A stretch of DNA of 64,000 bases. Origin: Selaginella tamariscina. Its lineage: Eukaryota; Streptophyta; Lycopodiopsida; Selaginellales; Selaginellaceae. This document shows positions 1 to 64,000 of the stretch, piece after piece (within the stretch, counting starts at the first letter, position 1; each line of letters begins with the position of its first letter). Position numbers and translations under genes: made by a program. The notes beneath the pieces were generated by a model, which saw only the letters and a list, made by a program, of their open reading frames with translations, searched no databases and was not told the origin of the DNA. Where the stretch lies: NCBI GenBank assembly GCA_003024785.1, contig PUQB01000020.1:124001-188000 (forward strand), given 5' to 3'.

Positions 1-68
1 TATAAGATATAATATAAAATTCACATCCTCTATGTGAGACACACACACACACAAACACGTTTGCGTAC

Positions 69-803
69 ATTTGATAGTAAGATTTGTACTCCAGCGTGTT
101 TATTGTCCCAGCTGAATTCATTCGTGGAGACAGTTTTGTCAATGTTGTTTAAGATATAATTTAAGTAATCACCAGAATTTGTAGCCTTGTATAGCCAAGC
201 TGCTGCCCATAGAAGCTCATCCTACAATACATAAGATATATATATAAAATACAATTATAATATATTAATATCATGAAATGTTATGTAGTAAAACATTTAA
301 GTTATTCATATATAAACAACTCACATTATGGCCATTGAAAGAACAGTAAAACGGGCACGTTTGCCAGAAAGTTGCACGATAACGATCCGCAAAATCAAAT
401 AACTAAAACCTCAAAGTTATACATTAATTATAGATTAGTATAGTTGTAATTTTATTTTATTGATATATAACAAAATCTAGCTAATATTTCAGAAATATCT
501 ACTTGATGAAGTTATATACTGCTTTATAAATATAAGCAGTTGTTATTTAGTAATTATTAATCTTACTGCCACAGCTCGACGAAGCAAAAAGTCAGAATAA
601 GCAGGATCAACGGTGAAGAAAACAATGGAGGAAGCTGCAAGAGCCGCTGTTTCCGCAGCGATTTCTGACCCTGGATTTGTCTCGTCAATCTTGTACAATC
701 GACGGCTGGTGTCCATGTTTCTGGCCTTTCCCAGCAACTGTGATCCTCTCCAGCGTCTCCAACCTTTAGCCACATAAATATAAACTTATATTAAACTATA
801 TGC

Positions 804-843
<40 letters not shown>

Positions 844-921
844 GAGACATAGACTTAAAATAACAAAACGTTATTGATACTAGTTCTCTATGCACACTCA
901 ACACATTCTTATAGTAACACC

Positions 922-977
<56 letters not shown>

Positions 978-1508
978 GGACCCAAAGCTCCGTAGGGCCA
1001 GTATTGGCTTTGATGAAGAAGTCCGTACCCCAACGGATTGCATCAAGTACGTTTTGAAGCTCTCCTGCTTGCTGCATATAGCTTCCGTATTCAATAGTAC
1101 CCCATGATAACATAGTAATTGTGAATGCCATTGGAAACAAATACTTTACATTGTCTCCTGCATCATAGTATCCCCCAACCAAGTCCACCTGCAAATGTGT
1201 GTGTGTGTGTGTGTGTGTGTGTTGTGTGTGTGTGTGTGTTACAGATACGTATTGTATAGCATAGTAAACTTAACCGTTTTACATATAAAGTTTGTGTACA
1301 CACACATGCTTACGTTGGATGAAGCACCATCGTAGATGCCAGAATCACCACGCCACGTCTGCCGTTGATTGGGTGGAAGAGGACCAGAACGTTGTGCCTC
1401 GAAGAACATAATGGACTTAGAAAGAGCATCTAAGTAGTCCAGGGAATATCCCGGCTCCAGTAGTAAACCACTCAATATGAAAAGCAAGACTTTGCTTAAC
1501 AACTCCAT
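69..1508 (-). CDS. GH9 endo-beta-1,4-glucanase (cellulase), N-terminal part, runs off window
   Basis: Glycoside hydrolase family 9 enzymes cut beta-1,4-glucans in the plant cell wall. Five exons are visible: 1314-1508, 976-1188, 571-763, 325-402 and 69-221, and the gene continues past base 1. Exon 1 starts with a hydrophobic signal peptide ([17 protein letters not shown]) and reads into [18 protein letters not shown]. Exon 2 has the family hallmark [20 protein letters not shown] with the catalytic-region DAGD. Exon 3 gives [15 protein letters not shown], then [11 protein letters not shown]. Exon 4 has FADRYR and [11 protein letters not shown], and exon 5 [14 protein letters not shown]. The splice phases join cleanly. 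One base is missing in exon 3 near 719, between WERPE and MDTSRR, so the frame changes there. A consensus error or a real mutation are both possible. The introns carry long GT/CT microsatellites. The signal peptide indicates a secreted class B-like enzyme, but the C-terminus needed to class it is outside the window. Confidence 0.9.
807..840. repeat. (AC)n microsatellite in GH9 intron
   Basis: A pure dinucleotide run of about 17 units lies inside the intron between exons 2 and 3 of the GH9 gene. Confidence 0.95.
911..975. repeat. (CT)n(AC)n compound microsatellite abutting a splice donor
   Basis: The repeat runs directly into the 5' splice site of GH9 exon 2. On the minus strand the exon ends TCCAG and the intron begins GTGTGTGTGTG, so the donor GT is the first repeat unit. 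Confidence 0.95.
1198..1240. repeat. (GT)n microsatellite in GH9 intron 1
   Basis: Interrupted GT dinucleotide run on the plus strand, just upstream (in gene sense) of the acceptor of GH9 exon 2. Confidence 0.95.
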
Positions 1509-1606
1509 GGAAATGCTATAGAACTGCTAGTGAATTAAAGGAAACAAGAGGTTTCACATAAGTTCCATATTATAATAATACTAAATATAATATATGTAAA
1601 CTCTCA

Positions 1607-1647
<41 letters not shown>

Positions 1648-2496
1648 AACGTACGCACGCACACGTTTTCGGTTCTTTATGTATTACATAGCATATACAA
1701 TCTAATACTGCATATGCATATCCAAATATTAAACTTATTTTAATATTGTTTAATTTTAATTATTCTTACCGAATAAGACAATGCATACAGAGGATCTCAT
1801 TGTAGTTGGAAGACGGTGCTCATGAGCTACACGACGAAAACAACAAAAATCCAAGTGCTTATCTGTTCCATGCTTTTCTTGGTCCATCTTCTTGCAAATC
1901 TTGACCAAAAGTGGGCGTGTGTATGTGTATGTTTGTGTTTGTGTGAGTGTGTGAGTATGTGCGTGTGTGTGTGAGTAGAGAGAGAGAGAGAGATGCACAC
2001 ACCCATCTGTAATATAGACAGCGTTCATGCATAGTACATCTACATAAAAGCAATGAAATATAAAACTGTATTTCTAGATTAAAATATTGTGATATGCTAC
2101 AGACTATGTATGATACAATGATGTAATTAATTAAACTGAACCTGTCTAATTTAACATCGTCGGGACCGGCCGACAATATTCAATTAGACAGGTTATTAAT
2201 TTACACAAGTTCATTATTAAATTTAATTAGGTCTAATAAAAGTTAAATTAGTTTAAGTTATTAATTGAATATTATTGATTTCATTACAAAGAAATTTTTT
2301 TTGAGAATATTAATTAGTCAAAACAAATCAAATTTGTAGAGGTTATTTCTCCTTATACATAAGGAACAATTATAAGAAATAAAATATTGAAAAGAGTGCA
2401 ATCATGGTTAAAATAAATATATTGGGGATATTAAATGAAAATGCCAACAAGTCTATAGTTTTGCATAATACAACTACTAACCAGTGTTAAACCACA
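1509..2496. other. Intergenic: 5' flank of GH9 and 3' flank of proteasome gene
   Basis: No convincing gene is seen. The stretch contains a (CT)n(AC)n microsatellite at about 1609-1648, a GT/GA-rich tract at about 1911-1994 and an imperfect hairpin at 2139-2194. The open frames here are made of the dinucleotide repeats (runs of His-Thr or Val-Cys) and have no coding character. Confidence 0.7.
2139..2194. repeat. Short inverted repeat (hairpin)
   Basis: Arms AACCTGTCTAATT (about 2139-2151) and AATTAGACAGGTT (about 2182-2194) are reverse complements. A second inner dyad, GTCGG / CCGAC, lies between them. Function is unknown; it could be a small MITE remnant. Confidence 0.6.
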
Positions 2497-4090
2497 TTAA
2501 TCCATACGACCCTTAAGTGTTCTCACAACGACCTGGTCAGGAGTCCTGAAAAACAAGAGTAAGCAATAAATATACATACTTACATCAGTATATACACACG
2601 TGTGTGTGGGAATAGAAAACTTACACAACGTAGACAATTCCTCCCCAGCCACTCAGACAGTCGCGGTCCACTGAAGAGATGAGTGCTTGCGAAATTGTCT
2701 CAAAAAGTTCATCGGGTTCCTGTGTAAAATAAGCATTATATACACAATGTGTATGTACGCATGCACATATGTATACATCTACTTCTATATACACACGTTG
2801 CCGCACAAGACAAGGCATACCATATCCGGCTTGAACATGGATTCGCAAGCTCCATATAGAGATTCCGATGCGTTCCACCAACGACGAAGTCCTTAGAATG
2901 TTCACTGACGGGAATACAAACAGGTTAAAAGAATGAATAAAAGAACAGCTAGAAGAAAAATGTAAAGCTCTTACATTGCTCCAATGGAGTCCATTGTGCA
3001 GATATATGGTTTATTACCCGCACCAAGACCCGCAATAACTGGTTGAACGAAATACGGACCGAACCTGCATATTCATAACATAAGAACTCATTAGAGCCAG
3101 TCTTCTCCACAATTTACTTATTTTAAGTATCTTTAAATTTGTTGTCAGCTAATAGCTCAGAACACTCCACACGCACACATGCACCACTTAAAGAACTCAG
3201 ATTCGCCTTTTATCAACAAGACTAAGTAGAAATAAGTGCAGTTTGACGGCCCTCTTATGTAGAAGACCATGAGCAAACAGCATTCCTAATTCATTATGAA
3301 ATTTGTAATAATCATCGTTCTTTATGTACAAAAACACACACAAGTCCATATATATATGCGTGTAAAACATATCGAGACATATATAGACAACAGCCAAAGC
3401 ATGAATACAACAAAATGTCAGGTTTTATAACTGAAACCGTCTTCTAAAACACACACGTATACATGCACATCTAAATAATGAATGCAACAAAAGGAGTTGT
3501 CAGCTGGTGGTGCATGAAAATTGTTCGTCATTAATACTCAGAACAGGTCTATGAATTAGGATCATCATCCAACTCCAAAGCATTTTCAAACATTCACAAC
3601 AAAATAAACACAAACATGTTATATACACTAAATGGCGTTGTTACTAAGACACAGTGTGTGTGTATGTATAATGAATACCTTTTCTCGTAGAGCGTAGCGG
3701 AGACGAAATTTGAGAATGTCTCCGGTCGCATGTCTCGTTCTTCCCGTAAGTTATACAAATTCTGGTGGTACTTCAATCTCTGATACCTTCACAACCAAAT
3801 GTGTAAATTTCAATATGCAACTATGTATATACTTAAAAAACTTACAATGTCTGCACATCAGTTGCAAGGCCGGCTAAGCCCACATAGAGCTTGTCATGGA
3901 TCTTGAAGATACGCTGGAAATCGGTGGCAATCGTCTGGAAATTGACTCCCAATCTCCGATCACTCGCGATGGCGAAACAATCCTTCCCAACCATTGCAAC
4001 CAGGGCGCTTCCATTGTATGTAAAGATCTGTACACAAACAATCCCTTAGCTGCACCCAGAGAGACAGGGACAGAGAGCGCTTACCGACAT
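2497..4090 (-). CDS. PBC: 20S proteasome subunit beta type-3 (PBC)
   Basis: Non-catalytic beta-3 subunit of the 20S core particle of the proteasome (cytosol and nucleus). Seven exons fit: 4085-4090, 3846-4027, 3679-3786, 2975-3064, 2821-2904, 2625-2719 and 2497-2545. The protein begins MS then [20 protein letters not shown] and passes through [57 protein letters not shown] and [13 protein letters not shown]. It ends [14 protein letters not shown]. The first exon is only ATGTCG, as in the plant family where the first intron follows the start. One base is missing near 2870 in GGAACG-CATCG (expected Gly-Thr-Ala-Ser), which shifts the frame. The exons total 614 bases; adding one base gives 204 codons plus stop, exactly the family length, so the break looks like a consensus error. 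Beta-3 lacks the catalytic N-terminal Thr, as here. Confidence 0.95.
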
Positions 4091-4270
4091 AGATGCTTCA
4101 AACCCTAGCTCCACGAAGAACCCTAAATGTTAATTAGAGAAAGTCGTACAGCCCTAAAACAGAGTATTTCACCGCACAACTGAAACCCTAAATTAGAGCA
4201 CCACAGAATATGCTTCGTCTCAATCATATAGCTTCGGACAGATCTAGGGTTTTCTAATTAGGGTATTCAT
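4091..4270 (-). promoter_or_regulatory. Telo-box-rich promoter / 5' leader of the proteasome gene
   Basis: Upstream of the PBC start there are several AAACCCTA-type boxes in both orientations (about 4100, 4121, 4184 and 4242-4260). Telo-boxes are typical of plant promoters for translation and proteasome genes. That these copies work is inferred from position and motif only. Confidence 0.5.
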
Positions 4271-5752
4271 GTCCGATTGCGGCTTCTTTGTATGCTTCTC
4301 TTTTCATATATATATAGAGAGAGAGGATCGTATACAGTTATAGAAGCCAGATTGTCTGTGTCAGTTGCATTTCCATCCGCTTGTGATTGTTTTTTCGTGA
4401 TCTAAGTGGCCACTGAACTGGCAAATTTTTGTATGCCTCGTTGTCTGTACATAACTTCCCATTCGCGGTGATGATATCTGAATTCCAGATTGTCTCCTGA
4501 TTGACAATAAGTTCCAACAGGTTCTGAGCGATGGGATGGGCATTTTGGGGGATTTGTATCACAGTGATGATCTTATACATAAATCTGTCAATCCTCTGAA
4601 TCTTTAAAAGGTGGATAAATCGTACATGATTTCTGAGTGATACACGGGAGGAAGCTGTAGATGCTTCTGGAAGGTCGTAGGTTTAGGTTTAATCAAGTTC
4701 ATTAAGTTAATTATAGATCTGGTGTCTAGGGAGATAGCAACGTGGCAGAATCGAGATCGTCGGGTGTTTTAGATACTTTGAAAAGTTCTCTGGTGGGAGC
4801 CACTTACGTCGGTCCACGTGGAGAAAGATGCCAGAAAAATATCGCCGGTTGTAAGAGAGTCGAGATTAAAAAATAGACCCTAACACGTAATTTGAAAACT
4901 CGCGCGGAAAGACTGAAGGATAGACAGCTGCCCCGGGCAGCCTGTGCGGTTGCCAGCTTACCACGTGTATTCGGGCAGCTAAATATAACTGTATAACATT
5001 ATCCGACGGTTGACCTTTTATCAGATCTGCCCGAAACTAGAACCGCGCGATCGACATCCAACGGATGAGATGGACGCGATCACGTCACACGTCTGATCTT
5101 ATGGATCAGACGGCTAATAAATCGATGTGATATCAACCGTCGGATTAAGATCGAAGGGCTGCGGCAGGGGAGTGACCGCCTTTAAATTGTGCCCTCGTCG
5201 CCGCCCTGTTTCCCATATTCTTCCTTCTTTCGTTTAGGTTAGGCGTCCTTCTGTTTGTAGGGTTCGTGAATCTGCAAATCTTCTGCTATGGCGCCTGTTC
5301 TTTGCTGCAGATTACGCTCCCGCCGTTATCGCTTGTGAAAATCTTCGAGATTGCTGCCGAGGGCCACTCTGTTGGCCTTCGGTAGTGTCAATCTGTGGAA
5401 TTTGTGCTTCACAGAGATCCAGGTTTGCATCCATCACGAAATCTAGCAATTTTTCGCTTCTTAGAAACCTCTCCTTCAAGATTCTAGCGAAATCTAGCCA
5501 GCCGACAGCGAGAATCGGTCGGAATTCCCCTTCCGAGAGACCTTTCATTCAGGATTGTACCGAAATCTAGCCGGATAAAGCGAATATCGTGTCGAGCGCC
5601 TCTCATTCTGGCCGGTTACAGCGAGTCTGTGCCTCGGACTGAGATTCTCTCAAGATCCTGGCGAAATCCGGGCCGCTGTGTCGATTAGGGTTCATACGCG
5701 CCTGTAGGATCCAGGTGCGTCGTGTACATATAATTAATTACCGGATCCGAGC
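4271..5752. promoter_or_regulatory. Intergenic and 5' region of GTE gene with G-boxes and an ACGG inverted-repeat cluster
   Basis: No gene is supported between 4271 and about 5200. CACGTG cores occur near 4815 and 4962. A perfect 12-bp inverted pair is present: ATCCGACGGTTG at 5001-5012 and CAACCGTCGGAT at 5134-5145. Related GATC/ACGG words lie between them (CCAACGGAT near 5060, CAGACGGCT near 5108). From about 5220 the sequence becomes leader-like, with pyrimidine-rich stretches (TTCCTTCTTTCG) and AGGGTTCG, consistent with a transcription start and a long 5' UTR for the gene at 5753. Confidence 0.45.
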
Positions 5753-8700
5753 ATGGCAAGCATTGTGCACAGGCCTGAATGTATAGACGCCCCGTTTCAG
5801 ATGGAGATGGACTCGGCATCGGACGATACGCCAAGCCTGAAGAGGAAATCAATCAGCTTGAATGAAGACACAGATACGCCTATTACGGAGCTCTCCAGAG
5901 ATCAAAAGCGCGAGCTTCGGAAGCGTCTGAAGATGGAATTGGAACAAGTACAGGGATAAACATGAAGCTTGAGTACCTAGAGCAACAGGCGAGATCTTCA
6001 TCCGAGAGGGAAGTCAGCTCCTTGGTTCCGCCTCCCATTGACCTCTCTAGGTTGGCTCGACAATCTAGTTACGTGTCCGAGCTCGGCACTCCGGGGAGTA
6101 CAAAGGAGAAGCGGACTCCGAAGGCGAATCAGATGTACGCCAATTCAGACTACTTCTCGGCCAAGGATAAGATGCCGCCGCCTGAGAAAGTCAAGCCGAA
6201 GCAGCTAGTTCCTCCGAAGAAGGGTCTGAAGAGCGAGTACGATCTGAAGCGGCAAAAGGTAGAACAGGCTCGTAGCAAGCGGTTGTCTGATTTGCTGAAG
6301 CAATGCGGTAATGTGCTGAAGAAGCTCATGATTCACAAGTTCGCGTGGGTTTTCAACACCCCGGTTGATGCAGTGAAGTTGGGTCTTCACGATTATCACA
6401 AGGTAATCCGTCGGCCTATGGATCTGGGCACCATCAAGAAGAAGCTCGAGAGTCATCAGTATGGTTCTCCTGTGGAGTTTGCGGAAGATGTCAAGCTTAC
6501 GTTCAGCAATGCCATGACTTACAACCCACCTGGGCACGATGTGTTTCTCATGGCTGAAACGCTGAAAAAGATGTTTGAGGAGAGGTGGAAGAGCGTCAGT
6601 GAGAAACTAGAGGAAGACCTCACCAGGCGCCGTGCTGAGGATGAAGTGCTCGCGGACTTTGCTGGTCAGAATCAGGTGAAGCAGCTACCGCTCAATGAAG
6701 ATCTTGGGTCTAAGAAGGTGGCTGGACTTCCTAGGGCTGCTGGCCTTAAGAAGCCTGCTAAGCGGCTAATGACTTCGAGGAGAAGAACGAGTTGGGTAAG
6801 AATCTGGAGACGGTGCTGGAGAAGAGCCCACCGGACAAAGTGGATGAGATTGTGCAGCTTATCAAGAAGCACCATCCGAATCTTAGTCAGAGTGATGATA
6901 CATCGAGGTTGATATAGATGGCATTGATAACGATACTCTCTGGGAGCTTCACAGGATGTCGCGAACTGCTGTATGAAGGTTAGGACGAAGAAGAGACCAG
7001 TGAAGCAGACGTAATAGTCGATGCTGTTCGGGTATTGTTATCATTGCTAACCTCTTATAGCTATTGCTAATTTTATTTTCGTGTTATGCAGACTAGTTCC
7101 GCTCGCGCTGGAACTTCACCAAGGAGAGGCAAAAACAGTATGTTTTCGTTTTTACATAATAACATTTGTATATTTTTTTTTCTTTCCACTGTAAGAAGTT
7201 ACGATATAATTGAATATGAGAAACCATTTGTATCTGAGTTTGATTGTTGTGTACAGGTCGAAGGGGTAGAAGAGGATGTTGACATTGATGTCGGTGATGA
7301 GAACCTATGGGTGAAATTCCATAGTAGTAATTGACAAGGATGCTCCGGATAAGAAAATCAAGCGGAGAAAGCTCTTCTAGCAGTTCTGTTCTTCATCTAG
7401 TGGTATGTTACATGACGTTATATAATCATACATAATCAACACATCTGCATATATGCTTATGTGACATGCATAGACATAGATGTAGATGAAATGATGTTTA
7501 TAACCAGGTAGATTGTAACTGTAATCTTACTAGATTGAAGTTCAATGTATAAGATTGTTAAGATAATATACAAAGTAAAAAAGTTCATATTTAACGTAAA
7601 TAAGCCTGTTAATATAACAGAATCGGATTCTGGAAGCTCCTCTGGAAGCGACTCAGATGCTGAGGGTCCACGAACTGCTGGTAACGAGAAGCCTTCTTCT
7701 CAGAAGGTATTTCTGCCTGGGAAGGGAATAATTTAATATATTTGAGAGAATCTTATGTAAGAGGGGGGAATAGGTTTTTTTTTCCGTGTTTTTTCTTGTT
7801 TATCTTTCTCAACTTGGAGATGGCTGAAAACCGCCCTTCTCTATAGGAGCCTAATGGCGCTGTTCGCGAGCAAGTTTTCCAGCCCGTCTCGGAAAGTTGC
7901 GGAAAGTGCGTTGTGATATTTTATTTGCATAAGTGGTATGCATATATGTTGACTGCTCATAATGTGTGGATTATTGGATATTGTTATTCAACATTTTTTG
8001 TTTACAGAGGCCCATGACGGAGAGCCCTGAGCACCGGACGTGGTGCAGAATGGTGATTTACCGAAGCACAGGATGACAAGGTGTAAGTATCGGAACGCTT
8101 ATACGTATGTGTTCATGTACATACGTCATTACATGTATATACCATATGGCTTTTTTAAGCTTCTGTGGTTTGCATGGTCTGCAGCCGCAGAGAAGGCTCA
8201 ATCAGAGAGAGTATCTCCTGAGAAGAGTCTTCGCGCTGCAATGCTCAAGGGGCGCTTTGCCGACACCATTTTGAAAGCTCGTGAGAAGACATTCCCACTC
8301 AAGGTAGTGATTTCCCCGTTATATACGGCGCATGTTGGCATTACAGAATAATTTCATGTACGGTTTTGTTTGGCAGAGATGATAATGTCGATCCAGAAAA
8401 ACTTCGAAAAGAGCGGGAGGAGCTTGAAAGAAAGCAAAAAGAAGGTAGAGTTAAGCATGCGCAATGTTTTAATGTCACGTTTATTATAGTGTTTTTATGC
8501 TATACGCATGTGCTGATTCGAGTTTATAATGTGTGTGCAGATAAAGTGCGGTTGCAAGCAGAGGCAAAGGCAGCTGAGGCTGTGCGGTTAAAGAAAGAAG
8601 CCGAAGCTGCTTCCGAGGCTAGGAAGAAGAGAGAGCTTGAACGTGAAGCTGCTCGGAGGGCTCTCCAACAGGTATTTGTTATTGCAACCATACATGTTTG

Positions 8701-9276
8701 TTTAGTATATACACGGTCTTTGTTCCACAACATCTTGTATAGTTAACACGTTTTGTTATATGTTTCATGGATACAAATTCGGTGTATATCCTGGCATTTG
8801 TATATATATGTTATTATTTATGATACGTGGCTTAATATTAGGTCATATGTTACCTGCATACGCGACGCACTGTTCACTGTCTGTACGTGTAACAGCGTGG
8901 CTGTAACACATGCAGAGAGGTCTCTCTCTTACGTGCATTCACACGTATGTGTGCATATACACAGATGGAGAGAACGGTGGATCTGGATGCACACCACGAG
9001 ATACTGAAGGACTTCGAGCTGATGAGGTCGAGTTCAATGGAACACTTGCAGTGCAGCAGGGGAAGTAAGCCCGGCCAACTCTGGAGGGGAGGAGGCGGAG
9101 GGGAGGCATACCGGGTTTCACACTACTACAGAGCGGTGCTAACCCGCTGGAGCAACTGGGGTATTCATGAAGGAGGAGGACGAGGAGGACGAGAGAAGCA
9201 GGGCGATGGAGAGGTTGCTTATGCGGAGGGGACTGATGAGAATGGAGAGGTTGAAGAAGGGGAGATTGATATTTGA
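5753..9276 (+). CDS. BET/GTE-family bromodomain transcription factor (GTE8/9/11-like)
   Basis: Nuclear protein expected to bind acetylated histones through one bromodomain, with an extra-terminal (NET) domain and a charged C-terminus. The long first exon (5753 to about 6910) holds the bromodomain: LKKLMIHKFAWVFNTPVDAV, YHKVIRRPMDLGTIKKKLES, then TFSNAMTYNPPGHDV with the acetyl-lysine-contacting Asn. The NET domain (EEKNELGKNLETVLEKSPPD, KVDEIVQLIKKHHPNLS, DTLWELHRMS) lies in another frame from about 6775. Later exons near 7086, 7255, 7621-7707, 7847, 8008, 8189-8300, 8377-8444, 8541-8671 and 8965 encode Ser/Asp-rich linkers, AMLKGRFADTILKAREKT, DPEKLRKEREELERKQKE and a Glu/Arg/Ala coiled region. 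The end is ENGEVEEGEIDI. Frame breaks occur near 5955 (G run), 6775, 6900, 7305 and in the last exon. The domain order matches plant GTE8-12. The breaks may be consensus errors, but decay cannot be excluded. Confidence 0.88.
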
Positions 9277-10150
9277 TTTATTCTTTTTTCTTTCTTTTTG
9301 GATCAGCCTTTGTAATTAATTGAGGTTTTCTTGTAATTAATGCCGGCTTGTGGAAAGTATTTGTATGGCACTTCAAAATATTAGAAATTAAAATTACTTA
9401 AACAAAAATACATAATTATGCTGTGTTAACCGCGTGAATATTCCATTTTAGTTTAAACTCATGAAATACTTAAAGTATGCTTTAGACCTTTTTTAAATCA
9501 TTTTGTTCTATTTGGTTATGTGAGAATATGCATATCAGATTATATATAGAAGTGAATGATGCTAATAATAATATATAGTAGTGTAGCCATACATATGAAT
9601 TTCACATTTAGTGGATCCGTAAGCGACACAACTTATTCTCAACTCCATTACATTGAACACTTCAAGCATTGTATATGTATACTTTCTAAAGGATTGAGTT
9701 GAACAACGTGCTTAATCTAATAAACTTGTAGATATCATTTAATATAGTCCTTTCGTTGAACAAGGAGACTCTTGGCTAAACTATATATCATAATCTTGCA
9801 AAAAAAACCAATATCACCTCATTGACTTTGTATTTCGTAAGTGGTAACGATGAGTTATAGCACTATTTATTGTGTCACTTGTAAACAACCCAAGTTTTCT
9901 GTAGACTTTGCTAACCCATGGAAGAATGCTTGTCAAATAAACAATCCTAATACATAGCATAACAGTTGTGGCAAGGACGAAGGTAAACTCAACTTTATCA
10001 GTAACCAGCATTTACAAAATTTAAAATTTTAACTTATAAAATTTCATACAACTTTGAAATAAAAAAGGAAATATGAAAATCCAGCCATAAACTTCCTGTA
10101 ATTAAAAAAATTTATAAGTAAGATTTCCTAAAACTTGTGTTTTAAATGGT
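9277..10150. other. AT-rich intergenic region
   Basis: 3' flank of the GTE gene, with TGTAATTAAT-type polyadenylation-like sequence near 9313-9340, followed by AT-rich DNA with no recognised gene or repeat. Confidence 0.6.
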
Positions 10151-10154
10151 ACCT

Positions 10155-12264
10155 TTTTACATGAGATGCTTAGCATACTTCTCAGAAGCTTTCCAATGTT
10201 GAACTGCTAGATGAATGGGAAACTCATCAAGTTTTCCATTGGTGGCCCTGTAAAGCAATTCTCAACAGAGAATCCATAGTGCTAGTTTTCAATCTGTTTT
10301 CCACTTATCTTTGATATGGCTCAGCTTGCTGAATCCTCTTTCACAGATAGCTGTACTACAACACTGAACCATTCCAAGTCCTCCAGCTTAACAAGCTCTA
10401 AGTACTTCTCTTGGTAAGCTCTCATAGACATTATAATCCTTCATTCTAAGAAACTTTTTTCCTTGCCATTCTATTGAAGCTTGAACTTTGAACTTCTTGT
10501 ACTCAGCTAGAACAGCTTCCTTAGATAAGAGCTTGAGAAAGCTCTTCTCAACAAACTGTTTGTCTTCTCCATAAACTCAAAAGAGCATCAACTTCCAAAA
10601 TACCATAATCCTTTCAAAGCTCTATTACTTGTAGGCATATGCAAAGGACTAAGTGCTTTGAAGTTCTCCAAGACACATGCCTCCTTAAACCTTCTCTTTA
10701 AACTCTCCACCACAACTTTTGAGAAGTCTTGTTGGAATGGAGAGCCAAATCTAAATCCGTTTTTCCATCCACACTTCTATCTAGCTCAATCCCTCTATAA
10801 AAGCATCCTTTCACAGCCCCTTAAGTGCATGCAATTGTCCATCTACTGGACCATAATCAAGAACAAGTACATACCCTTTGCTGTCTGTCTTTGAGGCATT
10901 AAGATCCATAGTGTCCTCTAGAAACTCCATCTCTATTTGTCTGATGCATGTCTCCACTAGTCCTGCCACTAAGGTTACGTCCAAAACATTTTTCTGAAAG
11001 TCAGGTTCAAGTCAGTGACCAGACATAAAACACTCAGCCAGAAATGCAATACATAAACCACTGTAAATCTACTAGCTTCTGGAAAAGAGTAGGTTTCTCC
11101 TCTTTCAAGATCTCCATGACAGGCTCAAAGTTTGTACAAAGCTTGTCAACAGCTACATGTCTAAAAACCATCTGGTCCCTTGAATTGCTTCAAGCTTACT
11201 GGAATATAAGCAAGTTCTTCCTGTAAGCTTTGCAAGTGACTTGATCTTTGAGAGCTCCTAGAAAAAAAGGCTGCTACAAAATTCACCAATTTATCCACTC
11301 TGTCATCATCTTTGCACCTCACATCCTTTGCACAATCCCCACTGCTAGATTACTTCTATGAGCTACACAATGCAAGATGTGATGAAAGGATTGACTTGCT
11401 TCAACCTTGTAGCAACTCCAGTATTTCTCCCTACCATCACAGAGGCTCCATCACTGCAAATGCTACTAGCTTGCTCATGTCCAAACCAAGCTCCATAATT
11501 TTCTTGAAAATAGCCTCTGCTATTATCTGTTAAGGCTAATAATCCTAAATAAGCATGCTTAACTTTGGCCTCTTCAACATAAAACATAACAAATCAAGTG
11601 CTGAACAGTGCTTATATCTGTAGCCTCATCAATCATAAGCCCAAACCAAGGACTTTGATTGATCCTTTGAGAAACATTCTTCTCTAAAATGTGGTTGATG
11701 CTAGAGATGAATTTTTGCATGCCTTGTCATTGTTGTAATGTGAAGGCAAATGACAACCAGTAGACTTCAAGAGCAAGCACAAGATTGAAACTTTTGAGGA
11801 AAGATCTCTTTTCCAACAAATAAAGCAGCCTTGAAGAGTGTTGTTAGCTGCTCATCCACATGAACTTGCTGCTTCTCAACAACTGTATCCAAAGAACTTT
11901 TCCTTTTTCCATCAACCATATTTCTTGTGAGCTGACTTCTAGTATGTTCTTGAAAGCTGAAGTTCTGATATTTGTAGCTCATTCTTGCAAAAGCAGTCCT
12001 GTTACCCCTATCCTGCTTGCAAGCTACACAAACACTCTTTTTTATCATAATCAAATCTCAGCCAATAATACTCTAACACCCAGCTTGATTTCCAAAGCTT
12101 TTTTGCATCTCTGGTCCTGTTTCTTCAGGCTCTTGATTTTCAATCACCACCTCAGCTTCTTGATTCAATGCTTTTTCTACTCTGCCAAACCAGCTATCCA
12201 ATGGTCCATTTCTCATTTTTTTCCTCTTACGCTCGTGCTCAAGCTCATGTTGCTCATTCTCCAT
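10155..12264 (-). pseudogene. Decayed hAT-family transposase (ZMYM1/KIAA1586-like)
   Basis: Remnant of a cut-and-paste transposase on the minus strand. From N- to C-terminus: a basic start (HERKRKKMRNGPLDSWFGR) at about 12264; a TTF-like region with CVACKQD and KYQNFSFQEHTRSQLTRN; the catalytic core piece SICSDGASVMVGRNTGVATR at about 11400-11480, typical of this clade; and the C-terminal hAT dimerisation block CERGFSKLSHIKDKWKTD, then STMDSLLRIALQG and FPIHLAVQHW down to about 10160. Many frameshifts and stops break the frame, far more than in the host genes nearby, so it is dead. No terminal inverted repeats or 8-bp target duplication were identified with confidence. Confidence 0.85.
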
Positions 12265-12284
12265 AAGATTTGATACATTCTAAA

Positions 12285-12398
12285 GGAATATATGAAAATA
12301 TACTTTAATTAATGTGAACTACTCAATTTACTATGTTGAACTACTCAATGCAGTACGTTGAGTAGTTCACATTAATTAAAGTATATTTTTATATATTC
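12285..12398. repeat. Long near-perfect hairpin (MITE-like)
   Basis: The left arm at 12285-12326 (contains ACTTTAATTAATGTGAACTA) and the right arm at 12358-12398 are reverse complements with very few mismatches, around a loop of about 31 bases. The loop itself repeats GTTGAACTACTCAA. It lies just outside the 5' end of the hAT remnant. It may be a miniature inverted-repeat element or part of the hAT end. Confidence 0.8.
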
Positions 12399-13664
12399 TT
12401 TTAGAATATTCAATAGCATATTCAAAAGAATATACTACTATATATAAAAAGTTATTTCCTAAAAAGTTTAAATTAAACCTTCAAACTTTCCTTTTATATT
12501 AATTTAAGAAGGCAGTTTTCCTATATTTAAAAAATGTAAAAGGAACCACTTCCTATAATTATTTTTGGAACCTGAGAATTTTAAAAATAAAATGGTAGCA
12601 TGTCATAGTTCCCCGGAATTTGGCGAACACTGTCAGTAACACTGGATCATGACAATATAAAAACTTATATTGTGAAACACTAATAAAATTCTATACTCTA
12701 GTGACATAAGCATACCAAAGATAACAAATAATTATCTCAATTTAAATGTTGAAAGTTCACATATTTTGCAATTATCCATTTGAAAATCTTAATGACCTGT
12801 TTACCAAATCATCCATTGTCTGAAAATGATCAATACTCATGAAAGTGTGGCCTATCCTTAGTTAAGACGTTAAGATGTGAAATGCCTTGGCCATAAACAC
12901 AAGATCATTATTTAAGAGAATCTGCTTTAAACAAGAATGTTAAAACACTATCCAATTAAGGAAAAAATGACCAATAACAATAGAAATCACACTAACAAGA
13001 GCACCAACTTCTACCCAATGACTTAAGTAGTCAGAAGCAACAAGAACAACCAATCATATTAAATTAAATGTCACAACTCAAATGGACAAGAAATTACAAT
13101 TAACTTTAATTGTCCTTCCATAGTACAAAAGGAGTATTATGAACTTGGCATCACATGTAACTACACACACATTGGATCACATCTCCTCACAACTTCAATC
13201 AATATAGAGATTTGCACAACTTCTCAATCACATGATAATGTCCAAGTGCTCGCCTAAAACAAAAGAGTCATGATAAGCATGGAAGAAGCATGGAATGAAC
13301 ATTGAAGGTACCATTAACCGTAAGTAATCTTTTAGATTGGTTGTGAAGGCAAATAAAGAAGGTTGTACTAAAAGACAATATTGAAAATGTAATTGCTTGA
13401 ATGGCAAGTCATAAATAAGTGATGTTGGATTTTCAAATCCATCATAAAGCCTTTGGATCTATAGCTTAACCTTTTAAACTTCACGAACTTCGTCCAAAGA
13501 AGACAAATTTTAACTCTACATCTTGCAAATATTGAACATCAAACATAACAACTGCCAACAAGACCAATTCTTATTTAGAAAATCCATTAATACTGAAACA
13601 ACTAGCTCCTAAGAAACATGAGAAGAGAGAGAATATGAAAGAGGAACTCAAAAAAGCATCAACA
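12399..13664. other. AT-rich spacer, no gene seen
   Basis: No open frame with coding character, and no similarity to other parts of the window. Part of it may be the 3' UTR of the minus-strand gene that ends at 13665. Confidence 0.5.
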
Positions 13665-16035
13665 TCAATTCGGTAACCACTCCTGCTCTGATGGCCGTGC
13701 ATAATAGGTACCATCTCGTATGGAGAAAAAGAATTGTAGCGGCACAAGGTGACCAACTAAAGAATCACTCCCTTCTTTTATATACTCCTTGAGAAATTTT
13801 TTGAAGTCTGGCACCTCAGTCACAAGCAAAGCACAACTTTTTTTGGAGATGCAATTTTCAAAAAGATTCATCATATGCGGTAAGGTAAGTGCACTTGTCC
13901 TTTTTGTAGAGTTGGAGACCTTGCTGAAGAACGCATCAATATCTTCATGAGTGTGACCAACCATAAGGAAACTGAGCGTGATTGTTTCAAACACACCTTT
14001 GGCAACAAGCATTGACAAGTATGCTAGCACATATCTAGAAAATAAAAAAGTATGAGCTTGAGAAACCCTTAAGTAAAATGATTTACCTATTTTTGTTCTC
14101 GCCTGCACAATTATCCATCTGTAAAAGCAAATGACGAGGAAGCTTATTTGATGTTGAGGACACATGTACACTATTTGAGCTAGATCCCTCCACTGAACCT
14201 GAACTCTCAACAGGGCCATCTGTTTTTTGTGCAGGCTGCTGACAATGCCTCTCATATTCCCAAGTAGCCTCAAGTGCAGACGTGTTCATGAGAGCATTAT
14301 GTAAAGGTTGAAGGTGTTGTTTCTTCACTTTGAGATCACTGATAGGACTTGTCTGTGAGTGGGCTTCAAGGTTTCTGAAACACATGGCTAACGACCCAAT
14401 AGTGAAATTGGAGTCGCTAGACCAATGTGGAAGTGAAAAGTGTCCATATGACTCACAACCGTGTCCATGTGTTAGCACACCTGTCAATGAAATCGGAAGT
14501 TTCATGACATTTCCAAGGCACTTTGGTGTTGCAAAGAGCTTTGGAATGCTGGTCTTTGAATGATCCATCTTGTCATGGATCAAGCACAGGTACTCTGATG
14601 GGCGTGACACAGAAAGCATGCGGTGTGCATAGTACTGAGACCGGCAAGTTTGTTGTGCAATCATGTGGGCCTCCATCTTCCTTTGAATGGTAGTGATCTC
14701 CACCAAGGTTTTTGCACAAGCCTCTGCAGCCTTCAATGATGTACAAGTGTCACACTTGGAAAAGCTAGAGTGTTTTGCAATCTCCACATCCTTAAAATGA
14801 GTATTCCATATGTTGTTGAAGGTACCAGTGCAGATTGCTTGGAGCCCCATCAAACTGAGGCACTTGTTCACATGTTCACACAGCTTCAATTGAGTGTAGA
14901 TTGAAGGCAAAACCTTGAGATTTTCCCTGACCCCTGCATTTGTGGTTCGGCATTTGTGAGGCATCCTGTCTGCATTTGCTTCCACAAAAGCCTTGAGTAT
15001 CTCTATGGCTGCCATGATGTGAGAGCGGGTTTTGACCAAGCGAGTGTTCCCATGAACTGAGGTTCGCGCTCCATCTAGCCACTCATCCCTCCGACGGTAG
15101 AACGTGGTCTTTGGGATCCCGTATATACTGTACCAAGCTTTGAAGCAGATGGCCACCTTATTAAATACCATGGATGTACTCTGATAACCTGTGTCCGAGG
15201 CCATTCCATCAATACACCCAGTTAGTGCAGCATATACAAACTCATGCCTTTGCTTTTGGGTGAGCATACGAAAGACATGTCTACATTGGGTAATTTCATT
15301 CCGGTCTGCCATCTGACAACACTTCTTCTTGCAACAGTCAATCGTGGAAATGCTCGTAACACTTTCGGAAGATGTAGGATCCATCTTTACCCTCTTGCTG
15401 AAACTTGCAGGGGAAGATCTACAACCCATGAATCGCCTTTTTCTTACAATAGGACCAATGCAAGGAACCTCTTCAAATATGAGTTGTTCTTCCGGGTTGT
15501 TATTATTGAAATCCAACCCAGAATATGTTGAACCATCTTGCCGTCTTAATTCAGATGTTCGCCACCTCACGAGGGATCCAGGATACAATGTGCCATTAGG
15601 TGAAACCTCTGTCACAACTACACCCACGAAGTCGGACCCTAGTTTCTCTTCTGACACTGCTTCCATTGGATTTATAGCTGTGATGATGCCTCTTCCGACT
15701 TCAATCTCACGAAGAAAGAGAATCACCTCATCCATCACAGCAGGCAAGCCATCATCTGGTAAACTCGTGCTACTATTTGTTTGTGACTCTGCATATTCTG
15801 TGTCAGCCTTGACTTCATCCAAATTCCACAATACAGGAGAACCCTCCTCAAATTCCATTCCCAGAACCTCAACATGCTTGTAAATGGTGTTCACCCATAC
15901 GTACACACAAGATCCTTGGGCAATATTGTGACATGATGCATTATTATCTCGAACTTCCACAGTTCCAGTGCCAACTATCTCGTTGTTCCAAAGAAGACAT
16001 ACTTTATCTCCAGTATTAAACATATTGTCCTGCAC
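13665..16035 (-). CDS. DUF7869 transposase-like protein (RNase H-fold), apparently intact
   Basis: Two exons, 14087-16035 and 13665-14034, with a GT-AG intron of 52 bases. They join in frame to 772 residues. The N-terminus starts MFNTGDKVCLLWNNEIVGTG, followed by a second similar module (VILFLREIEVGRGIITAIN, then PGSLVRWRTSEL). The middle has a Cys/His-rich stretch, PKTTFYRRRDEW and SKCDTCTSLKAAE. The C-terminal core has LIHDKMDHSKTS, LLLQMDNCAGENKNRYVLAY and FLMVGHTHEDIDAFFSKVS. These three acidic motifs are spaced like an RNase H/DDE-type core and are the hallmark of the DUF7869 family. DUF7869 proteins are common, often multicopy, and look transposon-derived; their biochemistry is not established. 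The ATG at 16035 overlaps a good acceptor (TGTGCAG), so translation may start at the internal Met at about 16022. It is one of the few long genes here with no frame break. Confidence 0.85.
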
Positions 16036-16177
16036 ATAAATAATTGTATTATTTATGATATCTGTTTATGCAATATTTCTAAGAAATCTGAATTACGGTT
16101 ACTTAATAATATGCATATGCAATAATACATAATTATGTTTAGAGATAATATCTCATGTTTGATTAATACAACTGATG

Positions 16178-16825
16178 GGCGGGATTAATCCCGCCCACGA
16201 ATCCCTCCGACGAGGAACGGTCGGCGGGATTAATCCCGCCGCCGACTCCCTTCGGAGAGAGTCGGCGGGATTAATCCCGCCGACTCTCTCCTCGTCGGAG
16301 AGAGTCGCGGGATTAATCCCGCCGGACTCCCCCGAGGAGGAAGAGGCGGCGGGATTAATCCCGCGGCTCTTCCTTGTCGGAGGGAGTCCAAGGCGGGATT
16401 AATCCCGCCCACAATTCTTACGACGGGGAATGGGTGGTGGGATTAAACCCGCACATAACTCTCTCCAAAACTATGATTTCAAAGAGATCTCGGGATAAAT
16501 CCTGTCCCCAAATCCTTAAAACAGGAGTGGTGGCGAGATTAATCCCGCCACCCCTTCCCTGCCTCCTAAAATGGTTGGCGGGATTAATCCGCCGACAACT
16601 CTTTCTAATAAATTCTGGTAACTCTTCATCAGTTGAGAAGTTATCGGCGGGATTAATCCCGCCACTCTTTTTCAGTGGCGGAGAAGCATTGCCCGAGAGA
16701 TGGTGGCGGGATTAATCCCGCCACCTCTTTCGAAGAGGCGAAAAAGAAATGGCCGGATTAATCCCGCCGCCCCGGTTAACCTAGAATATTAAGTTAAAAG
16801 GATATTTAAACGGGATAAATCCCTA
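16178..16825. repeat. Palindrome array 1: GGCGGGATTAATCCCGCC, about 13 copies
   Basis: Copies of the perfect 18-bp palindrome, or close variants, are centred near 16187, 16232, 16273, 16315, 16357, 16401 and 16444 (spacing 41-45 bp). They continue less regularly near 16497, 16541, 16585, 16655, 16714 and 16760. Some spacers are themselves inverted repeats (GACTCTCTCC ... GGAGAGAGTC at 16282-16305). Copies at the right edge are degenerate (GGCGAGATTAATCCCGCC, CGGGATAAATCC). It is a GC-rich island in AT-rich DNA and begins about 140 bp upstream of the DUF7869 start. All frames read through the palindrome as AGLIPP or GGINPA, which is a by-product of the repeat. Confidence 0.95.
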
Positions 16826-16931
16826 ACGGAATATATTATAATCCTAATGCATTCCTAAACCCCTAAATGTAATTTTAAGAGAGAATGTAAGAGAGTGAAT
16901 CTTTATAAGTATTTTAAATTTGTTTATAATA

Positions 16932-17060
16932 CTTACTTGTAAACAGCACTGAAGGCGCCGTGCTTTCCTATAAAGAATAGCACCCAATTTAATCTCGCTC
17001 CTGAGATGATCACTATGAAGAAAAAAGAAGATCTAAAGAGTGAAAAATACAGAAATGAAG
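16932..17060 (-). promoter_or_regulatory. Possible 5' untranslated exon of the DUF7869 gene
   Basis: On the minus strand a leader-like, pyrimidine-rich stretch (TTTCTTCATTTCTG) ends in a strong donor, ACAA|GTAAGTATT, near 16937. An acceptor, TATGTGCAG, sits at the DUF7869 start. If these are spliced together, the intron would contain the whole first palindrome array. Inference from splice signals only. Confidence 0.3.
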
Positions 17061-18330
17061 AAACCCTTGCCGAGAAAGAACCAGATCTGAATTTGAGTGG
17101 GAAATTAAATGCATTTTCAAATTTACATGTCAGACCGACAATACATATGTCAGAAATTCAAATTTTTTAAAAAGAACAGAAAATAAAGATGAGTTGACAC
17201 AAATATCCGACACTCTGACATATATACTCTCCAGTTCCAATGAGTATTTTAAAATTGCATTTAATGTTATTCAAGTGATTCAAGCTGTTTAATATTACGA
17301 AATTTTAGACTATATTCTACATTCTTAGTATTCAAGTATATTTATATATATATATATATATATAAATATATACTTATACAATAAATAAATTGATATATTA
17401 TTATGTATCATTTAAAATATATTCATAGTCTGTTTATTATTATTATTTTCTTAATTACTCGAGTATTTAGTTTTCATTTCCTAGTATCAATGGGATATTC
17501 TTTATTATTTTATTAATATTTGAAGAATATTCTAATATTAAACCTGATTATCATAATTAAATTAGTCTTGTTCTTAATTATTGCAGTAATTATTCTACAT
17601 TTGTATATATTAATGGGATTTTCTCAATTAATTTGTTATTATTTCAAGAATATTCCTGTGTTAAACCTTATTATCAATATTAAATTAATATATATTATTA
17701 AAACTATATATGATATATATAATAAATGATGTATTTATGTATAATTTAAAATATGTTCATAGTGTGTATATTAATATCATTTCCTTAATTACTTGAGTAA
17801 TTAATCTTCTTTATATTAATGGATATTCTTTATTATTTTCTTATTATTCCAAGAATATTCCAATATTAAACATGATTATGATAATTAATTTAGTTAATTA
17901 TTTGAGTACTTAATTTACATTTGTATATATTAATGGGATTTTCTCAATTAATTTCTTATTATTTCAATGTTAAACCTTTTATCAATATTAAATTAATTAT
18001 ATTATTAAAACTATATATGGCTATATATTAGATAAAATCATATATTATTATGTATAATTTAAAATATGTTCATAGTGTGTTTATTAATATTATTTTCTTA
18101 ATTATTCGATGTTTGTTTTGCACACATATATAAACACAATCATAAATTTACACACGCATTACAAAACTTACAAAAACACATATGCACACACATGCACAAC
18201 CCTAAACCAAACTGAAGAAATATGTTGCTTCTTTATTGAAAACATCATGTTCAACGCATGTATGATATATGTACTCAATCTGTGTGTATGTAACACATTG
18301 AATTTACATGTGTAATATTTATATTAAGCT
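17061..18330. other. AT-rich low-complexity spacer between the palindrome arrays
   Basis: Very AT-rich, with related segments repeated (for example TTAATGGGATTTTCTCAATTAA near 17610 and 17930, and AATTTAAAATATGTTCATAGTG near 17746 and 18056). This suggests old, diverged tandem duplication of about 310 bp. No gene is supported. Confidence 0.6.
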
Positions 18331-18340
18331 TGTTGGGAGC

Positions 18341-18893
18341 AAACCCTAAACCCTAAACCCTAAACCCTGTGTACATGTGTTACAAAAATAATTTTTCAAC
18401 ACTCTCTCTTCACACATGCATGATCCATCCTAAACCCTAAACCCTAATATGTAACACAATGAATTTACTCATGTAATATGTATGTATGTCTGTGTGTATA
18501 CACGTGTGTATGTATATATGTGTACTCGTGTACTTCTCTCTTCTCTCATACATACACACCATGCATGATCCATGTTAATATGTACTGTCTCTCTTCTCTC
18601 AAACATACACACCATGCATGATCTATAATATGTACTCGGTCTCTCTAATATTATGTACTAATATGTATGTATGTCTGTGTGTATAATACACACCATGCAT
18701 GATCCATAATATGTATCTCTCTTCTTTCATATACTATGTATGTATATCTGTGTATAATATGTGTAAGTATATATGTGTACTAATATATGCAATGTGTACA
18801 AAAATAATTTTTCAACACTCTCTTCTCTCATACATACACACCATGCATGATCCATCCTAAATCCAAAACCCTAAACCCTAAACCCTAAACCCA
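18341..18893. repeat. Interstitial telomere-type repeats (CCCTAAA)n
   Basis: Short runs of the plant telomere unit occur at 18341-18368 (about 4 units), 18428-18446 (2-3 units) and 18857-18892 (about 4-5 units). They are all in the same orientation and embedded in CATGCATGATCCAT and TGTATGTATGTCTGTGTGTA repeats. These are interstitial, not a chromosome end, because genes and transposons lie on both sides. Confidence 0.9.
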
Positions 18894-19244
18894 TGTAATA
18901 TGTATGTATGTCTGTGTGTATACACGTGTGTATGTATATATTATGTGTATTAATATATGCAATGTGTATGTATGTATTGATACACATGAAACTTTAACAC
19001 TCTCATGGACACACACATGTTAAATCCCTGCATGATTTATATTTTGGGGTGTATGTGATACACCCACGCACACGCACGCGCTAATAATATAATGAAAGAA
19101 TATTCGTTTAGGGCGAATCTATATTTTATTCTTTTTAGGGTTTAAGTATATTCTCAGAAGGAATATTCTATTAGGGTTAATATATATATTTAATTCCTTT
19201 AGGGTTTAGGTATATTCTTAGGGTTTCAAGAGGCGGCGGCGGCT

Positions 19245-20445
19245 GTGCACACAGGTGAGATGTGTGTGTGTGTGTGTGTGTGTTGTATGTATGTATATAT
19301 GTATAGGAGTGTGCGTATAATTTTATTTATTGATCTATCTCTCGCACACACACGCACACTCCTGTGTATATATATGTGTGTGTGGGTGTGTGTTGTTTAT
19401 CTGTATGATTTTATTTGTTTCGCTCACACACGCATACACACGATATACATATACACATATATATATATACTATATACATAATACATACATATATTATGTG
19501 TACCAGTATCTATAATTTTTTTTTTATTGATCTATCTCTCCCACACACACGCACACTGCTTACATATATATATATTATATAATCAATGCATATTAACAAA
19601 TAGTATACAACACTAGTTTATATATATGCTTATATATTCATATGGGTTATATATCTATATACACACATATATATATGTGTGTGTTTATCTGTATATTTAT
19701 TTATTTATTAGTTTTATCTCTCGCACACACACGCACACTCCTGGTATATATATGTGTGTGTGTGTGTTTGTTTATCTGTATGATTTTATTTGTTTCGCTC
19801 ACACACGCATACACACAATATACATATACACATATATATACCTATATACATATATACATACATATATTATGTGTACCAGTATCTATATAATTTTTTTATT
19901 GATCTATCTCTCCCACACACACGCACACTGCTTTACATATATATATAATATATATAATCAATGCATATTAACAAATAGTATACAACACTAGTTTATATAT
20001 ATGCTTATATATTCACAGACTCTCTCTCTTTCTCTATGGGTTATATATCTATATACACACATATATATGTGTGTGTTTATCTGTATAATTTTATTTATTT
20101 ATTAGTTTTATCTTTCGCACACACACGCACTCATGTGTATATATATGTGTGTGTGTGTTTGTTTATATGTATGATTTTATTTGTTTCGCTCACACGCATA
20201 CACACGATATACATACACACACATATATATACCTATGTACACACATATATTATGTGTACCAGTATTGTATAATTTTATTTATTTATCTATCTCTTGCACA
20301 CACAGGTACACTCCTATACATACATACATACATATATATATATATATTATATATATATATATATATACACACACATATATATATGTGTGTGTTTTATCTG
20401 TATAATTTTTTATTTATTAATTTTATCTCTCGCACACACGCTAAG
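19245..20445. repeat. Tandem repeat, unit about 375-395 bp, about three copies
   Basis: Landmark words recur at regular steps: GTACCAGTAT near 19500, 19874 and 20258, and TCTCGCACACACACGCACAC-type sequence near 19339, 19720 and 20115, with a partial copy near 20428. Each unit is a mixture of (CA)n, (TA)n and (TG)n. The last partial unit runs directly into the second palindrome array at about 20455. Confidence 0.85.
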
Positions 20446-20454
20446 CCCCTCGAG

Positions 20455-22019
20455 CGCGGGATTAATCCGCCGCTATAGGTTTATGGCCTCTCGGCGGGAT
20501 TAATCCCGCGATAGGTTTATGGCCTCGGCGGCGGGATTAATCCCGCCGCTATATGGTTGGGGCCATGGCGGCGGGATTAATCCCGCCGCCCACCCATGCC
20601 CTGCGCGGAATGCAGCGGGATTTATCTCGCCGGCAATGGCCTGTGTGAAGGCCCTAATGGGCGGGATTAATCCCCTGTGTGAAGGCCCTAATGGGCCCTA
20701 ATCGAAGAGCCTGCATGAAAAGATCCTGCATGGAAGGCTAACCGAAGAGCCTGCATGACATGTCCTGCGTGTAAGGCGGTGGGATTAATCCCGCTGCCCA
20801 GGGAATTCACGCAGGACATGAACGGCGGGATTAATCCCGCCCCACGCTCATGCCCTTCGCAGAGGCGGCGGGATTAATCCCGCCGCTTAGGCACTTCCGC
20901 AAGATATAAGCGGCGGGATTAATCCCGCCCCACCCATCCCTGTTCAAAATGCCGCAGCCAATATATATGTGTGAGCGCATGATTTACGAGAGGGCGGCGG
21001 GATTAATCTCTCCGAACCTTCATTGCCCGGTGGCGGGATTAATCCCGCCACCCTTCTTTTTTTCCTCCATTGGTATGTTGAATCAATCCCGACTAACTCT
21101 ATTTGAGACGGAGAAGGTTTACAAAATACCAATGGAGGGAACTGAGAAGGGTGGCGGGATTAATTTCACCATCCCTTACATGGTGGGCGGGATTAATCCC
21201 GCCGCCTTTTCGGAGCCCCTGAAGGGGTGTGAGAAATAAATCTTGCCCAATTCTCTCTGAGAACGAGAAAGGTGGCGTCCAGCGGGATTAATCCCGCCGC
21301 TACGAATGCCCTGAAGGGCCTGGGCGGGATTTATCCCGCCGCCATTGGCCTGCCTGAAGGGCCTAGGCGGCGGGATTAATCCCGCAAGATTTCGCACAGG
21401 GCATTGGCGTTCGGCGGGATTAATCCCGCCGACTAAGGCCCGAGTGAAGGGCCTGGGAGGCGGGATTAATCCCGCCGCGACGCATGCCCTGCCGGAATCG
21501 GGCGGGATTTATCCCGCCGCCATTGGCCTGCCTGAAGTGCCTAGGCGGCGGGATTAATCCCGCCCGATTCCGCGCAGGGAATTGGCGTCCGGCGGGATTA
21601 ATCCCGCCGCATAGGGACCGAGTGAAGGCCCTGGGCGGCGGGATTAATCCCGCCGAGTCTTCAATGCCTGTTGGAGGAATGAATCCCGCCACCCTTCCTT
21701 TTTTCTCCATTGGTGAGTCGGACCAATCCCAAACGTTTCTGTCTGAGACGTAGAAGGTTTACAACATACCAATGGAGAGAATGGGAAGGGTGGGGAAATT
21801 CATTTAACCATCCTTACATGGTGGGCGAGATTAATCCCGCCTCCTTTCTGGAGTCACTGAAGGGGTGTGAGAAATAAATCCTGCCCAGTTCTCTCTGAGA
21901 CCGAGAAGGGTGGCAAGATTAATTCCGCACTCCCGTTCAAGGCCTCCAGAAAGGTGGCGAGATTAATCCCGCCCACTCTTTCAGGAGGCATTGAAGGGGT
22001 GGCGAGATTAATCCCGCCG
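20455..22019. repeat. Palindrome array 2: GGCGGGATTAATCCCGCC, about 28 copies
   Basis: Between 21281 and 21654 nine copies are centred at 21289.5, 21331.5, 21377.5, 21421.5, 21467.5, 21509.5, 21555.5, 21599.5 and 21645.5, with steps of 42, 46, 44, 46, 42, 46, 44 and 46 bp. Four copies form a higher-order unit of exactly 178 bp (21331.5 to 21509.5 and so on), and the spacers are also shared between the two units. Variants include TTTATC for TTAATC and, toward the right end, GGCGAGATTAATCCCGCC. A second motif pair bracketed by CCATTGGT and ACCAATGG occurs at about 21069-21146 and 21703-21775. Confidence 0.95.
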
Positions 22020-22132
22020 CACCTTCCATGTGAATATATATGTGTATTAGTATATATAAGTTGCATATCTCATTTTATTTACTTTTATCATCTTATCATA
22101 ATATTTCGAGTAAAAGCTAGGAATCTATGTAA

Positions 22133-22218
22133 AACTGTCCAGAGCTCACATTTGTGGTGGTTCTAAAACGAAATGTTATCTTTCTTTTGCACTACACAAA
22201 TGTGAGCTTCGGACAGTT
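22133..22218. repeat. Short stem-loop, miRNA-precursor-like
   Basis: The left arm AACTGTCCAGAGCTCACATT (from 22133, then TGTG) and the right arm CACAAATGTGAGCTTCGGAC (ending in AGTT at about 22218) pair over about 24 bp with one 2-base mismatch, around a loop of about 37 bases. It lies between array 2 and the ParB-type gene. It could be a microRNA-like hairpin, a small MITE or a regulatory dyad; the sequence alone does not decide. Confidence 0.6.
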
Positions 22219-22357
22219 AATTACGTCTACTTCTCTCTGTGTATTATTTTTGTATATTCGGGTTTATACAAGTGTGTGTTTTTTATATGATTTGTATTCA
22301 TAGTGTATTATTTTGCAGAAGGACGATTTGATCAAACAAGGAGATCGAGTCATTAGT

Positions 22358-25300
22358 ATGGAGTCGTCGTCAAATTCTGGGTAAGAATTAAAATAAAATC
22401 TGTTATACTCGGATACTTGAACTAATCATTTTTGTATTCAGATGTGGAATTGAGGTGACATTAAAGACAAGAGCAGGAGAAGAGATGGGCAGGGGGATTC
22501 TGGAATCAACTTGGCCATATTTTAAGATAAATGGGAAGCGCATTGGAGCAACCATGGCTGCTGTCAAATTAACCTCTGTCACATCTCATGGACAAGCAAA
22601 ACAATGGAAAGTAGATTCGCTAGTCAAGCACCCGAAAGCAGGCTGCGAACCCAGATTGGACGATGCTCGACAGATATGCCTTGTTCCATCCAATGTCACG
22701 TTCTCGGATCCAGAGGTCGTCAGTTACAACATTAATTTCGGGTGGTTTTGTCGACTTGTGGATAATGACGTTCACGTGTTCACTAATGATGTTGACCTTG
22801 GAGTTCTTCTTCAACTCAACGAAAGCCCATCTATGGAGGGGATCCATCTGGATGTCTACTTCGAAATCTTCAGACTCATCGAGTAGGTGTATTGTCAGGA
22901 GATATTGCTTCACAATACAGAAAATCAGCAAGTGGAGCAATCTTCCCTCTTCACATTGAAGAAGAACACAGCGACATCATAAGGGAGATTGAGAGGGTGG
23001 CTCGGTCTCAGGTTCTCTACAGATCACGTTCAATTTGCTTAGGAAGCTTCGGGAGCTGGAAGAGTGTGCCGAGAACACTAGAACAGCTGCAGTCGGGGAT
23101 CACACATGTTGATTCGGATCGCAAAAGAAAATCATCAATCGTTTTGTCAGCTGCACCTGTGGCATCTCATGCTGCAATAAGTCACAAGGAAATGATGTTG
23201 GATGATAAGATTTATCCTTGTAGGGTTAAATATTGCAGCGTCAACCCAAACTTCAATTACAGGCCACTCAACCAGGAACGTGTAGCTGAGCTCATGGAGA
23301 AGATGAAGGACGACAATTCTTATACCGTTCCACATAATGCTGTTTTGTGTCCATACTATGAAAGAAGGAAGGGCGCTGACAAAGTCTGGATCACAACACC
23401 AGAACAACTCATGAAGATTCAGACGGAGAATAAAAATCTATCAAGTACTACATCATTAGTGGCCAGCACACAATAACGGCAGCCCAACGACTTCTCGATG
23501 AACACAACAAAGGAACGATGGCAACAAAACTTTCCGAGCATACCCGTGAGAAGCTGACAAAAAGATCGGCGTTTTTAGCTAAGCCGAATCTCACAATCGA
23601 GCAGTACCATAAGTTATCGGCGGAATGGGACGCTGCCGACACCAACCACTACAACAGCAAAATATGGGAGAAGTTTAAACACACGCGAGCCGTGTGGGAA
23701 TCTCTTCAGCGACCACAAAGAGCTACCGCAGGGAATACACAATCTGCGGAATACCGGGTAAGCAAATTTTGGGCGGGATTTATCTCGCCGGTATATTAAT
23801 CTGTCTTTTTCCTCAGAGAGTTGAAGAAATTGCAGCAGTTGATTTTGCCCAGGTGGGCGGGAAGGAAACATCCTTTCTGATGATGTTGATTTCTTGCCCC
23901 GAAGATAGGATCTTTGCCAAATGGTTGGGGATTATGGAATCCTTTTCAAAAGGAACACTGAAGAAGAAGCAGACAAGTGAAGGGGAGCCCTCAGAAAAGT
24001 CTGCAAAGAAACCCAGTAAGACGCCGAAGGCTAAGTCTGTTAATCTACAAAGGATGTAGACAACGATTTCAAGCTCACATGGTTGAAGCCTTTAAATGGA
24101 ACAACGATGGAGGAGATGGAAGTCTTGGCTGATTTGGTGATCGATGGCAAACTACAAATTAATAACAGCAGCCCAACCTCTCCTTTTCATCTCAAGGCAA
24201 TGGAGTTGAAGACGGTCAGGCATTTCAAGGAGTGGTTGGGAATACACTGCCACAAACTGGGTTGGACCTCGACTTCAACATATGAAGAGGTCAGCAAATA
24301 TTTGCATGTGACGAACGATGATATGCTTGTCGAATGGGTGAACCAATCGGAAGATCTAGGCAAGAATCTATTGCACGCCAACGCCAAAAAGGAGAACATT
24401 GGGATGACGCCTTCTCTTATGGCAGTCCTTCAGCAGCGGAGAACCGAATTGAACCTTATAAAGGAGGATGCTACGAATCACGACAAGCCCTACAGATGTT
24501 TGTTGTTAGATTCGGAGACTTTATGGGGTAACATCACTGCTTGTAGGAAACCGTTTCAATTGTTCGTGATGGATCGGCGGGTGTCAAAAAATCTTTCGAC
24601 AGATAGGGCACTAGAGGATCTGGTGGAGAAACTTAGCCGTGCAAGCATATACATAGAAGGTATTTATTATTGAATTCATGCTTGCGCTCTTCACTGATAC
24701 CTACTTTTTCAGGTATTTATTTCTTGATTCTTGCTCATGTCACCGATACTTTTGCCTTCGCCTTCGCCAAGAAGAATAGACATCGTTGGACAGGATTTTA
24801 TATGAACGATGCTAATCCCAAGTGCATTGATACCGTTGTTCACTTGGTTGTTAGGAATGCGCCAAACAATTTCAAGCTTCCAAATGACTGGCCAGGCATC
24901 TGTTTGCACTCCAACGGCCCTGAACCTCCATCCGATACACCGATAGGTATGAGTGACGTATTCGGCAATGTACGTTATCCAAACATTACACGCGAGCATC
25001 GTCAACTTGATCAGGGGTCCTCACAGTGATGCGTGGGTTTTTGACTACTGCACTAGGGGGTCCGTCTTGAAGGAGTGTTACCTTCGGCATACATGTGTGT
25101 TTGCCGTTGAAAATAAGACCATGGTTGAGGACCTGAACAAGTGGATAGATTGGGTCTCAACTGAGTACCCCAACGAATCCATAAAGGCGTATTTGAGAAA
25201 GTTCCCTCCAGATAAGTGCGATAGCTCTGAAGGTGAATCTGGTTCAATCTCGGAGTCTGAGAACGAACTTCAATCAGATATTAGACCGGAAGTTATCTCG

Positions 25301-25444
25301 AGGAGTACAGAACATTCGCACACTCCAGGACCCATGGAAACATCAATAGAAGATGCAGAAGATCTTGAACCATCTCACAAGCGGCTTAGACCTTCTTCGC
25401 CTCACTCAGAAGGTAATAGCGAAGAAGAATTGATAATGAATTGA
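22358..25444 (+). CDS. ParB/sulfiredoxin-fold protein with degenerate DNA N-4/N-6 methylase-like domain
   Basis: Exons: 22358-22380, 22442-23757 (frame breaks near 22880 and 23420), 23817-24659 (break near 24050) and 24713-25444 (break near 25000). The frame is open upstream to an acceptor at 22318 (IKQGDRVIS), so an earlier start exon is likely. N-terminal module: IEVTLKTRAGEEMGRGIL and KQWKVDSLVKHPKAG. ParB-like domain: NYRPLNQERVAELMEKMKDD, then YYIISGQHTITAAQRLL, resembling the ParB/Srx helix and G-x-H/R box. The C-terminal half looks like a class I methylase: FQLFVMD in the DPPY position but followed by RRV instead of PPY, and DAWVFDYCTRGSVLKECYLR resembling the AdoMet-site D-x-F-x-G-x-G region but with GSG lost. 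Catalysis is therefore doubtful. ParB-plus-methylase fusions are known in phage and bacterial proteins. Domain calls are by eye. Confidence 0.6.
23774..23791. repeat. Solitary palindrome copy inside an intron of the ParB-type gene
   Basis: GGCGGGATTTATCTCGCC lies in the 59-base intron 23758-23816. It is the same variant type (TTTATC) found in array 2. This is the only clear copy seen outside the two arrays. Confidence 0.9.
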
Positions 25445-25513
25445 TAGAGTGAGAATAGTTGTAAATGAGTGTAACATAAGGCATTTTTGTATATTTCTTT
25501 TATATTTGTACAG

Positions 25514-26876
25514 AAAATAAATTCTCAAGGATTAATGAAGCTTTTAGTTCAAACATGGGTCACACATTAACAAGGTAAATAATATACCTTGATAATTTTA
25601 AGGTCAGCTAATTATCATTTTGCAGATGTAATGAAATAATTGAGAACATGGATTTTCAGCATTGCATGAGGTAAGAGAGGGGTTTGGCGACAATTTCTTG
25701 TGCCACATGTCAGAATGACAGAGTTCATGCAGGAAATGGATAATAATGCAGCTCAAAACATCGTTACCATGGGGGCCACTTCATCATCATTTTTATTGGC
25801 TTCAGTTCCGAAATCAATTTCTTCAGCGCATGCAATATCTGAATCTTGTAAGGATGATGTACAATTAAATGATGAAGGGATAGGCAACGATAGTGGCAAC
25901 GGATAAATGTGAAAGGGAGCAAACAAGTGATTTGCAAAGTATTCAAGAGGCAACGCTATCTCATGTTACTCATGGCCATATTGTGTTGTTGGATGTCAAT
26001 GGTGTTCTGCTTCATCGACAAAGGCCCGAGGATAGAAAAAGAAATCAAACAAGGAGATTTCATTCCTTGTCATGGTAAATTTCGATATGATATTATTTTT
26101 CGTCCAGGGTTGGATCGTCTCTTTCAAAAGCTTAAGGAGATGGGTGCGCTTGTGGGGATTTGGTCATGCATGCAGATTCATAACTTAACACCGCTGTTGA
26201 ATTTACTTAAGAAACATTGTAGTGTTGCAGAAGAGGTGATTCGTAAAGATTGGATTTTTGACCAGCGAATGTGTTATAACCTCTCGAATTTCACAATATA
26301 AGAAAGGAAAGCAAGCCATACTTCTTCAAGAATGAAAGAATAATTGGGACTCATGGGGAGATCAGTCGCTTAAGGATAATGAAGAATGCACATATCTTAG
26401 TAGTAGACGACTCTCCTCAGAAGGCTATGCTCAACCAAAACATTGCTTGTATTCATCCAATCACTTTCGATCCATATTCTGATACCGATATCATGGATGA
26501 GCTAGTGAACTACTTGGATACGTGCCTCAGAAAGAAGAATCTCGAAAATTTTTGTGAGCAGTATCCACCGTATCATACATTTCCTGAAGCTTTTCTTTCT
26601 CGTGATATTGAATTTTATAAAATGAAGGATAGCAACCGGGCGCTTTATAATATTATTCTTAAGGAACGTCAGTTTTTAGATGAGCCTTTATGCAGACCTT
26701 CTCTTATCACATCTTATGTATTAACAAGGATGGCAACTCCCAATTGCATTCGTGAGAGTGTTAAGTGGTGGCAACAACATCAAGATATTGACCAAAATGA
26801 TTTGATTAATCCGGAGAGTGATGATTTAGACAAAATGAAAAGATTTCTTTGTATGATAGAAAGAAAGTATTTATAA
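25514..26876 (+). CDS. FCP1/NIF-type HAD phosphatase domain, possibly the C-terminal part of the ParB-type protein
   Basis: The HAD-type FCP1/SCP (NLI-interacting factor) domain gives HIVLLDVNGVLL, IIFRPGLDRLFQKLKEMGAL, VGIWSCMQIHN, SKPYFFKNERIIG, then AHILVVDDSPQKAMLNQNIA. In place of DxDx the nucleophile motif is D-V-N-G, a variant I associate with a plant FCP1-like subgroup. Exons 25514-25574, 25626-25670 and 25714 onward have good GT-AG borders. They join in phase with each other (ENKFSRINEAF; LTR/CNEIIENMDF; CMR/MTEFMQEMDNN). They also join in phase to a donor at 25413 (SE|GTAATAG) inside the preceding gene. So this may be the C-terminus of one larger protein, with 25442-25444 an intron-retention stop. 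Frame breaks lie near 25905, 26035 (A run) and 26300. It could instead be a separate gene. Confidence 0.65.
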
Positions 26877-27139
26877 AAAATTAACATGTTGATAAGAAAA
26901 TGATTTCATTTGTAATTATGTTTGATAGTATTTCTTCATTATTGTAAACTATTTTTAGAATAATATGAATATTCTAAGATATTTTAGGAATATTCCTTAC
27001 TAAGTAAGGTTATTGAAGGATTAATTAATTAATTAATTAATATTTAAGGCTTAATTACATATTAATTAAATGATTAATTAATAATTAAAACTTAAGTATT
27101 AATTAGTAATTTATTTTATATTCCCATTTTCACGTATCA
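26877..27139. other. AT-rich spacer
   Basis: Contains TTAATTAATTAATTAATTAA-type low complexity and AATATTCTAAGATATTTTAGG-like short dyads. No gene seen. Confidence 0.6.
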
Positions 27140-27295
27140 TGCCCACTTTAGTTACAACGTGCATAATCTCAAAGTCGTAAATAAAGTCCAACGAGCAATG
27201 CAACCAACCAAGTTTCTCTGTTTCAACAATAAATACTACAACATGATTGCCTTTCAACAAGAATTATGCAAGTATGCATGGAGCTTCTCAAAACT
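27140..27295 (-). pseudogene. Ty3/gypsy pol fragment (end of RNase H), left piece
   Basis: On the minus strand, pieces in shifting frames read as the retroviral-type RNase H end: KLHAYLHNS, RNLVGCIARW and YDFEIMHVVTKVG. These match the Ty3/gypsy pattern (KF..YL; R.AR W...; FDFEI.H). This piece continues the RT/RNase H fragment at 28959-29372, from which it is split by a solo LTR. Confidence 0.6.
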
Positions 27296-28958
27296 TATCA
27301 TTACTTTTTACTATGACTCGACCCTTTACTTTGGAGGTTAATTGTTGTTACCTATTGTACTATGATGACGGACCCTAGATATAGTGAGAAACAGCCCCGC
27401 TTAATGCACTTAGGTGTTTAGGGGTAGTCCGACCAGTTATCTTTAGATGTTGCGAGAAACTTTAAGCGAAGGTAAGCACTTACCTTTTAGAAAACCCACC
27501 CTCAATTTTGACGTCCTAATTAAAATGAATTTGGCATGTTAAATAGGTTAGGAACACCCTAGGGTGCCCTAACCCACGCCCTAAAACCCCCACCCCCCTT
27601 GGGTAGGGGTTAGTGTGCAAACTCATCTCATTAACTAAGGGCTGGCATTCCGTGCCAGCCCACTTACACATACAGGAAAAGAGGGGGGGCGGGGGGGCTC
27701 CATTACATACGAGTGAAGGTTCCTGGGTTCATGACTGAGCTCGTTACTCTTCTCCTAGTGCAAGCTCTAGCTTGTGTTGTCAAAGGCACAAACCCTCTAT
27801 TGTGCCGCCCTAACTTCCAGAGATAGGGATGTCCCACCTCGGGGTAGCTCATCCTTAACGTTGGCAAATCCATACCTGGAAAGTCTTGTCGGAATGCATG
27901 TTTCAAGAAGCACAAGTTTAGGCTTGTCTCCAGCCTCCTCCTCCACGTCAAACTAGGTGAGCATTCATGGCCAAGCAAGGCACATTCGTGTTCCTTGTTC
28001 CAACAGTGGGTGTGGGATCTTGTTTGACAGGTTCACATTATCTAGTTCTTGAGGGTTCACTAAGGGGTTCTAGAGTTGGCATTTAGGAGCCATGTTTGTG
28101 GCACGTGGTACAACTCTTGAATCTAAGGGCTATGGCATGATAGCCCACATTGGGGAAGTAGTGTCACATGGAGATGTGACATTAGACTAAACGTCACACG
28201 ATACAACGCCCGAGGCACGCCCTTTGGGGTTATGTCATGGGCTTGTCGCCAAGGGTTAGATACTCTTAACAAACAAGCATGCTTGTGCTTGCGTTAGGGT
28301 GCTAAGCCTTGGGCATTTGCTCAAGGGAGGTTAGGTTTTGTAACTAGGTGTGCTTAGGCACACTTGGCTAAGGGAGTGTTTTCCTTGGATCAAGGGGTTG
28401 AACAACCTAAACTCGTTAGCAAAAGCCCTTTCGTGAGGCAATCCCAAGGTTAGTACTTAGGGTTATCCAAACCTAGCCTTAGGGAGTTTGCTTAGCAGAA
28501 CACTCATGTCCGCCTACGGCGCACACTCATGTCCTCACTAAGTTACTAGCCTAGGTCTAGGGTATGATTTGGCCACTCAAACCCTTAGGGGTTAATCATG
28601 GTCAAGGTACCCCTTGTCGCCTTAAAGGTGAGAGTGATTCCTCAAGGGGTAAGTGATGATGCCCTTAGCTCTGTCATGGGGGTATGTGTGAGACACATCT
28701 CCTTTGTGGGGTTAGGGCATGAGCATGTCTAGGTCTACTAGGACATGATCCTAAAGTCTACTTGGGTTATCCTCTAGGGTTCAGGGGATGATCCATTCTA
28801 GGGGACTTAGGGTAGGACTCTAAGTCTTCTGCCCAATTGGGCCTTTAAGTCAGACTCTTAGGGTTATCTTAGAAGACTTAGCGTTGCTCACACAGGGTGA
28901 TGACGCCGGATGGCCACTTGGCAGCCACATGTTGGCCCTTTGGGTCAAAACTTTGACA
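27296..28958 (+). mobile_element. Solo LTR of the nest family, opposite orientation
   Basis: About 1.66 kb, reverse complement of the LTR at 29373-31050. It begins near TATCATTACTTTTTACTATG and ends GGGTCAAAACTTTGACA. No primer-binding site follows it; the next bases are gypsy pol. It carries the family G-rich tract at about 27680-27698. A clean target-site duplication was not recognised (flanks AAACT / AACCC). With the next LTR it forms a very long inverted repeat. Confidence 0.85.
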
Positions 28959-29372
28959 AACCCTAAACCATGACATTCCTTCTTTATCATAGAGTAGTTC
29001 ACCTTATTGGTTGCAACGTATGGCTGACCAGGCACATTGTACTCCCTTACATCAACAAACCCTTGAGATTAATATCAGAAGCATCCATGTGCAAATAAAG
29101 GGACAAGTGTAATTAGAATACGCTAAAACTAGAAAAAGTCGTTAATAATATCTTAAGATTTGCAAATAAAATAAGAGATGACATTAACAACTTCAACAAA
29201 CCTACAACAATGCAATATGATCATAAAGATAATCAAAAATAGCCAAGATATTGCACCTTGCCAAGAAAATGTTGCACATTATTCACACACTATACCATAG
29301 GGGATTTCGGAACTATGACAACTTTGTCAAGATCAACTTGTAAAACCTTCATGAGAAATGCAATAGCTAATC
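28959..29372 (-). pseudogene. Ty3/gypsy pol fragment (RT thumb / RNase H), middle piece
   Basis: Minus-strand reading gives VLQVDLDKVVIVPKSP, NVQHFLGKVQYLGYF, MDASDINLKGLLMQGS, CLVSHTLQPI and NVMVYGLSKF in broken frames. These correspond to the Ty3/gypsy stretch G-I-x-V-D-x-x-K, F-L-G-x-x-x-Y, D-A-S-D and S-x-x-L-x-x-x-E-x-x-Y. It is heavily decayed. It is the target DNA in which the non-autonomous LTR elements sit. Confidence 0.7.
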
Positions 29373-31050
29373 TGTTAGAGTTTTAACCCAAAGGGCCAAC
29401 ACGTAGCAACACGTGGCTTCCAAGTGGCCATTTGGCGTCATTATCCTGTGTGAGCAACGCTAAGTCTTCCAAGATAACCTTAAGAGTCTAATTTAAGGGC
29501 TCAATTAGAGAAAAGAATACCCTAAGTCCCCTAGAATGACCATCCCCTGAACCCTAGAGGATAACCCGAGTAGACTTTAGGATCATGTCCCAGTAGACCT
29601 AGACAGGCTCATGCCCTAACCCCACAAAGGAGATGTGTCTCACATACCCTCGTGGTAGAGCTAAGGCATCCTCACTTACCCCTCGAGGAAATCATCCTCA
29701 TCCGGGAGTACAACCCCTTTAGGGCGACAAGGGGTACCCTGAACCACGACTAACCCCTAAGGGTTGAGTGGCCAAGTCATACCCTAGACCTAGGGCTAGT
29801 ACTTAGTGAGACATAAGTGTGCGCCGTAGGTGGACACGAGTGTTCTGTTAAGCAAACTCCCTAAGGCTAGTTTTGGATAACCCTAAGTACATGACCTTGC
29901 GAGTGTCTCATGATAGGGCTTTTGCTAATGAGCTTAGGTTGTTCAACCCTTAAACCCTAAGGAGAACACCCCTAGCTAGGTGTGCCAAAGCACACCTAGT
30001 TACGAGACCTAACCTCCCTTGAGCGAATGCTCAAGTTTAGCACCTAGTGCAAACACAAGCATGTATGTTTACTAGAGTATCCAATCCCTTGGCAACAAAC
30101 CCATAACACAACCCCAAAGGGCGTGTCTCAGGCGTTGTATCGTGTGACGTCTAGCCCAGTGTCACATCTCCATGTGACACTGCCTTCCACGATGTGGGCT
30201 ATTATGCCATAGCCCTTTAGATTCGAGAGTTGCACCAAGTGCCCTAAATGCCAACTCTAGAACCCCTTAGTGAAACCCTTAGGAACTGACATGTCAAACA
30301 AGATCCCACGCCCACAATTGGACAAGGACACAAATGTGCCTTGCTTGGCCATGAGTGCTACACCTAGCTTGACATGGAGGAGGAGGCTGGAGACAAGCCT
30401 CTACCTTTGCCTTTGGAACGTGCAATTCGACAAGACCTCCCAGACATGGATTCACCAACGTTAAGGGTGTGCTACCCCGAAGGTGGGACGTACCCCTGTC
30501 ATCTGGAAGTTAGGGTGGCACAACAAAGGGTTGTACCTTAACGACACAAGCTAAAGCTTGCACCGGCAGAAGAGCAACAAACTCAATCATGAACCCAAGA
30601 GCTCTCCTACGTATACTCTACCTTATTTATGTGACGGAGGCCCCCCCCCCCCTCTTTTCCTATATGTGTAAGTGGGCTGGCACGATATGCCAACCCCTTA
30701 GTTAATGAGATGAGTTTGCACACTAACCCCTACCCCTAAACCCTACCCAAGGGGGTGGGGGTTTTAGGGCGTGGTTAGGGCAATCCTAGGGTGTTCCTAA
30801 CCCTATTTAACATGCCAAACTCATATTAACTAGGATGTCAAAATTGGGGTGGGTTTTCTAAAAGGTAAGTGCTACCTTTGCTTAAAGTTTCTCGCGACAT
30901 CTAAAGATAGTCGGCCGGACTACCCCTAAACACCTAAGTGCACTAAGCGAGGTTGTTTCTCACTACATCTAGGGTCCGTCAACATAGTACAGTAGGTAAC
31001 AATAGTCAACGTCCAAAGTAAAGAGTCGAGTCATAGTAAAAACTATGACA
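29373..31050 (-). repeat. LTR (3' LTR of element 1)
   Basis: 1678 bp. Plus-strand ends are TGTTAGAGTTTTAACCCAAA and AGTAAAAACTATGACA. It contains a poly-C/poly-G tract at about 30640-30652 and ATAAATAAGG, a TATA-like word in element sense near 30625. Confidence 0.9.
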
Positions 31051-34000
31051 CACTCCCCGCCTTTGAAAATGTCAATGTCCTCGTTGACGTCTAACTCCAA
31101 GACTAGATAATGTTAAAAAAAATTAACCAAAACTAACATATCACTCTATGTGGAGTCAGCCAAAAGTTCACATAAGTTTTATTACCCCCTTGTATTACGC
31201 GAAACCAAGTACTTCAGAACCGTCGTTCACTAAGTCGTAAACCTAGCTGCCAGAGGCACCACCTGTGACATGAAGTCACCTGGAGACCTTTTGCATGTCT
31301 GCAAAGTTTGTCACTCGACGCACACAACACTGATTAATTTCTTTACTTAACAAAAATTTATATTGGAGGCCTCTAGTTAGTGTTGTTGCCGGCCCCTTGG
31401 TTAATAAAAATAAAGACTTGCTTTATTCCTTAATGTCAAACACTGTTGATGACCTTGTTGTCTTAGCGCACAACAAGCACTTGACGTTTATCTCAAGTGC
31501 TTAACTAAACGCCTTCTCGCTTCTTTGATTTTCCAATGGTCCCACATCTTCACATGTTACGATATTTAGCTTACATTTCTACATCCCTCGATGTTTCTCA
31601 TTACCCCTTTTCATAAGGTTTTGCTACTATACCTATCCTCCTTTAGTATATAGTTACACTAGACTAGGTATGAGACTTTTATCGGAATCAAGCTCTTTTC
31701 TGATGCTAGAATACTTCTCTTGAAACCCTATTCTTTGTAGACATGTTAATCTGGCCAAAGGCGATTACAGAGGTGCATGGCTGTACACATGTATATAACA
31801 AGGTCATGTCAACTTGAAATTAACCCATCCACTTGATGTGTCATTGACATAACTTCATTCCCAATGGGAATTAAATTCAGGTCAAATCTACTACCAAGTG
31901 TTATAGCACTAATATTCACTTTTTTGCAACCGACTTTGTACTCTTTCATAACACTGACCAGTTTAGGGACCAGATAAGCTAACATAAATTTCTTACAAAC
32001 CAATGTGAAACCAGGAAATTCAACCCATCTCTAGTGCCTCAAACGACAACCTTTAAATAACACGTCTCTTAATTGTCACTTTCATTGTACTCATTCCCTA
32101 AAGAGCACATCGTGCTAGATGCCATTCAATAATTCCTAACTCTTATCTCACTAAATTTTAAAACTTAGTTTCTACAATAAGAGTCTCCCTGAACTCATAA
32201 TACTGTTATATTTATTTCCAAGTCTCAACTGATTACGTAAATGTTTTCTCAACACTATACTGAAGTATAGCATTTCCACTAATTAGAGTAATTAGTATTT
32301 TAATAAACATCTTTTTAAACTAGTCCTTATTCTATAAACAATTACAATTTCGATATTGATACTCTCGAATGGATAATGATTGTTTTAACGTTCAAATCCT
32401 AAGTTTACCAACTAATTGTTATACTAGCGGATATAAACTTACAATATTATTAATTTATCGAAATGCTACAACTATAATATAAACATGGTCTTAGTTTACA
32501 TGAACCGAATTTCAGTTTTGAGATGGAAATATAATGTTATGATAGTATTTTAAGGAACTTGTTTAGAGACTAAGAGGAATCATGAACTAGTGTCTGGTTC
32601 ATCTAACTGATTTAATAAGATATCAACTTCCACATAAATGTTATCATAACACTGAAGTGTTATATCAATTTCATGTTTCATTCATACCTTATAATTCAAT
32701 AAATTTCCTCAACATGAATAAAATATCTAGTTCAGTACGTCGAACTAAGATACATTATTTACTCTAGACACCTAGCAATCATCAACATACCACATTGCTC
32801 CTCAAGCAATGTATTGAGAAATTCCTCATTTCTCAACTAACTTGAAAACACGTTTCAAGTTATTTACACTAAGGTACTACCTTACCAAAGTGTCAGACTC
32901 AAATCCGCTTAAGTCTTTATACTTCACGATTATGGCCACCTCATGTGATCATAACTAAGTCTTAATATTGAGCGCTCCAAACTCAATATTCAAAAGATAC
33001 CATATTATACTTTGACAAGTTATATATAATTAATTTTAAAAGACTGTCATAAATACTTTCAAAGTATAAGATATAATATCTTAATGAATGAGGTGATAGG
33101 AAACCTTATATTTTCGTACCAAATATTGGATCATATGTTAGGGACATTGTATCACGATCATCAAGAAGGGACACCAACTTTTAAACTAATCTAACCATTG
33201 GATATCTCACTTTCAAGGATTTTTGAACCAGACTCAAGGAATACCATCAGACCTTGAGATAGAACTAACGACTAACCCAAGGAATACAATCAACCTTGAT
33301 TCAAAATAGTTCTATTTTTTGATATTCCAAAGAACTAAAGATACCTACTTAATAAGTTCTTTGAGTGCCTACATTTTCGACCATAATGCAAAGTTAAAAA
33401 ACCGTTTTTTTGAATAATCATATTCGATTCTAAAATGAAATCGATATTGGAAACCAATACTAACTTCTAATTCTTATCGAATACATACTATCTTAAGGAG
33501 GTACATGCACTTAAACCTTTAATGAAAATCCGATTGTTACTAGCTCATTGATAATTCTCAACATAAATTATCAAACTTAGCAAGTTTCCTTACTTAGTCA
33601 ATACACTAAGTGGAGAATCCCAAATCAGCTCTTCTTAAGCAAGGAATCACCCTTGTTCAAGAGCTTATTCCCTCATTGTAAACAACGTTACAAATCAAAG
33701 ATTAAAGAGTTAAAATGAAAAATGCACAATTGTGAGCCGAACACCTTCACTATGCAAGTCCTTCATTACTCAGTAACCTGAAAATGTAAATGTATGTTTC
33801 CAACATTACTTTTTATGATAGATCACGCCATCCATCCAAAAGCTGCATTGATAGAGATGCAACATTAAATTCGTCTACTGCCAAAATCTATTATTCTACT
33901 TCATTCTTATGATCCCACATGAGATAACTTCATAATCAAGTTAGTCGAGTTAACTAACTTGTATACAAAGTGCGCGCTTAACAACCAACTAAGGTTTCAA

Positions 34001-34835
34001 GTTGTACTTTGTTCAAATCAAGTGACTTGAACTTAGTAAACTAGTATTTCACCTAATGTTACTTGTAGCTAGCGTCATCAAAATATTGCGAACGATCATA
34101 TAATACTTTGATTACATTGGATCTAAGAACCAACTGCTTAACATATCATCATATGCTAATATTTGACATTTTGTTGTATTATAAGTTCATCATCATAGTC
34201 TGCTTCTGGAGTTACACTCTGGAAAACATGCACTATAATGAGAGCTTATTTTACACTTTATGTCAAAATGTAGTATTCCCTCTTATGTTTGAATATGCCC
34301 CTTTTTTTCGAAGTCAAAGATGCACATTTGAACATAAGTCTTTCCCCGTTTGAACACTACAGTTGGATCCGATGTTGAATCTTGCCCTAAGTCAAACTCA
34401 ATGGACACTATTTGTTTCAAAATCATGTGTTGTCCAAAATTCAAACACCTTTTAAAGAAAAAAGAAAAATTTTCAATAATGTGTAGACTTAGGATATCAC
34501 AAGACACACCTCACAAGACTTAGTTTGTAAGCCAGAACAAACTAACACGCCACATCTTGTGGAGTATATGGTAAGGTAACATGAACATCCATAAGGTAAA
34601 GTAACCTGGCATATAACTTGGAAGTTGCCTTCCAAGTGCTACCTTTGACATTCGAGTCCATAACCCACACCCACTTAAGAAGTAGGTGTACTCTAAAGAG
34701 TTATAGATCTCAGGACCAACTCTCCACGCAGAAATTTAGACGTTAGTCAAAAGTGATAAAGTACTTTCAAGAATTTAGAACTAACTAAACCTTAAAACAC
34801 ACCACACTTTAGGCAGTCCTACTGACCGTAAAGAA
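31051..34835 (-). other. Non-coding internal region of element 1
   Basis: AT-rich, with no coding frame longer than chance and no retroviral-type motifs. It is collinear with 37715-41100 of element 2, diverged by substitutions and many small indels. Confidence 0.75.
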
Positions 34836-34849
34836 TGGCTCCGATACCA
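34836..34849 (-). promoter_or_regulatory. Primer-binding site of element 1
   Basis: The complement reads TGGTATCGGAGCCA, one change from the common plant LTR element site TGGTATCAGAGC (initiator tRNA-Met). It sits 2 bases from the LTR end at 34852. Confidence 0.85.
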
Positions 34850-35920
34850 ATTGTCAAAGTTTTAACCCAAAGGGCTAACATGTGGCAACACGTGGTTGCC
34901 AAGTGGCCATTCGATGTCATCACCCTGTGTAAGCAATCCTAAGTATTCCAAGATAACCCTAAATGTCTAACTCATGGGCCCAATTAGGAAAAGACTTAGA
35001 GTCCTACCCTAAGTCCCCTAAATGACCATTCCCTGAACCCTAGAGGATAACCTAAGTAGACTTTAGGATCCTATCCCAGTAGACCTATACAGGCCATGCC
35101 CTAACCCCACAAAGGAGATGTGTCTCACACATACCTTCGTGGCAGAGCTAAGGCATCGTCACTTATCCCTTGAGGAATCACGTACAACCCCTTTAGGGCG
35201 ACAAGGGTGGTTTGAGTGGCCAAGTCATACCCTAGACCTAGGGCTAGTACTTAGTGAGGACATGAGTGTGCGCTGTAGGTGGACATGATGTTCTGCTAAG
35301 CAAACTCCTAAAGTTAGGTTTGGATAACCCTAAGTACATGACCTTGCGAGTGTCTCATGATAGGGCTTTTGCTAATGAGCTTAAGTTGTTCAACCCTTAG
35401 ACCCTAAGGAGAACACCCCCTAGCTAGGTGTGCCAAAGCACACCTAGTTACGAGACCTAACCTCCCTTGAGCGAATGTTCAAGGTTTAGCACCCTAGTGC
35501 AAACACAAACATGTATGTTTACTAGAGTATCCAACCCCTTGGCGACAAAACCCATGACACAACCCCAAAGGGCATGCCTCGGGCATTGTATCGTGTGACG
35601 TCTAGTCCAGTGTCACATCTCCATGTGACACTGCCTTCCACGATGTGGCTATTATGCCATAGCCTTTAAATTCGAGAGTTGCACCAAGTGCCCTAAATGC
35701 CAACTCTAGAACCCCTTAGTGAAACCCTTAGGAACTGACATGTCAAACAAGATCCCATGCCCACAGCTGGACAAGGACACATGTGCCTTGCTTGGCCATG
35801 AGTGCTACACCTAGCTTGATATGGAGGAGGAGGTTGGAGACAAGCCTCTACCTTTGCCTCTTGGAACGTGCAATCCGACAAGACCTGGATTCGCCAACGT
35901 TAAGGGTGTGCTACCCCAAA

Positions 35921-37714
35921 TGTCAGAGTTTTAACCCAAAGAGCCAACACGTTGCAACACGTGGCTGCCAGGTGGCCATTCGGCGTCATCACCCTGTGTG
36001 AGCAACGCTAAGTTTCCCAGAACCAGCCCGAACGACCCCTAGGGTTAGACTCTAATGCCCAAGTGGACAGGAGACTTAGGGTTTAGCCTAAGCTCCTAGA
36101 AATGTCTGCCCCCAGAACCCTTGAGGGATAACCCTAGTTGACTTAGGGTTTAGCTTAAGTCTCCTTAGAGTGTCTACCCCAAAACCCTTGAGGGATAACC
36201 CTAGTTGACTTAGGGTCTTGCCCTAGAAGACCTAGACTGGCTCATGCCCTAACCCCATCAAGGAGACGTGTGTTCCATACATACCCCCGTGACAGAGCTA
36301 AGGCATTGTCACTTACCCCTTGAGGAATCACCCTCATCCGGGAGTACAACCCCTTTAGGGTGACAAGGGGTACCCTGAACCACGACTAACCCCTAAGGGT
36401 TTGAGTCGCCAAGTTACACCTAGACCTAAGGCTAGTACTTAGTGAGGACACGAGTGTGCGCCGTAGGCGGACACGAGTGTTCTGCTAAGCAAACTCCCTA
36501 AGGCTAGGTTTGGGATAACCCTAAGCACATAACCTTGCAAGTGCCTTACGAAAGGGCTTCTGCTAATGAGGCTTAGGTTGTTCAACCCCTGGATTCCAAG
36601 GAGAACACTCCCCTAGCCAAGTGTGTGCCAAAGCACACCTAATTACGAGACCTAACCTCCCTCAAGTGGATGCCCAAAGGCTTAGCACCCTAGTGCAAGC
36701 ACAAGCATGCCTGTTTGCTAGAGTATCCAACCCTTAGCGACAAGCCATGACATAACCCCAAAGGGCGTGCCTCGGGCGTTGTACCATGTGACGTTTAGCC
36801 CAGGTCACATCCCCATGTGACACTGCCTTCCAAGATGTGGGCTATCATGCCATAGCCCTTAGATTCAAGAGGCACCAAGTACCACAAACGTGGTTCCTAT
36901 ATGCCAACTCTAGAACCCCTCAATGAACCCTCAGGAACCAGGTAACGTGAACCTGTCAAACAAGATCCCACACCCACAGTTGGACAAGGACACGGATGTG
37001 CCTTGCTTGGCCGTAAGTGTTACACCTAGCTTGACGTGGAGGAGGAGGCTGGAGACAAGCCTCAACCTCTGCCTCTTGGAACGTGCATCCCGACAAGACC
37101 TCCCAGGCATGGATTCGCCAACGTTAAGGGTAAGCTACCCTGAAGGTGGGACGTACCCCTGGCATCTGGAAGTTAGGGCGGCACAACAGAGGGTTGTACC
37201 TTAACGACACAAGCTGAAGCTTGCACCGGCAGAAAAAGCAACGAACTCATTCATGAACCCAGGAGCTTCCTACGTATACTCTACCTTATTTATGTGACGG
37301 AGCCCCCCCCCCATCTTTTCCTGTTTGTGTAGTGGGCTGGCACTGAATTTTAGCTCCTTAGACAAATTAGCAATATGAGCCTATAACTCACCCTTACTCT
37401 TACCGGGTGGGGTTTTTTAGGGCGTGGGTTAGGTCAACCCTAGGGTTTCCTAACCCTACTTAACATGCCGAACTCATCTGCAAAGACCAATCAGCCTATT
37501 CGGGACGTCAAAATTGGGGTGGGTTTCTAGAAGGTAAGTTCTAGCTTCGCTTAGAGTTCCTGCAAATACTAATGACACCCCCGGACCATCACCAGATACT
37601 CAAGTGCACTAAGCGGGCCTGTTTCCTACTACATCTAGGGTCCATCAACATAGTACAGTAAGTAACAACAGTCAACGTCCAAAGTAAAGGGCGAATCAAG
37701 TAAAAACTATGACA
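35921..37714 (-). repeat. LTR (3' LTR of element 2)
   Basis: Starts TGTCAGAGTTTTAACCCAAA and ends GTAAAAACTATGACA. It carries an internally duplicated segment (TTGAGGGATAACCCTAGTTG at about 36121 and 36188) not seen in the element 1 LTRs. Confidence 0.9.
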
Positions 37715-40700
37715 CACTCCCCGCCTTTGAAAATGTCAACGTCCTCGTTGACGTCCAACTCCAAGACTAGATAATGTTAGAAAAAATTAACCAAAACTAA
37801 CATATCACTCTATTGGAGTCAGCCAAATTTAAAGTTCACATAAGTTTTATTACCCCCCTTGCATTACGCGAAACCAAGTACTTCAGAACTGTCGTTCACT
37901 AAATCGTAAGCCTAGCTGCTGGAGGCATCACCTGCGACATGAAGTCACTTGGAGACCTTTTGCACGTCTGCAAAGTCTGTCACCCGACGCAACAACAAAT
38001 GGTTAATTTCTTTACTTAACTAGAATTTATATTGGAGGCCTCTAGTTAGTGTTGTTGCCGGCCCCTTGGTTAATAAGAAATAAAGGCTTGCTTTATTCCT
38101 TAATATTAAATGCTGTTGACGACCTCTGTCGTCTAACACACAACAAGCACTTCTCAATGCTTGATCAAACACCTTCGCATTTCTTTTGATTTTCCAATGA
38201 TCCCACATCTCCACATGTTACGATATTATAGCTTACATCTCTGCATCCTCAATGCTTCTCATTACCCCTTTCATAAGGATCTGCTACTATAACCTATCTC
38301 TCATTAGTATATAGCTACGCCAGACTAAGTTGAGACTAATCGACAATCTTTAGATAACACGTCTCCTAATTGTCACTCTCATTGTACTCATTCCCCAAAG
38401 AGCACATCATACTAGATGCCGTTCAATACTTCCTAACTCTTTATCTCAAGTTTAAAATACCAAATTTTAAACTTAGTTTCCACAATAAGAGTCCTCTGAA
38501 TTCAAAATACTGCACGCCTCCATAACATTATATTTATTCCAATCTTAAACTGATTTCGTAAATGTTTCTCAACACTATACTGAAGTATAGCATTTTCACT
38601 AATTCAAGCAATTAGTGTTTTGATAAACATCTTTTTAAACTATCCTTATTCCATAAATAGTCGCAATTTTGATATTGATACTCTCGAATGGATAATGATC
38701 ATTTTACGTCAATCTAAGCTTATCAACTAGTTGTTTTTATACTAGTGGATTATATAACTTACAATCATATTAATTTATCGAAATGCTACAACTACATTAT
38801 AGATATGGTCTTAGTTTACATGAACCGAACTTCAATTTGAGATGGAAATATAATGTTACGACAGTATTTCGAGGAACTTTGTTCAGAGATTAAGAGGAAT
38901 CATGAACTAGTGTCTGGTTCATCTAACTGATTTAGTAAGATATCAACCTCCACATAAATGTTTCATAACACTAAAGTGTTATATCAAACTTCATGTTCGT
39001 CATACCTATAATTCAAATAGATCTCCCCAAACATGAATAAGATATCTAGTTCAGTATGTCGAACTAAGATACATTATTCATTCTAGACACCTAATAATCC
39101 AGAAAGTACTACATTGCCCCTCAAGCAATGTATTGAGAAATGCCTCATTTCTTAACTAAACTTGAAAATACGTTTCAAGTTATAATACTAAGGTAGTGCC
39201 TTACCAAAGTGTCAAACCAAGTCTGCTTGAGTCTTTTTATTATATAATTATGACCACCTCATGTGATCATAACCAAGTTTTGATATTGAGCGCTCCAAAC
39301 TCAATATTGAAGAGATATCATACCATACTTTGACAAGTCATTTATAACCAATCTTGAAAAGATTGTCACAAATTCTGCAAAGTTTAGAATATAAATATCT
39401 CAACAGATGAGGTGATAGGAAACCTCATATTCTCGAACCGGATATTGGACGAACCTTGAACTACAATCATCAAGAAGGGACACCATCTTCTTGAGCTAAT
39501 CCCGCTACACAATATCATACTTACAAGAATATTGAACCAACTCAAGGAACACCATCAAACCTTGAGATAGAACTAACAACTAACCCAAGGAATACAATCA
39601 AACCTTGAGTCAAGAATAGTTCTATTTTTCAATATTCCGAAAGATTGAAGATACATACTTTATTTGTTCTTTAAGTGCCCACATTTGCGACCATGATGCA
39701 GAGTCAAGAAACCGTCTTTTGAATAATCGTATTCGACTCTAAAATGAAATTGATATTGAAAATCAATATCAACTTTCAATTCTCATCGAACACCGACTCT
39801 CTGAGGAGGTACATGCACTTAAACCTCCAATGGAAATCCGACTATTACTAGCTCATTGTAATTCTCAACATAAGTTATCAAACTTAGCAAGTTTCCTTAC
39901 TTAGTCGATAAACAAAGTGGAATCCCAAATCATGCTCTTCTTAACCAAGGAATCACCCTTGTTCAAGAGCTTATCCCACATTGCAAACAACGTTACAGAT
40001 TTCAAGATTAAAGAGTTAACAATGAAAATGCACAAGTGTGCGCCGAACGCCTTCACTATGCAAGTCCTTCATTACTCAGTAAACTGAAAATGTAAACGTA
40101 TGTTTCCAACATTACTCTTTCTGATAGATCATGCCATCTATCCCAAAACTGCATTGATAGGGATGCAACATTAAATCCGTCTACTGCCAAAATCTATTAT
40201 CTATCTCATTCTTAGATCCCATATGAGATAACTTCATAATCAAGTTAGCGAGCTAGCTAACTTGAATACAGAGTGCGCGCTTACAACTAACTAAGGTTTC
40301 AAGTTGTACTTTGTTCAAATTAGGTACTTGAACTTAGTAAACTATTTCACCTAATGTTACTTGCAGCTAGCGTCATCAAAATTACGAACATCGACAATAC
40401 TTTGATTACATTGGATCTTCGAAACTGCTTAACATATTCATCATATGTTAATATTTGACATTTTATTGTATTATAAGTTCATCACCATAGTCTGCTTCTA
40501 GAGTTACACTCTCGGAAACATGCACTATAATGAGAGCTTATTTTACACTTTATGTCAAAATGTAGTGTTCATCTTATGTTTGAATATGCCCCTTCTCCCG
40601 AAGTCAAAGACACTTTGAACATAAGTCTTTCCCCGTTTGAACACTATTGGAACCGATATTGAATCTTGACATAAGCCAAAACTCAAAGGACATGTCTTTT

Positions 40701-41115
40701 CCAAATCATGTGTTATCCCAAATTCAAACACCTTAAAGAAAAAGAAAAATTTTCAATAATGTGTAGATTAGGATATCACAAGACCCACTTCACAAGACTT
40801 AGTTTGTAAGCCAGAACAAACTAACACGCCAGTCTTGTGGAAGTATATGGTAAAGTAACCAACCATAAGGTAAAATAACCTGGCATACAACTTGGAAGTT
40901 GCTTCCAAGTGCTACTTCGACATTGAGTCCATAACCCACACCCACTTATGAAGTAGGTGTTCTGAAGAGTTATAGATCTCAGGACCAACTCTCACGCAAA
41001 TTCAGACATTAGCCGAAAGTGATAGAGTACTTCAAAAATTTAGAACTAACTAAACCCTAAAACACTACACTTTAGGTAGTCCTACTGACCGTAGAGAATA
41101 GGCTCCGATACCAAT

Positions 41116-42932
41116 TGTCAGAGTTTTAACCCAAAGGGCCAACACGTGGCAACACGTGGCTGCCAGGTGGCCATTCGGCGTCATCACCCTGTGTGAGCAA
41201 CGCTAAGTTTCCCAGAACAACCCCAACGACCCCTAGGGTTAGACTCTAATGCCCAAGTGGACAGGAGACTTAGGGTTTAGCCTAAGTCTCCCTAGAATGT
41301 CTGCCCCCAGAACCCTTGAGGGATAACCCTAGTTGACTTAGGGTTTAGCCTAAGTCTCCCTAGAGTGTCTACCCCAAAACCCTTGAGGGATAACCCTAGT
41401 TGACTTAGGGTCTTGCCCTAGAAGACCTAGACAGGCTCATGCCCTAACCCCCATCAAGGAGACGTGTGTTCCACACATACCCCTGACAGAGCTAAGGCAT
41501 CGTCACTTACCCCTTGAGGAATCACCCTCATCCGGGAGTACAACCCCTTTAGGGCGACAAGGGGTACCCTGAACCACGACTAACCCCTAAGGGTTTGAGT
41601 GGCCAAGTTATACCCTAGACCTAGGGCTAGTACTTAGTGAGGACACGAGTGTGCGCCGTAGGCGGACACGAGTGTTCTGCTAAGCAAACTCCCTAAGGCT
41701 AGGTTTGGGATAACCCTAAGCACATGACCTTGCGAGTGCCTCACGAAAGGGCTTCTGCTAATGAGCTTAGGTTGTTCAACCCTTGATTCCAAGGAGAACA
41801 CTCCCCTAGCCAAGTGTGCCAAAGCACACCTAGTTACGAGACCTAACCTCCCTTGAGCGGATGCCCAAGGCTTAGCACCCTAGTGCAAGCACAAGCATGC
41901 CTGTTTGCTAGAGTATCCAACCCCTTGGCGACAAGCCCATGACATAACCCCAAAGGGCGTGCCTCGGGCGTTGTACCATGTGACGTTTAGCCCAGTGTCA
42001 CATCCCATGTGACACTGCCTTCCAAGATGTGGGCTATCATGCCATAGCCCTTAGATTCAAGAGTTGCACCAAGTACCACAAACGTGGTTCCTAAATGCCA
42101 ACTCTAGAACCCCTCAATGAACCCTCAGGAACCAGGTAACGTGAACCTGTCAAACAAGATCCCACGCCCACAGTTGGACAAGGACACGGATGTGCCTTGC
42201 TTGGCCGTGAGTGCTACACCTAGCTTGACGTGGAGGAGGAGGCTGGAGACAAGCCTCAACCTCTGCCTCTTGGAACGTGCATCCCGACAAGACCTCCCAG
42301 GCATGGATTCGCCAACGTTAAGGGTAAGCTACCCCGAAGGTGGGACGTACCCCTGGCATCTGGAAGTTAGGGCGGCACAACAGAGGGTTGTACCTTAACG
42401 ACACAAGCTGAAGCTTGCACCGGCAGAAGAGCAACGAACTCATTCATGAACCCAGGAGCTCTCCTACGTATACTCTACCTTATTTATGTGACGGAGCCCC
42501 CCCCCCCTCTTTTCCTGTTTGTGTTAGTGGGCTGGCACTGAATTTAGCCCCTTAGATAAATTAGCAATATGAGCCTATAACTCACCCTTACTCCTACCCC
42601 TAAACCCTACCCAAGGGGGTGGGGGTTTTAGGGCGTGGGTTAGGTCAACCCTAGGGGTGTTCCTAACCCTACTTAACATGCCGAACTCATCTGCAAAGAC
42701 CAATCAACCTATTCGGGACGTCAAAATTGGGGGTGGGTTTCTAGAAGGTAAGTTCTAGCTTCGCTTAGAGTTTCCTGCAAATACCTAATGACACCCGGCC
42801 GGACCATCACCAGATACCCAAGTGCACTAAGCGGGCCTGTTTCCTACTACATCTAGGGTCCATCAACATAGTACAGTAGGTAACAACAGTCAACGTCCAA
42901 AGTAAAGGGTCGAGTATAGTAAAAATTTGACA
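41116..42932 (-). repeat. LTR (5' LTR of element 2)
   Basis: Starts TGTCAGAGTTTTAACCCAAA and ends AAAAATTTGACA. It carries the same internal duplication as its partner (about 41310 and 41379) and a C tract of about 13 at about 42497-42509. Confidence 0.9.
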
Positions 42933-42937
42933 CCAAA

Positions 42938-43501
42938 GGTGAGACATACCCTGTCATCTGGAAGTTAGGGTGGCACAACAAAGGGTTGTACCTTAATGAC
43001 ACAAGCTAAAGCTTGCATCAGCAGAAGAGCAACGAACTTAGTCATGAACCCAAGAGCTCTCCTACGTATACTCTACCTTATTTATGTGACGGGCCCCCCC
43101 CCCCCCCCCTCTTTTCCTGTATGTGTAAGTGGGCAGCATGGAATGCCAACCCCTTAATTTCAATGAGATGAGTTTGCACACTAACCCCTACCCTAAACCC
43201 TACCCAAGGGGGGTGGGGGTTTTAGGGCATGCGTTAGGGCAACCATAGGGGTGTTCCTAACCCTATTTAACATGCCAAACTCATATTAACTAGGACATCA
43301 AAATTGAGGGTGGGTTTTCTAGAAGGTAAGTGCTACTTTGCTTAGAGTTTCTCGCGACATTTAAAGATAGCGGCTGGACTACCCCTAAAACCTAAGTGCA
43401 ATTAAGCAGGGCTATTTCTCACTACATCTAAGGTACAGTACAGTAGGTAACAACAGTCAACATCCAAAGTAAAAGGTCAAATCATAGTAAAAAACTATAC
43501 A
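42938..43501 (-). repeat. Remainder of the split 5' LTR of element 1
   Basis: Continues the LTR sequence that stops at 35920 (GGTGAGACATACCCTGTCAT). It includes a C tract of about 15-18 near 43093 and ends in AACTATACA. Confidence 0.85.
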
Positions 43502-44070
43502 TGATTCAAAACACACACTTAAATCACTTTAGCTTTAAACTAACTTCTGCAACCGATTCAAATTTTACATACATCATGAACATGCTCCTCCCATGTTCCT
43601 TTAAATGGATCAAAACATCTTCATTGAAGTTAGTTGTCACCTTGGCATATCATAATAAACCTTGCCACCATACATTGGAAAGTCACAGGCAATATTCAAC
43701 CAAAAGGCATCACCAAGAACTCAGACAAGCCAAATGCTATTCAAAAAATAAGTCTACATTGGCTATTGGAAACCTACCAGTACATAGAGGTGAGATCTAG
43801 TTTGGTGAACTAATGTCTCCTCCTTAATCAATCCAGAATATCTGTATAAATTTGGAACAATAACATATTCCACGAATGATAGTCAATTCAATTATTGCAT
43901 AATTGAATGCTCCCATCTAATTTTGTTACAAGGTGAGGTTTGCATGCTTAAGAATTTTGAGACTTTTGAATAACACTTTTCTCTAGCATCTCCTTGACAT
44001 TTGCCTGTAAAATTTTGATCTTCTTGGCAATCAACATTGAATAGGCACCTTGATCAATTTAGCATCCTAA
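43502..44070 (-). pseudogene. Ty3/gypsy pol fragment (RT palm), right piece
   Basis: Broken minus-strand frames read VKEMLEK, HQTRSHLY, IAFGLSEFLVMPFG, PVTFQCMVARF and EEHVHDV. These are the Ty3/gypsy reverse transcriptase path (V-x-x-M-L-x-x-G, H-Q-I-R, Y-E-F-x-V-M-P-F-G-L, A-P-x-T-F-Q, E-E-H-x-x-H). The series resumes at 29372 after the inserted elements. Many stops and indels are present. Confidence 0.75.
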
Positions 44071-45416
44071 TTAGAATAAGATTAATGGTTACAATCTTAA
44101 CCCCAGATGATAAGTCGAAGTCAAAAAAGATTTTATGGTAGCACATGACAATTATTTAAGGGATCAAAGAGGGAATTGAAAAGAAGAAAAGATGACAAGA
44201 AGTAAGTGAAACAAAAGTGATTAAAATAAAGGTAGAAGCAAACAAATGAAGCGGAATAAAAAATAAAAAAAATATAAGAAATATGAAGAAGAGTCAAATA
44301 AGGAAAAGACTTTTCAAAGTCACATTTAACATGATTACAAAGCAGCCAATCCACATCAACAATGAAGTCAAAAGCTTGACTCATCACTACCCATAAAGAT
44401 TAAAGCTTAAGCTCATAACCGTCCACGTGAACACCTATGTTAATCTCATCCCGTGAACAAGCATGAATGTGTTCGTTATCATAAAGAATAAAGATTAGCA
44501 TGTTGTATAACATAAATGAAGACAGTAACATATAATAATAAGCTAAGTAATAAAAGATAACTCAAACATGTACCAATCAATAATGAGAAGAGAACATAAT
44601 GTGTTATGAACACAATGCATCAAGTTATCAAATTAAGTTTAAAAAGTGAAGATAAGAAAAACTGAACCCCTTGATGATACTCTTGAAAAAGAGATGAAAG
44701 GGTCAACAACTTATTTGCATGGAAACTCTCTTTTACTTGTGTGACTCATTGTTTTCTAAAAAGATCAGTTACATCAAGACCTTCCACTATAGTGACATTA
44801 ACCAAATGTTGTTAACACAAGGCCTCCACCTTGGAAATGAAGAACACCAATCGGAAAAACTTTGACACCAACCTCATCACACCCAATAACGAATTGCACA
44901 TCCACATTCATGACCTAATCTTATCTTGGTACACAAGCAACAGTAACATCAGCCTTCATATTTTTAAAGTATATAGTATAATATTAATATAGTAATATTG
45001 TGTTATTTTTATTATTTCATTCTACCTTACTAACAAATAAAACAATAACAAAAATATTTTTTAATGTATTTGTATAAAACTCAAAATTTACTACATTATA
45101 TGAAGTTTTTAACAAGTTCTTATTACTTAATTTATATAATATTTAACTTAAATGGTAATGTTAAAATTAAACTTTTTATTTTTACTATATTAATTAAGTA
45201 TATATGTGTGGAAGTTTAATAATGTAAATATAGAATTTGAGGTAAAAATGTTTCCAGCTGCTTATTGTGTATAAAACACACAAGTAAATACCAAAATTTC
45301 AGAGTCTAATATACATAAAGAATTTTATTTCTTTTCACTTGATATTTTGAATTTTGTGTAGTGATAGATCACTTTTTCAAAAATAAAGTTGATTGAAATA
45401 ACGAAACCTTACTCTA

Positions 45417-45466
<50 letters not shown>

Positions 45467-45530
45467 AATATATTTCAAATAATATAAAATTATAATCTAT
45501 CAAGATAACTTAAATGAATCAGTAATAATT

Positions 45531-45572
<42 letters not shown>

Positions 45573-45938
45573 TTTTAGAAGATATGAAGCACATAGTATC
45601 AAATGTATATGTATATCCCAAGACGTCCAATTTAATTTAGTTTTATTTAATTTTAAAATAATTTTTAAATTAACTAAATTTTTTATTTAAAATTTTACTT
45701 GAAATGTAAACATCTTCGGATATTTGTTTTGATGTTCATGTATGTTTTTATTACTATATCATTCATGAAACAGGTAATCACAGTCCTGGAATATAACTTA
45801 ATAAAATTTATAGTTCAGCTTAATAAAAACTATAATAGTTTTTTTATTTTATTCAATATCTTAAATTAAGAGTGTACTGATGTTATATGAAAGTTATTAT
45901 GAAAGAATTCACAATGATGATTTTTAGAAAGTATACTC
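44071..45938. other. AT-rich region with (AT)n runs
   Basis: Up to about 44950 it may contain more of the decayed gypsy element, but I could not assign motifs. (AT)n microsatellites lie at 45419-45462 and 45535-45570. No gene is supported. Confidence 0.55.
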
Positions 45939-48900
45939 TTACTGTCTTTTGATTGGAGCAGTGTTTAGCCTTAACCATTCAAGTGCATTCCCACTAACTA
46001 TTGGGGAAACCTGTAAACACAAATTTTAATACACATCAATTACAATTACAAACTTATTAATCATTTACACCTTTGACCAAACGTCAGCATGGTACTTGTT
46101 GACCACGATATTTCCTCATCAGACATCAAATGGATGGCTATCAACTTCGTCTGTAAAAGATCAGCTCAAAATGTGTGTATGCGTGCGTGCGTGTGTGTGA
46201 GAGAGACAGAGAGAGAGAGAGTTAGATTGGTAGATGATAAAGACCTGGATAGGAACAAATGAAATACACTCAAATCCAAGGTAACTGACACCTCCAAATC
46301 GATTTGGCGTATCCACCTCACAAACATGAAGCAAATTCTGCATAACATCGACCATTATAAGTGTATGTGTGTGTGTGTCCTGAGTCAAGAAAGTCCAATC
46401 TTCCATAAGCCCACACACACCCACCCATACACACGTATAATGGTTACATATGCATGTGTAAAGTTACGTCTTACAGTGCTGTGTATATATATATGCGTAT
46501 ATAGTACCTCTATACGTATGCCAAACTTATGATCCTCGTAATACCCTGGTTCATTGCTAACTATCATCCCAGGTTGTAATGCAGTCATGTTTCCCTCGAA
46601 AACTAATGCTCTGAGGGCCTTCGTGCACATTAAGAGCCGCTCCTACTCCATGACCAGTTCCTACACACAGTAACCAATATGTGAGCATATCATATACGAC
46701 AAATTATATATGATATTAAATGTATAGCACCTACACAAACACACAACCCATATATGTAAGACTTGCAGATATATACATCTATGCATGTCTACACAACTGT
46801 ATATTATATACACAAGTACATACACAAATATAAATCTATGCATGTCTACACAACTGTATATTATATACACAAGTACATACACAAATATAAATCTTACCAT
46901 GACGATAATCAAGTCCAATCTTCCATAAAGACGATCGAGCAAGAACATCGAGTACAAAACCAGGTGTGTTCTCAGGGAAATTGCCTGCTCAAGTGCAATG
47001 TGTCCTGCAAATAACAGTAATTGTATATTTCAGTCCATACTTATAAATTGGAAAACAAGAAGATAAACACATAGACCATCCATCTAGAATGTTAGAATGT
47101 TATATACATATGTACACAATCTCCTCCCTCCCCCCCTCCCCACACACACAAGCCCACACGCGCGCACGCACGCACGCAAGCACACTCGCACGCAGGAAAC
47201 ACATATACAAAACTATAGTCTTACCTTCAAAACGCGAGTAAAACACTCTCCTGATATTCAGAAGGTGTTCCAAAATGAACCGTTCTTGTGATATCCGTCG
47301 TTCCATCCACGTACTGTGCACCACTGTCAAGTAAAAGAAGATTCTGATCATCCACCATTGCACATGCATCATTTTCTGCCCTGTAGTGTACAATCGCTCC
47401 ATTATCACCCGAACCTGCATACAAACAATGAAATTGGACCGTGTTGGACACAGCATATATTTATGTCATTAGCTACTTATCAATATATTAGTATATGTAC
47501 ACATAGTAAACAATTCGCTAGCTTAGATCAATTGTAGCATATAAAAATAAAGTTATGCATTGATGCATTGTTACTAGTGTCAAACATATAACTATGTAGC
47601 ACTTACAGATTTATACATCATACACGCACACAGACACACAGAAAACACACTATACCTACCACATATTGTATCAAAACTGGTATCTAGAAACCCTTCCTGT
47701 TTAGATCGAAAGCTTAGAAGGTGATCACCGACTTCAACTTCTGTCATTTTAACTTTTTCAATAGCAATTTTCTCCTCAAGCCAAGACCAAAACTCAACCA
47801 AGGCCGCTGCATCCCTGTTATAAATCGCAACCCAAAACAACATCAATATAAAGAAGCGCTCGCTCTCTCACACACACACGCGGGCGCGCGCGCTAACTAT
47901 CATCCCAGGTTGTAATGCACACGTACATAAGTGCAGACGTGTGTAATGTGTATGTTGTAAAATACTTCTGATATGATGATAGAGGCATATACGGACACAT
48001 ATATAGTGAAATGTGTATGAATGTTGCTTAGTATACTGTCAATACGCTAATCTTATCGCATAAGCCTAGTGTTTATAAGTATATGTCCATAGATATTATA
48101 TAACTATTATTCTTTGAGAGAGAGAGAGAAAGAGAGAGGGAACATACCTCAGATGTGCTTGTTTCATTCCAGAAAGTTCAGCAGCATTCTTGATGGCTTT
48201 TGCTAAAGCTATAGATGACTGTCTGTGTAATACTGCTGGTGCATTCTCCTTCATTTCCCCTTTTGGCACATCCATATGCACATTCTGTAAAAGCATTCGC
48301 AATTGCCATGTTGATCTTAGATGGATCAAGGCATAACTGTGAGCCAGTCCCTGCTAATCTGAAAGATAATCCTTGCATTACATGCAAATTAAATATGTAT
48401 ATGGTTACGTGTTGATATGTATAAAAGTTCTATTCATTAATGATAAGTATTTTAATTACATATATAATATACAAACTAGCCTCTGGATGCTGAGAAGGAG
48501 TGCAGAGTAAGGCTCTATAACACATTTGCTTCCTCAAGGTGCATTTTAACTTCTGGAGATAGTTTTGACATATCAATGTAGATTGTTGCCTTCTCCATTT
48601 CCACAAGTGCATAAGCATATGCTACTGGAGAATGAGGAACATCACCACCACGCTGTTCAAAATGTAAATTATAGCGTGTACAAGTATTATACTAGTAAGC
48701 AAACAGCAGGCAATATAACGTCATGCAAACGCATGTACACGAACTTTATTAAGATATAATACGATTAGAACACAAACAGAAACAAAAAAGAAAACTAACC
48801 AGATTGAAAAGCCATGCAACTTCGTCAAGCATCGAGATTACAATGGCTGTAGCACCAGCTTCAGAAAGCTCACGTCGAAGATTTGAGAGCTTTGTAGAAA

Positions 48901-50365
48901 CATCAACACCTGCGTACTTTATATCCTGTACTCTTACTGGAGAAGTTGGTGGAGATGGCCTAAACATAATCCAATTATCAGCATTTTAATTACAGTCTAC
49001 AAACGTTATTATAATATGGAGAGATCATATATAGTAATATATAAAACATCCATTATAACTCCCACAACACACACACACACACACACCTGGAACCATCGAT
49101 CCAGATCTCATCAACTAAGTTCTGCTTAATAAGGACCAGATGGATGTCTCTAGCAGCTAAGGTCCGCTTTAGTTCTTCGGCTCCGTTTACAGTGACTAAA
49201 AACTGCATTATGGATGGTTAGCAATTTTCTCATTCTTTTTATTTATTATTACAGATAAATATTCCTGTGCATTTATACACATGTACTCCCATTATAGCTA
49301 TAGGCACGTACATGTGAATAGACATGTATATATGTGAACCAAGAACAAATAAACTTACAGGATCAATGCCCACAAGTGAACCAGCAGGAAGAATATCTCG
49401 TAGCCATTCGCCATAAGATGGGACCTCCAGGAGAACCCCCACGCATGAGTGTCCATTCAGGTCCCAGTTGCCTTTCAGCTTAAAAGCAAACATTAAATAA
49501 ATATACATACGCATAACAGGTATACAAGTTATACAATAACTAGAACTAAAGAATAATAAACCTACCTGCAAATAATATCGACCATCTGTCCATAAAGCGG
49601 CTTTGTCAAGCGTAACAACAGCAGTTCCTGCACTTCCTGTGAATCCCGAGACATAAGCCCGTCTTGTAAAGCATTCTGCTATAAATTCACTCTGCATCCT
49701 AGTTCAACACTCCCGTTAGGCGTAAAAAACAAATCTCAAAGCGCGCACGCGCACACACATATGCACGGTATATACACATAATATACATATGATATACAAA
49801 CATTTTATTCGAATTATGTATGAACTAAATCTTAGCAGGACATGATTAACAACAATTCAAATTTCCTATATGTAGTCCATCTTTCTAAATATTCGTTCAC
49901 CCAGTAAACATCAATATATACACACTAGAACGTGTGCAAACAAATAAACTACCAGGCCTTTTCACTTAAGTGTATGACGTAACGTAAAGATTACATTATC
50001 TACTTAGGAAGGAAAGTCACACACACCTGATGAGCATCTTCAGAAGGGACAATGTAGCTTGAATCCCCTTCTCCACAAACAACTCCTCAATTCGGACAGC
50101 CTCTTATCCGGAATAAACTCCTGCTTTTCTTCTTCGCATTCCTCCTGGCAGAAGACGGCTCCGCAGTGATCGAATTGGAGCTCACAGCTGTTACAATGCT
50201 CCTCCGCATCGATTTCCTGAAATTCTTCGATCTGTCGTTCCTGCAATTCAGATTTTTGAATCGATCGATCTTCTGTGTAGTAGCTGACAGAGATTGATGA
50301 GAAAAAGACTAGAACATGTAGAAATAGCCGTGATTACAACGCCTGCTCGCTAGAGGCGTCGCCAT
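45939..50365 (-). CDS. APP2: Xaa-Pro aminopeptidase P, chloroplast-type (APP2-like)
   Basis: M24B metallopeptidase that removes the N-terminal residue before proline, probably in plastids. Fourteen exons fit GT-AG rules: 50027-50365, 49566-49691, 49359-49478, 49087-49202, 48800-48959, 48477-48652, 48148-48358, 47660-47814, 47225-47414, 46898-47004, 46508-46660, 46245-46337, 46071-46150 and 45939-46010. Motifs: [65 protein letters not shown] (two metal Asp), [16 protein letters not shown] (His), [18 protein letters not shown] (Glu) and [12 protein letters not shown] (Glu). It ends [20 protein letters not shown]. The N-terminus ([10 protein letters not shown], later [20 protein letters not shown]) looks like a transit peptide, but a TAG intervenes, so the start may be 50365 or 50209. 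Single-base breaks occur in at least six exons (for example about 50100, 49440, 48520, 48285, 47240 and 46975). Confidence 0.92.
49066..49086. repeat. (AC)n microsatellite abutting a splice donor
   Basis: In gene sense the aminopeptidase exon ends TTCCAG and the intron starts GTGTGTGTGTGTG, so the donor lies in the repeat, as in the GH9 gene. Confidence 0.9.
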
Positions 50366-50718
50366 TGCCCTTACCTCTGTTTCTAAGAACCCTAATTTCG
50401 TACTTAATTCTGTACAAGAAACTCAATTAAGTCGTAATTTTGGCTTATGTTAACTATCGCCACGTCAATTAAAAGTTCTAGTCGACGTGGCACATTTTAG
50501 GAGCGAGGCGGATTTGTTTTCAAAAACATTTCGAATTTGGTAAAAATGAAAATCTGCAAAAGAAAAATTAATAAAATGAGAAAAAGGTATTGAATAAAAG
50601 CCATGAATACTTACCAAAATAAATTAACGACCATAACAAAATGCTCCTCCTGAAAGAAAATGATGAAGTTAGCATATGTTTTTTTATAAATCATTATTCA
50701 TACACACACACACACACG

Positions 50719-50783
<65 letters not shown>

Positions 50784-50851
50784 GGAACAAAGAATGACAC
50801 AGAGAGAGAGAGATTAATAGATACATACCAGAAACAACAATAATATCAACA
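50366..50851. other. Intergenic, microsatellite-rich
   Basis: 5' flank of the aminopeptidase gene (AACCCTAATT telo-box-like word near 50388) and 3' flank of the acidic-protein gene. A compound (CA)n(TA)n microsatellite lies at 50701-50780. No gene. Confidence 0.65.
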
Positions 50852-51972
<1,121 letters not shown>

Positions 51973-52105
51973 TTCACGCCCTAATGTAGAGAACCCTAAT
52001 CGCCCTTAAGGAAGGGCATCCGCCCTTAAAATTTGACGGTATATGCCACATATTATTAGGTGTAAGAAGTGGATATTCTGGTGTTTCTTCTTCTAGGGTT
52101 TATCG
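51973..52105. promoter_or_regulatory. Putative bidirectional promoter with telo-boxes
   Basis: Only 133 bases separate the two start codons of the divergent CHZ1-like and CSN3 genes. It contains AACCCTAA at 51992-51999 and TAGGGTTTA near 52094-52102, plus a dyad CCTTAAGGAAGGGCATCCGCCCTTAA (about 52004-52029; shorter arms CCCTTAAGG / CGCCCTTAA). Shared control is inferred from spacing. Confidence 0.55.
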
Positions 52106-52618
52106 ATGGAGCAGATTGTGGCGCAGGTGCAGGGCCTTTCCGGGAGCGCAGATGATCTCGGGCAGCTCCTCATGGTTCTCAAGCAGCACGATGATGCGAT
52201 TCGGATTCAAGGTGCGCAGCGTCTCGAGCCGGTTCTTCATGTATTGGACCCTGCAAAGCACTCTCTCGGCTATCTCTTCGCCCTGTAAGTAGTCAAAATC
52301 CCTGTGAAAAATCTGTGTCCTCGCGATTTACTGCGAACATTTGTGTTTTTATGCGAAAATCCTGTATAGGTATAAAGGAGACAAAGCCGGCGTATAACAT
52401 TTGATTGAATTTTCAGAGACGGAAGATGGGCGTCAGGACCATCCAGAGAGGATGCCGATCACTTCCTCATGTCTGTCACGAATTTCATCACGGTCTGTTC
52501 TCCAGAGCAAATTCGCCTCTGTCCAGAAAAGTGTACGTTATTATGTTTGTCTGTGTGAAAGATATGTACGTAAATCTATAAATTATATCTCCACCGTAAA
52601 TATACGCCCATATATATA

Positions 52619-52656
<38 letters not shown>

Positions 52657-54339
52657 TTACCACGATAATGCGTGTATGTGTACAATATACTGATATTAGT
52701 CTTGTTTTGGTATATGTTTTGCAGTCAGTACGCTGTGCAGGAAGTTAAAGGATCAAGCAATGGCAATTCACAAACCAATACGTGCGGTTCTTCCATTGCA
52801 GATTGCTCTCAGAAAGCTTCAACCTTCTTCGGAGTACTTGACACCCATACACTCCGACTTTCTGCTTGTATCTCTACTCTCCAAATGCTACAAGTCTGCT
52901 CAACCCATACTGGAGGACGAAATCTTCGAAATAGACCCCAAAAAACAGGTCTCGCCCCGAAAGACTATCTCCTGTATTGCTACTACGGGTAATTTGCACT
53001 ATTTTTATTTATTTATCTGCGTTTGTTTTACTGATGGTTATCTTTTGCAGTGGGATGGTGCACATTGGGTTGAAGAATTATGTGAAAGCTTTGGAGTTTC
53101 TGCAACATGTAAGTGTCTTCATCTTGAACAACTAATTTTGTCTTGCTTAATCTTATTGGTAGGCCTTTACCGCTCCTGCACAAGTGATGAACGGAATAGC
53201 CGTCGAAGCTTACAAAAAGTACGTTCTAGTGTGTTTGATCCTCAATGGTCAGGTAAGAAATGTCTTATATTTATCCAGTAAGCTAAATCATGCTGTTTAC
53301 TTGTGGGCGATGGCGAGTATTGAGTGGTTCTTATATATCTTTCTCCTCCTAATATGTTATTAGTTTAACATAATGTAATTGTTTTATCAGGTACCCGTTT
53401 TCCCGAAGTACACACCTTCCGTTGTCCAAAGGAACCTGAAAGGATGTTGTCAGGTAACTTGTTGAGAATAAGTATATCAGTATAACAACTAAGTATTTAT
53501 TATACAGGATTATTTAGACCTGGTGAGTGTGTACAACAACTGTAACATCGCCGAACTCCAGCGTTGTCTTAGAAGCCACGAGGAAACTTTCAGAAATGTA
53601 AGGACTGTCTGTGCACATGCTCTCTCTCTGTCACACACACACACAAGCGTGGCATTTCTCTTATACATACGTACAAATATATCAACATTTTATTCTTCTT
53701 TTGTTTAGGACAAGAATCTGGGTTTGGCAAAGCAAGTGGTGTCGTCACTGTATAAGAGGAACATACAGAGGCTTACACAGACGTTTCTTACCCTCTTTAC
53801 AAGACATTGCTCAGACAGTGCAACTCGAAAGTGCTAAGGATGCCGAGCTACACATCCTTCAAATGGTAACGTATTATATAGACTTTTTGTGTGCATATGT
53901 GTATCTGTATGGTGTATGTAAGAATAATGGTGATACTGTTTACAGATACAGGATGGCGAAATATTTGCAACAATCAATCAGAAGGATGGCATGGTGATGT
54001 TCCAAGAGGACTGGGAACAGTACAAAACCGGGGAGATGAGCCAACGCCTTCACAATGAGATTCACAAGTAAGCCATTTAACAATCTTTGTTTATGTTGAA
54101 GATGCTATATGTTTTTATATGAATCTAATGTTTATTGTTTAGGATCATCCGTCTTTCCAAGAAGCTTACTGCTGTTGACGAGCAAGTCTCTTGCGATCAA
54201 GTGTACCTTAGCAAGCTAAAGGTACTCTCTCTCTCTCTATATATATATAACATCTTGTATACAGCTTGGCAGAGAACGCACACGATACGATCCGGATGAG
54301 TTTGAGCTCGTGCCTCAGAAAGGCTTCGGTCACTTCTAA
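52106..54339 (+). CDS. CSN3: COP9 signalosome complex subunit 3 (PCI-domain protein)
   Basis: Subunit of the nuclear COP9 signalosome, which removes NEDD8/RUB from cullins and represses photomorphogenesis in plants. Eleven exons: 52106-52284, 52417-52532, 52725-52988, 53051-53108, 53163-53252, 53391-53453, 53508-53597, 53709-53865, 53946-54067, 54143-54221 and 54265-54339. It begins [20 protein letters not shown]. It contains [93 protein letters not shown] and [12 protein letters not shown]. The PCI part has [40 protein letters not shown] and [20 protein letters not shown]. It ends in the basic/acidic tail [17 protein letters not shown]. Frame slips occur near 52950 and 53795. The ATG is chosen because it starts the conserved N-terminus. 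Confidence 0.93.
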
Positions 54340-55907
54340 CCGCTTCGCCTGAAAATGTGCCTTTTGAATCAAGCATTCTGGCTTATGGTCTCGTGTGTGT
54401 GTGTGTTATTTTCAATTCATAATATATTACAAATGAAATAATTAAATTTATTTAGTAAAAAATGGAATATTTTTCAAAATAATTATATTATATTGTGATA
54501 TATAAATATATAATAAAATTTTATTGATTTTTTTAAAATGCTTTTTAATTTTTAATTTTGAAGTTTATGAATTTTAAATTGAAGTTTCAGGGGTGTATAT
54601 ATAAATATAAAACTCTAGGGTATATATGTAAATATGATAAATTTCAGAGGTATAAATGTAATTTTTCTTTAAAATATTAATAGTATACATGCATCTATAT
54701 ATATATAAAGTATAAACATCACTATTGAATAATACAAAATATGGATATTGTATTCAAGAGAAACTATGTTGCGTGTGTGTATTTATAAATACACGAATGG
54801 AATTAATATATAACTTATAATTTTATAAAGCGGTCCTCAACAACGTATTAAATGATATGCGTAAGCATAATAGTATCCGTGTATATAAGTGATCTAGTTA
54901 TTTATATATTTCATTTCTCGTTAATAATACTTTAATGTTTTAGTATATAGCTCATATATATGAGAATATATAAATTTGGTTTAAGAAAGTAAACTCGTTT
55001 TAAGTTTTATAAGTATATATTAAAATTTTAAAGTATACTAGAATATTCTTAATTTTATTTTTTTGAGCACAAATCAAAGCTAGTCCCTAACACATGGTGT
55101 GCACATGTGCACGTTACTTGGCAATAGACAAAAATGATATATTTTTATATTAATTAATTAAAATCTATTGAATAGTGTTGGCACGTAACGTATAAGAAGT
55201 AATTAAAATCTCTCTCTCAACACACATTTAGTATTGTTATTTTAAAAATCAAAATATTACTATTGAAGTTTTCAATATATATATGTAAATTTAAAATTTT
55301 TATATAGGTATATAAAAATGTAAAACTTTTAAAAATATATATGTAAATATGATAAATTTTAGAGGTATAAATATAATTTTCCTATTTTTAATTTCAAACA
55401 ATTTTAACCTTCCTCAATATATTATTACTTTTTGTTATTCCTTTTTAACTTAAAGCTAAATACTGACCAATTTAATAACAAGTTTATAAGTGTATTTTAG
55501 GCAAACTATATACATTTTGATTAATGGAGAAACTGTCTTTTAATTTTATCATAAATTCTTTCGTAGAGTGTTAACTTTTCTACGTGCCTATAGAAAAAAA
55601 TTTTTAAAAATCGCTATGATCAGGTCAAAGACATCGTGTTAATTGTTTTTGTTATTGTAGTCAAAATTATCGTCGAAGTGAGTTTTAAATAAAATATAAC
55701 TTCAGTTTTGAATCGATATACAGCTGCCTGGTGCTTGTTTAGTCTATAATGACAGCTATTATCTTCATATTTTAGATGACGTAGCAATAAAAAATGTGTA
55801 ATATGAAGACAGAAGGAAGATGCAATCTAAAGACTTCAATAATGTCGACGATTGCATAACTCTATACATATACGGTATCATTAAGTCGGAATTGTACAGC
55901 AGCAACA
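54340..55907. other. AT-rich intergenic region with a dispersed repeat copy
   Basis: Contains the first of three related AT-rich segments (about 54680-55000; others at about 58260-58560 and 63245-63600). No gene. The immediate upstream sequence of the next gene (GGAATTGTACAGCAGC, then AACAATG) is shared with the inverted pseudogene copy. Confidence 0.6.
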
Positions 55908-57475
55908 ATGTTGAAGGCTTGGACATGTTGTATTGCCTTTTTGCTATGTTTTGCAGTGTCGAGTACAGAGAGACTTTCGTTCAGAGAAGCAGACAACACA
56001 GCACTACCTGGTCGCAAATTTGATTACATCGTGGTCGGAGGGGGAACCGCCGGCTGTGCACTGGCAGCCACGCTCTCGCACCGCTACACAGTACTCGTGC
56101 TAGAGAGAGGAGGCAACCCGTATCTTAATCCGAACATCACCCGTATAGAAAACTCTGGATCCACCTTTGCGTCTCCCGGCGGAATAAACTCTCCGAACCA
56201 GGCTTTCACTTCGGACGACGGAGTTCAGAACATCCGTCCGAACGTACTGGGAGGCGGGAGCTCTATAAACGGAGCAGTATACAACCGTGCCGACAGTGAG
56301 TTCCTACGTGAGTCGAAGCTAGATCTCGACTTGGTAAACGACTCTTATTCGTGGGTGGAGAGGGTGGTCGCGTCTGCTCCGGCAAACTACAGCGCACTGC
56401 AAGAAGCCGTCCGTGGGGCGCTACTGGAAGTCGGACTGGGACCTCAATACGGTTTCACCTACGAATACGTTATTGGAACTAAGACATCAGGAATCACATT
56501 CGACAAGCAAGGACGTCGACACCCTTCTTCCGACTTGCTCCGGGAGTACGCAAACCCCAAGAACATTGTGGTCTTGCTTCATGCCACTGCTCACAAGATT
56601 CTTTTCCACGGTACCTGCGTGTGTGTAGTGTGTGTGTGTTTCCTTTCTTAATATACGTTCTTCTAGGTGGACGCACAAGTGGAGTCTTGTATAGCGATAC
56701 TTTGGGTCATTTCCACACTGCATCTCTTCGTTCTACAACCGGCAGCGAGGTTGTTCTCTCGGCGGGTGCCATAGGGAGTCCACAACTGCTCATGTTAAGT
56801 GGGATCGGTCCAAAGGCTCACCTCAAAACGACTGGTATCAAGGTGGTACTGGATTCCCCATACGTAGGCAAAGGCATGGCCGACAACCCGTCCTCGGTAA
56901 TACAGGTTCTGTCCCCGGTCCCTGTCGGAAGTCTCATCCAACAGGTGATAGGGACGACACCGGCTGGGTTTAGTGTAGGGGCATTTGTACAAACGGAATT
57001 CTCCGGTGCCATCTTCAAGGAAATTAACGGTCCTCTTTCTACTGGAGAACTTCTACTGAGAAGTCGGAACGTTTCCGACATGCCGCGAGTGAGATTCAAC
57101 TACTTTCAAAACTCTGTGGATTTACAACGGTGTGTGGCCGGTGTTAACGTGTTGGAAGAGATGCTTCTATCAAACTCGATGCGGAGGGTGCGGTTTGACA
57201 ACCAGAGTTTGCCGTCCGGCGGTACAGTCTCGTCTCCAATAAGAGGGAATACAACGCTTGTTGGAAATGGGTACATAAACAGCACTATATCGGAGTATTG
57301 CAAGAAGAACATTGCTACAAACTATCACTACCATGGTGGGTGTAGGCTTGGCGAAGTGGTGGATTATAGCTTCAGTGTGATGGGCGTGAGGGGTTTAAGA
57401 GTCGTGGATGGATCCACGTTTAAAGCAACACCTGGAACTAATCCTCAAGCTACAGTCATGATGTTGGGAAGGTTG

Positions 57476-57552
<77 letters not shown>

Positions 57553-57640
57553 GCATGCACACAAAGTCTTTTTAACCAACACGTTATACAGGTATGTGGG
57601 AACCAAAATTCTTGAGTCTAGAAGGAACAAGATCCATTGA
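55908..57640 (+). CDS. HOTHEAD/mandelonitrile-lyase-like GMC oxidoreductase
   Basis: FAD-dependent glucose-methanol-choline family enzyme. Plant HOTHEAD-like members act on long-chain omega-hydroxy fatty acids or are hydroxynitrile lyases; the substrate here is unknown. Three exons, 55908-56610, 56667-57471 and 57592-57640, join to an unbroken 518 residues. A signal peptide (MLKAWTCCIAFLLCFAVSST) precedes the FAD dinucleotide motif [19 protein letters not shown] and VLVLERGG. The FAD loop NVLGGGSSINGAVYNR, GMC signature 2 (GAIGSPQLLMLSGIGP) and GMADNPS follow. The C-terminal domain has MPRVRFNYFQNSVDLQRCVA, the catalytic NYHYHGGCRLGEVVD and PGTNPQATVMMLGRYVG. At 518 residues it is shorter than the usual 550-600; the loss lies between FVQTEFSGAIF and the substrate-domain strand. 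Intron 2 is almost entirely (CT)n(AC)n. Confidence 0.93.
57477..57552. repeat. (CT)n(AC)n microsatellite filling GMC intron 2
   Basis: The intron 57472-57591 is almost all dinucleotide repeat, starting five bases after the donor GTTGCT. Confidence 0.95.
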
Positions 57641-57923
57641 TAAGATAACATAAATAAAACTTGAATTCTTTTTTATAATTAAGTTATAGAAAAAAAAAAA
57701 AACTAATATAGTTAAATGTTTTTTTTTAACTTGTAAACTAGTTGAAACTGGTTTGATTATTGGCCTTTATGTGATGTGAGGAGCAATAGCTAAAAACGCA
57801 CCAAACATTAATAAGTTTTAAGTTTATTCATTTTACTAATTAATATAAACAAGATTATGTCAAGGAAATTTAAGGTTACTCAAAAGCTCCACTCTACTAC
57901 GTAAGTTACGTGCATATATATAG

Positions 57924-57991
<68 letters not shown>

Positions 57992-58950
57992 CTATCAATA
58001 AGTTGCCATGCATGGTACACTTCATGTGACTAAACAAGCCCCATCCAACATTCAAAAGTGAAAATTTTAAAATTTCTTTTTGTATATCTATAGTATAAAA
58101 ACTGTATATTATCCATTCTTAAATTCTCTCTCTATGTTAAGAATATTCTAGATATGTAAATTTAAGTTTAAGCTAGTTAAGGTTAGAATATTTGGGAAAA
58201 AAGAGTTTATAATTTAAATAAGTTAACAAGGAAAATCTAAAAATTAAAATATCCATAATATATTTAGCATATAGAGCTATATAAAGTATATATAAACATC
58301 ATTATTTAATAATATGAAAAAAAGAAACTATATTATATATGTATTTATCAATACATAAAAGTAATTAATAATATAAATTAAAATGTTAATTTTAACCCTT
58401 AACAACTTAATAAATGTATATATATATGTGTGTGTATATATATGATTTTTTATTTATATATTTTATTTCTCATCATTAATACTTTGTTATTTGTGTGTGC
58501 GCGCTTAAATTCGTATTTATGAAGTAAATTGCATAGGTTCATAGTTTGAAAAACTAGGATATGCTTTCGGCGCAGTTATATTCTTAAAAAAAAAAATTTG
58601 ATTTTTTTCCTCAAGTTTCTTTTTATATCTTGGAAATAACGTTTGATTGAAAGCTTTCTAGAGTGTATAATATTAATTAGTTATAAATTTAAGGAATTCT
58701 TGAAATAATATGTTCTTATATTTTAATAACATTTTTGTTAAAGATAAAATTTTACAACAAGTACTATTAGTAATATGGTTAGCTCTAACACATAGAAAAT
58801 TACCTAATCAAACATCAAATTTAAAGAGTATCTTTGCATATCCTACTTAGTAATAAGAAGAAAATATAACATTACAAATGAGAAATATGAGTATTGAGAT
58901 TATTTATATTATTAATATAACATAAAAACATACCTTTCTCTACTTAAAGA
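57641..58950. other. AT-rich flank containing direct-repeat block
   Basis: (TA)n(GA)n microsatellite at 57920-57988, followed by a segment (about 57990-58900) that is directly repeated at about 62870-63960 (shared CAAGCCCCATCCAACATTCA, TTAAGAATATTCTA, TTTAACTTATTAA-like words). No gene. Confidence 0.7.
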
Positions 58951-59300
58951 ATTTTGACTCAAAAGGGCTAACACATGTGTTAATACGTGACTATTAACAC
59001 ATATAAATAACATTGAGTTTTTCAAAATAAACAACTTTAAAAGTTTAATTCAAATGTCTTAGTAGGCAAGAGATTTTGGATTCTATCTTAAATCTTTTAA
59101 AATGATTATTTTCAAGATCTCATCAGATAACTCGGGGAGACTTAAGATCTGAGGTATAGATAAGCTCATAAAACATGTCCTTCATAAATACCTTGTAACA
59201 AAATTAAAACATTATCTTAATATTGAGGTAACCTAATCCTTAAAGGTTTTCCATACCCTAATCCTAGGGTTTTAACTCAGTGATCACATGAGTATGTGCC
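58951..59300 (-). repeat. Possible ancient, AT-mutated LTR relative of the 29-43 kb family
   Basis: TTTTGACTCAAAAGGGCTAA then CACATGTGTTAATACGTGAC resembles the LTR start TTTTAACCCAAAGGGCCAAC then ACGTGGCAACACGTGGC, with changes mostly of the C-to-T/G-to-A type. Later AAGGTTTTCCATACCCTAAT also fits loosely. Weak evidence. Confidence 0.35.
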
Positions 59301-61464
59301 ATTGGTGAATATGCATATTTATATTTATTTTGTTCTTATTAGGTTATTGGTGCCTTACTTTTATATTAATAGCACCTATAAAATCAAAACTCAAAAAGAG
59401 TGACTACACATGGAAAGTTCTTAGAAATGAATGAAAAAATGAAATTAATTATTTCTTCATAAGAAATATTTTTTATTAACTTATAAAAGATTTTACTTAT
59501 AAAAGAATTTAAATATGCTTTAAAATGAGTATGCAAATATGCTTCCTAATATATGCTTTAAAATGTGCCCCATTTAAAAATGTACCCTTTTAAAATTAAG
59601 TTAGTTAGGGGTAGGTTAGTAAAATGGGAATATAAATAAATTATTAATTAATACTTAAGTTTTAATATGTAATTCACTAGAGGTGATCATGTATGTCTTT
59701 ATAAAACCTTCCTTAAACATATACTTAAGACTCAACACTCCCACTTAAAATACACACATGTGCTTAGTAAAACAACCAACCCATTAGTATTAAACCCATG
59801 TCACATTCTCAAAAGTATGTGCTTTATGTGTTTTACCATATAACATCCCAGAATATGCTAATTTTGGTTTTAAAATATGTCTTAAAATATTTTAAGCAAT
59901 ATATTAAGGTGTATGAAGATTGGTGATCTATATGAGTTTTCAAAATGTTACATATTGCTTCAGCGTGAAAAATGGTACATGACTCAAAAAGCTATAAATT
60001 TAATTTATTTTTAAAACTACAATATTAACCTTGTTTTGATAAGGTTCAAATTCGTAATTTTTAAGTGATGCAGTTTTAAAATTATAATATTAACTTTATC
60101 TAATAAAGTTTAAATTTGCAATTTTCTTAATTATACACTATCATCCGGTATTAAGGATAATGCATGGCCCAAAAAATTGTGAGTTTAAACCTTTTTAATA
60201 TGAAAAAAAATCAAATTTGTAATTTTAAGTTATTTTAAAGAATTAACTTTTTAAATAATACACCATCAACGTTACATGGCCTATAAGGTTAAGAATTTTA
60301 TATTTTTTTTTAATGTACAATATTAATATTGCCCTAGTGATGACTTTGCATGGCCCATAAGGTTACAATATTAATCTTTTCCTAACAGATTCGATTTCAC
60401 AACCTTACGGGTTTGCACAATCCTCGATACCAAAGACGATGCATGACTTAAAAAGTTGGGAATTTAATTTTTTTTCTTTAAAATATAATATTAACAATCC
60501 TCAACACCAAGAACAATGACCTTAATAAAATTCAGACAATTTGTTTAATTAACTAGTCAACCCATAAAATTATACACAAATTTATATACATACATATATA
60601 TGCATATACACACACATAAGATTGTATAATATCCATAACTTCAAAAGCTTTTATATATGTTCAAGTGCATATACACGAACATGTATTACAACACAAAATT
60701 AGTTAAGTCGATTCTTTACTTATAACGAATTTTTTAAAATTAAGTCATAAAACATTTTGAGTAAATATGTTTCTTTTTTTTATATAAAAGAAACTTTATA
60801 ATAGTAATAAAGAGTTGTTGAATTGTTATTCATGAATTATTAATCATTATTGTGTAAATTTAGGTTTATATATGTTTTTATTAAGAGTTAATTATTCTCA
60901 ATGTCAAGGAGCATAGTTAGCATCGTACGTTTCATACACCATATTCATACGTGATAAATGCATATGCATAAGTACGATTAACTTGTCATATGCATTATAC
61001 GTGAATATAAATAAAAAACCTAAAGAAACTTTAAAAAACATAATGTTCCTGTAAACTATGAAGTAACAATAACAAATGCCCGGTTGAAACTCTTCCGTGT
61101 GCAGCAAAATAATTCACACGTATGAACGACATTCCTTAACAGACATCACATGTTAAGGTGTCATGCACAAATAGAGTGAAAGTGCCATTGTTCTTTTGGA
61201 AGGGCTACGAGGTGTGGATGTAGATAATGAAGAAAGATCCAATGTGCATAGGTAACCGACTGTCTAAAGTTTATTAGGGTTTAGTAAATAGGGTCTGTCG
61301 TTTGCATGCATATAAAAAATGTATTATACACATGTGTATGTCTAGAAGAATTATAAAATATGTATAATATAGTTATGTAACAAGTCGTGAACGTAGATTT
61401 CACAAAACTGTACCACAGTACACAAACTTTAGCACGCCATTTGGCCCAATCCGATTGACCACAT
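59301..61464. other. AT-rich intergenic region
   Basis: Low-complexity AT-rich DNA. The words TGCATGGCCCATAAGGTTA, or close forms, recur at about 60162, 60276 and 60349, spaced unevenly, which suggests old internal duplication. No gene is supported. Confidence 0.55.
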
Positions 61465-62688
61465 AGAAGGACGGGTTGTCGGCCATGCCTTTGCCTACGG
61501 ATGGGGAATCCAGTACCACCTCGATACCCAATCATTTCGAGGTGAGCCTTTGGACAGTTGTGGACTCCCTATGGCACCCGCCGAGAACAACCTCGCTGCC
61601 GGTTGTGGAACGAAGAGATGCAGTGTGGAAATGACCCAAAGTATCGCTCCACTTGTGCGTCCACCTAGAAGAACGTTTCCTAGTAAGAATGGAAACACAC
61701 GCACGCACGCACGCACCTTGGAAAAGAATCTTGTGAGCAGTGGCATGGAGCAAGACCACAATGTTCTTGGGGTTTGCGTACTCCCGGAGCAAGTCGGAAG
61801 AAGGGTGTGTCGACGTCCTTGCTTGTCGAATGTGATTCCTGATGTCTTAGTTCCAATGACGTATTCGTAGGTGAAACCGTATTGAGGTCCCAGTCCGACT
61901 TCCAGTAGCGCCCCACGGACGGCTTCTTTCAGTGCGCTGTAGTTTGTCGGAGCAGACGCGACCACGAATAAGAGTCGTTCACCAAGTCGAGATCTAGCTT
62001 CAGAAACTCACTGTCAGCACGGTTGTATACTGCTCCGTTTATAGAGCTCCCGCCTCCCAGCACGTTCGGACGGATGTTCTGAACTCCGTCGTCCGAAGTG
62101 AAAGCACAGTAATTTTAATTAGTTAAAATTTTTGTAAACTAGTTTGTCAATATCAGTTAAATTTCTCAATTCTGAATATTCCGGTAGAATATTGTTTTAC
62201 CGGTTAATATTTCCTGTTACAGAGTTCTGTGGGCAAGTTAAGTCATGGCGAATCTTTAAGTCAAGCCAGAATATTTTAATGTTTATGAAGAATATACTAA
62301 TCGGAGATTTACGAATTAAATCTGACCAGTCATAATTACAAGGTGCAAATTATGCATCCAATTTCTAAACGGAAGCATAATTAATAAACAACCGGAAACG
62401 CTGGTTCTGCGAGTATGTTCCGCCGGGGAACGCAAAGGTGGATCCAGAGTTTTCTATGCGGGTGATGTTCGGATTAATATACTGGTTGCCTCCTCTCTCT
62501 AGCACGAGTACTCTGTAGCAGTGCGAGAGCGTGGCTGCCAGTGCACAGCCTGCGGTTCCCCCGCAGACGATGATGTAATCGAACTTACGACTCAGTGTTG
62601 TGTTGTGTGCTTCTCTGAATGAAAGGCTCTCTGTGCTCAAAACTGAGCGTAACAAGAATGTAATGCAGCATATCCAAGCCTTCAACAT
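61465..62688 (-). pseudogene. Truncated, interrupted HOTHEAD-like GMC copy
   Basis: Inverted duplicate of the gene at 55908. From the ATG at 62688 it reads [40 protein letters not shown] (first Gly of the FAD motif replaced by Cys) and [18 protein letters not shown]. It is then interrupted by 295 bp (62106-62400) and resumes with SDDGVQNIRPNVLGGGSSIN to YGFTYEYVIGTKTSGITFDK, with frame breaks. The intron matching intron 1 of the intact gene is still present (about 61674-61715), so this is a DNA-level duplicate, not a retrocopy. Homology stops after GMADNPS near 61465. The whole substrate/catalytic C-terminal half, including NYHYHGGC, is missing. It cannot make a working enzyme. Confidence 0.9.
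62106..62400. mobile_element. 295-bp AT-rich insertion in the GMC pseudogene
   Basis: Defined by comparison with the intact copy: coding similarity stops at ...GTGAAAGC and resumes at CTGGTTCTG. The flanking words GAAAGC and GAAACG could be a degraded target duplication. The insert has no coding content and no clear terminal repeats, so its class is unknown. Confidence 0.55.
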
Positions 62689-62803
62689 TGTTGTCGTTAT
62701 ACAATTCCAAGTTAAGACTGAGGATTTTATGTGCAGACTAAACGTGTGACCAAGTATAGTGCATGCGTGTGATACACACACACATGTATGTGTGTATATA
62801 TAT

Positions 62804-62851
<48 letters not shown>

Positions 62852-63398
62852 GGAGAGAGAGAGAGAGAGATGCAATCTTTGACATTATTGAAGTATATCA
62901 ATACGTCGCCATGCATGTACAAGCCCCATCCAACATTCAAGAGTGACAATTTCAAAATTGAAATTTTATTTCTTTGCATATCTTGGACCTGATCTTAGAC
63001 GATTTATACAGATCTTTTTTATTTATTTTATAGGCTCATTCACTATTAACACTGCCCAATTTATGATAATTTAAAAAAGAAAAGCGTTTTCTCCACTTAA
63101 AATCAAAATAGTATAAAAGCTGTATATTATCCGGTTCATATGTGTCGGATGTTAAGAATATTCTATATATGTAGCTAATTAGGGGAAAAAAAGTTTAAAG
63201 AATTGATAATTTAAATAATTTAACAAGGAAATTTAAAAATTAAAATGATTTAACATATATAGCTATATAAAATATATATAAACACCGTTCTTTAATAATA
63301 CAAAAGAAGTAACCACCATATTTAAAGAGAAATGTATTTATAAATACTTAAAAGTAATTAATAATATATGTTAATTTTAACCTTTAACAACTTAATAA

Positions 63399-63459
<61 letters not shown>

Positions 63460-64000
63460 CATAATCATATCTATGTGTATATATGTGATTTATTTATTTA
63501 TATATTTTATTTCTCATCAATAATACTTTGTTATTTGTGAGTGTGTGTTTAAAATTCATATTTATGAAGTAAATTAGGTTTAAGTATATTTTCACGTACG
63601 CTTGTAATTTGAGCAATTATATTCTTAAAGATTTTTTTTATATCTTGGAAATAACATTTGATTGAAAGATTTCTATAGGGTCTGTAGTGACTACATATTT
63701 TAACTTATATACATCTTTAGTTAGCTTTAAAAATTATATTTTATATAGATGTTTATAATATTAATTAACTATAAATTTAAGGAATTCTTATAATTAACTA
63801 TAAATTTAAGGAATTCTTAAAATAATATGTTCTTATATTTTAACAACATTTTTGTTAAATGCAAAATCTCACAACAAATACTGTTAGTAATATGGTTAAC
63901 TCTAACACATAGAAAATCACACATTAGGTATTAAAAATGTCAAACATCAAATTTAAAGAGTACCATTGCATATTCTATGTAGTAATCATATAACATTATA
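62689..64000. other. AT-rich flank with microsatellites and direct-repeat block
   Basis: (GA)n at 62807-62870 and (TA)n at about 63401-63457. About 62870-63960 is a direct repeat of 57990-58900. A short local duplication (TATAAATTTAAGGAATTCTT) occurs at about 63770 and 63799. No gene. Confidence 0.7.

Follow-up and report, generated by a model that had tools for sequence, protein, structure and literature searches.

The window, the whole 64-kb stretch of DNA that was analysed, contains two arrays of an 18-bp palindrome, each positioned next to one of two divergent genes. Both lie inside a high-copy DNA transposon with terminal inverted repeats (TIRs), of which they are a regular feature; it is about 14.7 kb long and carries them upstream of the two genes. 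The original prediction overlooked that the whole feature is one high-copy DNA transposon. The window contains the following parts of it:

13669..27164, no strand: window copy of the transposon, left-truncated, with about 1.25 kb gone (the DUF7869 C-terminus and the left TIR)
13669..16023, minus strand: gene for DUF7869, the presumed transposase (exon 1 spans 16023-14087 and the intron 14086-14035; exon 2 starts at 14034 and is truncated at 13669)
16178..16768, no strand: left palindrome array, 12 sites, immediately upstream of the DUF7869 gene; unit number differs among copies
16830..20440, no strand: AT-rich centre, G+C 0.27, with microsatellites and telomere-like CCCTAAA runs (tandem repeats)
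20455..22018 (start approximate), no strand: right palindrome array, with 28 sites if ≤4 mismatches are allowed, immediately upstream of the rightward gene
22359..25444, plus strand: rightward multi-exon gene (open reading frames), ParB-like by eye; window copy disrupted by small indels
23758..23816, plus strand: intron with a lone palindrome at 23772-23789; intron borders by eye
25894..26876, plus strand: NIF (FCP/SCP-like phosphatase)-like reading frames, PF03031 E=7e-4 and 7e-3, neither reaching the curated cut-off
27138..27164, no strand: right TIR CATGCCCACTTTAGTTACAACGTGCAT, the right end common to element copies

The element is delimited by 27-bp TIRs, ATGCAAGTTG.../...CAACGTGCAT, with two mismatches between them. 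The 26-bp TIR core has 4,134 end matches genome-wide, and the core of the right TIR has 1,551 matches at ≤1 mismatch; the corresponding controls, reversed in the former case, have 0. The element is present in about two thousand copies. The right border at 27164 is common to the copies compared. At the left border, homology stops at 13669, whereas other copies run ~1250 bp further to a sharp end. Target duplications of 4 bp flank nine of 20 end pairs; ten have none by the same definition, and one is unreadable that way. Among five earlier end pairs, the duplication is clear in a nested insertion (ATTA) and measures 3 bp in C2, and C1:3k has one of 4 or 5 bp provided that an altered first base is accepted; the C1:797k and C3 copies have none at their ends. 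The element thus combines the common ends with TIRs and the target-site duplication of fixed length (4 bp) of a TIR DNA transposon.

The 64-kb window contains 39 sites of the palindrome at ≤3 mismatches, 18 of them perfect, with 0 expected from 100 shuffles. Thirty-eight lie inside the two arrays and one in the intron at 23772, in agreement with the more than 35 copies in two blocks that had been predicted. At ≤4 mismatches, the left array has 12 sites, the right array 28, and the remainder of the window one (23772-23789). The palindrome is therefore almost absent elsewhere in the window, as predicted; the genome as a whole, though, contains 59,903 sites at ≤2 mismatches, and none for a reversed palindrome of the same composition. 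The lone intron site is located 1771 bp beyond the last array site. A lone site recurs at 1772-1779 bp from the array in all five other loci covering that stretch (L009, L010, L015, L017, and L018), and this near-fixed distance marks the site at 23772 as part of the array system. The commonest spacings between palindromes are 44-46 bp, and those below 60 bp in the window average 43.2 bp (n=30, sd 4.5). Sites some four helical turns apart on the same DNA face, as originally proposed, are not borne out: the spacings have no peak near 10.5 bp, and the phase resultants at 10.5 bp for three runs of window sites are 0.57, 0.40, and 0.18, which rules out helical phasing.

The arrays and the genes occur together in the loci sampled. 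All ten loci chosen by the palindrome alone, on three contigs, have the arrangement of the window, as do 20 of 22 loci chosen by the DUF7869 gene alone (15/16 and 5/6). Palindrome clusters thus stand beside other DUF7869 genes of the genome, and the arrays, described in the prediction as lying just upstream of the DUF7869 and rightward genes, are regular partners of both. A simple satellite without fixed partners is ruled out by the same loci, as had been anticipated. The first 500 bp of the AT-rich centre are present in 9/10 of the array-first loci, and the NIF-like reading frame is within the element in other copies too. No palindrome pairs were found in viral contigs.

The DUF7869 protein, spliced at intron borders read by eye, matches PF25273 in Pfam with E=9e-47; the exons of the window alone were also compared. 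Its motifs HDKMD, MDNCAGENKN, and GHTHEDID appear DDD-like by eye, and the protein is the presumed transposase. The name DUF7869 was not found in the literature searched. The window copy of the rightward gene has a 1-bp deletion near 22865 relative to 6/6 other copies. The ParB domain predicted for its product is a likeness by eye alone: Pfam, PHROGs, NCBIfam, and PDB sequences contain no ParB family match, just weak, unrelated, or unnamed ones. The C-terminal part recalls a degenerate amino-methyltransferase by eye and has three weak matches among PDB sequences, the best being a designed protein (E=3e-4). A single-sequence AlphaFold model of a reading frame in the window has a mean pLDDT of 34. 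The predicted kinship of the two genes is weakly supported by a short N-terminal segment common to both proteins, 37 aa that BLASTP aligns at E=7e-4 in a single comparison. A weak Transposase_23 match of the DUF7869 protein (E=0.06) overlaps this segment.

Within the arrays, it is the 18-mer that appears to be under constraint. Between the left and right arrays, the mean identity is 0.90 for palindromes, at sites picked at ≤4 mismatches, which favours high palindrome identity, and 0.34 for spacers of 15-32 bp (shuffled 0.32). Base frequencies drop sharply at the edge of the dyad, which we count for constraint, and the ATTAAT centre is conserved at 0.94-1.00 per position. Majority differences between two subfamilies also favour constraint, affecting 4/125 palindrome columns and 25/247 spacer columns (P=0.023). 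Three further comparisons show no significant difference: variable columns (33/126 vs 61/251, P=0.71), shared versus singleton variants (17:42 vs 81:144, P=0.36, with L049, cut by the contig end, misaligned yet kept in), and the right array (0/108 vs 5/312, P=0.33). Columns with few rows were left out of the subfamily, variable-column, right-array, and shared/singleton counts, and of the C-to-T counts given below. Pairwise differences amount to 7.7% in palindromes (220/2848), below the 12.1% of spacers and the 14.0% of one flank but equal to the 7.9% of the other flank, so that the evidence for constraint is mixed.

Changes in the dyad pairs are compensatory in 6 cases and one-sided in 396. 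Such rarity of compensatory change fits base recognition and not RNA pairing; RNA or cruciform hairpins were rejected on this ground. Spacers contain 5.82 self-complementary paired bases, compared with 5.14 for shuffled letters but 6.03 in a re-dealt-halves control. Just outside the dyad, symmetry is elevated at the first flank position (0.54 vs 0.39) and at positions 7-9, and not at other positions. The number of array units changes between copies, while the promoter-proximal end of the right array is almost unchanged in seven copies, except for one added unit in L018.

The CpG observed/expected ratio is 1.12 and 0.93 in the arrays and 0.40 in the DUF7869 gene. The spacers alone have ratios of 0.75 and 0.52, and the high array values are perhaps due to selection acting on the palindromes. 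C-to-T (G-to-A) changes are raised at CG relative to other positions in the DUF7869 gene (25/624 vs 75/5190). They are not raised in the left array (72/1319 vs 133/1938, in an alignment that takes in repeat units of uncertain orthology, with L014 left out of the CpG count) or at the right-array end (1/283 vs 7/1076). The bias is hardly seen in the rightward gene (15/729 vs 47/2652) or the centre (8/125 vs 54/926) either, and its lack is thus not particular to the arrays.

VANDAL transposons are MULEs, and VANA21 is the transposase gene of VANDAL21. Two papers on Arabidopsis describe dense short motifs in noncoding regions of this one transposon family; the VANDAL21 motif, YAGTATTAY, is enriched in the element and arrayed in one orientation, upstream of VANA21 and in introns of other element genes, and its repeats expand and contract (PMC5735166, PMC10398659). 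The Selaginella element resembles VANDAL in its dense motif arrays in noncoding DNA of one transposon, upstream of a gene and with one motif in an intron in the sampled loci. Its motif differs from that described for VANDAL21 in being an 18-bp perfect palindrome, and its ends, 4-bp duplication, and DUF7869 protein also differ from those of VANDAL. No MULE transposase or VANC-family protein was found, and in Pfam the products of the two divergent genes yield no family other than DUF7869. Sola elements have 4-bp duplications, TIRs of varying length, and in some cases more than 15 kb; they are present in a moss, and some Sola2 elements carry Fanzor passenger genes (PMC10741241, PMC3627910). The Selaginella element fits Sola by target-site length, TIRs, and large size only, the 4-bp duplication being shared, and its duplications include G and C, unlike the AT-rich ones described for Sola2. 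CACTA/EnSpm elements have CACTA termini, 3-bp duplications, and TNPA-type subterminal sites. They share with our element short-motif arrays and the weak Transposase_23 likeness; membership is ruled out by the ATGCA...TGCAT ends and 4-bp duplication, and the Selaginella arrays are internal and promoter-proximal. In the limited literature searched, no paper was found on a Selaginella transposon with a palindromic tandem array as transposase binding sites.

The best reading, to which we give even odds, is that the arrays are promoter-proximal binding arrays for a protein encoded by the element, serving a VANC-like autoregulation or anti-silencing. The palindrome would be the site of a dimeric protein, the candidate reader being the product of the rightward gene, or the N-terminal module that it has in common with the DUF7869 protein. 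Many occupied sites would form a dense patch across both promoters, which may turn on or tune the transposase and its partner, or protect both against silencing. VANC proteins, acting on their VANDAL target repeats, are the model for such control. Arrays would gain and lose whole units, with the 18-mer retained. Mobility, gene association, constraint, unit-number change, CpG values, the pattern of CG changes, and the common N-terminal segment were counted for binding arrays. No DNA-binding fold is recognised in either protein, which counts against this reading.

Alternatively, and with rather low probability, the arrays are transposition sites bound by the transposase or its partner to pair the element ends, in the manner of CACTA/Spm subterminal repeats. 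The presence of the arrays with element genes in nearly all loci examined and the Transposase_23 match would suit this role, but the arrays are positioned ~3.8 and 5.1 kb from the ends, beside promoters, and not subterminally. The internally deleted copy L105, without either array, retains a 4-bp duplication. Its sole remaining palindrome is the intron site, and its deletion junction is unique in the genome, so the deletion may postdate insertion. Another internally deleted copy, L104, has six palindromes left; its junction was found twice with nearly identical flanks, and the second is thus a duplicate locus or contig.

Slightly less probable is the binding of a host regulator, possibly a hijacked cell-cycle factor, since the half-site GGCGGGA/TCCCGCC appears to resemble an E2F core and the arrays are promoter-proximal. 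The strongly conserved ATTAAT centre is outside the E2F core, and one of the element's own genes also carries the palindrome in an intron. It is improbable that the arrays are a functionless by-product of palindromic units spreading by slippage and gene conversion within the transposon. Varying unit numbers and several non-significant constraint tests are in line with such spread; against it stand an 18-mer that is common to both arrays with little else, the near-fixed place of the intron site, and the subfamily comparison.

Bacterial ParB-parS and the EBV oriP family of repeats are clustered sites for a binding protein, resembling the palindromes beside the gene for a candidate binding protein here; they differ from the Selaginella element, which is integrated, has about two thousand copies, and has promoter-proximal sites and unsupported ParB homology. 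Maintenance of this kind would have a ParB-type protein load at the palindromes so that element copies or excised circles are replicated, segregated, or paired. It is very improbable: the gene is ParB-like by eye and EBNA1-site arrays are a known precedent, but the databases searched contain no ParB family match, and the ends and target duplications are those of a transposon integrated into the host DNA.

Beyond the promoter-proximal binding arrays, we speculate, as an unlikely extension, that this large plant DNA transposon belongs to a new superfamily, which has evolved its own sequence-specific anti-silencing device independently of VANDAL. A dimeric protein encoded by the element, possibly of ParB-type fold joined to a degenerate methyltransferase, would read the twin arrays through a module common to the transposase, and this would have let the element multiply to about two thousand copies with some 60,000 sites. 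The element also suggests a transposase function for DUF7869. If an element protein reads the arrays, they would offer a simple symmetric site with tens of thousands of natural variants, and a second, independent case of transposon-encoded, sequence-specific silencing control, in a lycophyte.

The 18-bp palindrome GGCGGGATTAATCCCGCC occurs 39 times in the window at up to three mismatches, with none expected by chance, and 18 of these copies are perfect; the originally predicted two blocks of more than 35 copies are thus confirmed. Genome-wide (300.7 Mb in 1391 contigs), 59,903 sites are found at up to two mismatches, and the reversed palindrome, a control of equal composition, has none. The sites and one set of reading frames are placed as follows.

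16178-16768, left palindrome array
about 20455-22018, right palindrome array
23772, lone palindrome site inside an intron of the rightward gene
25894-26876, NIF-like phosphatase reading frames, 3′ of the rightward gene and inside the transposon; match below the cut-off

Neighboring sites across element copies are most often separated by 44-46 bp (200 of 344 distances). The helical phasing proposed in the original prediction is contradicted, because spacings in the window spread with a standard deviation of 4.5 bp and have no peak near 10.5 bp.

Both arrays are components of one mobile element, a DNA transposon of about 14.7 kb. Ten 10-kb stretches of three contigs were chosen solely for the first palindromes listed genome-wide, some of them neighboring each other, and in all ten the arrays are embedded in homology to the DUF7869 gene, the centre and/or the rightward gene of the window copy. 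Four 10-kb stretches selected blind to the sites comprise one with an array, located within the element, and three without; the two stretches flanking the window contain no array. When 16 of 153 DUF7869-exon matches, taken throughout the ranking, were read about 1.1 kb upstream, palindromes were present at 15 loci, one of which (L057) has four sites only. At the exception, L045, the 5′ part of the gene is tandemly repeated and the stretch read holds no array. Five of six picks from a profile search with 300 matches have an array, and homology to the element at the sixth (L100) spans just about 50 bp. Clusters thus regularly adjoin other copies of these genes, whether the start is the palindrome or the DUF7869 gene; this was the check proposed with the original prediction.

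The copies share the left end ATGCAAGTTGTAACTAAAATGGGCATG and the right end CATGCCCACTTTAGTTACAACGTGCAT, which form a 27-bp inverted repeat with two mismatches. The 26-bp end core has 2113 + 2021 matches genome-wide at up to three mismatches, which takes in both left and right ends, and the right-type end has 779 + 772 at up to one mismatch (control 0 for each). These counts suggest about two thousand element equivalents. In 20 end pairs from the exact matches listed, examined over 51 bp per end, the ends lie 13.9-15.1 kb apart. With the ends taken as ATGCA...TGCAT, nine pairs have an exact 4-bp target duplication, a tenth has one if the final T, missing there, is omitted, and the other ten have none. 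A copy nested in another copy duplicated the target ATTA, as read from junctions in loci L014 and L041 against the uninterrupted window sequence; an alternative parse permits 5 bp. On its left side, the window copy stops short at 13669, with about 1.25 kb missing. Two internally deleted copies of about 7 kb (L104, L105) have 4-bp duplications TTTT and AAAC, and L105 has lost both arrays and kept the intron palindrome as its sole site. Duplicated or inverted left-end pieces beside element copies (L016, 5851-9012; L023, 5144-6881) suggest rearranged or aberrant insertions. The ends and target duplication exclude CACTA, which has CACTA termini and a 3-bp duplication. The 4-bp duplication, size and terminal inverted repeats fit Sola as described in PMC10741241 and PMC3627910, a likeness in these three features.

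Another repeat family begins right of the element and has several copies within 27294-43500 (27.3-31, 35-38 and 41-43 kb); it is also found at two other loci (L019, L022). A GMC oxidoreductase gene and its inverted, decayed duplicate occupy 55860-57640 and 61495-62802, and a further GMC oxidoreductase-like copy lies just beyond the window (L020).

The leftward gene encodes a DUF7869 protein (E=9e-47 for a protein joined from exons of two copies), and a profile search finds copies with open frames of more than 1000 codons. Its motifs HDKMD, MDNCAGENKN and GHTHEDID, identified by eye, would suit a DDD transposase, which we presume it to be. In the window copy, small deletions disrupt the rightward gene. 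The rightward protein, originally assigned a ParB domain, appears by eye ParB-like in the middle and, towards its end, reminiscent of a degenerate amino-methyltransferase motif. It matches no curated family, and searches of Pfam, PHROGs, NCBIfam and PDB sequences gave no ParB hit. Weak matches are to Rhomboid_N (E=0.08), a BUD3 domain (0.1), an unnamed PHROG (0.04) and, for the C-terminal part, designed PDB chains (3e-4). ParB/parS-like maintenance is one rival reading of the arrays. The two genes were also thought to be related, which is weakly supported by a 37-residue segment common to both proteins (E=7e-4, one comparison); this segment coincides with a weak Transposase_23 match of the DUF7869 protein (E=0.06). 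The NIF-like frames read DVNGV at the active-site motif position; an active enzyme of this type would have DxDxT/V. The interval from the right array to the beginning of the rightward gene holds an inverted repeat, GAGCTCACATTTGTG / CACAAATGTGAGCTTC (22130-22225), which is mostly retained in six other copies and may form a leader hairpin. The element centre contains telomere-like AAACCCT runs (18341-18368, 18856-18892), and CCCTAAA/TTTAGGG words are present in the ten other loci counted as well.

Between the two window arrays, 18-mer identity is 0.90, a value inflated by choosing sites at up to four mismatches, and spacer identity is 0.34 (shuffled, 0.32). The most frequent base reaches 0.87-1.00 at positions within the dyad and no more than 0.58 at the three positions flanking it on each side (377 site contexts). 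Majority differences between two subfamilies affect 4/125 palindrome versus 25/247 spacer columns (P=0.023). Pairwise differences are lower in palindromes (7.7%) than in spacers (12.1%) or one flank (14.0%), and equal to those of the other flank (7.9%). Palindromes and spacers do not differ significantly in all variable columns (33/126 versus 61/251, P=0.71), in shared versus singleton variants (P=0.36) or in the right array (0/108 versus 5/312, P=0.33). A by-product origin of the arrays, with no function, is a further rival. Hairpin pairing is rejected as the kept feature, since changes in dyad pairs are nearly always one-sided (396, versus 6 compensatory and 5 other).

The two arrays have observed/expected CpG ratios of 1.12 and 0.93 (spacers alone, 0.75 and 0.52), the DUF7869 gene 0.40 and the rightward gene 0.77. 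In the DUF7869 gene, C-to-T (G-to-A) changes show enrichment at CG (4.0%) and CHG (4.1%) versus 1.4%. They are not enriched in the left array (5.5%, 4.4% versus 6.9%) or, for CG, at the right array end (0.4% versus 0.7%; CHG 1.1%), and little in the rightward gene (2.1%, 0.6% versus 1.8%) and the centre (6.4%, 4.8% versus 5.8%). This preliminary pattern would fit less methylated arrays and neighboring parts, or selection on the sites.

In VANDAL transposons of Arabidopsis, the target repeats of the anti-silencing protein VANC lie upstream of the VANA21 gene, and VANC21 and VANB21 have them in introns (PMC5735166; also PMC10398659). The element here has a matching layout: its motif-dense arrays, which vary in length, are promoter-proximal and lie upstream of both the presumed transposase gene and the accessory (rightward) gene, and an intron of the latter has a lone site. 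The arrays could instead be transposition sites, or be bound by a host E2F-like reader. From the layout match, we propose as the likeliest mechanism that a dimeric reader encoded by the element would bind the arrays and activate or protect the element. The DUF7869 protein and the rightward protein are both candidates, because they share the N-terminal segment. By layout, the element resembles a VANDAL-type system, and we do not assign it to the VANDAL family.
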